A DNA stretch of 64,000 bases from Natranaerobius thermophilus JW/NM-WN-LF (GTDB taxonomy: Bacteria > Bacillota > Natranaerobiia > Natranaerobiales > Natranaerobiaceae). The stretch lies in NCBI RefSeq assembly GCF_000020005.1, contig NC_010718.1, positions 315,001-379,000 on the forward strand. Direction: 5' to 3'. Below the pieces are notes generated by a model. That model did no database searches, had not been told where the DNA came from, and was given only the letters and a program-made list of their open reading frames with translations. Every line of letters starts with the position of its first letter. Position 1 is the stretch's first letter. A program made the position numbers and the translations under genes. Below, in pieces: positions 1 through 64,000 of this stretch.

Positions 1-1972
<1,972 letters not shown>

Positions 1973-2098
1973 CTCTATTCTCAATGTGCAGTCTTCAAAG
2001 AACAAACTTAAGTTTAAATAAATAGTTCTAGGTTTACAACTGGAATATTTACTTAAGCTTGAGATTAAAATTTTAAATTTGATTAAAGTCTAAAGTAA

Positions 2099-2217
2099 GC
2101 CCGGTGAAAATTGCGGAGGGGCCACACCTGTTCCCATGCCGAACACAGTAGTTAAGTCCTCCAGCGCCTATGGTACTGGGAGCGTGAGCTCCTGGGAGAG
2201 TAGGTCTTCGCCGGGCT
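2099..2217 (+). rRNA. rrf: 5S ribosomal RNA
   Basis: A segment of about 119 nt whose ends GCCCGGTG and CGCCGGGC form the terminal helix. The conserved 5S core CCGAACACAGTAGTTAAG lies inside. It sits about 125 bp after the 23S gene and just before tRNA-Asn, as expected in an rrn operon. Ends may be off by one or two bases. Confidence 0.97.
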
Positions 2218-2228
2218 TTAATAAACGC

Positions 2229-2303
2229 TCCTCAGTAGCTCAGCGGTAGAGCGACCGGCTGTTAACCGGTAGGTCGCAGGTTCAAATCCTGCCTGGGGAG
2301 CCA
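2229..2303 (+). tRNA. tRNA-Asn (GTT anticodon)
   Basis: The sequence folds as a cloverleaf. The seven-base acceptor arm pairs TCCTCAG with CTGGGGA, with one T-G wobble. The anticodon loop reads CTGTTAA, giving anticodon GTT for asparagine, and the T-loop TTCAAAT is present. The CCA end is encoded (2301-2303). It lies 11 bp after the 5S gene and is co-transcribed with the rrn operon. Confidence 0.97.
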
Positions 2304-2352
2304 TATTTATTAACAATTAACCCTTAATAAAATAATCGATTTTTGCTATACT

Positions 2353-2377
2353 AAGACCTATAAAGGTCTTTTTTTTT
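2353..2377 (+). terminator. Intrinsic terminator of the rrn operon
   Basis: The stem AAGACC (2353-2358) pairs with GGTCTT (2365-2370) over a six-base loop and runs into nine T residues. It is the first terminator after tRNA-Asn and separates the rRNA operon from glutaminase. Confidence 0.85.
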
Positions 2378-2498
2378 ATATAATAGTGTGCAATTAGCTG
2401 CAATAACAGGACGTAATTTGCTGATCTTTTTTAAGGATGAATAGCTGATCAAGAACTATAATTCGACTACTTAAAATTAAGATAGAATGGGGGATTAT

Positions 2499-3425
2499 AT
2501 GATTAATAATGTTAATCAGGAGATATTAAGGGCATTTGTAGAAAATAATCGTCCCTTGGCCCATGATGGTAGATTACCAACTTATATTCCTGCATTAATG
2601 AATGCAAATAAGCAAGACTTTGGAATACATATAACTGAACTCGATGGAAATTCACATTACTATGGGTCTTTTCAAATACCATTCACTGTTCAAAGTATTT
2701 CGAAAATAATAACTTTAGCTATGGCAATTATGGATAATGGAGAAGAATTAGTTTTTAGTAGGGTAGGGATGGAGCCTACTGAAGATAAATTTAACTCCAT
2801 ATTACCATTAGAAATGAGTTCTGCTTATCCACCAAATCCAATGATCAATGCGGGTGCAATTGTTGTAACATCATTGATAAAAGGTAGAACAGCAGGCGAA
2901 CAATTTGAACGAATTCTTGACTTTACCAGGGCACTTGCTGATAATAAAAACATTCAAGTCGATGAAAATGCTTTTTTATCTGAAAGAGAAACAGGAAATA
3001 TGAACAGGTCCCTTGCCTATTATTTGAAGGATGCCAATGTTATTAATGGGAATGTAGAAGAGATTTTAGAAACTTACTTCCGACATTGTTCTATTTTAGT
3101 AACTGCCGAAGATTTAAGTAGAATAGCTTATATTTTCGCTAATGACGGAAAAGATATAGAAGGAAAACAGCTGATACCTGCCAAGGTATGTAAAATTGTC
3201 CGCGCAATTATGGCCATGAGTGGTTTCTATGATGAATCTGGTGAATTTGCTGTTAGGGTTGGTATCCCTGCTAAAAGTGGTGTTGGAGGTGGAATTATTG
3301 GAGTAGTTCCCGGTTATATGGGTATAGGTCTATACGGTCCAGCCTTAAATAATAAAGGTACAAGTATAGTTGGCTTTAATGTCCTGGAGGAATTAACAAG
3401 TTATTTACAAGTTGGAATTTATTAA
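2499..3425 (+). CDS. glsA: Glutaminase
   Basis: Hydrolyses L-glutamine to glutamate and ammonia in the cytoplasm. The protein of 308 residues has the length and motifs of the serine-dependent beta-lactamase-fold glutaminase family (PF04960): the SxxK-type motif in QSISKII, the asparagine-rich NPMINAGAI segment, and a glycine-rich C-terminal stretch AKSGVGGGIIG. I chose ATG 2499 because a GGGGG block at 2489-2493 lies five bases upstream. ATG 2487 is in frame and would overlap that block. The gene stands alone after the rrn terminator and is followed 36 bp later by acpS. Function is well supported; the substrate is taken from family knowledge. Confidence 0.93.
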   Translation: MINNVNQEILRAFVENNRPLAHDGRLPTYIPALMNANKQDFGIHITELDGNSHYYGSFQIPFTVQSISKIITLAMAIMDNGEELVFSRVGMEPTEDKFNSILPLEMSSAYPPNPMINAGAIVVTSLIKGRTAGEQFERILDFTRALADNKNIQVDENAFLSERETGNMNRSLAYYLKDANVINGNVEEILETYFRHCSILVTAEDLSRIAYIFANDGKDIEGKQLIPAKVCKIVRAIMAMSGFYDESGEFAVRVGIPAKSGVGGGIIGVVPGYMGIGLYGPALNNKGTSIVGFNVLEELTSYLQVGIY

Positions 3426-3461
3426 TTAGTATTGTTTAATGATATTTGGGGAGGTAAGCGT

Positions 3462-3839
3462 GTGATAATAGGATTAGGTGTAGATATCATAGAGATTGCT
3501 AGGATCAAAAAAGTATATAATAAATTTCCCTGGAAATTTGTAAATAAACTTTTTTCTGATAGGGAGCAAAAAAAGCTTATGACTTTACATAATCCAAATG
3601 AATACATATCAGGTCGTTTTGCTGCCAAAGAGGCAGTTGCTAAAGCTTTTGGAACGGGAATAGGCCAAGTTAGATGGAAAGATATCGAAATTTTAACTGC
3701 TGATGAAGGATATCCAGTTGTAAATTTACACGGCGAGGCTTTAAATAAAGCCGAGGAATTGGGAGTAACAAAAGTTTATTTATCTATTTCACATTCTAAA
3801 ACTTCAGCAGTTGCCAATGCCATTTTATGGAGTGATTAA
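3462..3839 (+). CDS. acpS: Holo-[acyl-carrier-protein] synthase
   Basis: Transfers the 4'-phosphopantetheine arm from coenzyme A to apo acyl carrier protein, activating it for fatty acid synthesis. The N-terminal GLGVDIIEIARI carries the magnesium-binding aspartate, and GRFAAKEAVAKAFGTG carries the conserved glutamate and lysine. The C-terminal LSISHSKTSAVANAI is also typical. Start GTG 3462 gives 125 residues, the usual AcpS size, and follows GGGGAGG (3448-3454) by seven bases; an upstream in-frame TTG has no such site. In Bacillus acpS lies next to the ydcC and alr genes. Here the isc operon, nnr and a CBS gene lie between them. Confidence 0.95.
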   Translation: MIIGLGVDIIEIARIKKVYNKFPWKFVNKLFSDREQKKLMTLHNPNEYISGRFAAKEAVAKAFGTGIGQVRWKDIEILTADEGYPVVNLHGEALNKAEELGVTKVYLSISHSKTSAVANAILWSD

Positions 3840-3882
3840 GTTAAACTTGACAATTATTAAACAAAACTATAAAATGGAAACA

Positions 3883-3914
3883 AATCCTAACTAAAGAGGT
3901 CGGGATTATTTTTT
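3883..3914 (+). terminator. Terminator after acpS
   Basis: AATCCTAAC (3883-3891) pairs with GTCGGGATT (3899-3907), with one G-T pair and one mismatch, over a seven-base loop, followed by ATTTTTT. It closes the glsA-acpS stretch before the isc operon. Confidence 0.65.
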
Positions 3915-3937
3915 AAACTAAAACCCTAGTATTAAGC

Positions 3938-3966
3938 TAGACATTTTACACAAAATGTTGGATTAT
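3938..3966 (+). promoter_or_regulatory. Candidate isc promoter with palindromic operator
   Basis: TAGACA (3938-3943) and GATTAT (3961-3966) are 17 bases apart. Between and over them lies the inverted repeat ACATTTT-ACAC-AAAATGT (3941-3958). Rrf2-family IscR proteins repress their own operon from such sites, so this is a plausible autoregulatory operator. The promoter elements match the consensus only moderately. Confidence 0.5.
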
Positions 3967-4019
3967 TATAAAAAAATGTGGAAAACTAAGTTCAGCCGAG
4001 AAGAAAGGTGTGTGTGAAT

Positions 4020-4475
4020 GTGAAACTGTCTACTAAAGGAGAATATGGAGTAAGGGCTTTAGTCCATTTAGCATGTAATTACAATGAAGGCCCTATTTCC
4101 CTGAGAGAAATAAGCAAAATAGAGGATATATCCTACCAATATTTGGAACAAATTTTTTTAGATCTCAGAAGAAATTCCTTGGTTTTAAGTGTTCGAGGTG
4201 CAAAAGGTGGTTATACTCTTGCAAGTCACCCAAAAGAAATTACAGTCGGAGATGTTATCAGGGCTGTAGAAGGCCCCATTGCACCAGTTAGTTGTGTGGC
4301 CAAGTCAACAAATAGCGAAAATACTGAATGTGATAGGTCATCAACATGTGCTCCCAGAGGAGTATGGTTGGAATTGAGAGATAGAATATCTGAAGTATTA
4401 GATGAATTCACCTTGCAAGATCTAGCCGTTACAGATAATGATATCGAAAAATTAAGGGGGGAACATAATGAATAA
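4020..4475 (+). CDS. iscR: Rrf2-family iron-sulfur regulator IscR
   Basis: Predicted Fe-S sensing transcription factor that controls cluster assembly genes. The N-terminus KLSTKGEYGVRALVHLA is the Rrf2 signature, followed by a winged helix-turn-helix with ISYQYLEQIF. Three cysteines toward the C-terminus (PVSC, TEC and STC contexts) match the Fe-S ligands of IscR in order. GTG 4020 gives the family's usual N-terminus; GTG 4014 and 4008 are in frame, and AAGAAAGG (4001-4008) would serve 4014 or 4020. The stop overlaps the iscS start by eight bases, indicating coupled translation in an iscR-iscS-iscU operon. Confidence 0.92.
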   Translation: MKLSTKGEYGVRALVHLACNYNEGPISLREISKIEDISYQYLEQIFLDLRRNSLVLSVRGAKGGYTLASHPKEITVGDVIRAVEGPIAPVSCVAKSTNSENTECDRSSTCAPRGVWLELRDRISEVLDEFTLQDLAVTDNDIEKLRGEHNE

Positions 4476-5646
4476 AATTTATCTTGATCATGGAGCTACA
4501 ACTCCTATGCGTGAAGAAGTATTTGAAACAATGAAACCATATTTACAGGATAATTTCGGAAATCCTTCCAGTATCCACAGCTTTGGAAGAGAAGTGAGAA
4601 AGGCAGTTGACGAGGCTAGAGAACAAGTGGCCAATGCCATTAATGCTCAACCAGAGGAGATTATTTTTACTTCTGGTGGCACAGAATCGGATAATTTAGC
4701 TATTCAAGGTGTTATTGAAAAAATAGGAGATAAAGGAAATCATATAATTACTACTCAGATTGAGCATCATGCTGTCTTAGATACTTGTGAAGCAATGGAG
4801 GAAAAGGGATATAAAGTCACCTACTTACCAGTTGATAAATATGGTCTGGTTAATCCCAAGGACTTACAAGAAGCCATCAATGAAGACACTGTTTTAATTA
4901 CTATCATGCATGGTAATAACGAGGTTGGAACTATTCAGCCAATCAAAGAACTGGCTGAAATAGCTAAAGATAATGATGTTTATTTCCATACAGATGCAGT
5001 TCAGACAGTAGGGAATATCCCAATCGATGTTCAAGACTTGGGGATAGATATGTTAACTCTTTCAGCCCATAAATTTTACGGACCCAAGGGAATTGGCGCT
5101 TTATATATCAAAAAAGGCACTAAATTACAGAGAGTAGTACACGGAGGGGCTCAAGAACGAAAAATCAGGCCAGGAACGGAAAATGTTCCAGGAATTGTAG
5201 GTTTAGGTAAAGCAATAGAATTAGCCACTGAAGAATTAGATACTAAAGGAAAACACATTCAAAAATTACGAGACAAATTAATTGAAGGTCTTTCTAAAGT
5301 AGAAGATAGTCGCTTGAATGGACACCCTGAACGCAGACTTCCCAATAATGTCAATATGAGTTTTGAATATATAGAAGGTGAATCCCTGTTATTAAACCTT
5401 GATATGAAGGGGATTGCAGCTTCTAGTGGATCTGCTTGTACTTCTGGTTCTCTTGATCCGTCCCATGTGTTAATGGCAATGGGTTTAAGTCATCAAACTG
5501 CTCATGGTTCTCTTAGATTGACATTAGGTAGAGATAATACCGAAGAGGAAATTGATTATGTCATCGAAGCTGTTCCTGAAATAGTCAACAGATTAAGGGA
5601 TATGTCTTCCATTTGGAAGGGTAAAGAAGCTAATTACAGTAATTAA
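4468..5646 (+). CDS. iscS: Cysteine desulfurase
   Basis: Pyridoxal-phosphate enzyme that removes sulfur from cysteine, forming alanine and an enzyme-bound persulfide that feeds Fe-S cluster and other thio-compound synthesis. It starts IYLDHGATTP as the NifS/IscS family does. The PLP lysine lies in LSAHKFYGPKG and the cofactor-contacting HTDAVQ is present. The catalytic cysteine lies in SSGSACTSGSLDPS, a loop typical of the IscS/NifS group. Length (392) is normal. It sits between the Rrf2 regulator and the scaffold gene, so its main partner should be the IscU encoded 14 bp downstream. Confidence 0.95.
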   Translation: MNKIYLDHGATTPMREEVFETMKPYLQDNFGNPSSIHSFGREVRKAVDEAREQVANAINAQPEEIIFTSGGTESDNLAIQGVIEKIGDKGNHIITTQIEHHAVLDTCEAMEEKGYKVTYLPVDKYGLVNPKDLQEAINEDTVLITIMHGNNEVGTIQPIKELAEIAKDNDVYFHTDAVQTVGNIPIDVQDLGIDMLTLSAHKFYGPKGIGALYIKKGTKLQRVVHGGAQERKIRPGTENVPGIVGLGKAIELATEELDTKGKHIQKLRDKLIEGLSKVEDSRLNGHPERRLPNNVNMSFEYIEGESLLLNLDMKGIAASSGSACTSGSLDPSHVLMAMGLSHQTAHGSLRLTLGRDNTEEEIDYVIEAVPEIVNRLRDMSSIWKGKEANYSN

Positions 5647-5660
5647 TGGAGGGATGATAG

Positions 5661-6074
5661 ATGTATAATGAGAAAGTGATGGACCATTTTCAAAATCCGA
5701 GGAATGTGGGAGAGGTAGAAAGCCCTGATGGGGTTGGTGAAGTAGGAAATGTAACTTGTGGAGATATTATGAGGATTAGCATTAAAGTTAATAACAATGA
5801 AGAAATAGAAGATATTAAATTTAAAACTTTTGGATGCGGAGCAGCTATTGCTACAAGCAGCATAGTAACTGAAATGGCAAAAGGAAAGCATATTAATGAA
5901 GCTAGAGATATTAAGAATAAGGATGTAGCTGATGAATTAGATGGTTTACCAAAAAATAAGCTCCACTGTTCTAATTTGGCTGCTGATGCTCTAACTAAGG
6001 CCATTAAAAATTATTTGGGAGAAGAAGATGACGAAGAACAAGAACATGAAGACGAATCCAATGAAACCCAGTAA
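5661..6074 (+). CDS. iscU: Iron-sulfur cluster scaffold IscU/NifU N-domain
   Basis: Scaffold on which new Fe-S clusters are built from iron and IscS-derived sulfur. The three invariant cysteines appear in order in NVTCGD, FGCGAA and KLHCSN, with the aspartate after the first. The start MYNEKVMDHFQNPRNVG is characteristic. The protein has 137 residues; the final twenty or so are a strongly acidic tail unlike the usual end and probably disordered. The gene ends the isc operon, just before a terminator. No hscA, hscB or ferredoxin gene follows, as in many Firmicutes. Confidence 0.94.
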   Translation: MYNEKVMDHFQNPRNVGEVESPDGVGEVGNVTCGDIMRISIKVNNNEEIEDIKFKTFGCGAAIATSSIVTEMAKGKHINEARDIKNKDVADELDGLPKNKLHCSNLAADALTKAIKNYLGEEDDEEQEHEDESNETQ

Positions 6075-6155
6075 AATCCATAAATTAATCTGAGTCAATA
6101 TAAAATGAGATAGTATATGATAAATTAATTTCCATATTTTCCACTAAATACAAGG

Positions 6156-6190
6156 AGTCCCTGCCTAAAAAGCAGGGACTATCTGTTTTT
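6156..6190 (+). terminator. Terminator of the isc operon
   Basis: A perfect nine-base stem, AGTCCCTGC (6156-6164) with GCAGGGACT (6172-6180), with a seven-base loop, followed by ATCTGTTTTTT. It ends the iscR-iscS-iscU transcript. Confidence 0.9.
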
Positions 6191-6284
6191 TGGAGAAGTA
6201 TTAATTAAGCCATTCTTACCGTAGTTAACTGTATATTTATACTCTTTAAATAAGTGATCTAAACTTAATGTTAGGAGGTTTTTC

Positions 6285-7886
6285 ATGCTAAAGGTTGTAT
6301 CTCCAGAGGAAATGGCTCAAATTGATAAAATGGCCATAGATGAGGGTAGAATTCCCGGGATAGTTCTGATGGAAAATGCCGCTACTGCCGTTACTAATGT
6401 AGTCCTAAATTTCTTAAACAACATGAAGGCCGACTATAATCAAACTCAGGTCACTGTTTTAGCCGGGATTGGAAATAACGGTGGGGATGGATTTGCAGTA
6501 GCTCGACAGCTGGCCATGAAAGAAATTAATGTTAGCTTGGTTTTAATCGGTAAGGCCGATAAACTTTCAGGAGATGCCCTGACAAATTGGGAAATTATCA
6601 AGCATAGAGATGACATTAAAATACATACAATAGACCAAAGAAGTACGGATAATTTAACTTCTCTGAACAATCTAATTATTGAATCAGATATTATCCTTGA
6701 TGCATTACTCGGTACAGGTTTAGCAGGTGCACCTAAAGAACCATTTAATACCTGTATTCAAATTGCCAACCAAAGTAGAAGAAAAGATTGTCTAACTATC
6801 AGTGTAGATATTCCTTCAGGGGTTTCTGGCTCAGGAGGAGAAGTTGATGGTAATGCCGTCATGGCAGATATAACAGTAACCTTCGCTCAACCAAAAACAG
6901 GTTTATTATTTTATCCAGGAGCCCATTTTACTGGAGAATTACTGACTGTGCCTATAGGGATTCCCAATTGGATTGTAACGAAAAACGAATCACAAAATTA
7001 TCTAGTCACCGAAGGTAGTGCGGCTAACCTACTTCCACAGCGCTTGCCTGATACCCATAAAGGTCATTATGGTAGAGTGACTATTATAGCAGGTTCTAGC
7101 CATATGTTGGGTGCTGGGGTATTAGTATCAATGGCCGCTGTAAAAAGTGGATCTGGACTCGTTACATGGGCTGTACCTGAATCAGAAGAAAGAACGGCTC
7201 AATCAAAAGTAGGTTCAGAAGTTATGACTTGGTGTTTACCATCAAAGGACGGTGTCTTAGCACAACAAGTCCACGAAAAATTAGAAAAAACTGTCACTGG
7301 TTTAGAACACGGTCCAGATGTTATGGCTGTGGGTCCAGGCCTGGGGACGGAAAAAGGAACTGAAGAAGTTGTAAAAAAAGCTCTGTTAGATTTTAACACT
7401 TCCCTTGTATTGGATGCAGATGGCTTAAATGTTTTAGTGGGGAATACTAATTGGCTTAGTAGTTCTGCTACACCTAAAGTTCTAACACCACACATTGGAG
7501 AATATAGTCGGTTAATAGATAAATCAATAGATGAAATTAAATCTAATCCAATAAATCTGGTGACACAAAGTGCTCAGGAATGGAATTCTGTTATCGTACT
7601 TAAAGGGACACCGACTATAATTGCTTCTCCCCATGGTAGTTCTTATATTGTATCCACCAGTAATTCCGGGATGGCAACGGGAGGTAGTGGTGACGTATTA
7701 ACAGGTATCATTACTTCTTTAATTGGTCAAGGTTTGACTGTTGAAGAAGGTGCCATTCTTGGTGTATATCTCCATAAAATTGCTGGTGAAAAAGCTAGAT
7801 CCCAAAGTGGAGAAGCAAGTATGACAGCAACTGATCTGTGGAATTCATTACCAGATGCATTTCAATATCTTAACGATAAAAGTTAA
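6285..7886 (+). CDS. nnr: Bifunctional NAD(P)H-hydrate epimerase / dehydratase
   Basis: Repairs damaged nicotinamide cofactors: the N-terminal domain interconverts the R and S forms of NAD(P)H hydrate and the C-terminal domain dehydrates the S form using ADP. Residues 1-220 hold the YjeF epimerase fold (MENAATAV, GIGNNGGDGFAVARQL, VSVDIPSGV-like SVDIPSGVSGSGG). Residues 240-533 hold the ribokinase-like dehydratase fold (GHYGRVTIIAGS, LVLDADGLN, and NSGMATGGSGDVLTGII). Length 533 matches the fused family. The start follows TTAGGAGG closely. In Bacillus and Clostridium this gene also lies near acpS and alr, supporting the assignment. Confidence 0.95.
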   Translation: MLKVVSPEEMAQIDKMAIDEGRIPGIVLMENAATAVTNVVLNFLNNMKADYNQTQVTVLAGIGNNGGDGFAVARQLAMKEINVSLVLIGKADKLSGDALTNWEIIKHRDDIKIHTIDQRSTDNLTSLNNLIIESDIILDALLGTGLAGAPKEPFNTCIQIANQSRRKDCLTISVDIPSGVSGSGGEVDGNAVMADITVTFAQPKTGLLFYPGAHFTGELLTVPIGIPNWIVTKNESQNYLVTEGSAANLLPQRLPDTHKGHYGRVTIIAGSSHMLGAGVLVSMAAVKSGSGLVTWAVPESEERTAQSKVGSEVMTWCLPSKDGVLAQQVHEKLEKTVTGLEHGPDVMAVGPGLGTEKGTEEVVKKALLDFNTSLVLDADGLNVLVGNTNWLSSSATPKVLTPHIGEYSRLIDKSIDEIKSNPINLVTQSAQEWNSVIVLKGTPTIIASPHGSSYIVSTSNSGMATGGSGDVLTGIITSLIGQGLTVEEGAILGVYLHKIAGEKARSQSGEASMTATDLWNSLPDAFQYLNDKS

Positions 7887-7951
7887 TCAGAGATTATTTT
7901 AAAAATATCAGTTTAAGAACGCCAAAAGATTACAAGAAAGGGGTTAATAAC

Positions 7952-8395
7952 ATGCGTGCAAAAGACATAATGTCAACGGATATAGTGACAGTTTCCCCTG
8001 AAAGTACTGTTGAGGAAGCTGCTAAACTTATGGCAGATAGGGAGATTAGCGGAATTCCAGTTATTAATTCACAAAATGACCTTGTTGGAATAATAACTGA
8101 AGGGGATTTACTTGGAAAACACAAACGGATTTCTCCTCCAGGATATATTGAATTTTTAGGTGGCATAGTCTTTACTGAAAGTCAGGATGAATTTTTTGAA
8201 CAACTTAGAAAATATGTAGCTACTCAAGTAAAGGATTTAATGTCTGACCAAGTTGTTACTGTTGGCCCTGAAGCTGGCATTGAGGAAATTGCTACTACTA
8301 TGGATCAAAAAAATGTAAAACGTTTGCCCGTAGTGGGAGAAGGAAAGTTGTTGGGAATAGTCAGCAGGGCTGACTTGCTGAAAGCTTTGCTATAG
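7952..8395 (+). CDS. CBS-domain pair protein
   Basis: A stand-alone protein of 147 residues made of two CBS domains (about 1-60 and 80-147). Both begin alike: RAKDIMSTDIVTVSPESTVEEA and VKDLMSDQVVTVGPEAGIEEI. CBS pairs bind adenine nucleotides and usually sense cell energy state, but no effector domain is present, so the partner is unknown. A short linker containing FLGGIVFTESQDEF separates the halves. It lies 65 bp after nnr and 16 bp before the lipoprotein gene, suggesting one operon. AAAGGGG precedes the start at a good distance. Confidence 0.85.
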   Translation: MRAKDIMSTDIVTVSPESTVEEAAKLMADREISGIPVINSQNDLVGIITEGDLLGKHKRISPPGYIEFLGGIVFTESQDEFFEQLRKYVATQVKDLMSDQVVTVGPEAGIEEIATTMDQKNVKRLPVVGEGKLLGIVSRADLLKALL

Positions 8396-8411
8396 ATCGG
8401 AGGTGGAACAA

Positions 8412-9488
8412 ATTCCTAGAGTGAAGGGAATATTTATACTTATTATAATCCCTGTAACTCTTATGGTAGTTACTACTTCTTGTCAAAAATTAACCACAGA
8501 GGAGCTACAAACTTGGTCTCAAGAAACTTTGGCTGATCTTGATGATTATTACCTAAGCGGACATTTAACGGTAGGAGAGGAAGGGGCAGAAAATTTACGT
8601 GACTACGCAGTTGAGGAAAGATATCTCCATCCTAATAAATTAAGAGTTGATATAACTGAAAAAAATCAAGCTACAGGAAGTCACCAAACCTTTATTGCCA
8701 AGAATGGAGAAATAGATATTTTCCACCGGGATTTAGAGGAACACTACCATATTTCGGAAGGGGATTTATCAAATAAGTTATCCTTTTTATTTATTAATTT
8801 TTTGGAATTAATGGCTGCAGGTGAATTGACCCCTGAGGTTGCCAGTCTTAAAGAAGGTTACAAACTTGAAGGTGTCTTTAAGGAATCGGGTCTTGGAACT
8901 TATAGATTATACCTGGATAAAGGGTTATATCCCGAAAAAATCCAATTATATCGAGAAGATAAATCTTCACCTTATCTAGAACTTGTTTATCAAGAAGTTA
9001 AGTGGAATCAATCTCACATAAGCCATACTGACTTTGATGAAAAGTTATTAGAAATGGCCTTTGAAGAACCTTTAGAGCCTAAATGTGAATTACATGAGTA
9101 TAAAAAGGAAAATTTGGATGAACTAGCACTTAACTTTGATCCCAAAGTACCAGAGTTAGATGATGAGTTTATTAAATCAATATACGCCTGTGAACATTCT
9201 GACTGGCTTTCTATGAGAATAATTGCTGAAGAAATAGAGGAAAAAATAGAGGAAGAGTATATTGTTACCCAGACCCTCCTAGAAAATAAAGATAAGGAGG
9301 ATCCAAGTATTTTATCCGATGAAGGTGATTATGAACACAAATCAAAAGAGAATGTAGATTTTTGGTTAGAAACAGTAGAAGACAAGAATATTATTTATTG
9401 GCGATATGGAGATATAAAATTTACAATTATAGGAGCTGAGGACGAAGAAAAAATGTTATCACTGGCAAAGAGTTTTGTAAGTAAGTAG
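8412..9488 (+). CDS. YdcC-like lipoprotein (LolA/DUF4367-like)
   Basis: Predicted membrane-anchored lipoprotein facing outward. A basic, hydrophobic leader (FILIIIPVTLMVV) ends at a cysteine in TTSC, an imperfect lipobox. The body resembles outer-membrane-lipoprotein-sorting-like proteins of Firmicutes, with FTIIGAEDEEKMLSLAKSF near the end as in DUF4367 domains. Its position directly before alr and ndoAI-ndoA matches Bacillus ydcC. The start is unusual: GGAGGT (8399-8404) is seven bases before an in-frame ATT at 8412, while GTG 8403 overlaps it and GTG 8421 is 16 bases away. I use ATT with caution. Biological role is unknown. Confidence 0.72.
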   Translation: MPRVKGIFILIIIPVTLMVVTTSCQKLTTEELQTWSQETLADLDDYYLSGHLTVGEEGAENLRDYAVEERYLHPNKLRVDITEKNQATGSHQTFIAKNGEIDIFHRDLEEHYHISEGDLSNKLSFLFINFLELMAAGELTPEVASLKEGYKLEGVFKESGLGTYRLYLDKGLYPEKIQLYREDKSSPYLELVYQEVKWNQSHISHTDFDEKLLEMAFEEPLEPKCELHEYKKENLDELALNFDPKVPELDDEFIKSIYACEHSDWLSMRIIAEEIEEKIEEEYIVTQTLLENKDKEDPSILSDEGDYEHKSKENVDFWLETVEDKNIIYWRYGDIKFTIIGAEDEEKMLSLAKSFVSK

Positions 9489-9519
9489 GTGGGCCTTTTT
9501 GGAGGTCCACTATTTTTTC
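9489..9519 (+). terminator. Terminator after the lipoprotein gene
   Basis: GTGGGCCT (9489-9496) pairs with AGGTCCAC (9503-9510), with one G-T pair, then TATTTTTTC. The stem begins at the base after the stop codon. Confidence 0.85.
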
Positions 9520-9659
9520 TGATTTAGTAGAATCTTTAAAAAATATATTTAAGGGAGGATAATTTTCTTTTACATTGAATATATTATTTAGGTGTAATTA
9601 ATTTGATTATTTACAGGACTACCTTTATAATTGTGCATAATGAGGTGTGAGGTGACAAT

Positions 9660-10832
9660 ATGTCTGAATCTATTCCTGTAAGACCGACTTTTTCTGAAAT
9701 TAACTTGGACAATCTTTCTTATAACTTTAATCGGATAAGAGAGCATGTGAACAATAAAAAAATCATGGGTATCATTAAAGCTGATGGTTATGGTCATGGA
9801 GCTGTTGAAATTGCCGAAGAACTATTGAATCAAGGTGTAGATTATTTAGGTGTAGCTATTTTAGACGAAGCTGTGGAACTAAGGAAAGCAGGAATCGCTG
9901 CTCCTATTTTAATTCTTGGCTATACACCTGTAGAGCATGTTGATGTATGTTTGAAATATGGTATCACTCCCACAATTTATACCTATGAAATGGCAGAAGC
10001 CCTTTCTCAAACCGCTAGAAAAATGGGGAAAACTGCCTTTGTTCACGTAAAAATTGATACAGGCATGGGTCGGATAGGAATAGCTCCAGAAAATAGTGCT
10101 GAGTTTGTCAAAAATATTAGCAAATTGCCATCCTTAGAAGTGGAAGGTGTTTTCACGCATTTTTCAGTAGCAGATGAGGAAGATAAGACTTATACACAAC
10201 AGCAAATCAATAGCTTTGAAAAAGCCTTAAAGATGTTAGAAGATGAAGGTATTGAAATTCCTCTAAAACATGCTGCTAACAGTCCTGCTACTATTGACTT
10301 GCCAGATGCATATTTTGATATGGTTAGGGTTGGACTAGCCTTATTCGGTTTATATCCTTCTCCGCACATGAAGGAAAAAATTTCACTAAAACCAGTAATG
10401 AGTCTTAAAACTCAAGTATCCCATGTGAAACAAGTTCCCAAGGGAACTTCTATAAGTTATGGTAGGAAGTTTATTACTGAAGATGAAAGTATTATTGGCA
10501 CATTACCAGTTGGTTATGCAGATGGCTTTACACGATTACTATCTAATATAGGTGAAGTCATAGTTAATGGTAAAAGAGTGCCCATTGTAGGAGCCATATG
10601 TATGGACCAATGCATGTTCCTAGGTGACGATGTACCGGAGATTGGAATCGGAGATGAAGTAGTTATTATTGGTGAACAAGATGGTACTCAAATTACAGTT
10701 GAGGATATAGCTGATAAACTAGGAACTATCAACTATGAAATAGTTACTATGGTGGACAAACGAGTGCCACGTTTATATCTAAAAAATGGCAAATTAATCA
10801 AAAAGAAATCTTTAAATAGCAAAATGTATTAG
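9660..10832 (+). CDS. alr: Alanine racemase
   Basis: PLP enzyme that interconverts L- and D-alanine, supplying D-alanine for peptidoglycan. The PLP lysine lies in IIKADGYGHGAVEIA. The substrate and catalytic tyrosine region is VGAICMDQCMF, and GRIGI and HAANSPATID are conserved. The length of 390 is normal, with a short basic C-terminal extension. ATG 9660 follows GTGAGGTG. It has its own upstream region after a terminator and precedes ndoAI-ndoA, as in Bacillus. Confidence 0.95.
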   Translation: MSESIPVRPTFSEINLDNLSYNFNRIREHVNNKKIMGIIKADGYGHGAVEIAEELLNQGVDYLGVAILDEAVELRKAGIAAPILILGYTPVEHVDVCLKYGITPTIYTYEMAEALSQTARKMGKTAFVHVKIDTGMGRIGIAPENSAEFVKNISKLPSLEVEGVFTHFSVADEEDKTYTQQQINSFEKALKMLEDEGIEIPLKHAANSPATIDLPDAYFDMVRVGLALFGLYPSPHMKEKISLKPVMSLKTQVSHVKQVPKGTSISYGRKFITEDESIIGTLPVGYADGFTRLLSNIGEVIVNGKRVPIVGAICMDQCMFLGDDVPEIGIGDEVVIIGEQDGTQITVEDIADKLGTINYEIVTMVDKRVPRLYLKNGKLIKKKSLNSKMY

Positions 10833-10975
10833 TTTGTAACAAAATGTGAATGCTAGTCTGTATAAGGCGCTATATTTTGTTGCATAATGATAATGAGCTA
10901 GTTATAATATTCCTTGTCCTTGTTTTGTATTTTTACGCTAGACAGGAGAGTTGTAGTTCCAGGAGGTGGGTTGAG

Positions 10976-11248
10976 TTGTCAAAAACGGAAAGAATTATGA
11001 TAAGTTTACCAGAAAATCTACTAGAAGAGATCGACGGTATTGTTTCTAATGAACAATGCAGTCGAAGTGAATTTGTCAGAAAAGCTATGCGCTTGTATAT
11101 AGAGGAGAGGAGAAAAAGAGAAATTCGTGAGAGGATGCAAAAGGGTTATCAAGAGATGGCCTCAATCAATTTGGAGATAGCTAATGAAGCACTGGAGGCT
11201 GAGAATGAAGCTAATCAATTAGCAGAAGATATAGTTAGTGGAGTGTGA
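10976..11248 (+). CDS. ndoAI: Antitoxin NdoAI (MazE-like, ribbon-helix-helix)
   Basis: Labile antitoxin that binds and blocks the NdoA endoribonuclease and represses its own operon. The N-terminal ribbon-helix-helix is seen as [18 protein letters not shown] followed by [14 protein letters not shown]. The basic, then acidic helical C-terminus is the toxin-binding part. TTG 10976 lies nine bases after AGGAGG (10961-10966) and gives 90 residues, close to the Bacillus protein. The reading frame is open further upstream but without homology. The stop overlaps an in-frame upstream GTG of ndoA. Confidence 0.92.
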
Positions 11249-11253
11249 GAAAA

Positions 11254-11604
11254 GTGAATATAAAACGTGGAGATATATATTATGCAGACCTAAGCCCTGT
11301 GATCGGTTCAGAACAGGGTGGAGTCAGACCAGTTTTAGTAGTACAAAATGATATCGGTAACAAGTACAGCCCCACTGTAATCGTAGTAGCAATCACTTCT
11401 CAAATTCAAAAAGCTAAACTTCCGACCCATGTAGAAATAACCGCTGAAGATTATAATTTAGATAAAAATTCAGTTGTATTGACTGAACAACTTCGCACAA
11501 TCGATAAACAGCGGTTAAAAGAAAAAATCACCCATATTGATAAAGAATTAATGAATAAAATAAGTGAAGCAATTAAGATCAGTCTTGGATTAATAGAATT
11601 CTAA
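11254..11604 (+). CDS. ndoA: Endoribonuclease toxin NdoA (MazF/PemK family)
   Basis: Sequence-specific mRNA endonuclease that arrests growth when freed from its antitoxin. The protein [20 protein letters not shown] continues with [12 protein letters not shown] and matches Bacillus NdoA almost residue for residue as I recall it. GTG 11254 gives 116 residues, the same as the Bacillus toxin. An in-frame GTG at 11245 overlaps the antitoxin stop and would add three residues. Together with ndoAI it forms a chromosomal type II toxin-antitoxin pair next to alr. Confidence 0.95.
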
Positions 11605-11630
11605 AACGTAGTGTAATCACTGCGTTTTTT
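11603..11630 (+). terminator. Terminator after ndoA
   Basis: AAAACGTAGTG (11603-11613) pairs with CACTGCGTTTT (11618-11628), with one G-T pair and a four-base loop. T residues follow. The stem overlaps the ndoA stop codon. Confidence 0.88.
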
Positions 11631-11659
11631 ATATTTTAAAGTGGTAGAGGAGGTTTTTT

Positions 11660-12667
11660 ATGGAGGAGTTTAAGAAAGCGTTAACAAAGAGAGTATCATT
11701 AGTATCAGAACCTACGCCCTTACGTGAAAGCAAGAATATGTCGGACAAGCTAAATCAGCAACTATTAATTAAAGAAGATGATACTACTGGGATTTGTTTA
11801 GGAGGAAACAAAGTAAGAAAGCTTGAATACTTGATCTATGATGCTTTAGAAAAAGAAGTTGATACAGTGATTACAACAGGAGGACTTCAATCCAACCACG
11901 CTCGCCTGACAACTGCCATTGCTAGGAAATATAATTTACAACCCGAATTAGTTTTAAAGGATCAGGGCAAGAAATCCAATGGTAATGTATTACTAAATCA
12001 ATTAATGGATGCAAATTTCCATCTGGTTCAGGACGAAAAAGAAATAGATCAGAAAATTAGTCAGTTACGAGACGAATTACAAAATCAAGGTAATAAAGCC
12101 TATACTATTCCTCTAGGTGGCTCTAATGTAATTGGTGTAATGGGATATGTAAGAGCAGCTCTAGAATTAAGAGAACAACTTGATAATAGGAATATAGGTG
12201 AAGCAACGGTGGTTTTACCAGTAGGATCAGGTGGTACCCTGGCTGGCTTAGTACTGGCAAATAATCTATGGGATTTAAACCTAAATTTTGTAGGAATTAG
12301 TGTCAGTAGATCTAAAGATACCATGAACAATCTTATTTCAGAATTTGTTGATGAAGTGGTAGATAAATATTCGCTTAATGTATCTCGAGAAAATATTCCG
12401 AAAATTTTTGATGAGTTTGTAGGGCCTGGTTATGGGATCCCCGATGAAGATACAATTGACGCAATCAAATTTGCAGCTAAAGCAGAAGGAGTCATCTTAG
12501 ATCCTGTGTATACCGGTAAGGCAATGAAGGGTTTACTTCATTTAAAAGAAACTAATACATTATCAGGACCAGGATCCTCCTTTGATCCAGAGCATCCAAT
12601 AATCTTCTGGCATACCGGTGGCATGCCGGCTGTATTTGCCTATGAAGAGGAATGTAAAAATAACTAA
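11660..12667 (+). CDS. D-cysteine desulfhydrase / ACC deaminase family PLP enzyme
   Basis: Fold-type II PLP enzyme of the family that breaks D-cysteine to pyruvate, ammonia and sulfide, or 1-aminocyclopropane-carboxylate to 2-oxobutanoate. The PLP lysine lies in LGGNKVRKLEYLI, the substrate loop is TTGGLQSNHARL, and the phosphate is held by VLPVGSGGTLAGL. The C-terminal IIFWHTGGMPAVFAY is typical. The 335 residues match the family. Sequence alone cannot choose between the two activities; with asparaginase and a D-aminopeptidase next door, D-amino acid use is the better guess. GAGGAGG is well placed before ATG. Confidence 0.85.
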   Translation: MEEFKKALTKRVSLVSEPTPLRESKNMSDKLNQQLLIKEDDTTGICLGGNKVRKLEYLIYDALEKEVDTVITTGGLQSNHARLTTAIARKYNLQPELVLKDQGKKSNGNVLLNQLMDANFHLVQDEKEIDQKISQLRDELQNQGNKAYTIPLGGSNVIGVMGYVRAALELREQLDNRNIGEATVVLPVGSGGTLAGLVLANNLWDLNLNFVGISVSRSKDTMNNLISEFVDEVVDKYSLNVSRENIPKIFDEFVGPGYGIPDEDTIDAIKFAAKAEGVILDPVYTGKAMKGLLHLKETNTLSGPGSSFDPEHPIIFWHTGGMPAVFAYEEECKNN

Positions 12668-12699
12668 TTTATAATTTGATTTATTGGGAGGGGAGATTC

Positions 12700-13704
12700 T
12701 TGAGTAAAGTAGCTGTTGAAAAAACTAGAGGAGATTTAGTGGAAAGCTTACATAGAGCAACCATTGCTGTAGTAGATAAAAAGGGTACATTATTTGCTAA
12801 ATTGGGAGATGCCGATAAAGTTACTTACTGGAGAAGTGCGGCCAAACCTTTACAAGTCATCCCTTTAATACAAAGAGGAGGCGTGGAGCAATTTGGATTT
12901 ACTAATAAGGAACTAGCCGTTATGTGTGCATCTCATGCCGCAGAGGATATTCATACTGAGGCAGTACAAAGTATTTTGAATAAAATCGGTTTAACTGAAG
13001 AATATCTCCAGTGTGGTACACATCCTCCAGTTGATTTGGAAGTACGAAAACGTCTCATAAGAAACGATCAGGAAGAAACAGAAATATATAACAATTGTTC
13101 CGGAAAACATGCTGGTATGCTGGCTTTAGCTAAATTGATGGAGACTTCTTACGATAATTATTGGCAAACAGAACATCCTGTGCAACAAGAAATGATATCT
13201 ATTATTTCTAAAGTGACAGAAACTCCGGAAGCTGACATCAAGTTGGCCCAAGATGGTTGTGGTGTCCCAGTATTTGGATTACCAATACATAACATGGCAT
13301 ACTCTTATGCATTATTTGGTTCTCAAGAAATGGAACAAGAACTACAAGAAAGTTATAGAGTAGTGGCACAGGCTATGAATACTAATCCTAAAATGGTAGC
13401 CGGTACAGAAAGGTTCAATTCAAAATTAATGGAAGTAATGGACGGTAAAGTTGTAGCTAAGGGTGGTGCTCAGGGAGTATTCAGTTTTGCCGTTCCCGAC
13501 AAAGGTTTAGGGGTTACCATTAAAGTTGATGACGGCTCTAATCAGGTTATTGCTCCCATTACCGTGGAGGTTCTTTGCCAATTAGATTTGATTACCGATA
13601 ATGAACTGGAACAGCTTAAAAAGTTTCATTACCAGGAAATAAAAAATGCTAAAAAGGATATAGTAGGACAAGTTCGACCAGCTTTTACCCTTAATTTTGT
13701 GTAA
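12700..13704 (+). CDS. L-asparaginase II family protein
   Basis: Member of the asparaginase II family (PF06089), thought to hydrolyse asparagine to aspartate and ammonia in the cytoplasm. Family marks include YWRSAAKPLQVIPL, CASHAAEDIHTEAV, the NNCSGKHAGMLALAK core and DGCGVPVFGLP. TTG 12700 is six bases after GGGAGGGG and gives 334 residues. The frame is open to 12676 without a better ribosome site. It lies 32 bp after the PLP enzyme and 46 bp before dppA, so the three are probably co-transcribed. Confidence 0.88.
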   Translation: MSKVAVEKTRGDLVESLHRATIAVVDKKGTLFAKLGDADKVTYWRSAAKPLQVIPLIQRGGVEQFGFTNKELAVMCASHAAEDIHTEAVQSILNKIGLTEEYLQCGTHPPVDLEVRKRLIRNDQEETEIYNNCSGKHAGMLALAKLMETSYDNYWQTEHPVQQEMISIISKVTETPEADIKLAQDGCGVPVFGLPIHNMAYSYALFGSQEMEQELQESYRVVAQAMNTNPKMVAGTERFNSKLMEVMDGKVVAKGGAQGVFSFAVPDKGLGVTIKVDDGSNQVIAPITVEVLCQLDLITDNELEQLKKFHYQEIKNAKKDIVGQVRPAFTLNFV

Positions 13705-13750
13705 TATAATTTAATATAAATAGTTAAAACGAAAATTGGAGGGAAATACT

Positions 13751-14566
13751 ATGAAAGTGTATATATCTGCGGACTTGGAAGGGATAACAGGAGTAGTAGG
13801 TAGAGAACATGTAAATCCCGAGGGTTCAGAATATCAAAGGGCTCGCGATTTAATGACTCGAGAAGTTAATGCCGCTATCAAAGGTGCATATCAAGGAGGA
13901 GCTGAACATGTAGTAGTAAACGATGCCCATGGCCCCATGACTAATTTGATGATTGAAAATTTAGAAACTGAGGCCGAGCTAATTACAGGTACTCCTAAGC
14001 CTCAAGGAATGATGGCTGGTTTAACGGAAGAATTTGATCTAGTGTTTTTAATTGGCTATCATTCTAAAAAAGGAGATCCTGGTATACTCTCCCATTCATA
14101 CAGCGGGGGGACAGTTAAACAAATTAAATTGAATGGTTTAGAGGTAGGAGAACCGGGGATGAATAGCTATCTTGCAGGTTATTATCAAGTCCCCGTTGGT
14201 TTAGTTACAGGTGACGACAGGGTAACAACCAATACCAAAGATTTGATTGGGGAACAATTAAAGACAGTTGCTGTTAAATCTGCCTTATCTAGGTCAGCTG
14301 CTAAGTGTATGACTCCCACCAAGGCCTGTAAATTAATAGAGGAACGCGCCACACAAGCAGTGTCAGAGCTGTCCAAGAAGAAATATACAATCTTAACAGC
14401 AGAAAAACCCCTAGAATTGTCTATGAGCTTTTTAGATCGGGGCATGGCAGAAAAGGCTGCTCAATTACCTAATACAAAATTAGAAAACACAACTGTTATC
14501 TATCAGCATGATGATATGCTATCTATATATGAAGCTATGCAAGCTATGCTAATGCTTGTTAGATAA
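13751..14566 (+). CDS. dppA: D-aminopeptidase DppA family (M55)
   Basis: Zinc D-aminopeptidase of family M55, which releases N-terminal D-amino acids from short peptides. The N-terminal metal-binding DLEGITGV is intact, as are the VNDAHGPMTN segment with its histidine and GYHSKKGDPGILSHS. The 271 residues match the family. The ATG lies seven bases after GGAGGG. In Bacillus dppA heads a dipeptide permease operon, but no permease is present here. The gene lies instead with asparaginase and an M42 peptidase, suggesting peptide and amino acid scavenging. Confidence 0.9.
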   Translation: MKVYISADLEGITGVVGREHVNPEGSEYQRARDLMTREVNAAIKGAYQGGAEHVVVNDAHGPMTNLMIENLETEAELITGTPKPQGMMAGLTEEFDLVFLIGYHSKKGDPGILSHSYSGGTVKQIKLNGLEVGEPGMNSYLAGYYQVPVGLVTGDDRVTTNTKDLIGEQLKTVAVKSALSRSAAKCMTPTKACKLIEERATQAVSELSKKKYTILTAEKPLELSMSFLDRGMAEKAAQLPNTKLENTTVIYQHDDMLSIYEAMQAMLMLVR

Positions 14567-14672
14567 AAGTGAAAAATAGCTATTGATATTTGGTAGCTTG
14601 ATAAGGATATTTACTGGATATTTAGGTCATTAATTTTTGAAATATAACTTATTTCAGAGGAGGAATGAATTT

Positions 14673-15701
14673 ATGGAGCTATTGAAAAAACTCACTCAAA
14701 CACCTGGAATACCGGGAAGAGAGGAGCCTATTGCGGAATTAATCAAAGAAGAAATGAACCAAATTTGCGATGAAGTATGGGTAGATCCCTTGGGAAGTGT
14801 AATAGGACTTAAAAAAGGTAATGGAAACAAAAAGGTAATGGTTGCTGGTCACATGGATGAGATAGGTTTTATAGTAAAGCATATCGATAAGAATGGATTT
14901 ATTCGCTTACAGCCTGTAGGTGGCTTCGATCCCCGAAGTTTAATGGCTCAAAGGGTGATTGTTCATGGAAAGGAAGACTTGATTGGCAATTTAGCCCCAG
15001 CTACTAAGCCAATTCATGTCTTGAGTCCTGAAGAGAAGAAAAAACAACTTCAAGTAAAGGATTATTTTGTTGATTTGGGTCTTTCTGGTGAAAAAGTCAA
15101 GGAATTGGTAGAAATCGGTGACCCTGTCACCCTAAAACAAGATTTTGAAGAAATCGGGAACATGTATAGTAGTAAATCCCTTGATGACAGAGTGGGAGTA
15201 TATGTCATGTTAGAAGCTGCAAAACAGCTTAAGGACCATGATGCAGATATTTATCTTGTAGCTACCTCTCAGGAGGAAGTGGGTATTAGAGGAGCCATGA
15301 CATCTTCTTATGGCATCGAGCCTGATGTAGGCATTGCCCTTGATGTGACTATAGCGGCAGATACTCCAGGAAGCGAGGAATCAGAACAGGTTACCAAATT
15401 AGGTGAAGGTGCAGCTATTAAAATTATGGACTCTGCTAGCATAACTAATAGAAAAGTACTTCAGACATTAAAAGACCTAGCCAATGAAAAAGATATTAAT
15501 CATCAAATGGAAATACTACCTAAAGGAGGAACCGATGCTGGTTCAATCCAGAGAAGCAAATCTGGAATTCCTGTGGGGACAATATCTATACCATGCAGGT
15601 ATGTACATACAGTCAATGAAATGATCCATAAAGAGGATTTAGATGCGTCAGTAAACTTACTATCTGCTTTCCTTGCTGAAGCAAATTTTAACGAATTTTA
15701 A
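14673..15701 (+). CDS. M42 family metallopeptidase (glutamyl/deblocking aminopeptidase)
   Basis: Cytoplasmic co-catalytic metal aminopeptidase that forms large TET-like complexes in its family and trims short peptides. Metal ligands are visible in VAGHMDEIGFIV, the YSSKSLDDRVGVY aspartate, the catalytic ATSQEEVGIRGA glutamates, the LDVTIAADTPG aspartate and the CRYVHTVNEM histidine. ATG 14673 lies nine bases after AGAGGAGG and gives 342 residues, the usual length. The last codons lie within a tandem duplication. It follows dppA by about 100 bp. Confidence 0.93.
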   Translation: MELLKKLTQTPGIPGREEPIAELIKEEMNQICDEVWVDPLGSVIGLKKGNGNKKVMVAGHMDEIGFIVKHIDKNGFIRLQPVGGFDPRSLMAQRVIVHGKEDLIGNLAPATKPIHVLSPEEKKKQLQVKDYFVDLGLSGEKVKELVEIGDPVTLKQDFEEIGNMYSSKSLDDRVGVYVMLEAAKQLKDHDADIYLVATSQEEVGIRGAMTSSYGIEPDVGIALDVTIAADTPGSEESEQVTKLGEGAAIKIMDSASITNRKVLQTLKDLANEKDINHQMEILPKGGTDAGSIQRSKSGIPVGTISIPCRYVHTVNEMIHKEDLDASVNLLSAFLAEANFNEF

Positions 15702-15734
15702 TCTGGAGATGCTAACGAATTTATCTGGAGATGC
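15689..15734. repeat. Tandem duplication over the M42 stop codon
   Basis: A 24-bp unit TAACGAATTTTAATCTGGAG plus ATGC (15689-15712) is followed at once by a 22-bp copy (15713-15734) lacking only the internal TA. The first copy contains the last codons and stop of the M42 gene. Confidence 0.85.
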
Positions 15735-15765
15735 TAATTACAACTGAACTTAGCTTTCCATATAA

Positions 15766-15800
15766 AAGACCCCATCCCTATATTACAGGATTGGGGTCTT
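15766..15800. terminator. Bidirectional terminator between M42 peptidase and pcm
   Basis: A nine-base perfect stem, AAGACCCCA (15766-15774) with TGGGGTCTT (15792-15800), with A and T residues on both sides. It lies between two convergent genes, so it can serve both. Confidence 0.8.
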
Positions 15801-15820
15801 TATTAGCTAAACTGGAGGTT

Positions 15821-16453
15821 TTACTTTAATGGAACAAACCTGCATCCCCCTAAACTTTTCTTCCTTAATTCTCCATTATGTTTAGTGACCACTAGTAGTT
15901 CTTGAAACATAAGTTCTCCTACTGGTATCACCAGGGTTCCTCCTTCTTTTAACTGTTGTGTTAATTCAGGAGGAATTTGGGAGGCAGCTGCAGTTACGAT
16001 TATTTTATCAAATTCTTTTTGTTCATGAATTGTTAGATCGTTGTCATCATCAGATATTTTTAAAACAATATTTTGATAACCTAGTTTAGATAGAATACGC
16101 CCAGCCTGTTCACTTAACTCAGGAATTCTTTCAAGGGAAAATACTTTTTTGGTTAGCTCAGCTAAAATAGCCGTTTGGTAACCAGAACCTGTACCTACTT
16201 CTAAGACTATGTCATGAGAACTTGGTTCTAAAGCTTGTGTCATCATGGCAACAATATAAGGTTGGGATATGGTTTGACCATGACCTATTGGTAAAGGATG
16301 GTCCCCGTATGCTTGATGCTGCTTAGACTCTGTTATAAATTCTTCCCGGGGAACTTTCCTAAATGCATCCAAAACTTTGGGATCTTCAATATCCCTTTTG
16401 GCTAACTGCTTTTGGACCATTTTTTCTCTTTGTGCTGAAAACTTATCTTTCAT
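15821..16453 (-). CDS. pcm: Protein-L-isoaspartate O-methyltransferase
   Basis: Methylates abnormal isoaspartyl residues from S-adenosylmethionine, allowing repair of aged proteins. The family start [20 protein letters not shown] is followed by the catalytic loop [15 protein letters not shown] and the methyltransferase motif [16 protein letters not shown]. Motif II lies near [15 protein letters not shown] 16453 is placed by GAGGTG eight bases upstream; a GTG at 16462 sits inside that site. The gene lies ten bases after the remnant of psuG and was probably its operon partner. Confidence 0.93.
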
Positions 16454-16463
16454 GATATACACC

Positions 16464-16878
16464 TCACTGCTCTAGGTAATTATATTCACAGGCCAGTTCA
16501 GCTGCTTTTCTTGCATTATTTTTTACTAGTGCTATATTTGCGTCAAGGCTTTTGCCCCCGGTTTTTTCGATTTTAGAGAGCAGAAAAGGAGTTACTTCTT
16601 TACCTAATTCCCACTTTGTTTGCATAATTTCACTAGCAGTTGAGACTGAATCAACTTTTTCTGGTATAGGGAGACCACTTGTCCTTGTGTAGAAGGCAGG
16701 GAACTCGTCAGTTTGCAACCCTATCACTGGAACCCCTTGAGTCTCTAAGTATTCTAGGGTTAGAGGTAAGTCTAGACTCCAGTGCCACGATAGGTTGACG
16801 ATTTTTAATTGCTTGGGCTACTGTCTGTGAAAAATGCAAATAACTTGGGCTATTTTTTAGCATTTCGCCACTCTCCAT
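16464..16878 (-). pseudogene. psuG: Pseudouridine-5'-phosphate glycosidase remnant
   Basis: Two ends of a psuG gene are joined after loss of the middle. From ATG 16878, with GAGGAG nine bases upstream, the frame reads SYLHFSQTVAQAIKNRQPIVALES, the PsuG N-terminus (quoted here in part: QTVAQAIKNRQPIVALES). After TCTAGA near 16763 the homology resumes in another frame as LDLPLTLEYLETQGVPVIG and continues with LQTDEFPAFYTRTSGLPIP to the normal C-terminus NNARKAAELA. By comparison with family length of about 300 residues, some 150 codons holding the active-site lysine region are gone and the frame is shifted. It cannot make a working enzyme. Confidence 0.85.
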
Positions 16879-16887
16879 ACTTTAGTC

Positions 16888-16990
16888 ACTCCTCGCGAGT
16901 AATCCCAAGAGATTATTATTAACACTTGTTTTGTTGAAACAGTCAATTTAGCTGCTTTAATATCTATTTGGCCCCTCCAATTACGCAGAT
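16888..16990 (-). pseudogene. Possible pseudouridine kinase (PfkB) remnant
   Basis: Just upstream of the psuG remnant the minus strand reads ICVIGGA and then, after a one-base shift, IDIKAAKLTVSTKQV. This resembles the N-terminus of PfkB-type pseudouridine kinases (CVIGGANIDI). PsuK normally accompanies PsuG, which makes the match more credible. The similarity is about 20 residues and the rest of a kinase is absent, so this is tentative. Confidence 0.4.
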
Positions 16991-17066
16991 TCCGTTATGA
17001 TTCATAATATAACATCACGTCCCTTGTGCGGCAGAATACCACTAGGTGATAACTAATGATCAATTC

Positions 17067-17417
17067 TTAATCCTCTTTATAAATAATTAATTTTATCTCA
17101 GTTCCCTGTCCCTTTTCTGACTTAATCTCAAACTCATCTACCATCATGCCCACAATAGATAAGCCAGAATTTTTGGCAGTTCTCCCCGCAAGTTCTCCAT
17201 AATATTCTTCTAACTCATCTCTTCTAGGTTGGTCCAATAGTTTTTTGGCTTGTTCTAGTTTTTCTTCAGACATGCCCTTGCCATTATCTTTTACGTACAC
17301 AATGTGTTTATCGTCCTCATCCATAATTTTAGATTCTAGGACAGTAGCACCTGCTTTAAATGAGTTAGTAATTAATTCGTCCATAAGCCCTTTGATTCTT
17401 TTCCATCTAGCGGTCAT
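17067..17417 (-). CDS. Small histidine-kinase-like ATPase
   Basis: A 116-residue stand-alone GHKL ATPase domain. The N box is MDELITNSFKAGAT, the G1 box VKDNGKGMSEEKL, and a G2-like GLSIVGMMVDEF is followed by GQGTEIKL. There is no histidine phosphoacceptor domain or sensor, so it resembles anti-sigma or switch-type kinases more than a sensor kinase. Its start overlaps the stop of the DUF1576 gene by one base (TGATG), showing tight translational coupling with that membrane protein. Function unknown; it may transmit the state of the transporter-like partner. Confidence 0.75.
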   Translation of the reverse strand: MTARWKRIKGLMDELITNSFKAGATVLESKIMDEDDKHIVYVKDNGKGMSEEKLEQAKKLLDQPRRDELEEYYGELAGRTAKNSGLSIVGMMVDEFEIKSEKGQGTEIKLIIYKED

Positions 17418-18670
17418 CAGTCACCCTCCTTTTCGGAATCAGTTTGGAAATGCTTTAATACACCTACCATCATAGTGGCTACTAAACCACCAGCGAAGCC
17501 GTTATTATAGAGATTTAATCCTCCATGTAAATATCCTACGTTCATTACCATAGACATGTGTAAAAATCCGGCAATGATTCCGGCTATTGGTCCAAAACTA
17601 CCTGAAATCGGGGCAAGGGTTGTCCCAAATAATACTCCTAAAATTGGCCCGGCTTCAGTGGGACTCCAGTGAAACAGCTGTAAGGAAAGGAAAGCTCCTA
17701 GCATTACTGGGGTCATATTTAAGGAATGTTTACCAAAAGCACCGAATCCTACTATGGTAAATATTCCCGCCATACTTGGTCCATTTAGCTCTCCTCCTAC
17801 AATTATTACGTAAAGGGTACCTATTAAACCTACTATTCCCATATTCATAAGAGTTGATCCAATACCTTTTTGCGTGACAAAATCCGAGACCAGAGCACCG
17901 GACATTTTATGAATTTCAAAATAAGGTTTTAACTGACCTTTGTTTAAGATTAGTCCGACAATTATCATGGAACTTAAATATATTGTTAATGGTATAAATA
18001 TTGCCGGGTTAAAGCCGGTACCCCACATTTCTACCAGATCCTTACTAGCTCCAAAACCTCTAAATAAGCCCGCAAATAAAGTGCCCACAAAACCTGCTGT
18101 AAAGCCAATATTATATAAGTTCATACCTTGATGAGTAGCTAGGAAATGTCCGGCTAGGGGTGGCACTAAAAAACCTCCTAAAGCTCCTAATATCAAACCT
18201 CCCCAAATTCCTAAACCGAGACCAAAGGAAACACTTGAAGCTATAGGCGCAAGGGCAGTTCCAAATAAAGCATTTAAAATGTAATGGTGGATAGTTTCCC
18301 TTTGGGTTTTTGCATATAGCCATACCCCTAAAAATATCGGCCAAATATTAATAATAGTCTTTCCCAAAAAAGAAAAGCCAGCCATTGTAAAAATAGCTGC
18401 AATTATGGGTCCTTTGATAGGAACTTTCAAGAAAAATGCAAAAAACAAACCTACAATTCCTACAAGACCAGAGTTTACAAGAGCAGCTCCTAAACTTCCA
18501 ACAACAAAAAAGTCAGTAACTAGAACAGCTGGTACTGTGGTGATTTCACGTAAATCTTGAATGAATCCTTCCTCAAAGCCAAAAATAAAACCAGCAATAA
18601 TTAAAGCACATAAATACAATAGCACTATTAGAAACTCTTTGCTAAAGAAAATATGTCTTTTTCTACTAAT
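17417..18670 (-). CDS. DUF1576 polytopic membrane protein
   Basis: A large inner-membrane protein with about ten hydrophobic segments in two similar halves. Matching motifs in both halves include the repeated GLNLYNNGFAGGLVA and GMNLYNIGFTAGFVG, and TLAPISGSFG and ALAPIASSVS. This is the DUF1576 family, of unknown function, with a transporter-like internal repeat. A full AAGGAGGTGA site at about 18678-18687 is followed by no ATG, GTG or TTG. The in-frame ATT at 18670 is nine bases from it and gives the basic start SRKRHIFFSKEFLIV; GTG 18625 has no ribosome site. I use ATT, with reservation. The gene is coupled to the downstream ATPase. Confidence 0.78.
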   Translation of the reverse strand: MSRKRHIFFSKEFLIVLLYLCALIIAGFIFGFEEGFIQDLREITTVPAVLVTDFFVVGSLGAALVNSGLVGIVGLFFAFFLKVPIKGPIIAAIFTMAGFSFLGKTIINIWPIFLGVWLYAKTQRETIHHYILNALFGTALAPIASSVSFGLGLGIWGGLILGALGGFLVPPLAGHFLATHQGMNLYNIGFTAGFVGTLFAGLFRGFGASKDLVEMWGTGFNPAIFIPLTIYLSSMIIVGLILNKGQLKPYFEIHKMSGALVSDFVTQKGIGSTLMNMGIVGLIGTLYVIIVGGELNGPSMAGIFTIVGFGAFGKHSLNMTPVMLGAFLSLQLFHWSPTEAGPILGVLFGTTLAPISGSFGPIAGIIAGFLHMSMVMNVGYLHGGLNLYNNGFAGGLVATMMVGVLKHFQTDSEKEGD

Positions 18671-18834
18671 ATTACTTCACCTCCTTGTTAGAGTCACGAG
18701 TATATTTTAGCATAAATTTTGAAAAGTAACTAATCTTTTTTTAAAGATGATTTTGTTATAATAACAGTTAACAGATATTAAAATTTAGACTAATTTTAAA
18801 GATAGCTTAGATAACTTTTTGGGAGGAATTGATC

Positions 18835-20031
18835 TTGGAAAATAAACTTGTAAAAGTTGGTATAGAAAGATGTTTAGATTACAAACATGAACAACTTAAA
18901 TCAACCGTCATCAAAACCCTTAATTACTTCGGTGGATTAGAGAAATTAGTTAATCAAGGTGATAAAGTCTTACTGAAAGTTAATCTGTTGAGCCCTAAAG
19001 AACCAGAACAAGCAGTCACTACCCACCCACAACTTGTGAAAGTTATTTGCGAACTAGTTAAAGAACTAGGAGCTAATCCCATAGTAGGTGATTCATCCGG
19101 TGGTATGACCAGTAAAGGCTCAAGGACGAACAGGGCTTTTCAGATTAGCGGTATACAACAGGCGGCTGAGGAAGCGGGTGCGGAAATTGTAAATTTTGAT
19201 GAAGCTGGCTCTGTAGAAATGACTTCTCAAGTCCAAGGTAATACTTATCAATTCTATGTAGCTCAACCTGTTATAGAAGCTGATGTTATAATCAACCTGC
19301 CTAAACTAAAAACCCACGGCCTGACGTATTTCACTGGGGCAGTTAAAAATATGTACGGAGTTTTACCTGGGAATCAAAAGCGGGATTTACACAGAAAATA
19401 TCCAGATACCGATGAGTTCTCACGCTTATTATCTGTTTTATACGATACGGTCAAACCTGATTTGACAATTATGGATGGAATTTGGTCTATGGAAGGAAAT
19501 GGTCCTTCGGCTGGTACTAGAAAAGACTTGGGTTTAATTTTGGCAAGTAAAGATGGAGTGGCCCTTGATGAAGTAGCGTGTAATATTATCGGCTTTCGTC
19601 CACTACAAGTAAAAACTACCAGGATGGCACAAGCATTGGAATTTGGAACGGCAGATTTAGGTCAAATTAGTTTGCCTGACAATATTTCTAAATATCGCGT
19701 TGATAATTTTCAATTACCTGATACCAGGTTTGTTGAAATGGTACCATCCTGGCTGACTCGAGCTGTAATTAACCAGTTAAGAACTGTCCCTCAAATAGAT
19801 AGTAATAGCTGTGCTCACTGCGGTATCTGCCAAAAAAGTTGTCCTGTTGATGCTATTAAAACACAACGAAGCACTAATGGAGATAAAAATCTCTATACTA
19901 TAACACCTGATAATTGTATTGAATGTTACTGTTGTCATGAACTCTGTCCTGAAAAGGCTGTAAATATTGAATTTCGCGGAAAGCTAGGAAAACTAATTAA
20001 TCGCTTGCAATTCTTTATGAATTTTATTTAG
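18835..20031 (+). CDS. DUF362 protein with two [4Fe-4S] clusters
   Basis: Residues 1-300 are the DUF362 domain (VLLKVNLLSPKEPEQAVTTH, GDSSGG, INLPKLKTHGLTYFTGAVKN). The C-terminus is a bacterial ferredoxin fold with CAHCGICQKSCPVDAI and CIECYCCHELCPEKAV, which should hold two [4Fe-4S] clusters. It is probably a cytoplasmic redox protein; the substrate is unknown. TTG 18835 lies eight bases after GGGAGG, whereas TTG 18829 is too close. Its last 39 bases overlap the end of the convergent aldo/keto reductase gene, which also carries a ferredoxin-like tail. Confidence 0.85.
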   Translation: MENKLVKVGIERCLDYKHEQLKSTVIKTLNYFGGLEKLVNQGDKVLLKVNLLSPKEPEQAVTTHPQLVKVICELVKELGANPIVGDSSGGMTSKGSRTNRAFQISGIQQAAEEAGAEIVNFDEAGSVEMTSQVQGNTYQFYVAQPVIEADVIINLPKLKTHGLTYFTGAVKNMYGVLPGNQKRDLHRKYPDTDEFSRLLSVLYDTVKPDLTIMDGIWSMEGNGPSAGTRKDLGLILASKDGVALDEVACNIIGFRPLQVKTTRMAQALEFGTADLGQISLPDNISKYRVDNFQLPDTRFVEMVPSWLTRAVINQLRTVPQIDSNSCAHCGICQKSCPVDAIKTQRSTNGDKNLYTITPDNCIECYCCHELCPEKAVNIEFRGKLGKLINRLQFFMNFI

Positions 20032-21138
20032 CCAGCTTCTGATGTGTATATCTTGTGGGCACTCCTGTTCACAAGCTCCACATTCTATGCATCTTCCTCC
20101 ATCTCTTTCTCCGTCGATTAATTTTTGATAAGTCTGTTTGGCTTTGTCTTGATCCTTAAATAAGTGCAGCTCATTGTACAGGTTGAAAATCGATGAAATT
20201 GGAATGTTTTCCGGTTCGCAGGGCAGGCAATATCTACAATCAGTACACCCTATTTGAATTCGCTCCTTATATATTTCTTTAACATCTTCGATGGTTTTAA
20301 GTTCTTCTCTAGTCATGCTATTGGGATAAGTATCTGTAGCTATGGTCATATTTTCTTTTAACTGTTTAAAGCTATTCATTCCGCTCAATACAGTGGTGAC
20401 TTCTGGATAGTTTAATACCCAACTTAAAGCCCATTGAGCGGGAGAACGATTCTCGTTAACTGAGTTAAACAAGTTATTCGCTTCATGGGGAAGGTTTTGG
20501 CCCAGCCGACCACCACGAAGAGGTTCCATAATAGCTACTCCGACATCATTTTGGGCAGCATATTTGATTCCTTCTATACCAGCTTGATGATACTCGTCCA
20601 GATAATTAAATTGAACAAGTGTTAATGGCCAGTCGTAAGCATCAATGATTTCTTTAAATAATTCGGTACCGGCATGAAAGGAAAAGGCAGGATATCTTAT
20701 TTTACCTTCCTGTTTAGCTTTGTCTAGCTTGGTTAATAAATTAAATTTATTTGTTTTTTCCCAGTTCACAGGATTCAAAGCATGTAAGAAATAGAAATCA
20801 ATCCAATCTGTATTTAGTTTTTGAAGTTGTTCATCCAAAAATTTATCGAAATCCTCTTCACTTTCCATTTTGGGTACAGGTAACTTGGTGGCTAGATAAA
20901 CTTTATCTCGATAACCATTTTGTAATGCTTTTCCTACTACTGTTTCACTATTGCCTCCATGATATGGATATGCAGTATCGATAAAGTTAATATTATTGTC
21001 TATGGCGTGACGGAGCAATTTAATGGTTTGTTCTTCGTCAATATTTTCGTAGTCATTATTGTGGATAGGGAATCTCAAACATCCGAAACCCAAAGCAGAT
21101 ACAGAAATGTTTAATTTGGGAATTGTTCGAAATTGCAT
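19993..21138 (-). CDS. Aldo/keto reductase with C-terminal iron-sulfur domain
   Basis: Residues 1-280 form an aldo/keto reductase barrel: LGFGCLRFP, NFIDTAYPYHGGNSE with the catalytic Asp and Tyr, VYLATKLP with the lysine, and YFLHALNP with the histidine. The C-terminal 90 residues carry CTDCRYCLPCE and CIECGACEQECPQ, a ferredoxin-like pair of cysteine clusters. This fusion is common in clostridia and may accept electrons from ferredoxin instead of or besides NADPH. Substrate unknown. GGGAGG precedes the ATG. The 3' end overlaps DUF362. Confidence 0.9.
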   Translation of the reverse strand: MQFRTIPKLNISVSALGFGCLRFPIHNNDYENIDEEQTIKLLRHAIDNNINFIDTAYPYHGGNSETVVGKALQNGYRDKVYLATKLPVPKMESEEDFDKFLDEQLQKLNTDWIDFYFLHALNPVNWEKTNKFNLLTKLDKAKQEGKIRYPAFSFHAGTELFKEIIDAYDWPLTLVQFNYLDEYHQAGIEGIKYAAQNDVGVAIMEPLRGGRLGQNLPHEANNLFNSVNENRSPAQWALSWVLNYPEVTTVLSGMNSFKQLKENMTIATDTYPNSMTREELKTIEDVKEIYKERIQIGCTDCRYCLPCEPENIPISSIFNLYNELHLFKDQDKAKQTYQKLIDGERDGGRCIECGACEQECPQDIHIRSWLNKIHKELQAIN

Positions 21139-21296
21139 AATTATTCCCTCCTGATATTTTAAAATTTGTTCTAAATGGTCCCATATATATTTTGATTCTC
21201 TAAAATTTCATGATTTTCCTTTGAAAATGTATTATTTTAGCTTTTTTGGTTAAGAGTAAGTAACAGAACACTGGTTAAGGAGGAAAGTTAATAACG

Positions 21297-21503
21297 ATGA
21301 GAGGAACTGTTAAATGGTTCGATCCTAAAAAAGGTTATGGTTTTATTGAGAAGGAAGATGATGGAGAAGATGTTTTTGTCCACTTTTCAGCCATTCAACA
21401 AGAAGGCTTTAAGACCCTAGAAGAGGGTCAAAAAGTGGAGTTTGAAGTTACCCAAGGGGACAAGGGACCCCAAGCTGAAAATGTTGTAGTCATGGAAGGT
21501 TAG
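21297..21503 (+). CDS. Cold-shock protein (CspA family)
   Basis: Single-stranded nucleic-acid-binding OB-fold protein of 68 residues that melts RNA structure. Both RNP motifs are intact: KGYGFIEKE and DVFVHFSAI. The start [13 protein letters not shown] is typical. AAGGAGG lies 13 bases before ATG, an unusually long gap. An in-frame ATA and ACG lie between, so the exact start could be slightly earlier. The gene is monocistronic with its own terminator. Confidence 0.95.
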
Positions 21504-21516
21504 ATGATCTAACCGG

Positions 21517-21553
21517 CAGTAGGACAGGAACAAGCTGTCCTACTGTTTATTTT
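21517..21553 (+). terminator. Terminator of the cold-shock gene
   Basis: An 11-base perfect stem, CAGTAGGACAG (21517-21527) with CTGTCCTACTG (21535-21545), followed by TTTATTTTT. Confidence 0.92.
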
Positions 21554-21567
21554 TATATCGATTGTAT

Positions 21568-21640
21568 TAAAGCTTGAATGTTGATAACTGTAAAATTTCA
21601 ATTTTACAGCTCAACAACTAAATATAACAGCGACAATAAT
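21568..21640. repeat. Dispersed hairpin repeat, copy A (short form)
   Basis: GTTGATAACTGTAAAATTT (21580-21598) and AATTTTACAGCTCAAC (21600-21615) form an inverted repeat with almost no interior. They are flanked by GTATTAAA on the left and AACTAAATATAACAGC on the right. The same flanks and arms recur at 32,394-32,590, and the right flank alone at 25,826. No coding capacity is present. Confidence 0.75.
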
Positions 21641-21689
21641 AAAAGAATTATAATTTGTAACACCAACGAGATCAGGAGGGTTATTAGCT

Positions 21690-22415
21690 TTGGCTTTAAC
21701 CATATTTCTCAGAACTGTTGTAATATATTTCACCATATTATTGATTATGAGGATCTTAGGTAAGCGTGAAGTTGGTCAACTGTCTACTTTTGACCTGGTT
21801 GTTTCAATCATGATTGCCGAGATTTCCGTTGTCACTATAGAAGATGAAACCATGCCCATTTATATCGGTGTCATTCCTTTATTTACTTTAATGAGCTTAG
21901 AAGTTCTTTTTGTCAAATGGGGGCTGAAGAATAAACTCGTGCAAAAGTTGATTACTGGGACCCCTAGTGTGGTTATTGAAAGGGGTAGAATTTTGGAAAA
22001 TGAGTTGCGGAAAGTCAGGTTTGATTTAAATGACCTAATTTCTCAGCTTCGTCAGCAGAATGTACACAATATTAGAGATGTGGAATACGCTATAGTGGAG
22101 CCAAGTGGGCAGATGAGTGTTATCACCAAAAGTGATAAACGACCGGTGACTAGACAAGATTTAAATATTCAAACATCCTTTGACGGTATCCCGGTTCACT
22201 TGATCATGGATGGGGAAATAGAATATGGGCATTTACAAGAACTTAATTTATCCGAGGAATGGTTAGTAAGTGAGCTAAACAAGCGCGGTTTTGACTCTCC
22301 TCAGGAAATTTTTTATGCGTGTTTAGATACCCAATTTAATCTATATGTAAGTCCTATGGATAAATACGCTTATAAACAAAAAACGCCGCCTCCTTCCTCC
22401 TCATCATCTTCTTGA
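21690..22415 (+). CDS. DUF421 membrane protein (YetF/YcaP-like)
   Basis: Membrane protein of 241 residues. Three hydrophobic helices occupy residues 3-85 and include the family motif MRILGKREVGQLSTFDLVVS. A cytoplasmic or surface domain follows with PSVVIERGRILENELRKVRF and DVEYAIVEPSGQMSVI, as in Bacillus YetF-type proteins. Function is not established for the family. The tail ends in a run of prolines and serines (PPPSSSSSS), probably disordered. TTG 21690 follows AGGAGGG at nine bases. Confidence 0.85.
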   Translation: MALTIFLRTVVIYFTILLIMRILGKREVGQLSTFDLVVSIMIAEISVVTIEDETMPIYIGVIPLFTLMSLEVLFVKWGLKNKLVQKLITGTPSVVIERGRILENELRKVRFDLNDLISQLRQQNVHNIRDVEYAIVEPSGQMSVITKSDKRPVTRQDLNIQTSFDGIPVHLIMDGEIEYGHLQELNLSEEWLVSELNKRGFDSPQEIFYACLDTQFNLYVSPMDKYAYKQKTPPPSSSSSS

Positions 22416-22448
22416 CTTAAAACAAGTTAGTAGAGATAGAAAAGTTGC

Positions 22449-22515
22449 GCTCTCCTCAGGATAACAGCTAGTGATAATTTTGTTACCTTGAGGGGAGTTT
22501 TGTTTGTTTTTAAAA
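22449..22515 (+). terminator. Terminator after the DUF421 gene
   Basis: CTCTCCTCAGGATAACA (22450-22466) pairs imperfectly with TGTTACCTTGAGGGGAG (22481-22497), using several G-T pairs, over a 14-base loop. TTTTGTTTGTTTTT follows. Confidence 0.75.
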
Positions 22516-22529
22516 TTAATATAAATTAG

Positions 22530-22587
22530 TTGACCAATATGGTCGATGGTGATATACTTATATCAATCAAGCTAGACCAATGTGGTC
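22530..22587 (+). promoter_or_regulatory. tetR promoter with twin operators
   Basis: TTGACC (22530-22535) and TATACT (22553-22558) are 17 bases apart, a near-consensus sigma-A promoter. Two almost identical palindromes, GACCAATATGGTC (22532-22544) and GACCAATGTGGTC (22575-22587), sit over the -35 element and just after the start region, 43 bp centre to centre. They are the obvious binding sites for the TetR protein encoded next. Confidence 0.85.
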
Positions 22588-22660
22588 AAAAAAAGTGAAA
22601 TTTATTAGAACAATTTAGAACAATTCGTGTAATCTAGAAAAATATCCTTAGGAGTGATGC

Positions 22661-23332
22661 ATGGTGACAGAAAAATTTACCAATATAGAACCGGAAAAAC
22701 AAGACCGAGTTATAACTGCTGCTTTAAAAGAGTTTTCAGAACATGGGTATGAAAAAGCTTCTACAAATCGAATAGTTAAGCAAGCGGGGATTGGCAAAGG
22801 TATGCTGTTCTACTATTTCAAGAATAAAAAGGAACTTTATTACTATTTAATTGATTATTCCATAGACTATGTGACTAATGAGTACCTCGGCCATATTAAT
22901 GAAAATGTAGTTGATTTTATAGAAAGATATAGACAGATCGCACAAATAAAAATGAAAAAATATGCTGAAAATCCTCACGTTTTTAATTTTTTGGGTTCAA
23001 TTTATATAAATAAAGATGTTAAATTACCACAGGAACTACAAAAGCGCTTTATTGATGCAAGAGAATATGGTTATAGAGTACTATTTAGAAATGTAGACAC
23101 TTCTTTATTTCGCCAAGATATTGATTCGGATAAAATCCTAAAACTTATTTACTGGACTCTTGAGGGTTATGAACAAGAGATACTCAAGAAGTTGGAGGGC
23201 CAGAAATTATCACAAATTGATTATGAACCTTATTGGGATGAATTGGATCAGTATTTAGATATATTGAAAAAAGTTTATTATAGACAAGAGGGGGGTAAAA
23301 ATGACCATTTTGATAGCAGACAATATTACTAA
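22661..23332 (+). CDS. TetR-family regulator of the ABC exporter
   Basis: Ligand-responsive repressor of 223 residues. The N-terminal helix-turn-helix is RVITAALKEFSEHGYEKAST followed by NRIVKQAGIGKGMLFYYFKN. The C-terminal ligand domain is family-specific and its ligand unknown. ATG 22661 is six bases after AGGAG. It is the first gene of a three-gene operon and overlaps the ABC ATPase gene by 32 bases, so it probably represses itself and the exporter through the two palindromes in its promoter. Confidence 0.92.
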   Translation: MVTEKFTNIEPEKQDRVITAALKEFSEHGYEKASTNRIVKQAGIGKGMLFYYFKNKKELYYYLIDYSIDYVTNEYLGHINENVVDFIERYRQIAQIKMKKYAENPHVFNFLGSIYINKDVKLPQELQKRFIDAREYGYRVLFRNVDTSLFRQDIDSDKILKLIYWTLEGYEQEILKKLEGQKLSQIDYEPYWDELDQYLDILKKVYYRQEGGKNDHFDSRQYY

Positions 23333-24209
23333 GAAGTTTGGGAAGTTCACTGCTCTAAAAAAGGTTAACCTGGAAGTTAAAAAAGGTGAAATATTTGGTT
23401 TCATTGGGCCGAATGGAGCGGGTAAGACTACTACAATTCGTATTTTATTGGGAATTTTAAAGGCAACTGAGGGTGCAGCTACTATTTTTGGAAAAGATGC
23501 TTGGAATGACGCAGTAGAACTGCATAAGAGAATTGCGTATGTTCCTGGTGATGTAAATTTGTGGCCGAACCTTACCGGGGGAGAAGTTATTGATTTGTTT
23601 GCCAAACTTCGAGGTTCGCTGAATAAAAAACGTCGGAAAGAATTGATTGATAAATTTAATCTAGATCCTAGTAAAAAATGTAGGACCTACTCTAAAGGCA
23701 ATCGTCAGAAAATTGCTTTGATTTCTGCTTTTGCTTCAGATGCAGATTTGTATATACTTGATGAACCTACGTCAGGCTTAGATCCTTTAATGGAGCGAGT
23801 TTTTCAAGAATGTGTAAACGAAGCAAAAGCTGCTGGAAAAAGCATCTTTCTATCAAGTCATATACTATCCGAGGTTGAACGGTTATGTGATAGAGTGAGT
23901 ATCATTAAAGAAGGTGAAATTATAGAAGCGGGTACTCTAGATGAACTACGTCATTTAACTAGAACTGATGTCATGGTTGAGACCAAGCAAGCTATACCAT
24001 CAACATCTCTTGAAGGTTTCGATGGAGTTCATGACATTCAAGAACAGGGCAATAGACTATCTTTTCAGGTTGATTCAGAGAAATTGGGAGTTGTCATTAA
24101 ATATCTTAGTCAATTTGACATAATCAAATTGGAAAGTGCTCCACCTAAATTAGAAGACTTGTTTATGCGCTATTACAGTGAAGATAGGGTGAGTTCTGAT
24201 GGCAGATAA
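23301..24209 (+). CDS. ABC exporter ATP-binding protein
   Basis: Cytoplasmic ATPase of a drug-type ABC exporter. Walker A is GPNGAGKTTT, the signature appears as YSKGNRQKIAL, and Walker B is LYILDEPTSGLDPL. The usual H-loop histidine follows in LSSHILSEVE. The C-terminal 80 residues form the extension seen in the CcmA/antibiotic export group. It overlaps tetR upstream and the permease by 11 bases downstream, so all three are translated together. Substrate unknown. Confidence 0.92.
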   Translation: MTILIADNITKKFGKFTALKKVNLEVKKGEIFGFIGPNGAGKTTTIRILLGILKATEGAATIFGKDAWNDAVELHKRIAYVPGDVNLWPNLTGGEVIDLFAKLRGSLNKKRRKELIDKFNLDPSKKCRTYSKGNRQKIALISAFASDADLYILDEPTSGLDPLMERVFQECVNEAKAAGKSIFLSSHILSEVERLCDRVSIIKEGEIIEAGTLDELRHLTRTDVMVETKQAIPSTSLEGFDGVHDIQEQGNRLSFQVDSEKLGVVIKYLSQFDIIKLESAPPKLEDLFMRYYSEDRVSSDGR

Positions 24210-25803
24210 AATGTATAGTAATACAGGTCAACTTGTACGTTTTATATTGCGTCGTGATCGGATTAGTATTCCAATATGGTTAACAGCAGTTATTTTAATT
24301 TCCATGATTACTGCCCAAGGTTTTGTTGAGTTATATCCAACCGAACTAGAACGACAGGCTATTGCACAAACCATGAGAAACCCTGCTATGACAGCAATGG
24401 TAGGTCCAGGTTATGGCTTAAATAATTATACTATCGGAGCTATGATGGGACATCAAATGCTACTGTTTACGGCAATTGCCGTAGCAATTATGAATATTTT
24501 ATTTATTATCAAACACACCAGGGCTGACGAAGAAGAGGGTAGGATAGAAATGATTCGCTCCCTACCCGTTGGAAGGCTTTCCAATGTTTTAAGCACTATA
24601 ATAGTTTCTTTTGGAATAAATGTTATTTTAGCCCTTTGTTTAGGTTTTGGACTATTTGCTTTAGGTATTGAAAATATGGAATTAGAAGGGTCACTACTAT
24701 ACGGGGCAGTAGTCGGGGTGACTGGGATGATTTTTGCAGCCTCTACCACTTTATTTGCCCAGTTGTCCGCAAATACCCGGAGCACGATTGGACTTTCTTT
24801 TGGATTTTTGGGTCTAGCTTATCTTGTTCGTGCTATTGGTGATGTGAGCAATGAAACCCTATCTATGTTCTCTCCTTTAGGTTGGGTGTTAAGATCAGAA
24901 GTATATGTAAATAATTACTGGTGGCCTATATTACTAACTTTAGCAGCAGCTTTTGGAATCGTAGCCTACTCCCTGTATTTAAATTCAATTAGAGATTTGG
25001 GAGCTGGTTTTATACCGGCCAGGCCAGGTAGAAGGAAGGCAACACCTTTTTTACTAAGCCCTTTAGGCCTAGGGTTGAGACTGCAACGTACTAGTATAAT
25101 TGCTTGGGCTATTGGGATGCTAGTTTTAGGTGCATCTTATGGCTCTGTTTTCGGTGATTTAGAAGCCTTTTTCACTGACAATGAAATAATGCAGCAAATT
25201 CTGCCTCCCGGACAGGGTCATACTTTAACGGAACAGTTTTTGACCCTTTTAATGGTAGTGATTTCAATATTAAGTACTGTACCAGCTTTAATGATGATCT
25301 TGAAATTAAGAGGAGAAGAAAACAAGAATCGAACAGAAAATCTCTTGACTCGAGCTGTTTCACGAAATCAATTAATGGCAAGTATGTTGGTGATTTCACT
25401 TTTTACTGGCTTCATTATGCTTTTACTTGCTATGCTGGGTTTATGGTCAGCAGGAACAGTAGTAATGGAGGAGCCTATTCCATTTTATACTGCCTTTAAT
25501 TCTGCCATGGTATATTTACCTGCTATGTGGGTTATGATTGGAGCAGCAGTACTACTGATTGGTATTTGGCCTCAAGCTACAGTATTAACTTGGTTGTATT
25601 TAGGTTTTTCTTTTTTCGTGGTATATCTGAGTGGTATATTACAACTTCCCGAATGGCTGGCTAAATTGTCGCCCTTTGGCAATATTCCACAACTGCCCGT
25701 AGAAGAAATGAATTATTTTAGTGTTATAGTGATGACGGTATTTGCACTTGTTTTAATGATAGTTGGATTTAAGGGATATAATAATCGAGATATACAGGGA
25801 TAA
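24199..25803 (+). CDS. ABC exporter permease (tetronasin-exporter-like)
   Basis: Polytopic membrane protein of 534 residues with about twelve hydrophobic segments in two halves. This resembles the fused ABC-2 permeases annotated as tetronasin or antibiotic exporters. The RADEEEGRIEMIRSLPVGR segment is a conserved cytoplasmic loop in this group. Its second half repeats it as LRGEENKNRTENLLTRAVSR. It pairs with the preceding ATPase and is under the TetR-type regulator. Resistance to an antimicrobial or export of a lipid-like compound is likely but not shown. Confidence 0.88.
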   Translation: MADKMYSNTGQLVRFILRRDRISIPIWLTAVILISMITAQGFVELYPTELERQAIAQTMRNPAMTAMVGPGYGLNNYTIGAMMGHQMLLFTAIAVAIMNILFIIKHTRADEEEGRIEMIRSLPVGRLSNVLSTIIVSFGINVILALCLGFGLFALGIENMELEGSLLYGAVVGVTGMIFAASTTLFAQLSANTRSTIGLSFGFLGLAYLVRAIGDVSNETLSMFSPLGWVLRSEVYVNNYWWPILLTLAAAFGIVAYSLYLNSIRDLGAGFIPARPGRRKATPFLLSPLGLGLRLQRTSIIAWAIGMLVLGASYGSVFGDLEAFFTDNEIMQQILPPGQGHTLTEQFLTLLMVVISILSTVPALMMILKLRGEENKNRTENLLTRAVSRNQLMASMLVISLFTGFIMLLLAMLGLWSAGTVVMEEPIPFYTAFNSAMVYLPAMWVMIGAAVLLIGIWPQATVLTWLYLGFSFFVVYLSGILQLPEWLAKLSPFGNIPQLPVEEMNYFSVIVMTVFALVLMIVGFKGYNNRDIQG

Positions 25804-25825
25804 GTAGGACGGCCGCACTTAGCTA

Positions 25826-25858
25826 GTTCAACAACTAAATATAATAGCGACAATAATT
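25826..25858. repeat. Dispersed hairpin repeat, copy B (right flank only)
   Basis: CAACAACTAAATATAATAGC and the next bases GACAATAAT match the right flank of copy A at 21,612-21,640 with a single difference. The inverted arms are missing, so this is a fragment. Confidence 0.6.
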
Positions 25859-25867
25859 TAAAAATAA

Positions 25868-25902
25868 AAATTCCCGCCTATAGCCTATAGGTGGGAATTT
25901 TT
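25868..25902. terminator. Bidirectional terminator
   Basis: AAATTCCCGCCTATAG pairs with CTATAGGTGGGAATTT (one G-T pair), with A residues before and T residues after. It lies between the convergent exporter permease and the CarboxypepD-like gene. Confidence 0.88.
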
Positions 25903-25938
25903 ATTTAAATATAAACTACCTAAGTACTTTAATTAAAC

Positions 25939-26250
25939 TTACTTGTAAAGGTTGAAAGTGCATGATCCATTAGCCCATACCTTAATTGTGTAATCACAAT
26001 CGGGATGTAAAGGTCCAAAAATAAACTGTCCACAATCATCTGTAAAAGTACTGTAGTACGGTTCAACCTTACAAGGATCATAATTTAAGTCTTTAAAAAG
26101 TAATACTACAGCATCTTTTATCGGTTTATTATCTTTATCAACTACGACTCCGTGGATTATAGCTCTTTTTTCATCATGAACTTTGATATTGACATTGAGT
26201 TGTTCACCTTCTTTAGCCTGTAAATTTACCCTTTTCATTTCATGACCCAA
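25939..26250 (-). CDS. Small carboxypeptidase-regulatory-like domain protein
   Basis: A 103-residue protein made almost entirely of one CarboxypepD_reg-like beta-sandwich: IHGVVVDKDNKPIKDAVVLL, then TFTDDCGQFIFGPLHPDCDY. Such domains are usually extracellular or bind sporulation structures, but there is no signal peptide here. Four cysteines (DPC, DDC, PDC, SC) are unusual for a cytoplasmic protein and may cross-link it. TTG 26250 lies eight bases after GGAGG. It is divergent from the YheC/YheD-type gene 120 bp away, so a shared role in the spore or cell surface is possible. Confidence 0.65.
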   Translation of the reverse strand: MGHEMKRVNLQAKEGEQLNVNIKVHDEKRAIIHGVVVDKDNKPIKDAVVLLFKDLNYDPCKVEPYYSTFTDDCGQFIFGPLHPDCDYTIKVWANGSCTFNLYK

Positions 26251-26373
26251 TAATTACACCTCCACTCAGGAATTTTATTCAATATAATACTATGTCATTT
26301 TTAATCAAGAATTGATTATTAACTTCACTAAAATATATATTAATACATTATATGTTGTAAGGAGGTGAATAAC

Positions 26374-29172
26374 TTGTCTATGATTCCAGTAACAATAATG
26401 ACCAGCAATGAAAATGTTATTTCAATATCTGATAAAGAAAATATAATTTTAAAAAGCTTAGGGGAAAAGAAAACCGATGTTCAGCTAATTGCTGGTAACA
26501 GAACCTGCTGGATTAAGCTAAAGCTTGTTTCTAAAAAAGGTTTTGATAATATTTTTTATATGACAGAATCAGTGAAAGAAGAGTTAATGTTATCCGATTC
26601 CTATCAATTAAATTTGAAACTAACTGAACAAGGCCTTGAATTAGGTCCTTTTTTGGGTGTTTTAATCAGCGAAAGTAAACACGAAAAACTAGTGATTGGT
26701 GACTTTGATAGTATATACTCGAATTTTCAAAATTGGATGGCACAAAAAAATGGACTAATTTACTTTTTTACTCTAAAAGATATTGATATAAATAATCTAA
26801 TAGTCACAGGACATTATTGGGATAAAGATTCAAACTGGTCACAAAAGAAATTTCCTTTTCCTAAAGTAGTATATGACCGTTGCTTTGGATTAGAAGGAAG
26901 GGCTGATTCGTACAAACTAAGGTCCTTAGTAAATACTCATGGTCTTAACACATTTATTTATAACTGGCCTGTTAAAATTGGCAAACTGGAAACATACGAA
27001 TCTTTAAAAACATTCCCCTATTTAAAAGGAGTAATTCCGCCTTTTATAGATTACTCTCGAGAAAACCTGCAAAAATTTATTAATGACCACAAGGCCATCA
27101 TATTAAAACCGGATAAAATGTATAAAGGTAAAGGAATTGCTTCATTAGAAAAAAAAGACGAAAAATATATACTAAAATACAGTTTAGAAGATGAAACTAA
27201 TGAATCAGATAACGATCAAATCAAGCATGAATTTGAAGATCTAGATTCAGCTATACAAAAAATCAATGAAATTTTAGATATTTCTAGGGGGTATGTAATT
27301 CAAAAGAAAATAACCTTAGGGACTTTCTTAGGGAATAATTTTGATATTAGGGTGATGTTACAACGAAGACATCGTTATAAATGGGAGGTAACGGGAATAA
27401 ATGCTCGTATTTCACCAACTGATAGTATAATTACAAGTCCAAGAAGTGGTGGTAAGGTAATAGCTATAGATAAACTGCTTAAAAGGGTATTTCCAGGCAA
27501 AGAGGAGTACGTAAAAAATAGGATAATATCTGTTTCCAAAAGAATTGGCACATCTTTAGAAGAAAAATATGGGTTTATAGGAGAGCTAGGAGTTGACCTG
27601 GCATTAGAAGCTAATGGAGCTATTTCATTAATAGAAGTGAATAGTAAACCCTTAAAAGTTAGTTTTAACAGATTAAAAAATAAAGGGCTAAAAAAGAGAA
27701 TCAACCAAATCCCCATACTTCTAGGGTGTGAATTATCAGGGTTTGACCCAGCTAAAATTCATCCAAAACAAAAATTGACCTCTGAATACAACAAAAATGA
27801 TGTCTTTCAATTTAAGAAAAGTCCAAATAAAATTATTGGAAATGAATTAGAGTATCCGCCAATATATTTGAATAACTATCAAATAAAATTATTTAAGCTA
27901 AATGAATACGATAAAGTAGAAGTACAAATTGGACAAAAGAGTGAGGAAATGATAGTTAAACAACAAAATTTTGATAGTGATCCAAATTTTGTTTATCTTG
28001 ATAGTAAAGCTTACGAAGATTTTGCTATTCCAAGCAATACCTTAGTAAAGTTTATTGCTAAAAAAGGATCCAAACTCCAGTTTGGTATAACAATGGGGAT
28101 CACTATTTCATCAACTACATTTAAATTCTTAAAAAGCAACGAACAGGGTACAGAATTGGATGAAACCGTACATTTAGCAAGTCAATACGGTGTTATGTTT
28201 TATTGTATTGATTTAGAAAGTATAGATTGGAATAAGCAAACCATTAAAGGACTATATTATGATATAAATTCGCAAAAGTGGAGAGAATCTCAGTTACAGT
28301 TTCCTCAAATCCTTTATGATCAAGCTACTTACCCCGGTGAACCTGTTAGAAGACAGACTATAAAGGAGCAAAATCAATCATTAAGACAAAATCTTAGTGA
28401 ACTAGAAGCAATTAATAATAAGAGGTTTTTTGGTAAATGGGAAACATGGGATAGTGTCAACTTTTTTGAAGAATTGAAACAACATTTACCAGAGACTAGA
28501 ATACTAACTTCAAACAATTTGCATGAAATGTTAGCAAAATATCAAATGATATATTGTAAAAGTAATTATGGAAGCCATGGTACAGAAGTTGTTAGAATTT
28601 ATAATTATAATCATGGGTATTGCTGCGAAATAGGGGGGAAAACAGTAGAAACTTGGACTTTTTTAGATAAGAAGGTACTAATTAAATTTGTAATTGAACT
28701 TGTAGGAGAGAATGGAATTGTCCAACAGCCTGTTTATTTGGCTAATCTAAATGGCCGCCCCTTTGATATGAGAATTCTAGCTCAGAAGGATCATTCTAAC
28801 AGTTGGAGCCTTACGGTTATTTCAATTAGGATAGGTCAAAAAAATGCAGTTATAACTAATGTTGCCGGTGGGGCTGATGAGCTGATTGTTGTTCCAGGAG
28901 ATAAATTAGCATACCCAATCCCTGGTTGGGAAATCCTTCACGAGTTTACTACCAAAATATGTGATGCTATAGAAGCTTCTTTTGGAATGCAAGGGGAGAT
29001 TGGACTTGATGTAGCGGTGGATGTAAATCAACAGTTATGGTTAATTGAAGCAAATAGTAAACCAGATATAGCTGGTTTGAATAACGTAATGCCACAAATA
29101 GATTATAGAAGAATTTTATCTATGCCTATACTTTATGCTACTTACCTTTTAGATCAAATGGAATATGGTTAA
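26374..29172 (+). CDS. Double YheC/YheD-type ATP-grasp protein
   Basis: A 932-residue protein with two copies of the YheC/YheD endospore-coat-associated architecture. Each copy has an N-terminal module (FPKVVYDRCF near 170; FPQILYDQATYPG near 650) and a C-terminal ATP-grasp domain. The first ATP-grasp shows KPDKMYKGKGI, VIQKKI, FDIRVMLQRR and SLIEVNSKP. The second shows KSNYGSHGTEV, IVQQPVYL, FDMRILAQKD and WLIEANSKP. Bacillus relatives are single units of about 360-450 residues, so this is a fusion or internal duplication. ATP-grasp enzymes join carboxylates to amines, but no substrate is known. TTG 26374 lies eight bases after AAGGAGG. Confidence 0.85.
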   Translation: MSMIPVTIMTSNENVISISDKENIILKSLGEKKTDVQLIAGNRTCWIKLKLVSKKGFDNIFYMTESVKEELMLSDSYQLNLKLTEQGLELGPFLGVLISESKHEKLVIGDFDSIYSNFQNWMAQKNGLIYFFTLKDIDINNLIVTGHYWDKDSNWSQKKFPFPKVVYDRCFGLEGRADSYKLRSLVNTHGLNTFIYNWPVKIGKLETYESLKTFPYLKGVIPPFIDYSRENLQKFINDHKAIILKPDKMYKGKGIASLEKKDEKYILKYSLEDETNESDNDQIKHEFEDLDSAIQKINEILDISRGYVIQKKITLGTFLGNNFDIRVMLQRRHRYKWEVTGINARISPTDSIITSPRSGGKVIAIDKLLKRVFPGKEEYVKNRIISVSKRIGTSLEEKYGFIGELGVDLALEANGAISLIEVNSKPLKVSFNRLKNKGLKKRINQIPILLGCELSGFDPAKIHPKQKLTSEYNKNDVFQFKKSPNKIIGNELEYPPIYLNNYQIKLFKLNEYDKVEVQIGQKSEEMIVKQQNFDSDPNFVYLDSKAYEDFAIPSNTLVKFIAKKGSKLQFGITMGITISSTTFKFLKSNEQGTELDETVHLASQYGVMFYCIDLESIDWNKQTIKGLYYDINSQKWRESQLQFPQILYDQATYPGEPVRRQTIKEQNQSLRQNLSELEAINNKRFFGKWETWDSVNFFEELKQHLPETRILTSNNLHEMLAKYQMIYCKSNYGSHGTEVVRIYNYNHGYCCEIGGKTVETWTFLDKKVLIKFVIELVGENGIVQQPVYLANLNGRPFDMRILAQKDHSNSWSLTVISIRIGQKNAVITNVAGGADELIVVPGDKLAYPIPGWEILHEFTTKICDAIEASFGMQGEIGLDVAVDVNQQLWLIEANSKPDIAGLNNVMPQIDYRRILSMPILYATYLLDQMEYG

Positions 29173-29267
29173 TGGAACTGTTAATGTCCGGTATGGGTAC
29201 AAAATCAGCTAAAAATTAAAGTTTTCTTTTAAAGTTAGACTTTAAATCATGATAGAACGTAAACTGG

Positions 29268-29308
29268 CTGAGGTAGCAGTTAATCTGCTGCCTCGGTTAT
29301 TTTTTTAT
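29268..29308 (+). terminator. Terminator after the ATP-grasp gene
   Basis: CTGAGGTAGCAG (29268-29279) pairs with CTGCTGCCTCGG (29285-29296), with two G-T pairs, then TTATTTTTTT. Confidence 0.9.
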
Positions 29309-29382
29309 CTTGTGTTATAAGATTTGTGAAAATCCTTTCTGCCTCGAGTTTATGAAGTTATCATATTGGCAAAATAATTAAA

Positions 29383-30117
29383 TTAATATACAAGATCTCC
29401 TGATAAAAATTGTTTTGTAACTTTATGCTTTGGATTAGTAAAAAACTCGTCTTTATCGTTTATTTCCACTATTTTACCTTTATAAAGTAAACTGACTTTA
29501 GTTGCCAGTCTTTTAGCCTGAAATACATTATGAGTGACCATTACGACAGTTGCATTAAATTCATTTCTATAGTCTGCAATCATGTCTTCAATGATTTTTA
29601 CATTGGCAGGATCTAAGTTTGAAGTTGGTTCATCAAGGAGTATTACTTCAGGATTAAAAATTAACGCTCTGGCTAATGATACTCTTTGAGCTTCTCCACC
29701 TGATAATTTATCAGCTCTTTGATTTTTTAATTGTGTTAACCCTAGTTTATTAATGATTTTTTCTACTCTTTGGGAATCATAGTTTTGCTTTCTGATTTTT
29801 AGAGGATAAATAATATTTTGATATACTGAACTAGTCATTAAATAAGGCCTTTGAAAAACTGTGGTAACTTTTCGTCGAGTATGCAAATCAGGTAAGCTGT
29901 CCTTATTATATACCTTACCTAGAAAATGTACTTCTCCACTGTCAGTGTGTTCAATAAAATTCAAAATACGCAGTAATGTACTTTTCCCTGCACCGCTTGG
30001 ACCAACTAAACCTAAAATTTCACCTTTACGGATAGTTAGGCTATCGATATCTAGCACAGTTTTATCACTATAGGTCTTAGAAATATTTTGTAGATTATAT
30101 ATCACTTTATCAGTCAC
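29383..30117 (-). CDS. tupC: Tungstate ABC transporter ATP-binding protein
   Basis: ATPase that powers tungstate uptake. Walker A is GPSGAGKSTLL, the signature KLSGGEAQRVSLA and Walker B VILLDEPTSNLDP. The 245 residues lack the C-terminal regulatory domain of molybdate ModC, as in TupC. GTG 30117 lies about ten bases after AAGGAAG; an in-frame TTG at 30123 is closer. Either start overlaps the tupB stop. Substrate is inferred from the binding protein encoded in the same operon. Confidence 0.9.
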   Translation of the reverse strand: MTDKVIYNLQNISKTYSDKTVLDIDSLTIRKGEILGLVGPSGAGKSTLLRILNFIEHTDSGEVHFLGKVYNKDSLPDLHTRRKVTTVFQRPYLMTSSVYQNIIYPLKIRKQNYDSQRVEKIINKLGLTQLKNQRADKLSGGEAQRVSLARALIFNPEVILLDEPTSNLDPANVKIIEDMIADYRNEFNATVVMVTHNVFQAKRLATKVSLLYKGKIVEINDKDEFFTNPKHKVTKQFLSGDLVY

Positions 30118-30814
30118 GGCCAATCAACTTCCTTTTTTGAAAATGTAGCATGATAAAATTAACAATGAAAGTTATAGTTAAAAGAATTAACCCAAAACTC
30201 ATGGCAAGTCCAAAATTACCTTGTCTTGTTTCTAGAACAATGGCAGTTGTAAGGACCCTGGTTTTACCTGCAATATTTCCTCCCACCATCATAACTGCAC
30301 CAACTTCTGATATAATAGCCCCAAAACCTGCAATAACAGATACTAAAACTCCGAGTCTTGCTTCTTTAACTGTTGCCCAAAGGATTTGACGTCTAGTAGC
30401 TCCGAGAGCTTTTAGTTGGAGCAAAAGATTTTGATTAACTCCCATAACGGCAGTCATAGTGAAACCTGCTACTAATGGAAAAGATATGACAGATTGAGCA
30501 ACAATCATGGCTCTTGTCGTATATAACCACTCCAAGGAACCAAAAGGGCCAACATTTGAGAATAAGATGAAAACAAATAAGCCAATGACTACGGGTGGAA
30601 AACCCATGCCAGTATATAAAAGAGCAACCACCAGATGTTTACCAGGAAAATTAGTCAAACCAAGAAAAGCACCTAATGGTATCCCAATTATGGCAGCAAT
30701 TAAAAGAGCTATTCCTGATACCATCATTGAAACTGAAATTATATTCATCACATAAGGGTCAAAACTGATTAATAACTCTATAGCTTCTGAAAGTCCGGAT
30801 ATAAATGCATCCAT
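30110..30814 (-). CDS. tupB: Tungstate ABC transporter permease
   Basis: Inner-membrane channel of 234 residues with five or six helices. The EAA loop, which contacts the ATPase, reads QLKALGATRRQILWATVKEA. The GPFGSLEWLYTTRAMIVAQS segment is typical of TupB. It is encoded 27 bases after tupA and overlaps tupC, forming the usual tupA-tupB-tupC order. Confidence 0.92.
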   Translation of the reverse strand: MDAFISGLSEAIELLISFDPYVMNIISVSMMVSGIALLIAAIIGIPLGAFLGLTNFPGKHLVVALLYTGMGFPPVVIGLFVFILFSNVGPFGSLEWLYTTRAMIVAQSVISFPLVAGFTMTAVMGVNQNLLLQLKALGATRRQILWATVKEARLGVLVSVIAGFGAIISEVGAVMMVGGNIAGKTRVLTTAIVLETRQGNFGLAMSFGLILLTITFIVNFIMLHFQKRKLIGRD

Positions 30815-30841
30815 ATTGTCCCTCCATAAAAGTATGAGTGT

Positions 30842-31678
30842 CTAGTCGGTATTCGGAAAAAATAAAGGTTGGCCGTACTCTTCAATTCCAAACTCGGAAA
30901 TTTTTTGCTGAATATCATCTCTCACAAAGAATTCTACCAGCTCATTAGCTGCTTCGTAATTAACATTTTCATGGGTGTCAGGATTTACTGGGATAATTCC
31001 GTACGGGTTTGTAAGCATATCATCATCTTCAAAGACAATTTGGAGATTTTCTATACTATCTTCCATAGAAAGAAAAGTCCCTCTATCTGAAATACTATAA
31101 GCTCTCATTTCGTTAGCCGCAATTAAAGTATCTCCCATACCTTGACCTAAGGAATCATACCATTCTTTTCCCTCAATGTCTAATTGGAACTCTTCCCAAA
31201 GGGTGGTCTCTTTTACATGAGTCCCAGATTTATCTCCTCTTGAGCTAAAGGTGGAATCTCCTTCTTTTCCTATCTGATAGATTAAAGACATTGCTTCGTC
31301 TAAATCATTGGCTTCTGAAACTTTCGCTGGATCCTCTGTAGGTCCCAAGATCACGAAATCATTGTACATTACAGGAAAACGTTCAGTCCCGTAACCATCG
31401 TTAACGAATTCTTTTTCCAGTTCCTTTGCATGAACAAGTAAAATGTCCGCATCACCACTTCGTCCAATTTCTAAAGCCTGTCCAGTCCCAACAGTTATAA
31501 CATCCACTTCATAACCTGTTTCGTCTCCAAAGATTGGCAACAATTCATCTAATAATCCCGAATCTTCAGTACTGGTTGTAGTTGCCATAGTTAATACCGA
31601 TGTTTCATCTTCAGAACATCCAATTAAAGTTAGAGTTAATGTTAATCCCAAAATCAAAGCTAGTGTTTTTTGTAACAT
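30842..31678 (-). CDS. tupA: Tungstate-binding lipoprotein
   Basis: Extracellular substrate-binding protein for tungstate. A signal peptide (LALILGLTLTLTLIGC) ends in a good lipobox with cysteine 20 or so. The mature N-terminus LTMATTTSTEDSGLLDELLP carries the TTTS-type motif and GLL of TupA, which separates it from ModA. Further family segments include ADILLVHAKELEKEFV and SRGDKSGTHVKE. ATG 31678 lies nine bases after GAGGTG; the frame extends upstream without a signal. Tungstate rather than molybdate is preferred from family motifs. Confidence 0.92.
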   Translation of the reverse strand: MLQKTLALILGLTLTLTLIGCSEDETSVLTMATTTSTEDSGLLDELLPIFGDETGYEVDVITVGTGQALEIGRSGDADILLVHAKELEKEFVNDGYGTERFPVMYNDFVILGPTEDPAKVSEANDLDEAMSLIYQIGKEGDSTFSSRGDKSGTHVKETTLWEEFQLDIEGKEWYDSLGQGMGDTLIAANEMRAYSISDRGTFLSMEDSIENLQIVFEDDDMLTNPYGIIPVNPDTHENVNYEAANELVEFFVRDDIQQKISEFGIEEYGQPLFFPNTD

Positions 31679-31708
31679 GATTGTAATCACCTCATTACTA
31701 TAAGCTAA

Positions 31709-31771
31709 CGCTATGTCGTGACAAACATAGCGCATGATAATTATTCTATATAAAAATTTAAAATCCTGCAA
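31709..31771 (-). promoter_or_regulatory. tupA promoter and ModE-like operator 1
   Basis: On the minus strand TTGCAG and TAGAAT are 17 bases apart (31743-31771). Just downstream lies the perfect palindrome CGCTATGT-N8-ACATAGCG (31709-31732). Two near copies precede or follow the ModE-like gene region. The site suits repression by the ModE-like protein when metal oxyanion is plentiful. Confidence 0.8.
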
Positions 31772-31901
31772 TTTTTATAATTAACTATATTAAAATTTTT
31801 GTAAAAATATGTTGTAATGATAAACTAGATCAACAAATTTTTGGAGGATACTTTTTGTTAATTGAATTGATCACATGATATTATATACTAGGGGTGTAAA
31901 A

Positions 31902-32252
31902 ATGAAAATTAAATTTAAGCTTTGGGTAGAAAACAATGATGGTGAATTGATAATTGGGGAAGGTTTACTTAAATTACTTTTAGCAATAAAGGAAACAGGT
32001 TCTATAAGTAAAGCTTCCGAAAAACTAAATATGTCATATCGCACAGCGTGGGGAAGATTAAAAAAAGTAGAAGATAGACTTAACTGTAAATTGATTGAGA
32101 AAAAATATGGTGGGGAAAGTGGTGGAGGGACTACTCTTACTGAAAAAGGAGATATACTGCTAAAAAACTATGATGAGCTATACCACAAAACTGAGAATTA
32201 TGTACAAGAACAATTTGAGGAATTTTTAGATTCTAATTTTTTTAAGGACTAG
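31902..32252 (+). CDS. ModE-like molybdate/tungstate regulator, DNA-binding domain only
   Basis: A 116-residue winged helix-turn-helix protein like the N-terminal domain of ModE: IGEGLLKLLLAIKETGSISK, then ASEKLNMSYRTAWGRLKKVE and GGGTTLTEKGDILLKNYDEL. It lacks the C-terminal molbindin domains that bind the oxyanion in E. coli ModE. A separate Mop protein is encoded at 40,266, so sensing may be divided between two proteins. ATG 31902 follows GGGGTG. It is divergent from tupABC and close to three palindromes that are likely its operators. Confidence 0.88.
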   Translation: MKIKFKLWVENNDGELIIGEGLLKLLLAIKETGSISKASEKLNMSYRTAWGRLKKVEDRLNCKLIEKKYGGESGGGTTLTEKGDILLKNYDELYHKTENYVQEQFEEFLDSNFFKD

Positions 32253-32348
32253 AATAATAACTCAAATAAATTTTTTTGAGCGAATTAAAATTTTATTCTT
32301 CCTTAAGGAAGGAATTCTTATAAAAATATTGAAAATAGATATATATAG

Positions 32349-32372
32349 CGATATGTCAACACAGACATAACG
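32349..32372. promoter_or_regulatory. ModE-like operator 2
   Basis: CGATATGT-N8-ACATAACG matches operators 1 and 3 in half-sites and spacing, with two arm differences. It lies about 100 bp after the ModE-like gene, 340 bp before the ECF operon. No nearby promoter is clear. Confidence 0.7.
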
Positions 32373-32393
32373 AGCCCCCTTTTTATTAATATG

Positions 32394-32590
32394 GCTGTAT
32401 TAAATTGAACGTTGATAACTGTAAAATTTCACTATTTATCCTTGAATAAGATCAGCAAATAAGCAGCATGTTATTTGCTGATCTTGTCCTCTGTTTACTT
32501 ATCATGTTCACTCGTTAAGAGTACTGTCAAATCCGAATAATCCGTCAATTGAAAATTTACAGTATCAACAATAAATATAACAGCTCCATT
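32394..32590. repeat. Dispersed hairpin repeat, copy C (long form)
   Basis: The arm GTTGATAACTGTAAAATTT (32411-32429) and its inverse AAAATTTACAGTATCAAC (32552-32569) enclose about 120 bp. Inside lies a perfect 15-base hairpin, AAGATCAGCAAATAA with TTATTTGCTGATCTT (32448-32462 and 32471-32485). The outer flanks match copy A. There is no transposase; it behaves like a miniature non-coding element. Confidence 0.75.
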
Positions 32591-32629
32591 AATACAAGCC
32601 ATTATTAAAGAGAGAGTTTTTTTGTTTTT

Positions 32630-32664
32630 CGCTATGTACAACAAAACATATCGCATGGTATAAT
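32630..32664 (+). promoter_or_regulatory. ECF operon promoter with ModE-like operator 3
   Basis: CGCTATGT-N8-ACATATCG (32630-32653) is the third copy of the palindrome. A TATAAT box (32659-32664) lies just after it and TGTACA (32635-32640), 18 bases upstream, could be the -35 within the operator. Binding would block the promoter of the operon that begins at 32713. Confidence 0.75.
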
Positions 32665-32712
32665 AAGTTACAAATATAACAAGCGTTCTATTTATGAAGG
32701 GAGAGGATTCAA

Positions 32713-33858
32713 ATGTTTAAATTATTTAAAAGTTTTGTTAAAATGTTTGTCATTTTATCTTTGTTAGTTGTTTTAACTGGATGTGGAGGGGAAGATATGA
32801 CTGATCAAAAAGAGGATAGTGCAAATGGAGAAGTTGCCGATGAATACCCGGGAGAAAAGGATGTAATCACAATTGTTTGTGAAGAAGATGGAGAGTTTGA
32901 GTTTAGCGTAGAAGAGTTGATGGAGCTAAAATCAGTAACAGAAGACATAGTTAGAACAGATGATGACGGTGAAATCGAGGATGAGTATCCAATTAAAGGA
33001 ACATTATTTAAAGATCTATTAGCATTAATAGATAAAGACAGTGATAATTTAGATGCCATTAGATTAACAGCCGGTGATGGTTATTCAGTTAAAGTACCAG
33101 ATGAAATTTTAGAGAATAGGGATGTTATTCTTGCTTATGAAATTGATAATGAACCCTTGCATGAAGATACAAGACCAATTAGGGCATTTATTCCTGAAGA
33201 AGAAGCAATGTATTGGGTTAGTAATCTGGTAGAGATAGAGTTAGTTGGCTATGATGCTGAAATTAGTGACCAAGAAGCTTCTACACTAGAAGAAATTAAC
33301 TTTTTAGAGACTTTGGTATTAGAATTAGATGAGATTGATTATGAAGGCGAAGATGAAGGTAAAGCTGTTAAAACATCAGACTTATTTTCAGATTTAGATA
33401 CAACCCAGGACGTCTACTTACTGGCTTCAGATGGATTTGACAAAAATGAAGAGTATAAAACTTTTATCGATGCTTATATTTTAACCGAAGGAGATAACAC
33501 GCCTGCTTTTAGGTCTCCAGAACTCCCTCGGGGGATGCATGTTAGAGACCTAGTTTGGATTTTAACAGGTGAAACTGGCTTCTTCTCAGTAGAACAAGGA
33601 ATGGAAAAATTTGAAGAGATGTCAGTAGAAGATGATACGGGTGTATCTTTAAAAGATTTAGTGGACAAGTTTGGCCTTTCTGAATCTGACAAATATGAAC
33701 TTGAGGCAATTGACGGATATTCCGTGGAAATAGATCGTGAAGATTTATCTTCAGGTATTGTTTACATTAGAGATAGTGGAGAAGTTTCATCAGCTTTTGA
33801 TGGGCTTCCAAGAAGTAAAGCCGTAAAAGACCTATTATCTATACGACCAGTAAAGTAA
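32713..33858 (+). CDS. Lipoprotein with repeated molybdopterin-domain-like modules
   Basis: Predicted surface lipoprotein of 381 residues, with signal VILSLLVVLTGC and cysteine 24. After an acidic linker come about three modules resembling the sulfite-oxidase-type molybdopterin-binding domain (PF00174). The best (about 50-178) reads FSVEELMEL, IKGTLFKDLLALI, LTAGDGYSVKVP, DVILAYEIDNEPL and YWVSNLVEIEL. The others have ASDGFD near 242 and AIDGYSVEI near 335. The first-module pattern of DGYS, bulky acidic turn and YE-NG/NEPL is typical of the family. The conserved cofactor-coordinating cysteine is not seen, so it is more likely a binding protein than an enzyme. It heads the ECF operon. Confidence 0.75.
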   Translation: MFKLFKSFVKMFVILSLLVVLTGCGGEDMTDQKEDSANGEVADEYPGEKDVITIVCEEDGEFEFSVEELMELKSVTEDIVRTDDDGEIEDEYPIKGTLFKDLLALIDKDSDNLDAIRLTAGDGYSVKVPDEILENRDVILAYEIDNEPLHEDTRPIRAFIPEEEAMYWVSNLVEIELVGYDAEISDQEASTLEEINFLETLVLELDEIDYEGEDEGKAVKTSDLFSDLDTTQDVYLLASDGFDKNEEYKTFIDAYILTEGDNTPAFRSPELPRGMHVRDLVWILTGETGFFSVEQGMEKFEEMSVEDDTGVSLKDLVDKFGLSESDKYELEAIDGYSVEIDREDLSSGIVYIRDSGEVSSAFDGLPRSKAVKDLLSIRPVK

Positions 33859-33893
33859 CTATTAGAAAGTAGTTTAGTGAAAGGTGGGATAGA

Positions 33894-34445
33894 ATGGCTG
33901 CAATTAATACGATACTAAAAAGATTTTCCATATTTGATTTAATCGTCATATCTTTGATGGCTGGTTTGGGACTTGCTACAAAACCCGTTATTGTTCCTTT
34001 AGCCCATATTATTACAGGGCCCTTGTTCATACCTGGTGGTGTTGTGGCCGGTGGTTTTTACATGATGTGGATTGTAATAGGTGCAGGTCTTGTAGGTAAG
34101 TTAGGGACAGCTACATTAATTGCAGCTGTTCAGGCTATAGTCATCATGGCAATTGGTTTTTTGGGAACCCACGGATTTATGAGCCTATTCACATATATAT
34201 TACCAGGTCTAGCAGTAGATTTAATATTCTTAGTTTCGAGACATAGAGGATGCTGTATTGGTTGTTGCTTTGTGGCCGGGATAGCTGCCAATATTAGCGG
34301 GACTTTTCTGGTAAACCTGGTCTTTTTTAGGCTGCCCTTTATTCCATTGGTACTAAGTTTATCGGCAGCTTCTTTATCTGGAGGACTTGGAGGAATTATA
34401 GCCAACGCAGTAGTAAAACAGTTTAAAAGTAAACTTCAGATATAA
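33894..34445 (+). CDS. ECF transporter substrate-specific (S) component
   Basis: A small membrane protein of 183 residues with about six helices, the size and shape of an ECF S-component. Motifs include AGLGLATKPVIVPLAHIITG, PGGVVAGGFYMMWIV and SLSGGLGGIIANAVV. It confers substrate choice on the ECF complex encoded by ecfA1, ecfA2 and ecfT farther down the operon. A cysteine group (HRGCCIGCC) in one loop is notable. I cannot assign it to a known vitamin; the operon context suggests a molybdenum or tungsten cofactor-related substrate. ATG follows AAAGGTGGG. Confidence 0.8.
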   Translation: MAAINTILKRFSIFDLIVISLMAGLGLATKPVIVPLAHIITGPLFIPGGVVAGGFYMMWIVIGAGLVGKLGTATLIAAVQAIVIMAIGFLGTHGFMSLFTYILPGLAVDLIFLVSRHRGCCIGCCFVAGIAANISGTFLVNLVFFRLPFIPLVLSLSAASLSGGLGGIIANAVVKQFKSKLQI

Positions 34446-34472
34446 GCTGACACAAGTATAAGGAGGGATTCA

Positions 34473-36020
34473 ATGCTGATATTAGACAAAAAAATAAACT
34501 GGAATATAAAACGGTATAAAAAACTTGTTGTTGTTGTCATTATTATTCCAATTATTTTCTCTCTATTATTTTTAGGATGCAGTAGAGATGACACTTCTCA
34601 AGAAGAGAGTAAGGACATTGACTATATACAACCTTTAGAGATAGTAGGTGATGTAGAAGATTTTGTTTCGATTGAAAATATAAATGATATATCTGACACT
34701 GTAAGCCTCGAACACAGAGAAGAAGAATTAGAAGCATTACCATTAAATAAGCTGCTGGACAAATCACAACCTTATACTGAAGATTTTAAGGTTCTTTATG
34801 TTAGTCATGACGGATTCAGTGCCTCTATATCAAGTGATAATTTAGATGAATGTTATATTGCATTTACGCAGGAAAATGGTTGGGAAGCTATCAATAATAA
34901 CCACCCCGTAAGCAGCAATATCAAGGATATTGAAAGTATTGCAGTGGTTGCTAATAATTTATCCCTTGAAGATGGCTTCAATATCATAAAACCAGGAGAA
35001 AATATAACTAGCATTTCTCCGGGTGAGATATACAAAAATGGATATCATGTTTCAACTATGTACAGAGGGAGTTCAAGTGTGAGTCAAAATGGTGAAGACT
35101 TAGAAGCCAGTACTTTTAATCGAAAGAAAATAATTGATATTGAGAACTACGTAACCCTTGATGATAGCGATGAAATTATTGTAGTTGGAAAAAAAGGTGA
35201 AGTAGAAAATTATCGACAAGATGGTACCTTTGTTCTTAATAAAAATAATATTGGTTATATGGCTGGAGATGATATAGAAATCGATCAGGCTGCAGGAATC
35301 GTATTAGACCCCCCTGACAAAATGATTACAGAGGTTTACCATGATTCCAAGGAGCTGTTAACCCAAGATGAACAAGTACTGCTTATTTTAATAGACGGCT
35401 TGGGTTATCATCAGTATGAATATGCAATCGACAATGGGTATGCGCCATTTTTAAAGGAACTCCCTGCTCCAGAGAAAGCCATGGTGACATATCCCCCGGT
35501 AACACCAGTTAATGTGGCATCATCTTTAACAGGAGAGCTTCCTCATATTAATGGTGTATACAAAAGAGGGATTAGGCGCACAGAAGTTCCTACAATTTTT
35601 GGATATTGTGAAGATCACGGGAAGAAATCAACGGCTATTATAGGTCCTAAGGGAACAATAGAGTTGGAAATTGATCCAATACTATCTATGGATGGGAACG
35701 ATGATGGGAGTACTGATTATGAAAAAACTGAAAATGCTTTAAATGAAATGTCAAAAGACTATGATCTAATGTTTGTTCACTACAAAGATGTTGATATAGT
35801 TGGACACGATTATGGCGATATGGCTGAAGAGACTATGGAAGCTATAGCCTGGAATGATAAACTTGTAGAAGAACTGGTAACCACTTGGGAAGGTAAAGTA
35901 ATTATCTATGCCGATCATGGCATGCATGAAACCGAGGAAGGTGGAGATCACAATTCACTAATGACTGAAGATATGTTTATGCCTTACTGGAAATTTGATG
36001 GAGGTGAAATTAATGACTAA
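34473..36020 (+). CDS. Exported phosphodiesterase/phosphatase with molybdopterin-domain-like N-terminus
   Basis: A lipoprotein-like export signal (LLFLGCSRDD) is followed by a module at about 60-150 resembling PF00174 (LPLNKLLD, VSHDGFSASIS, ENGWEAINN). The C-terminal half (300-510) is an alkaline-phosphatase-superfamily phosphodiesterase. Metal ligands can be read in LILIDGLGYH, the active-site region YPPVTPVNVASSLTG, VHYKDVDIVGHDYG, YADHGMH and GGDHN. Such enzymes cleave nucleotide pyrophosphates or phosphate esters outside the cell. Fusion to the same module as its neighbours suggests it acts on the bound ligand before import. The gene overlaps the next by eight bases. Confidence 0.8.
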   Translation: MLILDKKINWNIKRYKKLVVVVIIIPIIFSLLFLGCSRDDTSQEESKDIDYIQPLEIVGDVEDFVSIENINDISDTVSLEHREEELEALPLNKLLDKSQPYTEDFKVLYVSHDGFSASISSDNLDECYIAFTQENGWEAINNNHPVSSNIKDIESIAVVANNLSLEDGFNIIKPGENITSISPGEIYKNGYHVSTMYRGSSSVSQNGEDLEASTFNRKKIIDIENYVTLDDSDEIIVVGKKGEVENYRQDGTFVLNKNNIGYMAGDDIEIDQAAGIVLDPPDKMITEVYHDSKELLTQDEQVLLILIDGLGYHQYEYAIDNGYAPFLKELPAPEKAMVTYPPVTPVNVASSLTGELPHINGVYKRGIRRTEVPTIFGYCEDHGKKSTAIIGPKGTIELEIDPILSMDGNDDGSTDYEKTENALNEMSKDYDLMFVHYKDVDIVGHDYGDMAEETMEAIAWNDKLVEELVTTWEGKVIIYADHGMHETEEGGDHNSLMTEDMFMPYWKFDGGEIND

Positions 36021-36525
36021 AAAGGTTTTAGCTGCAACGGCGGTACTTATTGTAATAGTGGTGGTATTTGCCTATTTAAATGCTGCAGAAAGTGAAGACA
36101 GGTTACAAAGTCAAAGGGAAGCTGAAATTTATCTAAAATCTGATGGAGAAGATATTGCCACTGTAGAGTTTGAGGATATTTTAGAACTCGATGAGCATGA
36201 ATTTGAAGAAACTTTAAGAAGCAGTGATAGTCCTGATAGGGATAATATGTATACTGGTATTTTAATGAAGGATTTAATTGAGGAATATGACATTTCTTTA
36301 TCAGACTCTGAACAGGTTGTAACTAGAGCCGCTGACGGCTATACCGTTGCCTTAACCCCGGATGAGGTACTTGATGAAGAAAATGTATATATTGTGTACA
36401 AAGTTAACGGGGAACCCCTTTCACCAAAAGAAGAAGGAGGATCAGGTCCTTATCAGGTAATTATCCGCCAGGATGAGTTTGGACAGCGGTGGAATAAATT
36501 TTTAATGGAGATTGATGTAAATTGA
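36013..36525 (+). CDS. Membrane-anchored molybdopterin-domain-like protein
   Basis: An N-terminal helix (KVLAATAVLIVIVVVFAYL) anchors or exports the protein of 170 residues. One PF00174-like module fills the rest: VEFEDILELDEHEFEETL, YTGILMKDLIEEY, TRAADGYTVALTPDEVL, VYIVYKVNGEPLS and FGQRWNKFLMEIDV. These match the sulfite oxidase-type fold well. The catalytic cysteine of true oxidoreductases is not seen. ATG 36013 follows GGAGGTG and overlaps the phosphodiesterase stop; its own stop overlaps ecfA1. Confidence 0.78.
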   Translation: MTKKVLAATAVLIVIVVVFAYLNAAESEDRLQSQREAEIYLKSDGEDIATVEFEDILELDEHEFEETLRSSDSPDRDNMYTGILMKDLIEEYDISLSDSEQVVTRAADGYTVALTPDEVLDEENVYIVYKVNGEPLSPKEEGGSGPYQVIIRQDEFGQRWNKFLMEIDVN

Positions 36526-37208
36526 GTTTTCCTGTCGAGATAAATAATCTTGGCTTCAGGTTCCCCAGTAACAGCAGTGATTTATTACAAAATATCAACC
36601 TAAAGGTCAAAGAAGGAGAAGTACTGGCAATTGTAGGCCTTAGTGGATGCGGGAAAAGTACCTTGTGTTACTGTATTAGCGGTATTATTCCTTTAATAAA
36701 ACAAGGAGTTATGGAAGGGGAAGTATTAATTAATGGTAGATCCACACAGGAATTAAGTTTATCACAAATAGCTACTAATTTGGGGATCGTTTTTCAAAAT
36801 CCGGAAACCCAGTTGTTTTCACCTACCGTTGAGGATGAGATTGCTTTTGGACCAGAAAATTTATGTTTTGCAAGAGATGCAATAGAAAAAAGGGTTGATG
36901 AATCCCTTAAAAAAGTAGGAATGGAACAACAAAGATACAAAAATCCTCATCATCTTTCTGGAGGACAAAAGCAATTAATAGCTCTAGCCTCTGTTTTAAG
37001 CTTGAATCCTAAAATACTAATTTTTGATGAAGCCATGTCCAAATTAGATCCTGATGGTAAAAAAATGATCAAAGATTTAATTATTGATCTAAAGAATGAA
37101 GGAAGAACAATTATTATGGTTGAGCATGATATGGCTAATCTAAATATAGCTGATAGAGTGAAACTTTTAGATGGTGGGAAACTGACTGATTTTACAGGAA
37201 GTTTATAA
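36522..37208 (+). CDS. ECF transporter ATPase A1
   Basis: One of two ATPases that drive the ECF transporter. Walker A is GLSGCGKSTLC, the Q-loop FQNPETQLFSPTVEDEIAFG is the ECF hallmark, and the signature is LSGGQKQLIAL. Walker B is ILIFDEAMSKLDP, with alanine-methionine where most have PTS or PTN. A switch histidine follows in VEHDM. TTG 36522 overlaps the stop of the previous gene. It lacks the long C-terminal domain of some EcfA proteins. Confidence 0.88.
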   Translation: MSFPVEINNLGFRFPSNSSDLLQNINLKVKEGEVLAIVGLSGCGKSTLCYCISGIIPLIKQGVMEGEVLINGRSTQELSLSQIATNLGIVFQNPETQLFSPTVEDEIAFGPENLCFARDAIEKRVDESLKKVGMEQQRYKNPHHLSGGQKQLIALASVLSLNPKILIFDEAMSKLDPDGKKMIKDLIIDLKNEGRTIIMVEHDMANLNIADRVKLLDGGKLTDFTGSL

Positions 37209-37213
37209 CTTAA

Positions 37214-37258
37214 GAACCAGTCGTCACGTATTCTAGTGACTTTAGTCATGAGAGGTTC
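37214..37258 (+). other. Structured spacer between the two ECF ATPase genes
   Basis: GAACC (37214-37218) pairs with GGTTC (37254-37258), and inside GTCAC (37223-37227) pairs with GTGAC (37236-37240). It is the only sizeable gap in an otherwise overlapping operon. It may tune the expression ratio of the two ATPases; no T-tract follows, so it is not a terminator. Confidence 0.4.
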
Positions 37259-37284
37259 AAAAACTCTAATAGGTATTGTTAGGG

Positions 37285-37971
37285 GTGATAAAGCTGATTA
37301 GAGTTGATAATGTAAGCTATAGTTATAATGGTACAGAACAGGTTTTAGATGGGATGAATTTGACTCTTTCTGATGGTAAATTGACTGCTTTAATAGGTGC
37401 TAACGGAAGTGGTAAAACCACCCTGGGAAAATTAATGGCGGGGGTTTTACAACCAACTTCAGGACAAGTATTAATTGACGATAAAGATACCAGAGAAATG
37501 TCCCTCGGAGAAATTGGAAAAAGAATAGGTTATCTATTTCAAGAACCAGACAGACAAATATTTGCTCCAACTGTGGAAGAAGAGCTGTCCTTTGTATTAA
37601 AAGTCAGAGGGTTCTCAGATAATGAAATAAGTGAATTGGTAAATGACATGTTGTCCTTGTTTCACCTGGATCATTTAAGGTCTAGTTTTCCCTTTTATTT
37701 AAGTAAGGGAGAGAAACAGCGCCTTGCTCTAGCCTCAATACTAATTAATAAACCTGATTTTTTAATTTTAGATGAACCAACAACAGCTTTAGATATAAAA
37801 CGTAAGTCTGAACTTTTGGAAATATTAAAGAAGCTTTTAGATAACGATGTTGGTATGCTGATTATAAGTCATGATTACGAATTTGTTACTCAATATGCTG
37901 ATAGGATTATTAAGATAGCTGGAGGTGAGATTATTAGTGACACACGAACAAGTGCAGAACAATCAATATGA
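37285..37971 (+). CDS. ECF transporter ATPase A2
   Basis: Second ECF ATPase. The N-terminus IRVDNVSYSYNG is typical. Walker A is GANGSGKTTLG, the Q-loop FQEPDRQIFAPTVEEELSF, the signature is degenerate LSKGEKQRLAL, and Walker B is FLILDEPTTALD. The H-loop is IISHDYEF. GTG 37285 is used; AGGGGTG (37281-37287) could alternatively serve a CTG at 37294, which would give the common MIRVDN start. It overlaps ecfT by 35 bases. Confidence 0.88.
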   Translation: MIKLIRVDNVSYSYNGTEQVLDGMNLTLSDGKLTALIGANGSGKTTLGKLMAGVLQPTSGQVLIDDKDTREMSLGEIGKRIGYLFQEPDRQIFAPTVEEELSFVLKVRGFSDNEISELVNDMLSLFHLDHLRSSFPFYLSKGEKQRLALASILINKPDFLILDEPTTALDIKRKSELLEILKKLLDNDVGMLIISHDYEFVTQYADRIIKIAGGEIISDTRTSAEQSI

Positions 37972-38707
37972 TCCCAGGACTAAACTATTTATAGTAATGT
38001 GTCTCTCCAGCTTGGCAGTGTTTCTAGAAGATTTAGTATTGATGACAGGAGTGTTGATTGTAGCCCTTGGTATATCATTTTATTTCCAGAGTGAAGTTCT
38101 AAAGGCAATTTATAAGCTCAGAAAATTTTTGTGGATTTTTGTTGCCATGGTTTTTATTCAAAGTATTTTCACCTCTGGAGGAGAAGAGTTATTTAGTATC
38201 GGTGATATTACTGTTCTTTCCTCCTTAGGGGTTACCAGGGGTATATCCATAATTCTCAGGATTATGATTATACTTGTATCAGCCACTATTATGGGTACTT
38301 CCAGCTCAAGGGATATCGTTCAAGGTCTCTATCAATGGAAAATTCCTTATGAATTAGCGTTTATGGTTGCCATAGCAATAAGATTTTTGCCATTGTTAAA
38401 AGAAGAAGCAGTTGATATAATCACTGCTATTCAGTTACGAGGACTAGAATTAGAAAAAGTCCCATGGGGCAAAAAAATTAAAATTTATTCCTACCTGATA
38501 ATGCCAATGATATCAAGTGTTATCGTGAAATCCAGGGAACTGGCCATAGCCGTAGAAATGAGAGGTTTCAGAGCTTATCCAACTCGGACAAGTTATCGGG
38601 TATTACATTTATCTATAAAAGATTATGCAGTGATGTTTTCTGCAGGTTTGATAACTGCAGCTATATTATCAATTTATTTCGGGGACTTTATTAACTTAGC
38701 AGGGTAA
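37937..38707 (+). CDS. ECF transporter transmembrane component EcfT
   Basis: Membrane scaffold that links the S-component to the ATPases. It has about five helices and the two ARG-type coupling helices: AIQLRGLELEK near 178 and AVEMRGFRAY near 217. The start is GTG 37937, nine bases after GGAGGTG. With a dedicated S-component and two ATPases in one operon, this is a self-contained (group I-like) ECF transporter rather than one sharing a common module. Confidence 0.88.
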   Translation: MTHEQVQNNQYDPRTKLFIVMCLSSLAVFLEDLVLMTGVLIVALGISFYFQSEVLKAIYKLRKFLWIFVAMVFIQSIFTSGGEELFSIGDITVLSSLGVTRGISIILRIMIILVSATIMGTSSSRDIVQGLYQWKIPYELAFMVAIAIRFLPLLKEEAVDIITAIQLRGLELEKVPWGKKIKIYSYLIMPMISSVIVKSRELAIAVEMRGFRAYPTRTSYRVLHLSIKDYAVMFSAGLITAAILSIYFGDFINLAG

Positions 38708-38718
38708 GGGGGTATAAC

Positions 38719-39486
38719 ATGAGAGTACTATCAGTTGCAGGTATTACAGGATCTGGTAAAACAACAATTATTGAAAATATTATTACTGAATTAACAAAAA
38801 GACGGTATTCCGTAGGGTCAATTAAAGAAATTCACTATGAGAAGTTTGCCATTGATGAAGAAGGTACTAATACTGATAGACATTATAAAGCAGGAGCGGA
38901 TCTGGTTACAGCAAGAGGCTATTTTGAAACAGATATTCTATACAAAAAACGTCTATCTGTACAGGATATACTTAGGCAGTATGACCATGATTACGTAGTA
39001 TTAGAAGGTGTTGAGGATTTTTTTGTTCCTAAAATTATATCAGCCCATAATATAGAAGAAATCGAAGCAAAGCTTGATGAAACTGTATTTGCAATCTCCG
39101 GTAGAATCTCTAATGAAATTGAAGAATATCAAGGGATACCAGTGATTAATACAATCACTAATATTGATCAAATGGTAGATTTGATTGAGCAAAAAGTGTT
39201 TCCTGCTCTTCCTAATTTACCTGAAAAATGTTGCGGAACATGTGGATATTCATGCAAGGAATTAACAGGGGAAATTTTAAGGGGTGAGAGGGATAGGAAT
39301 GACTGTCCTATTGGAAGTGAAAATTCAGTTCAACTTAAAGTTGATGGTCATGAAATAGACATGGTTCCTTTTGTACAAGACATACTTAGAAATGCTGTTG
39401 AAGGTGTAGTAAAAGAGTTAGATGGGTACAAGAAAAATGCCAGAATTGAAATAACAATAGGTGATAAAAATGGTACTTCCCGATAA
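38719..39486 (+). CDS. mobB: MobB-like GTPase with C-terminal cysteine cluster
   Basis: Residues 1-165 are a MobB P-loop GTPase (GITGSGKTTIIENII, then DRHYKAGADLVTARGY, YVVLEGVEDF). MobB helps join a nucleotide to molybdopterin. The C-terminus holds CCGTCGYSCKELTGEILRG and a later cysteine in NDCP, a probable Fe-S or metal site found in some anaerobe MobB proteins. It begins 11 bases after ecfT, in the same operon. Its presence is the strongest sign that the ECF transporter deals with molybdenum or tungsten cofactor. Confidence 0.85.
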   Translation: MRVLSVAGITGSGKTTIIENIITELTKRRYSVGSIKEIHYEKFAIDEEGTNTDRHYKAGADLVTARGYFETDILYKKRLSVQDILRQYDHDYVVLEGVEDFFVPKIISAHNIEEIEAKLDETVFAISGRISNEIEEYQGIPVINTITNIDQMVDLIEQKVFPALPNLPEKCCGTCGYSCKELTGEILRGERDRNDCPIGSENSVQLKVDGHEIDMVPFVQDILRNAVEGVVKELDGYKKNARIEITIGDKNGTSR

Positions 39487-40174
39487 TTTCATTAAAAATT
39501 GGCAAATTAAAGATTATGACTTTGTACAACAATTTAAAAGTAAGAAGAATCAAGTACTAAAATTAAAAGTAATTACTAAAAACAATGAAGAACATTTTTT
39601 AGTTTGTAAGTCATTTACTAATTACCGAAAATATTATCAAGAACTCAGCACTCTAAATAAGCTATCAAAGATTGATGCTCCAGTACCAAGACTTCTATAT
39701 AGTTCTAATAAAATAATAATAACAGAATATATTGACGGGTTTTTATTGGTTGATGAATTATTCAAAGGGGGAAATTCTTTAATTAATGAGCTAGGTAAAA
39801 CTCTCGAAAGAGTTTATAATGCATTGGCTGTAGACTCTTATAAAAACAACGTTATTTTAGGGGATATGAATCTGAGAAACTTCATTATTGATAAAAACAA
39901 AAACAAAATTTACAGACTAGATTTTGAATCAGTTGAAAAAGGACATCTATCAAAGGATATTGGTAAATTGTGTGCTTTTTGCATCAGTTATGATCCACCT
40001 TTTACTGACTATAAATTGAACCTAACTAAAGAACTTTTTGATTACTTCAAAAATAGATTTTTACTGTCATCAAGTTTCATAACAAATGAGGTTTTAATTG
40101 AACTATCTAATATTGAAAAGCGCAGAGAAATAGTAGTACCTGAAAAAGTAAAATATAATATATATAAATGGTAG
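39470..40174 (+). CDS. Kinase-fold protein (APH/WaaP-like)
   Basis: A 234-residue protein with a small protein-kinase-like fold. A lysine in HFLVCKSFTNYRKYYQE, the ITEYIDGFLLVDELF hinge, the catalytic loop GDMNLRNFIID and the metal-binding YRLDFES match aminoglycoside-phosphotransferase or WaaP-like kinases. ATG 39470 follows AGGTGA and overlaps mobB by 17 bases, so it belongs to the ECF operon. Its substrate is unknown; phosphorylating an imported small molecule would fit. Codon use and AT content are similar to the upstream genes. Confidence 0.7.
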   Translation: MVLPDNFIKNWQIKDYDFVQQFKSKKNQVLKLKVITKNNEEHFLVCKSFTNYRKYYQELSTLNKLSKIDAPVPRLLYSSNKIIITEYIDGFLLVDELFKGGNSLINELGKTLERVYNALAVDSYKNNVILGDMNLRNFIIDKNKNKIYRLDFESVEKGHLSKDIGKLCAFCISYDPPFTDYKLNLTKELFDYFKNRFLLSSSFITNEVLIELSNIEKRREIVVPEKVKYNIYKW

Positions 40175-40203
40175 TTTAGTGTGATTTAATGTAATTAAAG
40201 CTA

Positions 40204-40242
40204 AAGCCATGGCTAACCAAAAAAAGTTAGTCCATGGCTGTA
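40204..40242. terminator. Terminator at the end of the ECF operon
   Basis: AGCCATGGCTAAC pairs with GTTAGTCCATGGCT (one bulged T) across CAAAAAAA. It lies between the convergent kinase-fold gene and mop. The T-tract is weak on the plus strand. Confidence 0.6.
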
Positions 40243-40265
40243 TTCCGATTCTGCTGTAATAGGAA

Positions 40266-40475
40266 CTATTCTTTTATAAACATTACGGAAGACGCTTTTA
40301 TTAAAGCTGTTATTTGTTCGCCCTCTGTAATTTTCATGCTTTCCTGAGAACTTTTTGTTATCATTCCTACAATTTTATCACCCCCAGGTGTTTCAATTTC
40401 TACTTCCGAGTTTACTGTGCCAGGATTAACATTGGTTACTGTACCTGTGATTTTATTTCTACCACTTATTTGCAT
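40266..40475 (-). CDS. mop: Molbindin (Mop/TOBE single-domain protein)
   Basis: A 69-residue TOBE/Mop domain: MQISGRNKITGTVTNVNPGT, then NSEVEIETPGGDKIVGMIT and a C-terminal GEQITALIKASSVMFI. Molbindins bind molybdate or tungstate as hexamers and buffer it in the cytoplasm. ATG 40475 lies eight bases after AGGAGG. As the ModE-like regulator here lacks this domain, Mop could also act as its sensing partner, which is speculation. Confidence 0.93.
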   Translation of the reverse strand: MQISGRNKITGTVTNVNPGTVNSEVEIETPGGDKIVGMITKSSQESMKITEGEQITALIKASSVMFIKE

Positions 40476-40783
40476 CTGCCTCACCTCCTGATTTTATGGT
40501 TTCCAAAAAGCAAAAACTTATTTATAATTTAAGGAATCTTTGCTCCATATTGTTCATAACTTTCTTTTCGATGTACTCGTCATATATATAATAAATGAAA
40601 TTTTCAAAAGGGTTATATACGAAAATGTTGAAAACAAATAACAACAGGAATTATTGGTCATTTAGAGTGGAATTATTCAAACTGCAATGTGAGATAAATT
40701 AATTGTATTGGGTAACGAAGATCAAATAAGGGAATTCTTAACTATTGCTGTCCCTACTAATAAAGCTAAAAGGAGAAATCCCA

Positions 40784-41476
40784 ATGAGAATATTTAAAGA
40801 AATTACAATAGAAGTTTTACAGGCTGTGCTTCCTCTGACTATTGTTGTATTTTTGTTACAAGTAGTTGCTTTGTCATCTCCAGCTGAAGAAGTTTTACAA
40901 TTTTTAGTCGGATTGATTTTCGTAGTTTTAGGTTTAATATTATTCCTCGTCGGTATACGCATAGGACTACTTCCTATGGGTGAATCCATTGGAAACTCAA
41001 TTCCGCAAACCGGGAAATTAGGACTTGTTGTATTCTATGCTTTTTTACTAGGTTTTTTAGTGACAGCTGCAGAACCAGATGTCAGGGTGTTAGCTTCTCA
41101 AATAGACATGGTCTCTGATGGTGCTATTCCTCATCATGTATTAATTTATACTGTTGCTATTGGTGTAGGGGTATTTGTATCTCTGTCTATGATTAAAGTG
41201 GTTTTAGACATACCGTTGAAGTATATATTGATTGTTTGCTATATTGGAGTTTTTATTATGTCTGTTTTTACTCCTACTTATTTTGTCCCTATTTCTTTCG
41301 ATGCGGGAGGGGTAACTACAGGTCCATTAACAGCCCCCTTTATCATAGCATTAGGTGTTGGTGTGAGTTCTGTATTAAGCAGCCGAACCACTGCTAATGA
41401 CAACTTTGGTTTTGTTGCATTAGCATCAATTGGTCCGATAATCGGAGTGATGATACTGGGGGTGATTTACGGGTGA
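40784..41476 (+). CDS. DUF1538 membrane protein, first copy
   Basis: A 230-residue membrane protein with about six helices. DUF1538 marks are GLLPMGESIG, FLVTAAEPDVRVLASQID and the ISFDAGGVTTGPLTAPF loop, which looks like a substrate or ion site. Function is not established; the repeated charged loops in the membrane suggest a transporter. ATG 40784 follows AAAGGAG. It overlaps the second copy by four bases. Two PII-like genes follow, implying control by a nitrogen- or nucleotide-type signal. Confidence 0.85.
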   Translation: MRIFKEITIEVLQAVLPLTIVVFLLQVVALSSPAEEVLQFLVGLIFVVLGLILFLVGIRIGLLPMGESIGNSIPQTGKLGLVVFYAFLLGFLVTAAEPDVRVLASQIDMVSDGAIPHHVLIYTVAIGVGVFVSLSMIKVVLDIPLKYILIVCYIGVFIMSVFTPTYFVPISFDAGGVTTGPLTAPFIIALGVGVSSVLSSRTTANDNFGFVALASIGPIIGVMILGVIYG

Positions 41477-42234
41477 GTGAAGTTGTTATTTTTGAAGGCC
41501 TATGGAATACCATTATAGAAGTTTTTATAGCTTTACTTCCATTGATAGCTTTCTTTGCCTACTTTCAATTAGTGTACCTAAAGCTTCCACGAGTGGAAGT
41601 TGCCAACATGGCTAAAGGTGTTATTTTAACTTTTCTTGGTATAGTTTTCTTCTTACAAGGTGTACATGTAGGTTTTTTACCTATTGGAGAATTATTGGGA
41701 CAGGGTTTGGTTCAACATACAGAAAAGTGGTTTGTTATTCCTGTAGGCTTCATTCTAGGAGCTGTGGCAACCTTCGCTGAACCTGCTGTTAGGGCTTTAA
41801 GTGATGAGGTAGAAAAAGTATCTGCAGGATATATTCCACAAATCATATTATTAGTAACTCTGTCATTAGGTGTAGGTTTATCCATTGCTTTGGCAATGAT
41901 TAGGATAATCGTTGGTATACCATTAATGTACTTACTACTTCCAGGATATGGATTGGCTTTGGCCACTACTTTTATTACGAAAGAAAACTTTGTCTCCATT
42001 GCTTTTGACTCTGGAGGAGTAGCTACTGGCCCAATGACGGTTACATTTATTATGGCTTTTTCAGTAGGTGTGGCATCTGAAATTGAAGGTAGAGATCCTT
42101 TGATTGAAGGATTTGGGATGATAGCATTGGTAGCTTTGATTCCGATTTTATCCGTACTAATATTGGGTTTAATTTATTCAAGAAAGGAGAAACAAGATGA
42201 ACGAGACCTTGAATATGAAGAAAAAGAATCATAG
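41473..42234 (+). CDS. DUF1538 membrane protein, second copy
   Basis: Paralogue of the preceding gene, 253 residues. The same motifs recur: GFLPIGELLG, AVATFAEPAVRALSDEVE and IAFDSGGVATGPMTVTF. Together the two probably form a pseudo-symmetric heterodimer, as seen when a fused DUF1538 protein is split. GTG 41473 overlaps the first copy's stop. Its C-terminus is charged and overlaps the first PII-like gene by 38 bases. Confidence 0.85.
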   Translation: MSEVVIFEGLWNTIIEVFIALLPLIAFFAYFQLVYLKLPRVEVANMAKGVILTFLGIVFFLQGVHVGFLPIGELLGQGLVQHTEKWFVIPVGFILGAVATFAEPAVRALSDEVEKVSAGYIPQIILLVTLSLGVGLSIALAMIRIIVGIPLMYLLLPGYGLALATTFITKENFVSIAFDSGGVATGPMTVTFIMAFSVGVASEIEGRDPLIEGFGMIALVALIPILSVLILGLIYSRKEKQDERDLEYEEKES

Positions 42235-42556
42235 TGTAATAGTGACCATAGTAAAAAAAGGGAAAGCCAAAAAGATTTGTCAGGTAGCGAAAGATGCTGG
42301 AGCAAAAGGTGGAACAACATTATTGGCTAGAGGTACTAGTATAAAAGACTTTAGAAAAGTATTTGGTATTTCTATAGATGAACAAAGGGCGGTTGTTTTA
42401 ACTATTGTAAAGCAGGAATTAGAAGATAAAGTATTCGAAGAAATTTTAGATAAATGTGAACTTAATAAACCAGGAACCGGAATTACTTTTATAGTGGATT
42501 TAAAGAAAGTTGATGGTATTGCACACTTGTTAAAGGAGGCTTCACAAAATGACTGA
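42197..42556 (+). CDS. PII-like regulator, first copy
   Basis: A 119-residue protein of the PII/GlnB superfamily: VIVTIVKKGKAKKICQVAKD followed by AGAKGGTTLLARGT, and the C-terminal GTGITFIVDLKKVDGIAHL. The GGTxLxARGT segment resembles the nucleotide-binding B-loop region in PII proteins. PII proteins sense ATP/ADP, 2-oxoglutarate or other small molecules and bind transporters. The gene overlaps the DUF1538 gene and the next PII gene, so it is in the same operon and likely gates that membrane complex. Confidence 0.82.
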   Translation: MNETLNMKKKNHSVIVTIVKKGKAKKICQVAKDAGAKGGTTLLARGTSIKDFRKVFGISIDEQRAVVLTIVKQELEDKVFEEILDKCELNKPGTGITFIVDLKKVDGIAHLLKEASQND

Positions 42557-42929
42557 AAGGTGCAGAGGAAAAGAATGTAAAATTAAATTTGATTTGATAA
42601 TTACTATTGTAAACAAAGGACGATCTAGATTAGTAGTAGAAGCGGCAAAAAATGCTGGAGCTGAAGGGGGTACAGTTCTAGGAGGACGAGGCACGGGAGT
42701 ACGAGAAAAAGCTAAATTACTTGGGATAACTATAGAGCCAGAAAAAGAAATAATACTCACGTTAGTACCACGAGAAGATGCTGAAGATATACTAGATGCT
42801 ATTATTAAGGAAGCTGAACTTAACAAGCCAGGTAAGGGAATTTCTTTTATTTTAGAAGTCAAAAGAGTTGCAGGAATCACCCATTTACTCGATGATGAAT
42901 TAAGGGATAAATTAGAAGATAATCTATAA
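42549..42929 (+). CDS. PII-like regulator, second copy
   Basis: A 126-residue paralogue of the preceding protein. It matches across the length: LIITIVNKGRSRLVVEAAKN, then AGAEGGTVLGGRGTGV, and GKGISFILEVKRVAGITHLL. It starts with a cysteine pair (RCRGKEC) absent from the first copy. Two PII-like proteins mirror the two DUF1538 proteins. The start overlaps the previous stop by eight bases and follows AAAGGAGG. Confidence 0.82.
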   Translation: MTERCRGKECKIKFDLIITIVNKGRSRLVVEAAKNAGAEGGTVLGGRGTGVREKAKLLGITIEPEKEIILTLVPREDAEDILDAIIKEAELNKPGKGISFILEVKRVAGITHLLDDELRDKLEDNL

Positions 42930-42991
42930 ATATATTTATAGATTATCTTTGATCACTGAACAATCTGCACTTTATGAAGGTATTCGAAGAA

Positions 42992-43015
42992 AACACCGCC
43001 TTTTTCGGCGGTGTT
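42992..43015. terminator. Terminator (copy 1 of a duplicated terminator)
   Basis: AACACCGCC (42992-43000) pairs with GGCGGTGTT (43007-43015). The same hairpin and flank recur at 49,307. It lies between convergent genes. Confidence 0.88.
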
Positions 43016-43049
43016 AATCATTTTCATTAAAGTCACTGTTTTCATGATC
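43014..43049 (-). pseudogene. Tail fragment of a polysaccharide deacetylase gene
   Basis: The minus strand reads DHENSDFNEND and stop directly before the terminator, nearly the same as the end of the deacetylase remnant at 49,329 (DLENSDLDEND and stop). Terminator and last codons seem to have been copied together. The remainder of the gene is absent here. Confidence 0.6.
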
Positions 43050-43065
43050 GGTTGTGTTGCCTTTT

Positions 43066-43842
43066 CTACTGAATGTTTTTATATCTTTCTATATTATCAC
43101 TTAAGAACTCATAAGCATTATTTATTTTTTTAAAAGTTTTTGTTGCTTCAGGAGAGTCATTGATATCTGGGTGATATTTTTTAGCCATCTTCCTAAATGC
43201 TTTTCTTATTTCATCTTTATCTGCATTGTAATCTACATTTAGTATGTCACAACTTTCTTCATACTTTTGTTTTAAATTAACATTTGGATTCGTATGGGTA
43301 TTATGATTACCGTGCCAATTGTATTGACCATAGTGGCCTTGTCCATAACCTGATTGTTGTTGCCATCTTCTAAATGTTTCTTCCCACTGTTTTTGTTGTT
43401 GGTACTGTCTTTCTCTTCGTTCTCTTTCTTTTCTTTCATATTCAAATCTTTTATACTCTTCACCGTATTTTAAAAATGAATTAAATCGTCGTTCTTTACC
43501 ATCTATAAGAAAATTAGCATAGTCAAATAAATATTCGGTAATCATATACTTTAAATATTTACTATAAGCTGTAAGGATAGTTCCTAATAACGGATATATG
43601 AGTAGAAATATCACCGTTATTAGTAGTCGTGGGTTTGTTAATAGAGTTAAGGTGACTGGACCTATTAATATAAGTAATAGAAAACAGCCTCCAACCATCA
43701 CTAAACCAAAAAATAAGCTCATAATACTTTTGACAAGTGATACACTTGCTTCTAAAAAAATTATAATCAAATCAAAAAACTTATATATTGTTAGAGAAGT
43801 TACATATATAAGTTTACCGATACCTTGTTTTAATATGTTCAT
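43066..43842 (-). CDS. Membrane protein with C-terminal J domain
   Basis: A 258-residue protein. Three hydrophobic segments lie between residues 25 and 105, then a charged, glutamine- and arginine-rich stretch ([20 protein letters not shown]), a glycine/histidine/asparagine linker and a C-terminal J domain (190-255). The J domain keeps the HPD motif in [12 protein letters not shown], so it should stimulate an Hsp70 ATPase. DnaJ proper has the J domain at the N-terminus and no membrane part. This is probably a membrane-tethered co-chaperone; its client is unknown. Confidence 0.82.
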
Positions 43843-44029
43843 TTAAATTAAAGCACCTCTTTATATGGCAGAAATGGAGTGCTACTCTATTTCTACACTG
43901 AATTATAAATATCTACTAACTGACAGTTATTGTATCACTTATAGAACGTAGTCGACAAAAAATTTTATTAAACATTATTTTGAACCTAATGTATAATGCT
44001 TGACAATAAAATAGCTAGTGGTGTAAACT

Positions 44030-44074
44030 AATATCAGTGGTTGAAAATGATTCTCATTTTCAACCACTGATATT
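44030..44074. promoter_or_regulatory. Long perfect palindrome with Fur-box-like core
   Basis: A 21-base arm (44030-44050) pairs perfectly with 44054-44074 around TTC. The central GAAAATGATTCTCATTTTC matches the classical 19-bp Fur box at 15 of 19 positions. It lies between divergent genes, 73 bp before the DUF2325 gene, so it is probably an operator rather than a terminator. Confidence 0.65.
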
Positions 44075-44146
44075 TTACTTTTAATCTAGAATGTTTCTCA
44101 ATGGGTAGTCTTAAATTGATCACAAGCATACGGGAGGGCTAAACAT

Positions 44147-44443
44147 ATGACGGTTCTAATTGTAGGTGGTGACAAAGTAGACAAGATTAAGGAATATTTA
44201 GAACAAGAAGTTGGTGCGACTCGAGTAAAACATGTAACAGGCAGAAAAGAACGTTCCATGGAACTACCCTCTGAATTAGATTTAGTATTAACGGACTTCA
44301 TTAACCATAACCTTTGTAAGAATATTAAATGTCAAGCCAAAGAAAAGTGTGTAAGCACTTTATTTTCTAAAAGATCCCTAGCTTGTATAACAAAATCAAT
44401 TTACTGTTGGAAAGGAGGAGGTTGTAAAGGATTACATAGTTAA
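44147..44443 (+). CDS. DUF2325 protein, cysteine-rich
   Basis: A 98-residue protein with the DUF2325 pattern: TVLIVGGDKVDKIKEYLEQE, the HVTGRKERSMELPS segment and DLVLTDFINHNL. The C-terminal half has seven cysteines (CKNIKC, KEKC, LAC, YC, GGGC), more than usual, suggesting metal binding. I recall DUF2325 proteins lying near ferrous iron transport genes in Firmicutes. The Fur-box-like palindrome upstream fits a role in iron or redox response. No biochemical function is established. Confidence 0.75.
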   Translation: MTVLIVGGDKVDKIKEYLEQEVGATRVKHVTGRKERSMELPSELDLVLTDFINHNLCKNIKCQAKEKCVSTLFSKRSLACITKSIYCWKGGGCKGLHS

Positions 44444-44477
44444 GCCGTAGTCATGCCAAATGACCATTTAATGATTT

Positions 44478-45359
44478 TTAGTTTTCAGTGGTCTGTTTCA
44501 CACTGAATAAAGTGGTGGTAACCAGAATAAGGGCCATTCCCAACAATTGCATGAAGGTCAAAGAATCTCCAATCAAAAAAACACCGAATAATGAAGCGGT
44601 TACTGGCTCTACCATGGCCACCATGGAAGCGTTAGTCGGGGTGGTTCTTCGGATGCCTATTACATAAAGTATAAATGAAATTCCGGCCCCCATGATTCCT
44701 AGTAAAATAAACCACCCTATGTCCCTTGAAGTCAACACCTGAACTGCCTGTCCCTTATCCATAATCATAAAAAGAATCAGGCAAAAAGAAAAGAAGGCGG
44801 TTGTTAAGCTTGCTTGGGGTTTTCCTACAGATGAAGCATTCTTAAAACCGAATATAAACAAAGTATAAGATAGACCGGCAGCAATTCCAGCGGCTGTTCC
44901 CAAAAAACTAAAACTTGATGAAATTGATCCAATATTGTAGGCACCGGTAAGCAGGATAATCCCCATAAGAACAACAAAAATACTTCCCCATTTAAACCAA
45001 GTCGAAGGTTCTAATCGTAACAAAATGGAAATTAATAAAACGAAGACTGGGGCAGTATACATTAACGTTACAGCCACCGCAACGCTTGAAAGTTCAATAC
45101 TTAAAAAATAAAATGTGAAGTTTCCAGCAACACCTACCCCTGCCAAAACAGACCATATGTGAAAATGAGTAGATGAAATCCAATTTTGTCCGGAGCGAAG
45201 AAGAAACCAGGCGAAAAAACAGACCAAACCCACAGCACCTCGGTAGAAGGAAATTACAATTGGATCCCAACCTTTATTCATTAATATATCTCCTATTCCA
45301 CCGCTGAGCCCCCAGCATATGGCGGCTAGCATAATGAATCCTACCCCTTTAAGTCTCAT
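44478..45359 (-). CDS. EamA/DMT-family transporter
   Basis: A ten-helix exporter of the drug/metabolite transporter superfamily, 293 residues. It has two EamA repeats: the first begins GFIMLAAICWGLSGGIGDIL and the second FLGTAAGIAAGLSYTLFIFG. The pattern EPVTASLFGVFLIGDSLT near the end is typical. Substrates in the family include amino acids and other metabolites; none can be named. ATG 45359 lies seven bases after AGGAGG. The frame is open another 15 codons without support. Confidence 0.88.
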   Translation of the reverse strand: MRLKGVGFIMLAAICWGLSGGIGDILMNKGWDPIVISFYRGAVGLVCFFAWFLLRSGQNWISSTHFHIWSVLAGVGVAGNFTFYFLSIELSSVAVAVTLMYTAPVFVLLISILLRLEPSTWFKWGSIFVVLMGIILLTGAYNIGSISSSFSFLGTAAGIAAGLSYTLFIFGFKNASSVGKPQASLTTAFFSFCLILFMIMDKGQAVQVLTSRDIGWFILLGIMGAGISFILYVIGIRRTTPTNASMVAMVEPVTASLFGVFLIGDSLTFMQLLGMALILVTTTLFSVKQTTEN

Positions 45360-45420
45360 AGTGTACCTCCTAGATAAACGATTTAAATAGAATTTATTAA
45401 TCATGATTGTTTATGGAAAT

Positions 45421-45447
45421 AAAAAGCCCCAATTAAGCTGGGGGAAA
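45421..45447 (-). terminator. Terminator of the second EamA gene
   Basis: On the minus strand CCCCCAGCTTAATTGGGGC with a five-base stem runs into TTTTTA. It ends the EamA gene at 45,510. Confidence 0.7.
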
Positions 45448-45509
45448 AACGCTACCAAGTCCCTATTATTTTATTATTGATTACATATGATCTAATATAT
45501 TCGTGGGTA

Positions 45510-46439
45510 CTACCGAGTAGGTTTAGAGACCAGTTCTTTTAAAGAACTAGTTGAACTGGTTCTAGTAACGATAACACCTATAATTACCATAAAAATACCT
45601 ATCACTCTTAAAGGTGTAAATTCCTCTCCTAGTACTAAATAAGCTAAGATGGTAGCTGAAATCACTTCTGCAGTTGAAATGATACTTGCTTTACTTGATT
45701 CTATTTTATCAAGTCCGTTAGTGTAAAAAATGAAGGCTAATACAGTTGGTATTAGACCAAGTCCTAATATACTTAACCATAATGTAGTATCAAAATCACT
45801 TAGATACCCACCAACCGGTGGGTAAAAGACACTCAAGGTTATAGCACCAAAAAATAGTGAATAAGTAGTAACAGTTAAAGAAGAGTAATCACTTAGGGCT
45901 ATTTTACCCATCACAGTATATGAAGCAAAGGATAGACCTGTCATTAAACCAAAAGCTATGCCCAAGGGAGTTATGTCATATTGATCTATATTAAATCCAC
46001 CAACTGTTAGAAAACATCCTATTATAGAAAAAGTGAGTCCCAAGATCTTTTCTTTAGTTAGTTTTTCATCTAAAAAACATCTTGAATATAGGCAGACGAA
46101 AATAGGTGCTGTGAACGATAAAATAACTGCACCGGTAGTTCCGATATATCTAATTGCATTGAAATAGCTATAGGCATAGATCACTTGAGTTATTAAGCCA
46201 AACATAATAAAAAAGGGTATGTGAGAGAACTTGATTTTTAATAAACCTGGTTTAGTGATAAATAGATAAACAATCAAGGTGGAAGCGGCTATACTAGTCT
46301 GGGCACTGACAATTTGCATTGTATCCAGATTAGTTTCAAAGATGGGATTTCCGATAGTGCCTGTGGTTCCCCACATTGAAGCACCTAAAAAAACCAGTAC
46401 ATAACCAATTTTATCCGATGTTAATTCAATAGGTCTCAC
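45510..46439 (-). CDS. EamA/DMT-family transporter, second
   Basis: A 309-residue ten-helix DMT exporter. First repeat: YVLVFLGASMWGTTGTIGNP; second repeat: PLGIAFGLMTGLSFASYTVM; conserved STAEVISATILAYLVLGEEF near the end. It is not a close duplicate of the first EamA protein. GTG 46439 follows GGGAGTGGA. It lies 150 bp before the other and has its own terminator, so the two are separate transcripts. Confidence 0.87.
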   Translation of the reverse strand: MRPIELTSDKIGYVLVFLGASMWGTTGTIGNPIFETNLDTMQIVSAQTSIAASTLIVYLFITKPGLLKIKFSHIPFFIMFGLITQVIYAYSYFNAIRYIGTTGAVILSFTAPIFVCLYSRCFLDEKLTKEKILGLTFSIIGCFLTVGGFNIDQYDITPLGIAFGLMTGLSFASYTVMGKIALSDYSSLTVTTYSLFFGAITLSVFYPPVGGYLSDFDTTLWLSILGLGLIPTVLAFIFYTNGLDKIESSKASIISTAEVISATILAYLVLGEEFTPLRVIGIFMVIIGVIVTRTSSTSSLKELVSKPTR

Positions 46440-46641
46440 TCTCCACTCCCTTGTAATCTATAAGATTATTGAAATGAGTAAATCTATGATATTAGTGATA
46501 TTATAGATTAGTAACAATTCTAGTGATAGGACTAATTTTTGTCAAGTTAATAAAAATTCATTTTCCACAGCAAAAATATCTTTTCTATGAAGACAGTCAT
46601 CCTATCAAGTGTTTCACTAACCTTGCTTACAGCGCTATAAA

Positions 46642-46669
46642 TAAAAAAAGACACCGTTGCGATGTCTTA
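46642..46669 (-). terminator. Minus-strand terminator after a small transcript
   Basis: On the minus strand AAGACATCG pairs with CGGTGTCTT (one T-G pair), then seven T residues. On the plus strand the same position is a C-A mismatch, so the structure is selected for minus-strand transcription. It lies 29 bp after the small frame at 46,698. Confidence 0.7.
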
Positions 46670-46697
46670 AATACTTTATGAATGTTACATTATCTGC

Positions 46698-46757
46698 TTA
46701 TATTCTAAGACTAATACCCCGAAAACTGGCGTCTACGTTTAATTTCAGCGGTGACAT
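46698..46757 (-). CDS. Candidate 19-residue small protein
   Basis: ATG 46757 opens MSPLKLNVDASFRGISLRI and stops. AGGAGGT lies three bases upstream, rather close but strong. A minus-strand terminator follows. TTGTAA and a TAAT-rich -10-like stretch lie upstream. No homologue is known to me. It may be a small peptide or just the leader of a small RNA. Confidence 0.4.
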   Translation of the reverse strand: MSPLKLNVDASFRGISLRI

Positions 46758-46952
46758 ACCACCTCCTGTAAAACATTATTTTTAATGCTAATTTCTTACA
46801 ATAACCGGGTGATTAAATATGATGATCGGATTTTAAATAGAAAATTATGGTTATACAAACGAATGTGGAGGTGGATAATTCAATATACAGAATACTATTA
46901 AAAACATTATATAATGGTACCTAATTCTATTGTAGAAGGGGGATATGATTAT

Positions 46953-47675
46953 ATGTTAAAGTTGGATATAAGCAACATAGAAAAAAAGTTTGAATCAGTT
47001 CAAGCTATATCAGAGTTTTCCACTACAATTCATGGAGGACAGATAGTAGGGTTAGTGGGTCCAAATGGGGCAGGAAAAAGCACATTACTTAAAATTATTG
47101 CCGGTTTCTTAGAAGTTACCCAAGGATCAGTTAATATATATAAAGCAGACGATCCCTATAGTAAAAGTTCTGTGTCTTATATGCCTGAACGCCCTGACTT
47201 ATTTCCAGTACTTAATGTATGGGAACATTTTAAGTTTATGGGAATTGCTTATAATATTTCTGACTGGGAAATTAGAGCAAAATCCTTAATTGAAAGGTTT
47301 AGTTTATATGATAAGGAAACAGCTTTTGCTGGCGAATTATCAAAAGGAATGAAGCAAAAGTTAATGTTATCCTTATCCCTATTGCGTGAGCCTGAAATTA
47401 TTTTATTAGATGAGCCTTTTTCAGGACTTGATCCACATTCTACATATCAACTAAGAGAATTAATTTCACAACTGAAATCAGACAATAGAATTATTTTTGT
47501 TTCAAGTCATAGTTTAAATGATTTATATAGGTTATCTGATAAAATTTTAATAATTAATCGTGGACAATTAATTAGAGATCAAAGTAAGGAAAGCATAATG
47601 GCTGAACTTAAAAAGAAAGATTATTTATCAATCGAGGATCTCTTCTTGGAGGTAACTGATTATGAGTGCCGTTAA
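46953..47675 (+). CDS. ABC exporter ATP-binding protein
   Basis: ATPase of 240 residues in an ABC-2 type exporter. Walker A is GPNGAGKSTLL, the signature LSKGMKQKLML and Walker B IILLDEPFSGLDP, with the H-loop in VSSHSLNDL. ATG 46953 is ten bases after a GGGGG site. It overlaps its permease by 14 bases. The group includes bacitracin- and lantibiotic-type exporters, but the cargo is unknown. Confidence 0.9.
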   Translation: MLKLDISNIEKKFESVQAISEFSTTIHGGQIVGLVGPNGAGKSTLLKIIAGFLEVTQGSVNIYKADDPYSKSSVSYMPERPDLFPVLNVWEHFKFMGIAYNISDWEIRAKSLIERFSLYDKETAFAGELSKGMKQKLMLSLSLLREPEIILLDEPFSGLDPHSTYQLRELISQLKSDNRIIFVSSHSLNDLYRLSDKILIINRGQLIRDQSKESIMAELKKKDYLSIEDLFLEVTDYECR

Positions 47676-49212
47676 AGCGTTACTATATTTGGAAAAAAGA
47701 AGTATAATTAATCGTATTAAAGAAGCTAAAAAATTTAAACTTCAAGTATTAGGAATGCTGTTGTTTGGAATAGCTGTTATTTTTTCTTTTGTTAGTTCAA
47801 ACTATTCGCATTCTACTGATATTTCTGAATGGTTTGTGATTTATAGCGAGGAACTAATATATTTGTTAATTATAATAACTATTGGACTAAATATCGCTAT
47901 TGGAAGTAAGCGAATTCCGTTACAGGTCCCGTATGCTAGCAATCAATTGATTTTTGAAATCACCTCTTCTACCAAAATTATTATTGGATACTTTTTTGGA
48001 AAGCAGTTATTGTTTAATGTTATAACAACACTTGTCGCTACATATGCTCTGATTATTTTTTTAACGGATGGAATTTTAACTACTGGGATGGTAATAACAT
48101 GGCTTGGGCTGTTACTATTAAATATTTGGAGCCAAAGTCTTGCTTTACTAACCTATGGAATCAAAAAAAGGTTTAATATTAACATAGAACTGATTTTTAT
48201 AATAATTGGAGTTTCTATAGGTTCCTATGTTTTAACTAAACTTATTATAGATGGTCCTACTAGTTTGATTGAAACATGGGGAGAACTAATCAATAATTTT
48301 CTTTGGCCTTTGGAATGGCTATTCAACTTGATAAGTTTTGGTTTCTTCACAAGACTAGACTTACCTTATATTGATATACTTCTAGGCATCATTCTCATAG
48401 GTTTGACAATTGTACTTGCTTTTAAATGTTTACCAAATTCTAGGGAACCTATTATAACAGCAATGTTATCTTCTCAACGTATTTCAGAATCTACCAATGA
48501 TGAAATGGATATTCAGGAGGCTTTGATGACTATATCACGACCGAATCCAGGACAGTTGATTTCCAGGTTAAATATTGGAACTGGTTTTTTAAGTGCTATT
48601 GTCTGGAAAGATTTAATATATTGGGAGCGGTTAAAACTAAATGAACTGAAATTAGTTTTAATTGCTGTGACTGTTGTTAGTGGTGGATTAGGGTGGATCG
48701 TAGCTTATTTTAATCTATCTATGTGGCTAATATTATTACCTATCATTTATAGTAGTTGGAATGGAGGAAAGGCTGCTATAGAATTGAAGCGCTTATTAAT
48801 TTACCAACTACCGACAAAAGGATGGAAGAAAATTCTATCAGTAAGTATTTTCCCTATTATTGAAAACATATTAAATCACATAATAGCGATAATTGTTTTC
48901 GGGACTTTTGTGTTTTTGGGATCAGGGAACTTAGAGTTTCAAAAATTGTTCAGCATTTTAATAGTGGGGATTGGTATGAACATTTTACTGACAATTCTTG
49001 GGTTAATTGTTAACTTAGCTACTATTGACTTAATTGGTTTTTATAGAAAAATCATTCAATTACTAATTATGGCTTTACACTTCACAACCATTATTGCAAT
49101 AGCTAATTTAGTATTATGGAATCCTTTAGTGATTAATTTGTTGATCGGTTTAATATTACTTTATTCTTTTGTTTTTCTTATATTCACTAGTAAGTGGTGT
49201 TTAAAACTGTAA
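47662..49212 (+). CDS. ABC exporter permease
   Basis: A 516-residue membrane protein with about twelve helices. The large central loop (EPIITAMLSSQRISESTNDE) separates two halves. It is encoded with the preceding ATPase, overlapping it, and follows GGAGG. It lacks clear similarity to the fused tetronasin-type permease at 24,199. No substrate can be assigned. Confidence 0.83.
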   Translation: MSAVKALLYLEKRSIINRIKEAKKFKLQVLGMLLFGIAVIFSFVSSNYSHSTDISEWFVIYSEELIYLLIIITIGLNIAIGSKRIPLQVPYASNQLIFEITSSTKIIIGYFFGKQLLFNVITTLVATYALIIFLTDGILTTGMVITWLGLLLLNIWSQSLALLTYGIKKRFNINIELIFIIIGVSIGSYVLTKLIIDGPTSLIETWGELINNFLWPLEWLFNLISFGFFTRLDLPYIDILLGIILIGLTIVLAFKCLPNSREPIITAMLSSQRISESTNDEMDIQEALMTISRPNPGQLISRLNIGTGFLSAIVWKDLIYWERLKLNELKLVLIAVTVVSGGLGWIVAYFNLSMWLILLPIIYSSWNGGKAAIELKRLLIYQLPTKGWKKILSVSIFPIIENILNHIIAIIVFGTFVFLGSGNLEFQKLFSILIVGIGMNILLTILGLIVNLATIDLIGFYRKIIQLLIMALHFTTIIAIANLVLWNPLVINLLIGLILLYSFVFLIFTSKWCLKL

Positions 49213-49306
49213 ATAATTAAAACTAGAAATTAATAAGATATATACTATAAACTCTAACTACAAATATTTACTAACATTATAACTATATTAAAAAAGGATC
49301 AAGAAA

Positions 49307-49330
49307 AACACCGCCATTTTAGGCGGTGTT
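49307..49330. terminator. Terminator (copy 2 of a duplicated terminator)
   Basis: AACACCGCC (49307-49315) pairs with GGCGGTGTT (49322-49330). It sits between the ABC permease and the convergent deacetylase remnant. The flank matches that at 42,992. Confidence 0.88.
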
Positions 49331-49973
49331 AATCATTTTCATCCAAGTCACTGTTTTCTAGATCAATAGAAGTTGATTCATGCTTTTGAACTCCCGTATT
49401 GGTATCAATCTCATAATTATCCTTATAAATCAACTCCGAAATTGGAACTATTTCATATCCTTCTTCTTCGCCTTCCCCGATTAACTGTTCCAAGATTGTG
49501 TCCAGGGCTTCGGGTGTGTAAGTAGCATTATTGTGGAATAGGATTATATCTCCGGCTCCCACATCATCCATAACTTTCTTTTCGATATAATCGGCATCTG
49601 GTGCCTGCCAATCCATCGAATCAAGACTCCATTGAATAGGATAATAGTTCATTTCTTCTAGTGTATCAATTAAAAGATTATTGTAATCGCCAAAAGGTGC
49701 CCTGAACAGTTCTGGCTCATGACCTGTGAGATCTACTATTTGATGATGAACCCTTTCCACTTCGTGTTCTATCTGTTCCTTTTCCAGGTTAGTCATATGA
49801 GGATGAGTTAAGCTGTGATTTTCTAATTCGTGGCCCCTTTCTACAATTTCTTTTCCCATCTCGGGGTAATTCTCTAACCAGAATCCTGTTACAAAGAAAG
49901 TTGTAGTGATATTATAATCATCTAAAATGTCCAGTATGTCATGTGTTCTTTCTGCACCCCAGGCTGCATGAAC
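49329..49973 (-). pseudogene. Polysaccharide deacetylase lacking its N-terminus
   Basis: The frame encodes most of a NodB-type deacetylase: AAWGAERTHDILDILDDYNI, TTFFVTGFW, the zinc-binding HSLTHPH, RAPFGDYN and DIILFHNNATYTPEALD. ATG 49859 is internal; homology continues upstream to about 49973 and then stops at a point where the signal peptide and the catalytic TFD motif should be. An in-frame TAA lies shortly beyond. The gene is therefore 5'-truncated. The group resembles sporulation-type deacetylases. A shortened protein from ATG 49859 could be made but would lack a catalytic residue. Confidence 0.8.
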
Positions 49974-50110
49974 TTTATTACACAGTAATAGTAAAAGTTA
50001 ATGAAGAATAGTTGAATGTAATTAACACAGTGCCCACAAGAAATTTTCTGGAAAATCTTAAAGAGATATTGTTTTAAATTATTTTTTTATTTGCTATGTT
50101 ACAGAATAAA

Positions 50111-50141
50111 AACAGCCAGCGGTAAAGTACCGAAGGCTGTT
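50111..50141 (-). terminator. Terminator of duplicated cassette copy 1
   Basis: AACAGCC (50111-50117) pairs with GGCTGTT (50135-50141), with an inner CGGTA/TACCG stem. On the minus strand T residues follow. A matching structure lies at 55,808. Confidence 0.8.
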
Positions 50142-50185
50142 AATAATTATAATAAACATATAGCTTTTTCGTCTGTTTTAGGAGA

Positions 50186-51397
50186 TTAATAAAAAAACAT
50201 TTCATTTAAAACATCGGGATCGTCTATTTCAATATAAGAAGGTGTTATATCTTCGTATACGTGATATAACACGTGAGGACGTTGTTCGTGCCATCTAAAT
50301 GGCTTAATTGCATGATAATGATTTGGGCTACTATTATTCATATAACGAGGTGTTCTTCTTAATTTAGGAATTATTTCTTCATAACCGATTTGTTCCATTT
50401 TTTCATAGGGGAAATAGTACTCAATTGTTCTTTTGCAATCAACTTTTTCCGTTGATAAATGTTCATTGTCTATAATTTCTAAGTGTGATATTTTATTGAA
50501 TTTATGAGCATAAAGTGATATGTCCCAAAATCCAACATCATTTTCTTCTATTATTTTTTCTTGTTCTTCATTACTTTTGGATTCTAGATATACATGAACA
50601 GGTACTTTATATGGTCTTTCATCTGCAGGTACATCAAACTTATTATCTTCATCAGAAGTTTTAATAATTATATATCCTGCTATTGTTTTAAGAGACATAG
50701 TATTATCCTTACTTATAAAATTCATTAAATCAGGAGTGGTCATAAAATTAACTTGTGATTTTTCATCTGAAAAATGTTCTTTTAATTTCCAAGTTATTGT
50801 TGAACTATCACCTAATAGTTCAAATGACCTTGAACGAAAATCAAAAATTGAACTATTTTTTAGATATTCTTTAGTTTTAGTGATTTCTTCTACGTATTGC
50901 TTATTTTCCTCACGTTTTATTTTATCCGCATCGAATTCATCAGGTAAATAATTTCTAAAATGTTGATATTCTTCATAATCAATTCCAGGTGTTACTGTAT
51001 CATACTTGGTTTGAGGTAGGCGTAACTCTAGGTCTAATAAATCCATTATAAATAAGTTCTTTTTTATTTCTTCTTCATTAGGAGCATATTTAGCACCATA
51101 ATCATGAGCTTTTAGATGATAATTTATCCAATACTCTCTATTATTGTGAATATTATCATTAAATTCAATACTTGTATCAAGTCCTTTGTATTCATCTTTT
51201 GTTGCTAATTCTAGCACGTCATAATCACTATATTTTTCTGCTTTTTCTTCTGCAATCTTATTAATTTCTTTGATTGTTAGATAATCATCATCACTGTCAG
51301 CTTCGCTAGTTTCTTCGATGGGTATAACAAGTCCAGTAATCAGTAGTAATAAAATAAAACCTAAAAGAATCAAAGGTTTTTTATACATGTCGTACAT
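50186..51397 (-). CDS. Exported protein of a duplicated family, copy 1
   Basis: A 403-residue protein with an N-terminal anchor (KKPLILLGFILLLLITGLVI) and a long acidic, hydrophilic outer part. No domain is recognised. Shared segments with copy 2 at 55,877 include KNLFIMDLL, PGIDYEE, DFNFMTTPDL-like FMTTPDLMNFI, IIIKTSDEDNKFDVPADE, RWHEQ and the tail FFY. The anchor and upstream region are almost the same in both, but the rest has diverged to roughly 40-45% identity by eye. GGAGG is seven bases before ATG. It is a lineage-specific protein, possibly at the cell surface. Confidence 0.75.
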   Translation of the reverse strand: MYDMYKKPLILLGFILLLLITGLVIPIEETSEADSDDDYLTIKEINKIAEEKAEKYSDYDVLELATKDEYKGLDTSIEFNDNIHNNREYWINYHLKAHDYGAKYAPNEEEIKKNLFIMDLLDLELRLPQTKYDTVTPGIDYEEYQHFRNYLPDEFDADKIKREENKQYVEEITKTKEYLKNSSIFDFRSRSFELLGDSSTITWKLKEHFSDEKSQVNFMTTPDLMNFISKDNTMSLKTIAGYIIIKTSDEDNKFDVPADERPYKVPVHVYLESKSNEEQEKIIEENDVGFWDISLYAHKFNKISHLEIIDNEHLSTEKVDCKRTIEYYFPYEKMEQIGYEEIIPKLRRTPRYMNNSSPNHYHAIKPFRWHEQRPHVLYHVYEDITPSYIEIDDPDVLNEMFFY

Positions 51398-51560
51398 AAT
51401 ATCTCCTCCAGTGTTTTTACTAGTTCTAATTAGAAGGTTCGATTTTTACGGTTAAATTCCTGCAAATTATGTTATATAATCTTTTTTTTACCAAAATTAG
51501 CAGGTAAAAAAAAGATTTATGTAGTACTGTGATTATTATAAGCTTTTATTATTAAATGTC
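51398..51560 (-). promoter_or_regulatory. Conserved upstream region of duplicated cassette copy 1
   Basis: About 160 bp is nearly the same as the region upstream of copy 2 (57,167-57,340). It includes an inverted repeat around AAAATTAGCA with arms CTTTTTTTTACC and GGTAAAAAAAAG (51481-51514). Likely promoter and regulatory elements lie here, but no clear -35/-10 pair can be singled out. Confidence 0.5.
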
Positions 51561-51598
51561 GATTTTTTTAAATCTTATTATTAGAGGGAGGTTATCGT

Positions 51599-52540
51599 AT
51601 GGACAAAAAGGTTATTATTGGTTTGATATTGATTGTAGCAGCGGTTGTAATGGCTTTTACGGGCAACTCTTATCATAGTAGCGGCTACGAAACATACCTA
51701 CTTAAAGACATGGAAGAAGGAGAATCAATGATGCGAATGGGTAATATCCTGCAGTACACAGGCTACGGTATAGGAGCTGTCGGTGTAGCGTTATTAATAG
51801 CAGGTTTTGTAGGTGTACAACTGCCTGTGAATAAAGGTTCTAAAAAAGAAGAAAGGACTGAAGAAGTGGCTGAAGTTTCAAAGTCAGAGCCATCTACTAA
51901 CCAGCCTGACAGTGGACAAGAAGAAAAGACGACACCCATAAAGCAAAATGTCACAGAGTCACAAGAAAAAGCACGAAAAATGCTAGATTATACAAAAAGC
52001 TCAGCGAGTACTTATTTTAATTTTGTTAAAAGTTTCTTAAAAGATCCCTATATTTACTTAAACGATCAGGATTTAAGTTTTAAAAAAGAAGGACTCATCA
52101 CTTTAGCCTCAGTCGTTGTCGTCACGATGTTATATAGGATGAGTGATTTAGTTTTTACCCCTCGTTCTCCAGAATTCACACAAATATTCACTTCAATGAT
52201 CGGAGAAGGCTTTACTTTAGCTATATCAATTGGACTATTATTATTTATAGGAAAGGCTATTCTTGAAAAGTGGGAGTACAAGCAGATATCCCTGGATTAT
52301 ATGATAGAAAAAATTGGCCTTGTATTTATTCCAGTATTAGTACTTATGGGTGCTGCATTAGTGTTGAACCCCTTTGGCATAGGGTTAGATAGTTATCTTT
52401 TTAGACTGGCAAACATATTACAGTTTATAGGTATATTTTATCTAGGTATAGTTGAATTACATAAGGAAAAGATCTATACGCCTTTATCATTAGTTGTAGT
52501 TTATTTCTTAGTATTTAATATTTTGGGATCAATTGTATAA
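51599..52540 (+). CDS. Polytopic membrane protein, unknown function
   Basis: A 313-residue protein. Two helices lie in the first 75 residues, followed by an acidic, lysine-rich linker of about 65 residues (KGSKKEERTEEVAEVSKSEP), and then five helices to the end. The C-terminal part resembles Yip1-type membrane domains (SFLKDPYIYLNDQDLSFKKE). GAGGGAGG precedes ATG. It lies 30 bp before the beta-helix lipoprotein gene, so they may form one transcript. No function can be assigned. Confidence 0.7.
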   Translation: MDKKVIIGLILIVAAVVMAFTGNSYHSSGYETYLLKDMEEGESMMRMGNILQYTGYGIGAVGVALLIAGFVGVQLPVNKGSKKEERTEEVAEVSKSEPSTNQPDSGQEEKTTPIKQNVTESQEKARKMLDYTKSSASTYFNFVKSFLKDPYIYLNDQDLSFKKEGLITLASVVVVTMLYRMSDLVFTPRSPEFTQIFTSMIGEGFTLAISIGLLLFIGKAILEKWEYKQISLDYMIEKIGLVFIPVLVLMGAALVLNPFGIGLDSYLFRLANILQFIGIFYLGIVELHKEKIYTPLSLVVVYFLVFNILGSIV

Positions 52541-52570
52541 AGCGAAAATTAATAGATTAAGGGGGATAAT

Positions 52571-54181
52571 ATGTTGTTAAAATGGGAGAATTTGAATTTA
52601 CCTAAACTCAAAACTAGTGCGATTGCTTTGGCACTTATAGGGTTTATGTCATTTATAATTACAGGCTGCTCTGGTGACGAAGAAGTAGGAGATATCATAG
52701 TCCCAGAAGATTATGAAACCATTCAAGAAGCCATTGATGCTTCTGAAGACGGCGAGATTATTATGGTTGAGCCAGGTACATATGAGGAGACTATAGACTT
52801 TAAAGGAAAAGATATTACGCTTATGAGCACAGATCCCCATGATGAAGAGGTTGTGAGTGAAACAATCATCGATGGCGGGGGAGATGGATCGGTGGTAACT
52901 TTTCAAAGTGGGGAGAGTAAAGATGCACAAATTCGTGGTTTTACTATTACAGGAGGCACTGGAACAGAAATTGAGCTAAAACTCATTCCAGATTCTGATG
53001 AAGTGGCAGAAAGCTGGATTTTGGGTGGTGGTGTCTTAATTGACGATGATAGTTCTGCTGCCATAAAACACAATAAAATCCATGATAATTATGCTACGTA
53101 TGGTGGAGCAATTACTGTTTCAAATGAGTCAGATGCCGTTGTAGAGGATAATATGATTAAAGATAATAAAACTGAGTTTGATGCAAGTGCAATTCAAGTG
53201 GTGAAAGAGTCGGACATAAAAATTAGTGATAATGTGATATCTAATAACATTTCAGAAGATGGAGTTAGTACAATTAGTGCTTATAGTCATTCTGAAGCAT
53301 TAATCGATAATAATAATATTAAAGACAATTCGACAAAATTAGGTGTGACTATTTTAGCTAATTATAAATCTGAACTTCAAGTAAAGGATAACATTATTGA
53401 AAACAATTTTGCAGAAGTTTCTGATGTAGATAGTAGGTTAGAGGGTATGCGTCAAATTGGATATTCACAACCAAGTGGGAGTGTTCTTATTAACTCCTCA
53501 ACAGCTACAATAAAAAGCAACGTGATTAGTGATGAAGATGAAATGACTGGTATCTCAATTAAAAGTGATCAAGTACCTGTAGTAACGGAAAAAGGGGAAG
53601 TTGAGTCAGAGTTTAAGATTCCAGAAGTATTAGTGAAAGAAAATGAAATTACGAAAAATTGGGTTTCAGGAATTTATACACTTGATGCTGAAGTAGACAT
53701 TATTAACAATTTAATCCATAATAATAATAGTTTTGGTATAAGTTCATTAGACAACACCACAATAAATATCACTGATAATGAGATTGTAGATAATCGAGGG
53801 AGCGGAGTGTATGATTTCAGATCAAAAGAAGGAGTTTTAAAAAATAATAAAATAAAAAGAAATGTTGCTAGAGAAATTGAAGAACTTGGTTTTGATGAAC
53901 CAGATGGTGGTGGTGTTTTAATTATGCATGGTGGTTATGAATGGAAAATAATAGGTAATGATATTGTTGGTAACGAAGCTGAAGGCTTTGGAGGAGGAAT
54001 AGCGTTAACTAATTCGGCGACTTATGAAGATCATATTATTGAAGATAATCACATTGTTGACAATAAAGCACAAATTGATGGCGGAGGAATTTTTTCATTA
54101 GAAATGGGAGACAAAGACATTTTTTTAGGCGATAATGAAATTGAAAGTAATGTTCCAAACGACATAGCTGAATCTCAATAA
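52571..54181 (+). CDS. Right-handed beta-helix lipoprotein
   Basis: Surface lipoprotein of 536 residues. The signal ends in FIITGCSGDE with an acceptable lipobox. The body is a parallel beta-helix: it starts with VPEDYETIQEAIDASEDGE, then PGTYEETIDFKGKDITL. More than a dozen turns of the pattern I-DN-I-DN follow, each about 22-24 residues (for example IKDNKTEFDASAIQV and IVDNRGSGVYDF). Such proteins include carbohydrate-active enzymes and adhesins. No catalytic set is recognised, so it may be a binding or structural protein. Confidence 0.82.
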   Translation: MLLKWENLNLPKLKTSAIALALIGFMSFIITGCSGDEEVGDIIVPEDYETIQEAIDASEDGEIIMVEPGTYEETIDFKGKDITLMSTDPHDEEVVSETIIDGGGDGSVVTFQSGESKDAQIRGFTITGGTGTEIELKLIPDSDEVAESWILGGGVLIDDDSSAAIKHNKIHDNYATYGGAITVSNESDAVVEDNMIKDNKTEFDASAIQVVKESDIKISDNVISNNISEDGVSTISAYSHSEALIDNNNIKDNSTKLGVTILANYKSELQVKDNIIENNFAEVSDVDSRLEGMRQIGYSQPSGSVLINSSTATIKSNVISDEDEMTGISIKSDQVPVVTEKGEVESEFKIPEVLVKENEITKNWVSGIYTLDAEVDIINNLIHNNNSFGISSLDNTTINITDNEIVDNRGSGVYDFRSKEGVLKNNKIKRNVAREIEELGFDEPDGGGVLIMHGGYEWKIIGNDIVGNEAEGFGGGIALTNSATYEDHIIEDNHIVDNKAQIDGGGIFSLEMGDKDIFLGDNEIESNVPNDIAESQ

Positions 54182-54321
54182 AAATTTTTAGATCTAGTCA
54201 TGTGATAGATGTTCATGTTGCCAAGGACTTTTTGTAGTCAATCTTGAAAATTATAAAAAAAGGGGGGCAGTAAAGGTAGAAAGAAGTACAGTTTAAACTA
54301 AATCAGTTAGGAGGTATAAAA

Positions 54322-54654
54322 TTGTATCAATCTATTCAGGTTAAAAATCCAGGTGTAGCAGCTGTTTTGAGTTTTCTATGGGCAGGTTTGGGGCAGATCT
54401 ATAATGGCCAGATAGGTAAAGGAATTGCTATTATGATAGTTCAGGTAATAAATGCATTTTTAATATTTGTAATGATTGGATTTATTACATACCCTATTGT
54501 TTGGATTTGGATGATTTATGATGCCTATAAAACGGCAGAAAGAATTAATAAAGAACAGCAGGAATATTATTCAACACAATTTCAAGGTCAATCACCTGGT
54601 CAAGGAGTTCAGCAAAGTACATTAGATACTGATAGCAATGAACAGCAAGAATAG
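54322..54654 (+). CDS. Small TM2-like membrane protein
   Basis: A 110-residue protein with two helices: AAVLSFLWAGLGQIYNGQIG, followed by KGIAIMIVQVINAFLIFVM and FITYPIVWIWMIYDAYKTAE. The GLGQIYNGQIGKG and IWMIYDAYKTAE motifs match TM2-type small membrane proteins. The C-terminal tail is glutamine-rich (QQEYYSTQFQGQSPGQGVQQ). TTG 54322 follows AGGAGG by seven bases. Function is unknown. Confidence 0.75.
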   Translation: MYQSIQVKNPGVAAVLSFLWAGLGQIYNGQIGKGIAIMIVQVINAFLIFVMIGFITYPIVWIWMIYDAYKTAERINKEQQEYYSTQFQGQSPGQGVQQSTLDTDSNEQQE

Positions 54655-55807
54655 AGTAAAAAAACATTGGATTTGAAAAACTGAATCTATTTTAATTTGA
54701 TAATTGATTAAGTTAGTCTAAAGTGTCAAAAAAAGGGAGCTGTCTCTGAAGTAACTTTTGGGGAAGTCTCTCTTTTTCTATTGTCATAAAAATAAAAAAG
54801 GAGTTATTTTAGATGATCCCTTAAATGAGTGAAAAATTTCAAGAAGGAGTTTTTTTGTGATATTGATCTGTTTAGAGTGATGTATCAATGTTAATTGTGT
54901 AATGAATAAGTATGTAAGATGCTATTGTCCCCTAATAAAAAAACGGTAAAAAATTCTGGAATAATCTGCAAGGTAAAATTAGGACACGATAGTATAAATC
55001 CACCCCTTTAGGTGATGCTAAGTAACGCAGTTGATCTTTGGTGATCATGAAATTTTACTACTGGGGGTGGATTTTTTTATTAATAAGTGAGTCCAAAAAG
55101 TGTTGATAAATGTGTGAATAAATAAGCATTATTAATGTGAACTTGAGGATAAGTGGTAATTATTATTTTCATGTTCTGATGGTGTCTTCTTGAGTTAGTA
55201 TTTAGTACGTCTTAATAAATCTCTTCTCCCCTGACACATCAGCTTTTACAGACTATGCTAGATCCTTTCTGATCCTCGTATAAACCCGCATTTTTGGTCG
55301 TGTTACCATCAAAATTTTAAGGTGGTCACCTCTAATTCACCACTCTTTCAGGAACATAAGAGACCCATTAAGCCTACTTAAGTTGTTCCCTAATCACTCT
55401 CAAGTGACTTAGCAACTAAGCCCCAATCCCGAATAAAATAATCTCACATATCCCCCAAATTCTAATAAAACATCACCGATATATTCCAAAAATTATCTTT
55501 CTATTCTCACCCAAAAAATGATTAAGCAACATCACCTAAAACATACCAAATAACCTAAAATTTAACTCCTGATTTTCCACTTTTATTATTCAAAATTCGC
55601 TTTGAGCTGGAAATTTTATGGAACTTTTTAGAATATATAGGAATAATTTTACTGCTCATTTTCCACTTTTATTATTAAGGAAAATTTTGGGATACCTTGG
55701 GAATGGGGGTTTTGGGAGTTGGTATTTTCCACTTTTATTCTTATGTAACAAGGAGAGGGTGAAAATTTTAAATATTATTTTTTTGATTGGCTATGTTACA
55801 AAATAAA
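54655..55807. other. Gene-free region with hairpins and short repeats
   Basis: About 1.15 kb holds no credible gene. It contains a terminator-like hairpin around 54,729-54,778, a segment at 54,825 that recurs at 57,363, a strong hairpin at 54,996-55,074, and three copies of ATTTTCCACTTTTATT at 55,572, 55,658 and 55,724. One frame at 55,618 lacks a ribosome site. It looks like decayed mobile or duplicated DNA. Confidence 0.7.
54996..55078 (+). ncRNA. Strong hairpin, possible structured RNA or terminator
   Basis: AAATCCACCCC (54996-55006) pairs with GGGGGTGGATTT (55063-55074) around about 56 bases, and T residues follow. GTAAAATT (54973-54980) could also pair with AATTTTAC (55051-55058), a crossing helix. 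The T-tract shows plus-strand transcription ends here. It matches no RNA class I can name. Confidence 0.4.
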
Positions 55808-55839
55808 AACAGCCAGAGGTTAGGCTACCAAAGGCTGTT
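55808..55839 (-). terminator. Terminator of duplicated cassette copy 2
   Basis: AACAGCC (55808-55814) pairs with GGCTGTT (55833-55839), with T residues on the minus-strand side. The preceding GCTATGTTACA is shared with copy 1 at 50,094. Confidence 0.8.
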
Positions 55840-55876
55840 AATGAGTATCAATATATTCAGGGTTGATTTTTTAAAA

Positions 55877-57166
55877 TTAATAAAAGAATAAACTGTTAAT
55901 TTTATCAGGGTCATCAATTGGTATACGATGATCGTCTTGAATCGTTCTAAATATACTTACAATCCTAGCAGGGCTTTGTTCATGCCATCTAGCAGGTAAC
56001 ATTTCATCTCCGTATATACTTCTATTTCTATATTGTGGATGTGCACGCATTTTATAAAAGAATTCTTCCCTGTAATATTCATTTTCTTCCATTGTTTCTT
56101 CTGGAAAATAATATTCTAGAGTTCTTTCAGAATCTACTTCTTTTATAGGTAAATTGTCATCTTCTATAATTTCAAAATGTATAATTTCATTTATTTTGTG
56201 TCCTATTTTATGAGCTTCGCCAAATTTTAAATCCTTTTCTTCCATTTTTTCAAATTGCTTATCTCTAGGTATGGGTTCTATATATAAATATATAGGTACT
56301 TTATAAGCATTTTCATCGGCAGGTATATCAAATTGGTTGTCTTCATCTGCTGTTTTAATAATTAAAAAACCTATCATGCTGGTTAAATCTGATGATCCTG
56401 AAGCATTTTCTATAAAATTGATTAAATCAGGAGAGGAGACAAATTCTGCTTGTGTTTTATCATCGTTAAATTTGTGATAAACACTATCATTAAAATCATT
56501 AAAAGTCATGTTTAATTCTATGAACCTAGAATCAATATCATTATTTTCATTACTAGCATATAAAAATTCAGTACTAGGATTTATTAGTCTATCACTTAAT
56601 TCTTCACCATCATTGTATTGTAGCTTATCTTTTTTGAAATCATCTGGTAGATTGTTTTTGAGATGTTGAAATTCTTCATAATCTATTCCTGGAACTACAG
56701 TGTCATATTCTGGTTGAGGTAACTTTGTTTGTAAGTTTAATAAGTCCATAATAAATAAATTTTTACGCATTGTTTCATCATCAGGTACATATTTTGCTCC
56801 ATAATCTCTTGCTCTTAATAATTGCTTGTAAAGATATTCTCTGTTATTAAATTGTTCATCATAAGCTCTTGTTTCAAGGTTTGTTTCTAGTCCCTTATAG
56901 TCATCTTTTCTAGTTAGTTCTAATAAATCATAATTACTATATTCTTCTGCTTTTTCTTCTGCAATCTCGTTTATTTCTTCGATTGTTAGGAACTTTTCCT
57001 TCCCACCTTTTTCATCAGAAGTATCTCCTTGATTATGGCTATCACTAGCATGTTGCTCCTCACTATCAGCTTCGCTTTTTTCTTCATCGGGTATAACAAG
57101 TCCAGTAATCAGTAGTAATAAAATAAAACCTAAAAGAATCAAAGGTTTTTTATATATGTCTTGCAT
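55877..57166 (-). CDS. Exported protein of a duplicated family, copy 2
   Basis: A 429-residue relative of the protein at 50,186. The anchor KKPLILLGFILLLLITGLVI is identical. An insert of about 20 acidic and polar residues (EEQHASDSHNQGDTSDEKGG) lies after it. Then come the same segments: KNLFIMDLLNL, PGIDYEEFQHL, SSPDLINFI, LIIKTADEDNQFDIPADE, ARWHEQ and FFY. No domain is recognised. The central part (about 160-260) differs most. GGAGG is well placed. It appears to be a surface or extracellular protein. Confidence 0.75.
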   Translation of the reverse strand: MQDIYKKPLILLGFILLLLITGLVIPDEEKSEADSEEQHASDSHNQGDTSDEKGGKEKFLTIEEINEIAEEKAEEYSNYDLLELTRKDDYKGLETNLETRAYDEQFNNREYLYKQLLRARDYGAKYVPDDETMRKNLFIMDLLNLQTKLPQPEYDTVVPGIDYEEFQHLKNNLPDDFKKDKLQYNDGEELSDRLINPSTEFLYASNENNDIDSRFIELNMTFNDFNDSVYHKFNDDKTQAEFVSSPDLINFIENASGSSDLTSMIGFLIIKTADEDNQFDIPADENAYKVPIYLYIEPIPRDKQFEKMEEKDLKFGEAHKIGHKINEIIHFEIIEDDNLPIKEVDSERTLEYYFPEETMEENEYYREEFFYKMRAHPQYRNRSIYGDEMLPARWHEQSPARIVSIFRTIQDDHRIPIDDPDKINSLFFY

Positions 57167-57560
57167 AATATCTCCTCCAGTGGTTTTTACTAGTTCTAAT
57201 TAGAAGGTTCAATTTTTTCGTCTAAATTCCTGCAAATTATGTTATACAATGTACTTTTTACCAAAATTAGCAGGAGAAAAAAAGATTTATGTAGTACTGT
57301 GATTATTATAAACTTTTATTATTAAATGTCACAAACCTTTCTGTTTAGAATTTGCTCCTTAACTTGAGTGAGAAAATTTTAGCAAGAAGGTTTTTTGTTG
57401 TATTGTTTGGGTTTAGTCAAACCCCAAATGATTAATTTAGTTTGCTTTAGCTATTAGTATAATCGGTATAATAAACTAGGTAATATGATTTGAATTGCAA
57501 TACTCGCTACCCTGTGTCAAAATAAAATCGTTGATTCTTTAGTGGGAAGGAAGTGTGAAT

Positions 57561-58091
57561 ATGCTAAAGAAGCTCATAAGAATCTTTTTAAGTACTGGTA
57601 TTCCTTTTGGTATACTCATGGGAATTTTCACTTCACTGAGACATGGAATGTCAGGTGTTGTATCAGGCTTGTTAGCAGGAGCAATATTCGGTGGTTTTAT
57701 GGCAGGAGTGCTTGGGTATTTACACAACAGATCAGTCAAACAAAAAACTATTAATAGATCAGAAAGTGATTATGATGTTAAGCAATCCAAAGAAATTGAG
57801 CTGCCAGTATCTTATGAAAAAGCTTATGATCTCTGCATAGAATCGCTAGATAAATTAAATAAAGCGGAAATAGAAAATAAAGACCATTCTCAAGGAGTTA
57901 TTACCGCCAAGACAGGTAAAACGTGGGATACCTGGGGAGACACAGTGTCTTTTGTATTAACAGATAAAAGTGACAATGTTACAAATGTTTTAGTTTCTAG
58001 TGAACCTACACATTATCAGGTTGTTGATTACGGAAAAAATTTAGAGAATGTAAATACTATTATAGCTTATTTAAAAGAACGGGGCGTCTAA
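57561..58091 (+). CDS. Small membrane-anchored protein, unknown function
   Basis: A 176-residue protein. Two hydrophobic segments at the start (TGIPFGILMGIFTSL and VVSGLLAGAIFGGFMAGVLG) are followed by a soluble domain of about 110 residues (IELPVSYEKAYDLCIESLDK, KTGKTWDTWGDTVSF). The soluble part has an alternating beta pattern but no known domain. ATG 57561 lies about nine bases after AAGGA; GTG 57555 is an alternative. The gene has its own terminator. Confidence 0.65.
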   Translation: MLKKLIRIFLSTGIPFGILMGIFTSLRHGMSGVVSGLLAGAIFGGFMAGVLGYLHNRSVKQKTINRSESDYDVKQSKEIELPVSYEKAYDLCIESLDKLNKAEIENKDHSQGVITAKTGKTWDTWGDTVSFVLTDKSDNVTNVLVSSEPTHYQVVDYGKNLENVNTIIAYLKERGV

Positions 58092-58121
58092 GTAATAAAA
58101 TCATAGACTTGATATTATAGA

Positions 58122-58158
58122 TGGCAGTTTTCTCATCATAGAGAACTGCTATTTTATT
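58122..58158 (+). terminator. Terminator of the preceding gene
   Basis: GGCAGTTTTCTC pairs with GAGAACTGCT over ATCATA, with two unpaired T residues, then ATTTTATTTG. Confidence 0.65.
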
Positions 58159-58377
58159 TGAAAAACTTGTACTTTGCTGCCTGCTTGTTTCACTGATTAA
58201 ACGAGAAATTAGATATTTAATTTTGGAATTAAATTGGAAAGTGTACGATTTTTCTATTTTAAAATCTATCCAGGTGCACTATAATATAGTTAGTTTACAT
58301 AAAATAGTGGATGCTTTGTGCATGAATTAAACTTGAATAAAGAATCATATCGTATTTTATAACTTACTTTTAATTGG

Positions 58378-58451
58378 TTATTAACTACTTAATAACGCCT
58401 TTCACTGTATCAATTCAGTTACTAACCAGTTACTAACCCCTTAATAACTTC
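58378..58451 (+). repeat. Five 11-bp iterons, candidate centromere
   Basis: Five direct repeats of the form TTANTAAC plus three bases lie at 58378, 58389, 58419, 58430 and 58441. They occur as a pair, a 19-base gap, then a triplet. They end just before the ribosome site of the ParM-like gene. This is how parC sites lie upstream of parM in type II plasmid segregation, where ParR binds and also represses the operon. Confidence 0.75.
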
Positions 58452-58466
58452 GGGAGGTGGTCTATA

Positions 58467-59267
58467 ATGATTGTTGCCGTCGATGCGGGGAACTATGAGA
58501 CGAAAGTAGTTAACTCCCACGGCAAGTACAGCTTTTACAGTGACATTGGAGAATACCGTGAACGAAAATTAAACCAAAAACACGGATCCGACGACATGGA
58601 GTGGGAATATCAAGGAGAACGAGGGTTTGCAGGTAGCTTAGCTAAATTTGAAAGTGAATACGGCGGAAGTATGATGGGTGACAGCAAATATCATAGGGAC
58701 GGATTACTTCGGGTGTTATTAGCTCTCCATCAGTACTGTGATGATAATAATTTCAAAATCGTAGTTGGACAACCCATCTCAAGCCATACGCAAGCAGAAA
58801 AACAAAGAATTAAGGAAATGCTCGAAGGTGATCACATACTGACTGTTAACGGTGTGAAGAAAACGATCAGGATACTTAACTGCCAGGTAGCAGCTGAGGG
58901 TGCTTCTGCTTTTTGGATTCATCCCCAGGGTGGTTGTGTAAGAATGCTAGATATTGGTTCAGGAACGATAAATGCTGCCACAATACTGGACAGGCGATAT
59001 GTTGATAAGGACAGTTTTACAATTAATTTTGGTGCCAACAGCAATTTAACCAACGACGTAAAAGAAATGGCCAACGCTATCATAAGGAAAAGCCATAAGT
59101 GGAATAAGGATGATCGGGTTTGGCTTATTGGAGGTATTGCTGAAGAGATTGAACCCTACTTGACTGGTCATTTTAAGAATCTTAAAGTCTTAAAACCAAA
59201 CGGTCTACATAGCAAATGGGCTAATGTGCTGGGATACTATGCTCTGGCGAGTGGTCTATATGAGTAA
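58467..59267 (+). CDS. parM: ParM/StbA-like actin-type segregation ATPase
   Basis: A 266-residue actin-fold protein resembling plasmid segregation filaments (ParM/Alp types). The N-terminal phosphate-1 loop is VAVDAGNYETKVVNS and the phosphate-2 loop is LDIGSGTINAATI; the adenosine segment is VWLIGGIAEEI. It likely polymerises with ATP to push apart DNA held through ParR. ATG follows GGGAGGTGG, directly after the iterons. Its stop overlaps the small ParR-like gene by eight bases. Found on a chromosome-like segment, it suggests an integrated plasmid or plasmid-like prophage. Confidence 0.85.
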   Translation: MIVAVDAGNYETKVVNSHGKYSFYSDIGEYRERKLNQKHGSDDMEWEYQGERGFAGSLAKFESEYGGSMMGDSKYHRDGLLRVLLALHQYCDDNNFKIVVGQPISSHTQAEKQRIKEMLEGDHILTVNGVKKTIRILNCQVAAEGASAFWIHPQGGCVRMLDIGSGTINAATILDRRYVDKDSFTINFGANSNLTNDVKEMANAIIRKSHKWNKDDRVWLIGGIAEEIEPYLTGHFKNLKVLKPNGLHSKWANVLGYYALASGLYE

Positions 59268-59484
59268 AAAGATAAAAATCAGAAGTGTAGCTTTCAACCT
59301 TAATGACCCCGATCAGGCAAAGATGTTTGAACATGCGAGCAAAAGAACAAACTTTAGCAGTTACATTAAACGATTAATCCAGCGAGATATTGAGGGTGGG
59401 ATACATCAGAATGAAGAGGACGTTAAACCAGAGGAGATGTCCATTGACGATGAAGATAAAAAGTTTATGAAAGACTTTATATAA
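59260..59484 (+). CDS. ParR-like DNA-binding adaptor
   Basis: A 74-residue protein with a ribbon-helix-helix-like pattern: KIKIRSVAFNLNDPDQAKMF, then NFSSYIKRLIQRDIEG. The acidic C-terminal tail (KPEEMSIDDEDKKFMKDFI) is like the part of ParR that contacts ParM filaments. ATG 59260 overlaps parM. Size, order and the iterons upstream support a ParR role; sequence similarity alone would not. Confidence 0.72.
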   Translation: MSKKIKIRSVAFNLNDPDQAKMFEHASKRTNFSSYIKRLIQRDIEGGIHQNEEDVKPEEMSIDDEDKKFMKDFI

Positions 59485-59511
59485 TGATTGGAACCTTAAG
59501 GAGGTGACATT

Positions 59512-60042
59512 GTGACTCGTGAGAAGGGTAAAGTTATAGAGTTTCCTATTTCTAGAGTGACAAACCAAGAAGATCTACATCATGAAGAGGAACTAGAAGA
59601 TGAAATCTATGAAGACGATGAACCCGACGAAGGCGTGAGCAGTGAGGTCATCGAATACGAAGTGATTGAAGAACCGCCTAAATTGCATCATAAGAATAAT
59701 TTGAAATTCCAGGATATGTTGTTACATAAGATAAGAGCTCACAGGAAAAAAAGTAATTTGGAATTAAGCAGAGAAGAAAAAATCAGACAGGTTGCTTACA
59801 TTTTCGAAAATGAATTCTATTACTTGGGGTCAGCGTTTTCAGTAGAGCTATCATTAATTAACTGTAGACAGACAGGGTTGAAGATTTTATTGTTACTTGA
59901 AAGAGAACACAAGAGAATGTATGGACGATCTTTAATTAATAATTCATCGGTGGATGACTTGAAGAGTTCGGTTAAAGATTTTGTTTTTGGGTATATAGCT
60001 TGTCAAAAAGATAGGAAAGAACCTACACATGTGCCTTTTTAG
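59512..60042 (+). CDS. Unknown protein of the segregation operon
   Basis: A 176-residue protein with an acidic first third (HHEEELEDEIYEDDEPDEG) and a mostly helical remainder (SREEKIRQVAYIFENEFYYL). No domain is recognised. GTG 59512 follows a full AAGGAGGTGA site. It is 27 bases after the ParR-like gene and ends at a terminator, so it is the last gene of the par operon and may be a regulator or accessory factor of plasmid origin. Confidence 0.6.
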   Translation: MTREKGKVIEFPISRVTNQEDLHHEEELEDEIYEDDEPDEGVSSEVIEYEVIEEPPKLHHKNNLKFQDMLLHKIRAHRKKSNLELSREEKIRQVAYIFENEFYYLGSAFSVELSLINCRQTGLKILLLLEREHKRMYGRSLINNSSVDDLKSSVKDFVFGYIACQKDRKEPTHVPF

Positions 60043-60073
60043 GTTGAAACAATACTTTTTAGTACTGTGACTG

Positions 60074-60117
60074 AAATCAGGGGAGAGGGTTGGGAGTTAA
60101 TCTCCTCTGATTTTTTA
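60074..60117 (+). terminator. Terminator of the par operon
   Basis: AAATCAGGGGAGA (60074-60086) pairs with TCTCCTCTGATTT (60101-60113), with one G-T pair, then TTT. Confidence 0.9.
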
Positions 60118-60305
60118 TGTTGTTGTAAATGATGATAGGTTGGTTTATAAAATTTCATTTTATTTTGTTATTTGCCGTGATTAGACAAAGTTCGTCAAAG
60201 GAAGTTAAAAGGTAAAAGTCGAAATACTAATATTAAGAACTAGTTAATAACTTTGCTGGTACAAGACTATAAAGGAGAAGGGATTACATTATTGGAGGAT
60301 ATGGT

Positions 60306-60638
60306 ATGAGTGCAAAAGAAACTATGGACATTATTTTTCAGATTTTAGAGCGTTTAGAGAAAGCTATGGATGAAGAACAATTTAATTGGGAAAAAGAAAT
60401 CAGCCATGAAGCACTAGATATTTCAGAAACTAGATGGACTTTAATTATAGAGATGATGGAAGAAAATAACTTAATAAAAGGGTTAAATATTGACAGAGGA
60501 GCTAAAGGTGACATTAGTATATCTATCCACAGTCCCAGAATTAGACTTCAAGGACTGAATTTTTTGATTGAAAATTCACAGACAGCTAAGGTAATAAATG
60601 CTGCCAAATTACTCAAAGATACTGTTCCAGGTCTTTAA
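60306..60638 (+). CDS. YjcQ-family protein
   Basis: A 110-residue protein of the YjcQ type, found in phages and integrative elements of Firmicutes. The N-terminal helix IIFQILERLEKAMDEEQFNW is followed by a winged-helix-like part (ALDISETRWTLIIEMMEENN and LIKGLNIDRG), then RIRLQGLNFLIENS. The role is unknown. GGAGG is seven bases before ATG. It lies alone between the par operon and the helicase operon and supports a mobile origin. Confidence 0.75.
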   Translation: MSAKETMDIIFQILERLEKAMDEEQFNWEKEISHEALDISETRWTLIIEMMEENNLIKGLNIDRGAKGDISISIHSPRIRLQGLNFLIENSQTAKVINAAKLLKDTVPGL

Positions 60639-60670
60639 TATATGGGGTATTAGCCCTTATAGAATCTAAT

Positions 60671-60704
60671 AGCTAATATTAGCTCATAACTATCATCGAT
60701 AGTT
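60671..60704. promoter_or_regulatory. Two palindromes before the helicase gene
   Basis: AGCTAATATTAGCT (60671-60684) is a perfect 14-bp palindrome, and AACTATC-ATC-GATAGTT (60688-60704) lies four bases later, adjoining the ribosome site. They could be operators or an mRNA hairpin that limits helicase translation. Confidence 0.5.
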
Positions 60705-60717
60705 TTGGAGGTCTAAC

Positions 60718-63700
60718 ATGAGTCAAATTAAAATGCTAGACAATAAAAGAAATGGCAAAGTAGGAGAAGAACTAAAGAAAAATATCAAAAAAGGATCAAA
60801 GCTATCTGTCATTTCTGCTTATTTTACAATTTATGCTTTTAAAGAACTTTATAACGAGCTTAAAAAGGTCGATGAAATGCGGTTTATTTTTACAGAACCG
60901 AGCTTTACAAAGGATAAACAGGAAGAAATCAAAAGACAGTATTTTATTGATAGATCGACAGAAAGCAAATTATCAGGTAATGAGTTTGAAATAAAAAAGA
61001 GAAATGAATTAAACCAAGCTTACATAGCTAAAGAGTGTGCAGAATGGATAAAAAATAAAGCAGAAATGAAATCTTTAAAAGAAAAAAACCCAGCTCATCA
61101 AAGGTTGATCTTTCTTGAGAACCCTGATGATAACCTATCAATAAATGGTACGGTTGATTTTACTGCAGATGGTCTCGGTTTTTCTACTTCTAATAGAAAT
61201 GACATGAACACATGCATAAATGGTCAGGAAGAAACCTTACACTTTTTACAGCAATTTGATGAACTATGGAATGATGAGTCCCAGGTCGAAGACGTGAAGG
61301 ATAAAGTTTTAGAGCAGATGCAGGTGATTTACAAAGAGAATACTCCTGAATTCATTTACTTTGTTACACTATACAATATATTCTATGAGTATTTGGATGA
61401 GCTTACCGAAGAAAATATTGTAAAAACACAAACTGGCATTAAAAATTCCTCTGTATGGAATAAACTATATAAATTTCAAAGAGACGGTGTGGTTGGTGCT
61501 ATTGACAAGTTAGAAAAATATAACGGTTGTATAATAGCAGATTCTGTAGGTCTAGGAAAAACTTTTTCTGCCCTGGCAATTATTAAGTACTATGAGCTAA
61601 GAAACGATAGAGTGCTGGTGCTTGCTCCTAAAAAGCTCAGAGAGAATTGGACCATTTATACTCAAAACGATACAAGGAATCTATTAGTTAAAGATCGCTT
61701 TAACTATGATGTGCTAAACCATACCGATTTAAGTAGGTACAACGGATATTCAGGCGAAATCAACTTAGAGACCGTTAATTGGAGCAATTATGATCTGATA
61801 GTTATTGATGAATCTCATAATTTTAGAAACAGTAACCCAAGAAAAGACAAACCATCTAGATATTCTAGACTACTTAACGAAGTGATCAAATCAGGTGTCA
61901 AAACTAAAATTTTAATGCTATCTGCAACACCAGTTAATAACAGGATGAATGATTTAAAAAATCAAATTGCATTTATAACAGAAGGCGAAGATACCGCTTT
62001 TAAGTCAGCAGGGATAAACAGTGTTGAGCAAACCTTAAGAAAAGCTCAATTAGTATTTAATAAATGGCAAGAACTCCCCTCTAGCGAACGAACAGTAGAC
62101 AAGTTTGTTGAGATGATGAATACAGGTTATTTTAAATTACTTGACACTATAACAATTGCTAGGTCTAGAAAACACATTGAGAAGTATTACGATATTAATG
62201 AGATGGGCAAATTCCCTGTAAGAGAAAAACCCAAAAACATTTATTCAGAAATTGATACGGCTGATGAGTTTCCTGAGCTACAATATGTAAATAAAAAGAT
62301 CAGAAATCTTAATTTAAGTGCCTATTCACCGTTGAAATACGTCTTACCTGAAAAAAGAGAAGAGTATAGTGCAAAATACGATATGGAAGTTAAAGACGGG
62401 AAGTCTATTTTTAAACAGGCAGACCGTGAACAAGCTTTAGTTAACCTAATGAGGGTTAATATCCTCAAAAGAATGGAAAGTTCCATTAATTCATTTGGTT
62501 TGACGGTATCAAAGTTGTTACAACAAATTGACAATATACTTGAGAAAATAGAGCGAAATAACTTTGACTATGAAGAAGATTTGAGTATAGAGGATATTGA
62601 AGTAGATGATGATGCCTATGAAGATCTACTTATAGGAAGTAAAATCAAAGTTTTGCTGCAAGATCTGGATTTGATTAGGCTAAAAGAAGACTTAGAAGAT
62701 GATAAATCAATACTTGAGGAACTATTAATAGAAGCTTTTAAGATCAATGAAGAACGTGATGCCAAACTAAACGAACTAAAAGAAGTCATCTCTAATAAAA
62801 TTTCAAAACCAATTAATAAAGGAAATAAAAAGGTGGTAATCTTTACTGCCTTTGCGGATACTGCAGAATATTTATATGAAAAAATATCTAGTTGGGCAAG
62901 AGATGAATTTGGTATTCATTCTGCCCTGGTAACAGGAACTGGATCAAACCAAACAACGCTTAAGAAAATAAAGAGAAAAGATTTAAATGCTATCCTTACT
63001 AACTTTTCCCCTCGATCAAAAGAAAGGGATTCCGTTTATCCCCATATCAAAGAAGACATAGATATTCTGATTGCAACAGACTGTATATCAGAAGGGCAAA
63101 ACTTGCAGGACTGTGATTTTTTAATCAATTATGATATACATTGGAACCCTGTAAGGATTATTCAGAGATTTGGTAGAATAGACCGTTTAGGGTCAACGAA
63201 TGAATCTATTCAACTTGTTAATTTTTGGCCTAACCTTGATTTAGACGAATATATCAACCTAGAAGCACGAGTATCAGGAAGGATGGTATTATTAGATATT
63301 TCTGCTACAGGGGAAGAGAATGTAATAAATACTGATGATAAGGACAAGATGAATGACCTTGAATATAGGAAAAAACAGCTTCAACAGTTAAAAGAAGAAG
63401 TCATTGACCTTGAGGAGATTTCAGGAGGTATTTCAATAACGGACCTTACTTTTAATGATTTTAAAATGGATTTAATGGAATATATGAAAAATAATAGAGC
63501 TAAATTAAGTAAAGCTCCCTTAGGCATGTATGCTATAGCTGATAACAGTGAGTTGGACGAAGAAGCTAAACCTGGTGTGATTTTTACACTTAGGCAGGTC
63601 TACAATTCAGCTAAACCAGAAGAAAACAACCCTCTATACCCATATTATATGGTTTATGTATTAGAAGATGGTTCAGTTAAATACACTTATATTCACACCA

Positions 63701-63969
63701 AGAAGGTATTAGACATTTATAGAAAACTGTGCAAAGGGAAAAATGAAGTGATCCATGACCTGGTGGGAGCGTTTAACGAGGAAACTAAAGACGGAAAATA
63801 TATGGATCAGTATTCGGAGCTATTAGAAAAAGCAATTAACAGTATTATAGGTAAAACCCAAGAAAAAGGTGTCGCTTCTTTATTTAGCAAGGGTGGGACA
63901 ACTCTTCAACAGAACTTATTTTCAGGCATTGAAGACTTTGAATTAATATCATTTTTGATAATTAAGTAG
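60718..63969 (+). CDS. SNF2-type helicase with PLD-like N-terminus
   Basis: A 1083-residue protein. Residues 1-190 resemble a phospholipase-D-like domain (SVISAYFTIYAFKELYNELK; HQRLIFLE; NGTVDFTADGLG), with degenerate HKD-type motifs. Residues 250-900 are a superfamily 2 SNF2-like helicase: Walker A DSVGLGKTFSAL, DESH box VIDESHNFRN, SATPVNNRM, and motif VI QRFGRIDRLGS. A long acidic insert lies around 600-700. Such PLD-SNF2 proteins occur in phage-defence islands together with methyltransferases and type III-like nucleases. It is followed nine bases later by another gene. Role in DNA restriction is likely but not shown. Confidence 0.82.
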   Translation: MSQIKMLDNKRNGKVGEELKKNIKKGSKLSVISAYFTIYAFKELYNELKKVDEMRFIFTEPSFTKDKQEEIKRQYFIDRSTESKLSGNEFEIKKRNELNQAYIAKECAEWIKNKAEMKSLKEKNPAHQRLIFLENPDDNLSINGTVDFTADGLGFSTSNRNDMNTCINGQEETLHFLQQFDELWNDESQVEDVKDKVLEQMQVIYKENTPEFIYFVTLYNIFYEYLDELTEENIVKTQTGIKNSSVWNKLYKFQRDGVVGAIDKLEKYNGCIIADSVGLGKTFSALAIIKYYELRNDRVLVLAPKKLRENWTIYTQNDTRNLLVKDRFNYDVLNHTDLSRYNGYSGEINLETVNWSNYDLIVIDESHNFRNSNPRKDKPSRYSRLLNEVIKSGVKTKILMLSATPVNNRMNDLKNQIAFITEGEDTAFKSAGINSVEQTLRKAQLVFNKWQELPSSERTVDKFVEMMNTGYFKLLDTITIARSRKHIEKYYDINEMGKFPVREKPKNIYSEIDTADEFPELQYVNKKIRNLNLSAYSPLKYVLPEKREEYSAKYDMEVKDGKSIFKQADREQALVNLMRVNILKRMESSINSFGLTVSKLLQQIDNILEKIERNNFDYEEDLSIEDIEVDDDAYEDLLIGSKIKVLLQDLDLIRLKEDLEDDKSILEELLIEAFKINEERDAKLNELKEVISNKISKPINKGNKKVVIFTAFADTAEYLYEKISSWARDEFGIHSALVTGTGSNQTTLKKIKRKDLNAILTNFSPRSKERDSVYPHIKEDIDILIATDCISEGQNLQDCDFLINYDIHWNPVRIIQRFGRIDRLGSTNESIQLVNFWPNLDLDEYINLEARVSGRMVLLDISATGEENVINTDDKDKMNDLEYRKKQLQQLKEEVIDLEEISGGISITDLTFNDFKMDLMEYMKNNRAKLSKAPLGMYAIADNSELDEEAKPGVIFTLRQVYNSAKPEENNPLYPYYMVYVLEDGSVKYTYIHTKKVLDIYRKLCKGKNEVIHDLVGAFNEETKDGKYMDQYSELLEKAINSIIGKTQEKGVASLFSKGGTTLQQNLFSGIEDFELISFLIIK

Positions 63970-63977
63970 GTGAAATA

Positions 63978-64000
63978 ATGAAGGAGATATTATCTGAAAA
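63978..64000 (+). CDS. Start of the next gene (truncated by window end)
   Basis: ATG 63978, preceded by AGGTG at seven bases, opens MKEILSE and runs off the end. It is eight bases after the helicase stop, so it is in the same operon. Seven codons are too few to name it; helicases of this type are often followed by a small defence-associated protein or a DNA methyltransferase. Confidence 0.55.

Follow-up and report, generated by a model that had tools for sequence, protein, structure and literature searches.

A putative ECF transporter for uptake of the molybdenum/tungsten pterin cofactor in Natranaerobius thermophilus and its relatives

The operon at 32713-40174 of the window (the whole stretch of 64,000 nucleotides analysed here) most likely encodes an ECF-type importer of the molybdenum/tungsten pterin cofactor (Moco/Tuco); the substrate is inferred, and no binding or transport data are available. 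Gene content, folds, catalytic residues, regulators and the phylogenetic profile were computed, and the identity of the substrate bound by S and the reactions carried out by the phosphodiesterase, kinase and MobB proteins are inferences. Cofactor uptake had been proposed in a sequence-only reading of the same DNA, and two lines of evidence which that reading did not foresee, a riboswitch leader in relatives and the loss of moaA, moaC, moeA and mog, agree with it.

According to the open reading frames and the sequence, nine co-directional genes (+ strand) form the single operon that had been described. It begins with LipoA (32713..33858), an exported lipoprotein with PruR/SUOX-like module(s), followed by S (33894..34445), the predicted substrate-binding ECF component, which was assigned to the PF09819 superfamily (47.8 bits) by profile, alignment and relatives. 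Then come PDE (34473..36020), an exported NPP-type phosphodiesterase (PF01663) with an N-terminal beta-rich domain, and LipoC (36013..36525), a membrane-anchored exported PruR-like module predicted to bind pterin. The ECF ATPases A1 (36522..37208; TIGR04520, 230 bits) and A2 (37276..37971; TIGR04521, 192 bits), both also matching PF00005, precede the T component of CbiQ fold (37925..38707; PF02361, 106.7 bits). With two ECF-type ABC ATPases, a CbiQ-type T and a small membrane S encoded together, the criteria for an ECF transporter are met; profile matches were obtained for all four components that the earlier reading had named, and the transporter gene set is conserved in most of the 77 relatives' loci. 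The last two genes had been recognised as mobB and a kinase-fold gene, which was upheld: one product (38719..39486; PRK14494 family) is a fusion of a MobB domain (PF03205) and an FeS domain (PF04060), with a P-loop and four Cys that its relatives retain, and the other (39461..40174) is an APH/Bud32-like protein by profiles, whose intact catalytic residues D135, N140 and D154 are invariant (34/34). The roles of both in cofactor handling are inferred.

Three exported proteins had been thought to carry a module of the sulfite-oxidase fold. Profile searches with PF00174 (Oxidored_molyb; cut-off 24 bits) gave matches in LipoA (35.5 bits, residues 95-178) and LipoC (34.8 bits), and the two proteins resemble each other closely (hhalign 99.3%), whereas the N-terminal part of PDE had no PF00174 match and resembled the other modules only weakly (hhalign probability 36%). 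The module was therefore confirmed for two proteins and is doubtful in PDE, whose N-terminal domain was dropped as a third SUOX module. Structure prediction, named beforehand as a possible refutation, left the fold standing: the module has a sulfite-oxidase/PruR fold, and the LipoC model (pLDDT 89.5) has PruR as its best fold match, the top Foldseek matches being PruR with TM 0.6-0.75. In PruR, a Tyr and a Trp bind pterin (PMC13259868). Y110 and W160 of LipoC are conserved in 69/74 and 60/74 relatives, respectively, and Y124 and W168 of LipoA are invariant (31/31 relatives); the equivalence of the Tyr to the PruR pterin site was derived from sequence alignment, and that of the Trp was inferred. 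LipoC has no Cys at all, and the Cys residues of LipoA, at 24 (lipobox) and 56, both lie outside the PF00174 match, so that both proteins were ruled out as sulfite-oxidase-family enzymes for want of a Cys ligand to Mo. Judged from sequence and model, LipoA and LipoC meet the criteria for PruR-like proteins (SUOX-like fold, export, absence of the Cys ligand, Tyr and Trp), and pterin binding is inferred. Because Moco reportedly does not fit into the binding pocket of PruR (PMC13259868), smaller pterins rather than whole Moco might be their ligands. In PDE, D308, T344, D441, D481, H482 and H493 are invariant among 34 relatives and H445 is conserved in >90%, and the model (pLDDT 91) has Xac NPP as its best fold match; with bimetal Asp/His ligands and a Thr nucleophile, PDE meets the criteria for an NPP-type phosphodiesterase.

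The operator CGNTATGT-N8-ACATANCG has three exact matches in the window: at 31709..31732 between the divergent tupA and modE, some 31 bp upstream of the likely start of TupA (31678); at 32349..32372 in the leader region of the operon; and at 32630..32653 directly before its first gene. By chance, only 1.3 matches with three or fewer mismatches are expected across the whole window, and a relaxed form of the operator also matches upstream of moaA in E. coli. The first operator is shared with the divergent neighbour (29383..31771, - strand), delimited from open reading frames and sequence and, without profile support, assigned as a probable tupCBA-type tungstate/molybdate ABC transporter. A ModE-type DNA-binding repressor with only the HTH domain is encoded at 31875..32252 (+ strand; TIGR00637, 80.8 bits; PF00126), and the ModE-like operator suspected earlier is thus substantiated. 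With a ModE protein and palindromic operators before the operon, the criteria for membership in the ModE regulon are met, in the absence of binding data.

RF01055, the Moco/W-cofactor riboswitch, was counted when it scored above the gathering score as operon leader. It immediately leads the operon in 33 relatives' loci, including 21/23 wide-flank loci of the nearest set; it has no match in this window itself and was not found in the wide-flank near relatives L159 and L141 or in five more distant ones. Eight moaA-less genomes have this leader (G009, G094, G158, G183, G208, G245, G281 and, on contig L162, G250). P3 is present in the G245 riboswitch and absent from that of G094. A contrast of 7/11 moaA-less with 0/18 moaA-positive genomes was withdrawn, the flanks being 1.5 kb; wider loci of the moaA-positive L148 (G282) and L157 (G095) do have RF01055. 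The Moco RNA senses the metal-loaded cofactor (PMC2408646).

Phylogenetic profiles were built by genome searches. Many Clostridia and members of a few further phyla also carry the operon. Analysis of the S neighbourhoods across genomes, proposed earlier as a check, revealed recurrent Moco-related genes, namely moeA, mobA, mod/tup, modE, yqeBC-xdhC, fdhA or aor, the neighbour sets noted being ModABC, TupABC, modE-yqeC-yqeB-xdhC, moeA, fdhA and aor. The refuting case of operon-bearing genomes without any Mo/W enzyme was not encountered, since all 41 S-positive genomes (41/41) match the AOR and/or molybdopterin-oxidoreductase family. The host genome and the majority of S-positive genomes have their own Moco synthesis, and in the host the system would therefore supplement the supply. 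In twelve S-positive genomes, which span nine families and include one single-contig assembly, moaA, moaC, moeA and mog are missing although AOR (11/12) or FdhA is kept; as a control for the MoeA search, all MoaA-positive genomes match MoeA. Among good-quality moaA-less genomes, AOR is present in 8/9 with S versus 4/68 without S (p=2e-7), where seven weak S matches with E above 1e-11 (G021, G057, G188, G192, G225, G248, G253) were counted as S-negative and PF00384 matches in moaA-less S-negative genomes were not counted as Mo enzymes. The four AOR genomes without a clear S are G020, G073, G232 and G248 (remote S-like protein only), and a divergent S near AOR was searched for in the first three and not found; other routes therefore exist. 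In the moaA-less G245, fdhA adjoins S, mobA and a LipoC-like gene. Within one genus, two species with single-contig genomes differ in that G056 has moaA without S and G094 has S without moaA. MoaE (E. coli query) matched only G022 and was unusable for telling which pathway stage is lost. The weak S matches sit mostly in longer, differently organised proteins, and the uncounted PF00384 matches are mostly weaker and in frames of 1100-1200 aa, NuoG/hydrogenase-like as judged by length only.

In the proposed mechanism, a shortage of cofactor or metal would turn synthesis on, through the ModE-type repressor in this genome and, in the majority of near relatives, through the Moco/Tuco riboswitch. Outside the membrane, LipoA and LipoC would bind the pterin cofactor, and PDE may strip the nucleotide off dinucleotide forms (MGD, MCD) or otherwise trim phosphate. 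S with A1-A2-T would move the product inward, where the kinase could re-phosphorylate or trap it; MobB-FeS, aided by MobA in genomes that have it, could pass it on or rebuild the dinucleotide. Since the dependent genomes have lost moeA and mog as well, what is imported most likely already carries its metal.

Import of a metal-free pterin (molybdopterin, its dephospho form or a breakdown product), to be finished by an unknown insertase, would accord with the binding of small reduced pterins by PruR (PMC13259868) and with PDE and kinase acting in outside dephosphorylation and inside re-phosphorylation. However, the absence of moeA and mog leaves the dependent genomes no known metal insertion, and the riboswitch leader senses the loaded form (PMC2408646), so that this explanation is considered unlikely. 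An ECF oxyanion transporter for molybdate or tungstate is far harder to sustain: it would be of no use to genomes that have neither Moco synthesis nor insertion genes, tupABC already adjoins the operon, and the pterin-binding folds and phosphodiesterase would be left unexplained, against which only the ModE-type control and the tup/mod neighbours can be set.

Equally improbable is a thiamin/HMP transporter of YkoE type lying near Moco genes by chance, for which the place of S within the YkoE superfamily (PF09819) speaks. Clustering of S with a known vitamin transporter would have refuted cofactor import, but YkoE (5EDL, the thiamin/HMP S-component) is only a remote match (E=0.03) and the context of its system is missing: no TPP riboswitch was detected in the window or the scanned relatives' loci, a Moco riboswitch leading instead, no YkoF was seen among annotated neighbours, and the Moco gene context recurs. 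Sharing only the superfamily, the operon does not qualify as a YkoE-type system. PruR-like pterin sensing, with the ECF transporter serving to remove a signalling pterin, can hardly be entertained despite the PruR fold, as the operon lacks a DcpA-type GGDEF/EAL or sensor kinase gene, no DcpA-type regulator occurs in it or among the Pfam-scanned neighbours (the PruR-DcpA signalling criterion is not met), and the riboswitch and the profile with cofactor-dependent enzymes would be unexplained.

Moco has generally been regarded as too unstable for trading. In the literature searched, no described membrane transporter for the Mo/W cofactor, ECF or other, was found, and the earlier reading likewise knew of no described uptake system. 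A paper from 2022 asked how Moco crosses membranes and noted that uptake of exogenous Moco had been neither examined nor observed outside C. elegans (PMC9793310), and a 2018 survey left unexplained several hundred prokaryotes with molybdoproteins and no complete Moco pathway (PMC6147048). With some reserve, we favour the operon as the first uptake system for finished, metal-loaded Mo/W-pterin cofactor, explaining part of these "orphan molybdoprotein" genomes: whole anaerobe lineages would have dropped both the synthesis of Moco and the insertion of its metal, and would subsist on cofactor that neighbours release. Both questions become directly testable with a candidate transporter that has its own riboswitch; such a transporter also places Moco among the cofactors shared within microbial communities and is a possible tool for Moco-deficiency research.

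The ECF vitamin transporters (ThiT, RibU, BioY, YkoEDC) have the S, A1, A2 and T architecture in common with the operon and, like its relatives, are led by a riboswitch for the cognate cofactor, TPP or FMN riboswitches leading the ThiT and RibU genes; the operon differs in its separate S subfamily, the Moco/Tuco riboswitch of its relatives, three exported accessory proteins, and MobB and kinase partners. PruR of Agrobacterium and Vibrio, a periplasmic pterin-binding protein (PMC13259868), shares the SUOX-like fold without the Mo-ligating Cys, export and the conserved Tyr and Trp, whereas the operon modules, several in number and in several proteins, sit in a transporter operon rather than beside DcpA/c-di-GMP regulators, and their ligand is inferred. 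PDE has the fold and the catalytic metal and nucleophile residues of Xac NPP and ENPP1, from which it differs by an extra N-terminal domain in many members and by a substrate that is inferred. RF01055 was described upstream of genes for molybdate transporters, Moco synthesis and molybdoenzymes, and the available part of that account mentions no ECF transporter (Regulski et al., 2008; PMC2408646); the same riboswitch leads the operon's relatives. That part also lists, as unexplained exceptions, RNAs of S. wolfei that precede "putative sulphite oxidases" (PMC2408646). These oxidases may be LipoA/LipoC relatives, but the S. wolfei-like locus L047 has no RF01055 match and the link is therefore unproven. 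C. elegans, an animal whose transporter is unknown, acquires the whole cofactor from outside, from its diet (PMC9793310), as is proposed for the operon.

The host genome, that of Natranaerobius thermophilus, comprises 3.19 Mb in three contigs, and the window corresponds to G000:C2:315001-379000. Nine genes at 32713-40174 run in one direction, mostly overlapping or almost abutting. Profile searches assigned PF00174 to the exported proteins LipoA (32713; 35.5 bits) and LipoC (preferred start ATG 36013; 34.8 bits), PF09819 to the ECF substrate component S (33894; 47.8 bits) and PF01663 to the exported phosphodiesterase PDE (34473). The other products matched two ECF ATPases (A1 and A2), a CbiQ-type T component, MobB joined to an FeS domain (MobB-FeS, 38719; PRK14494 family) and an APH/Bud32-like kinase-fold protein (Kin, 39461), so that each member of the full ECF set, MobB and the kinase claimed in the sequence-only reading was recovered in one operon. 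The sulfite-oxidase-like module proposed for three exported products was upheld for LipoA and LipoC, the only PF00174 proteins in the host genome, and not for PDE. Adjoining the operon, 40745-42929 encodes two DUF1538 membrane proteins and then two paralogous small proteins; a 935 aa protein with two ATP-grasp stretches resembling YheC/D is encoded at 26365-29172.

The upstream flank of the operon encodes a DNA-binding protein of the ModE type (31875) and, divergently, a transporter of the tupABC type. Pattern search of the window revealed three exact copies of CGNTATGT-N8-ACATANCG (31709, 32349, 32630), predicted sites which, with the ModE-type protein, support the earlier suggestion of a ModE-like operator. 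The loosened pattern finds a site ahead of E. coli moaA, a known site of ModE action (PMC2408646). No riboswitch was found anywhere in the window. The Moco/tungsten-cofactor (Tuco) riboswitch RF01055 (Rfam) is the operon leader in 33 relatives' loci, including 21/23 wide-flank loci of the nearest relatives, and was detected in 0/5 wide loci of more distant ones. The first gene behind it usually encodes an FMN-binding lipoprotein, LipoA, LipoC or S; the FMN-binding-domain lipoprotein is often immediately adjacent (e.g., L043:193-708), and further genes intervene in L142. Locus L140 carries two copies, one ahead of the operon and one ahead of tupABC. Computationally, the operon leader is a Moco/Tuco RNA or a ModE-type operator. 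The published rule is that the P3 stem marks Moco and its absence Tuco (PMC2408646). The RNA of genome G245, which has FdhA and no AOR, contains P3, and that of G094, which has AOR, lacks it, in agreement with the rule, but these two cases are anecdotal.

S matches were found in 41/299 genomes of the phylum, 34 of them strong (E < 1e-15). Strong-S loci follow the order (FMN-binding lipoprotein)-LipoA-S-PDE-LipoC-A1-A2-T-MobBFeS-(MoeA)-Kin, apart from local losses. The most reduced form, S-MobBFeS-Kin without its own A1/A2/T (L055:4439-6464, L065:9505-11720, L066, L067), suggests S components sharing an energising module encoded elsewhere. A GTDB contig scan yielded 204 relatives, and among the best 80 of these, gene content was counted in 77 loci with a called S gene: LipoC-like genes in 72 (by a loose profile that may take in paralogues), ATPases and T in 60-63, MobB-FeS in 45, PDE in 44, kinase in 35, FMN-binding-like proteins in 28, moeA in 4, fdhA in 2 and aor in 1.

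Several loci depart from this arrangement. ModABC lies downstream of the operon in L051 and L054, and L063 (1886-6329) and L064 have the order ModE-YqeC-YqeB-XdhC-NTPase-methyltransferase-S-A1-A2-T. Parts of this S variant, linked to ModE/YqeC/YqeB/XdhC/NTPase_1/methyltransferase in a selenium-dependent Mo hydroxylase context, occur in L070 and L159. L053 has an FmdE/TrmO context; there, an SLH surface protein with a Shr-like Hb-interacting domain (PF07550; L053:2954-4765) lies upstream of S-A1-A2-T and a TrmO/FmdE fusion. Two S-like genes stand in tandem in L180, and a single S precedes two tandem A-A-T modules in L047 and L048.

The operon, the folds and the intact active sites are established by computation. 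An AlphaFold2 model of LipoC, built from 21 relatives (pLDDT 89.5), best matched PruR pterin-binding proteins in Foldseek searches of the PDB (E down to 6e-7), followed by assimilatory nitrate reductase, sulfite oxidase and YedY-type proteins, so the predicted structure bears out the proposed sulfite-oxidase (SUOX) fold. PruR is a periplasmic SUOX-fold protein without the Mo-ligating Cys that binds reduced pterins aided by Trp and Tyr, the latter at times Phe (PMC13259868). Cys is likewise absent from LipoC, in which the DGY tyrosine is conserved in 69/74 sequences (Phe in 4) and a Trp in 60/74, and in LipoA, clearly homologous to LipoC, both residues are invariant (31/31). PDE has the complete NPP catalytic set and Xac NPP as best fold match; some relatives of ~355 aa wholly lack the N-terminal domain. 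The catalytic residues of Kin and the P-loop residues and four Cys of MobB-FeS are conserved. By inference, LipoA/LipoC would capture the cofactor, PDE would take off a nucleotide or phosphate, the ECF complex would import the product, Kin would trap it in the cytoplasm and MobB-FeS would hand it over.

The operon is associated with cofactor-dependent enzymes in genomes without cofactor synthesis, as determined computationally. The MoaA C-terminal domain is missing in 94/299 genomes, of which 12, from nine families, have strong S (G009, G024, G036, G094, G158, G183, G199, G208, G245, G250, G281, G296). MoaC is missing in all twelve, and MoeA and Mog gave no match in any of them by a search that was positive in every MoaA-positive control. 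AOR is present in eleven; in G245, the remaining genome, a formate dehydrogenase is encoded ~3 kb from S. Among good-quality moaA-less genomes, AOR occurs in 8/9 with S vs 4/68 without (Fisher p=2e-7, uncorrected for relatedness). Absences from G094 are unlikely to reflect missing data, because that genome is 99% complete and assembled in one contig; G056, a single-contig genome of the same genus, encodes MoaA and lacks S. In G245, S, a LipoC-like gene and mobA adjoin fdhA, which is a grouping of a cofactor-dependent enzyme, a nucleotide-adding enzyme and a transporter with no synthesis gene; a mobA-like gene also adjoins fdhA in G250. Four moaA-less genomes (G020, G073, G232, G248) have an AOR-family protein and no clear S, and would either use another uptake route or have AOR-like proteins with a different cofactor.

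The substrate is very probably the Mo/W-pterin cofactor or a close form. A metal-free pterin could be imported instead, but moeA and mog are also gone in the dependent genomes, and import of the metal-loaded form is therefore favoured, though only with moderate confidence. The host itself encodes MoaA, MoaC, MoeA and Mog, together with six PF00384 proteins and five AOR-family matches, and therefore makes Moco and uses Mo/W enzymes; here the operon would supplement the host's own Moco under shortage.

In line with the earlier statement that no uptake system is known to have been described, no Moco transporter was found in the literature searched. Several hundred genomes with molybdoproteins and no complete Moco pathway were reported, for which unknown biosynthetic parts or Mo-independent forms were proposed (Peng et al., 2018; PMC6147048). 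The ECF machinery belongs to a known type; novelty would lie in the substrate, the set of exported pterin-binding proteins and the salvage life-style.
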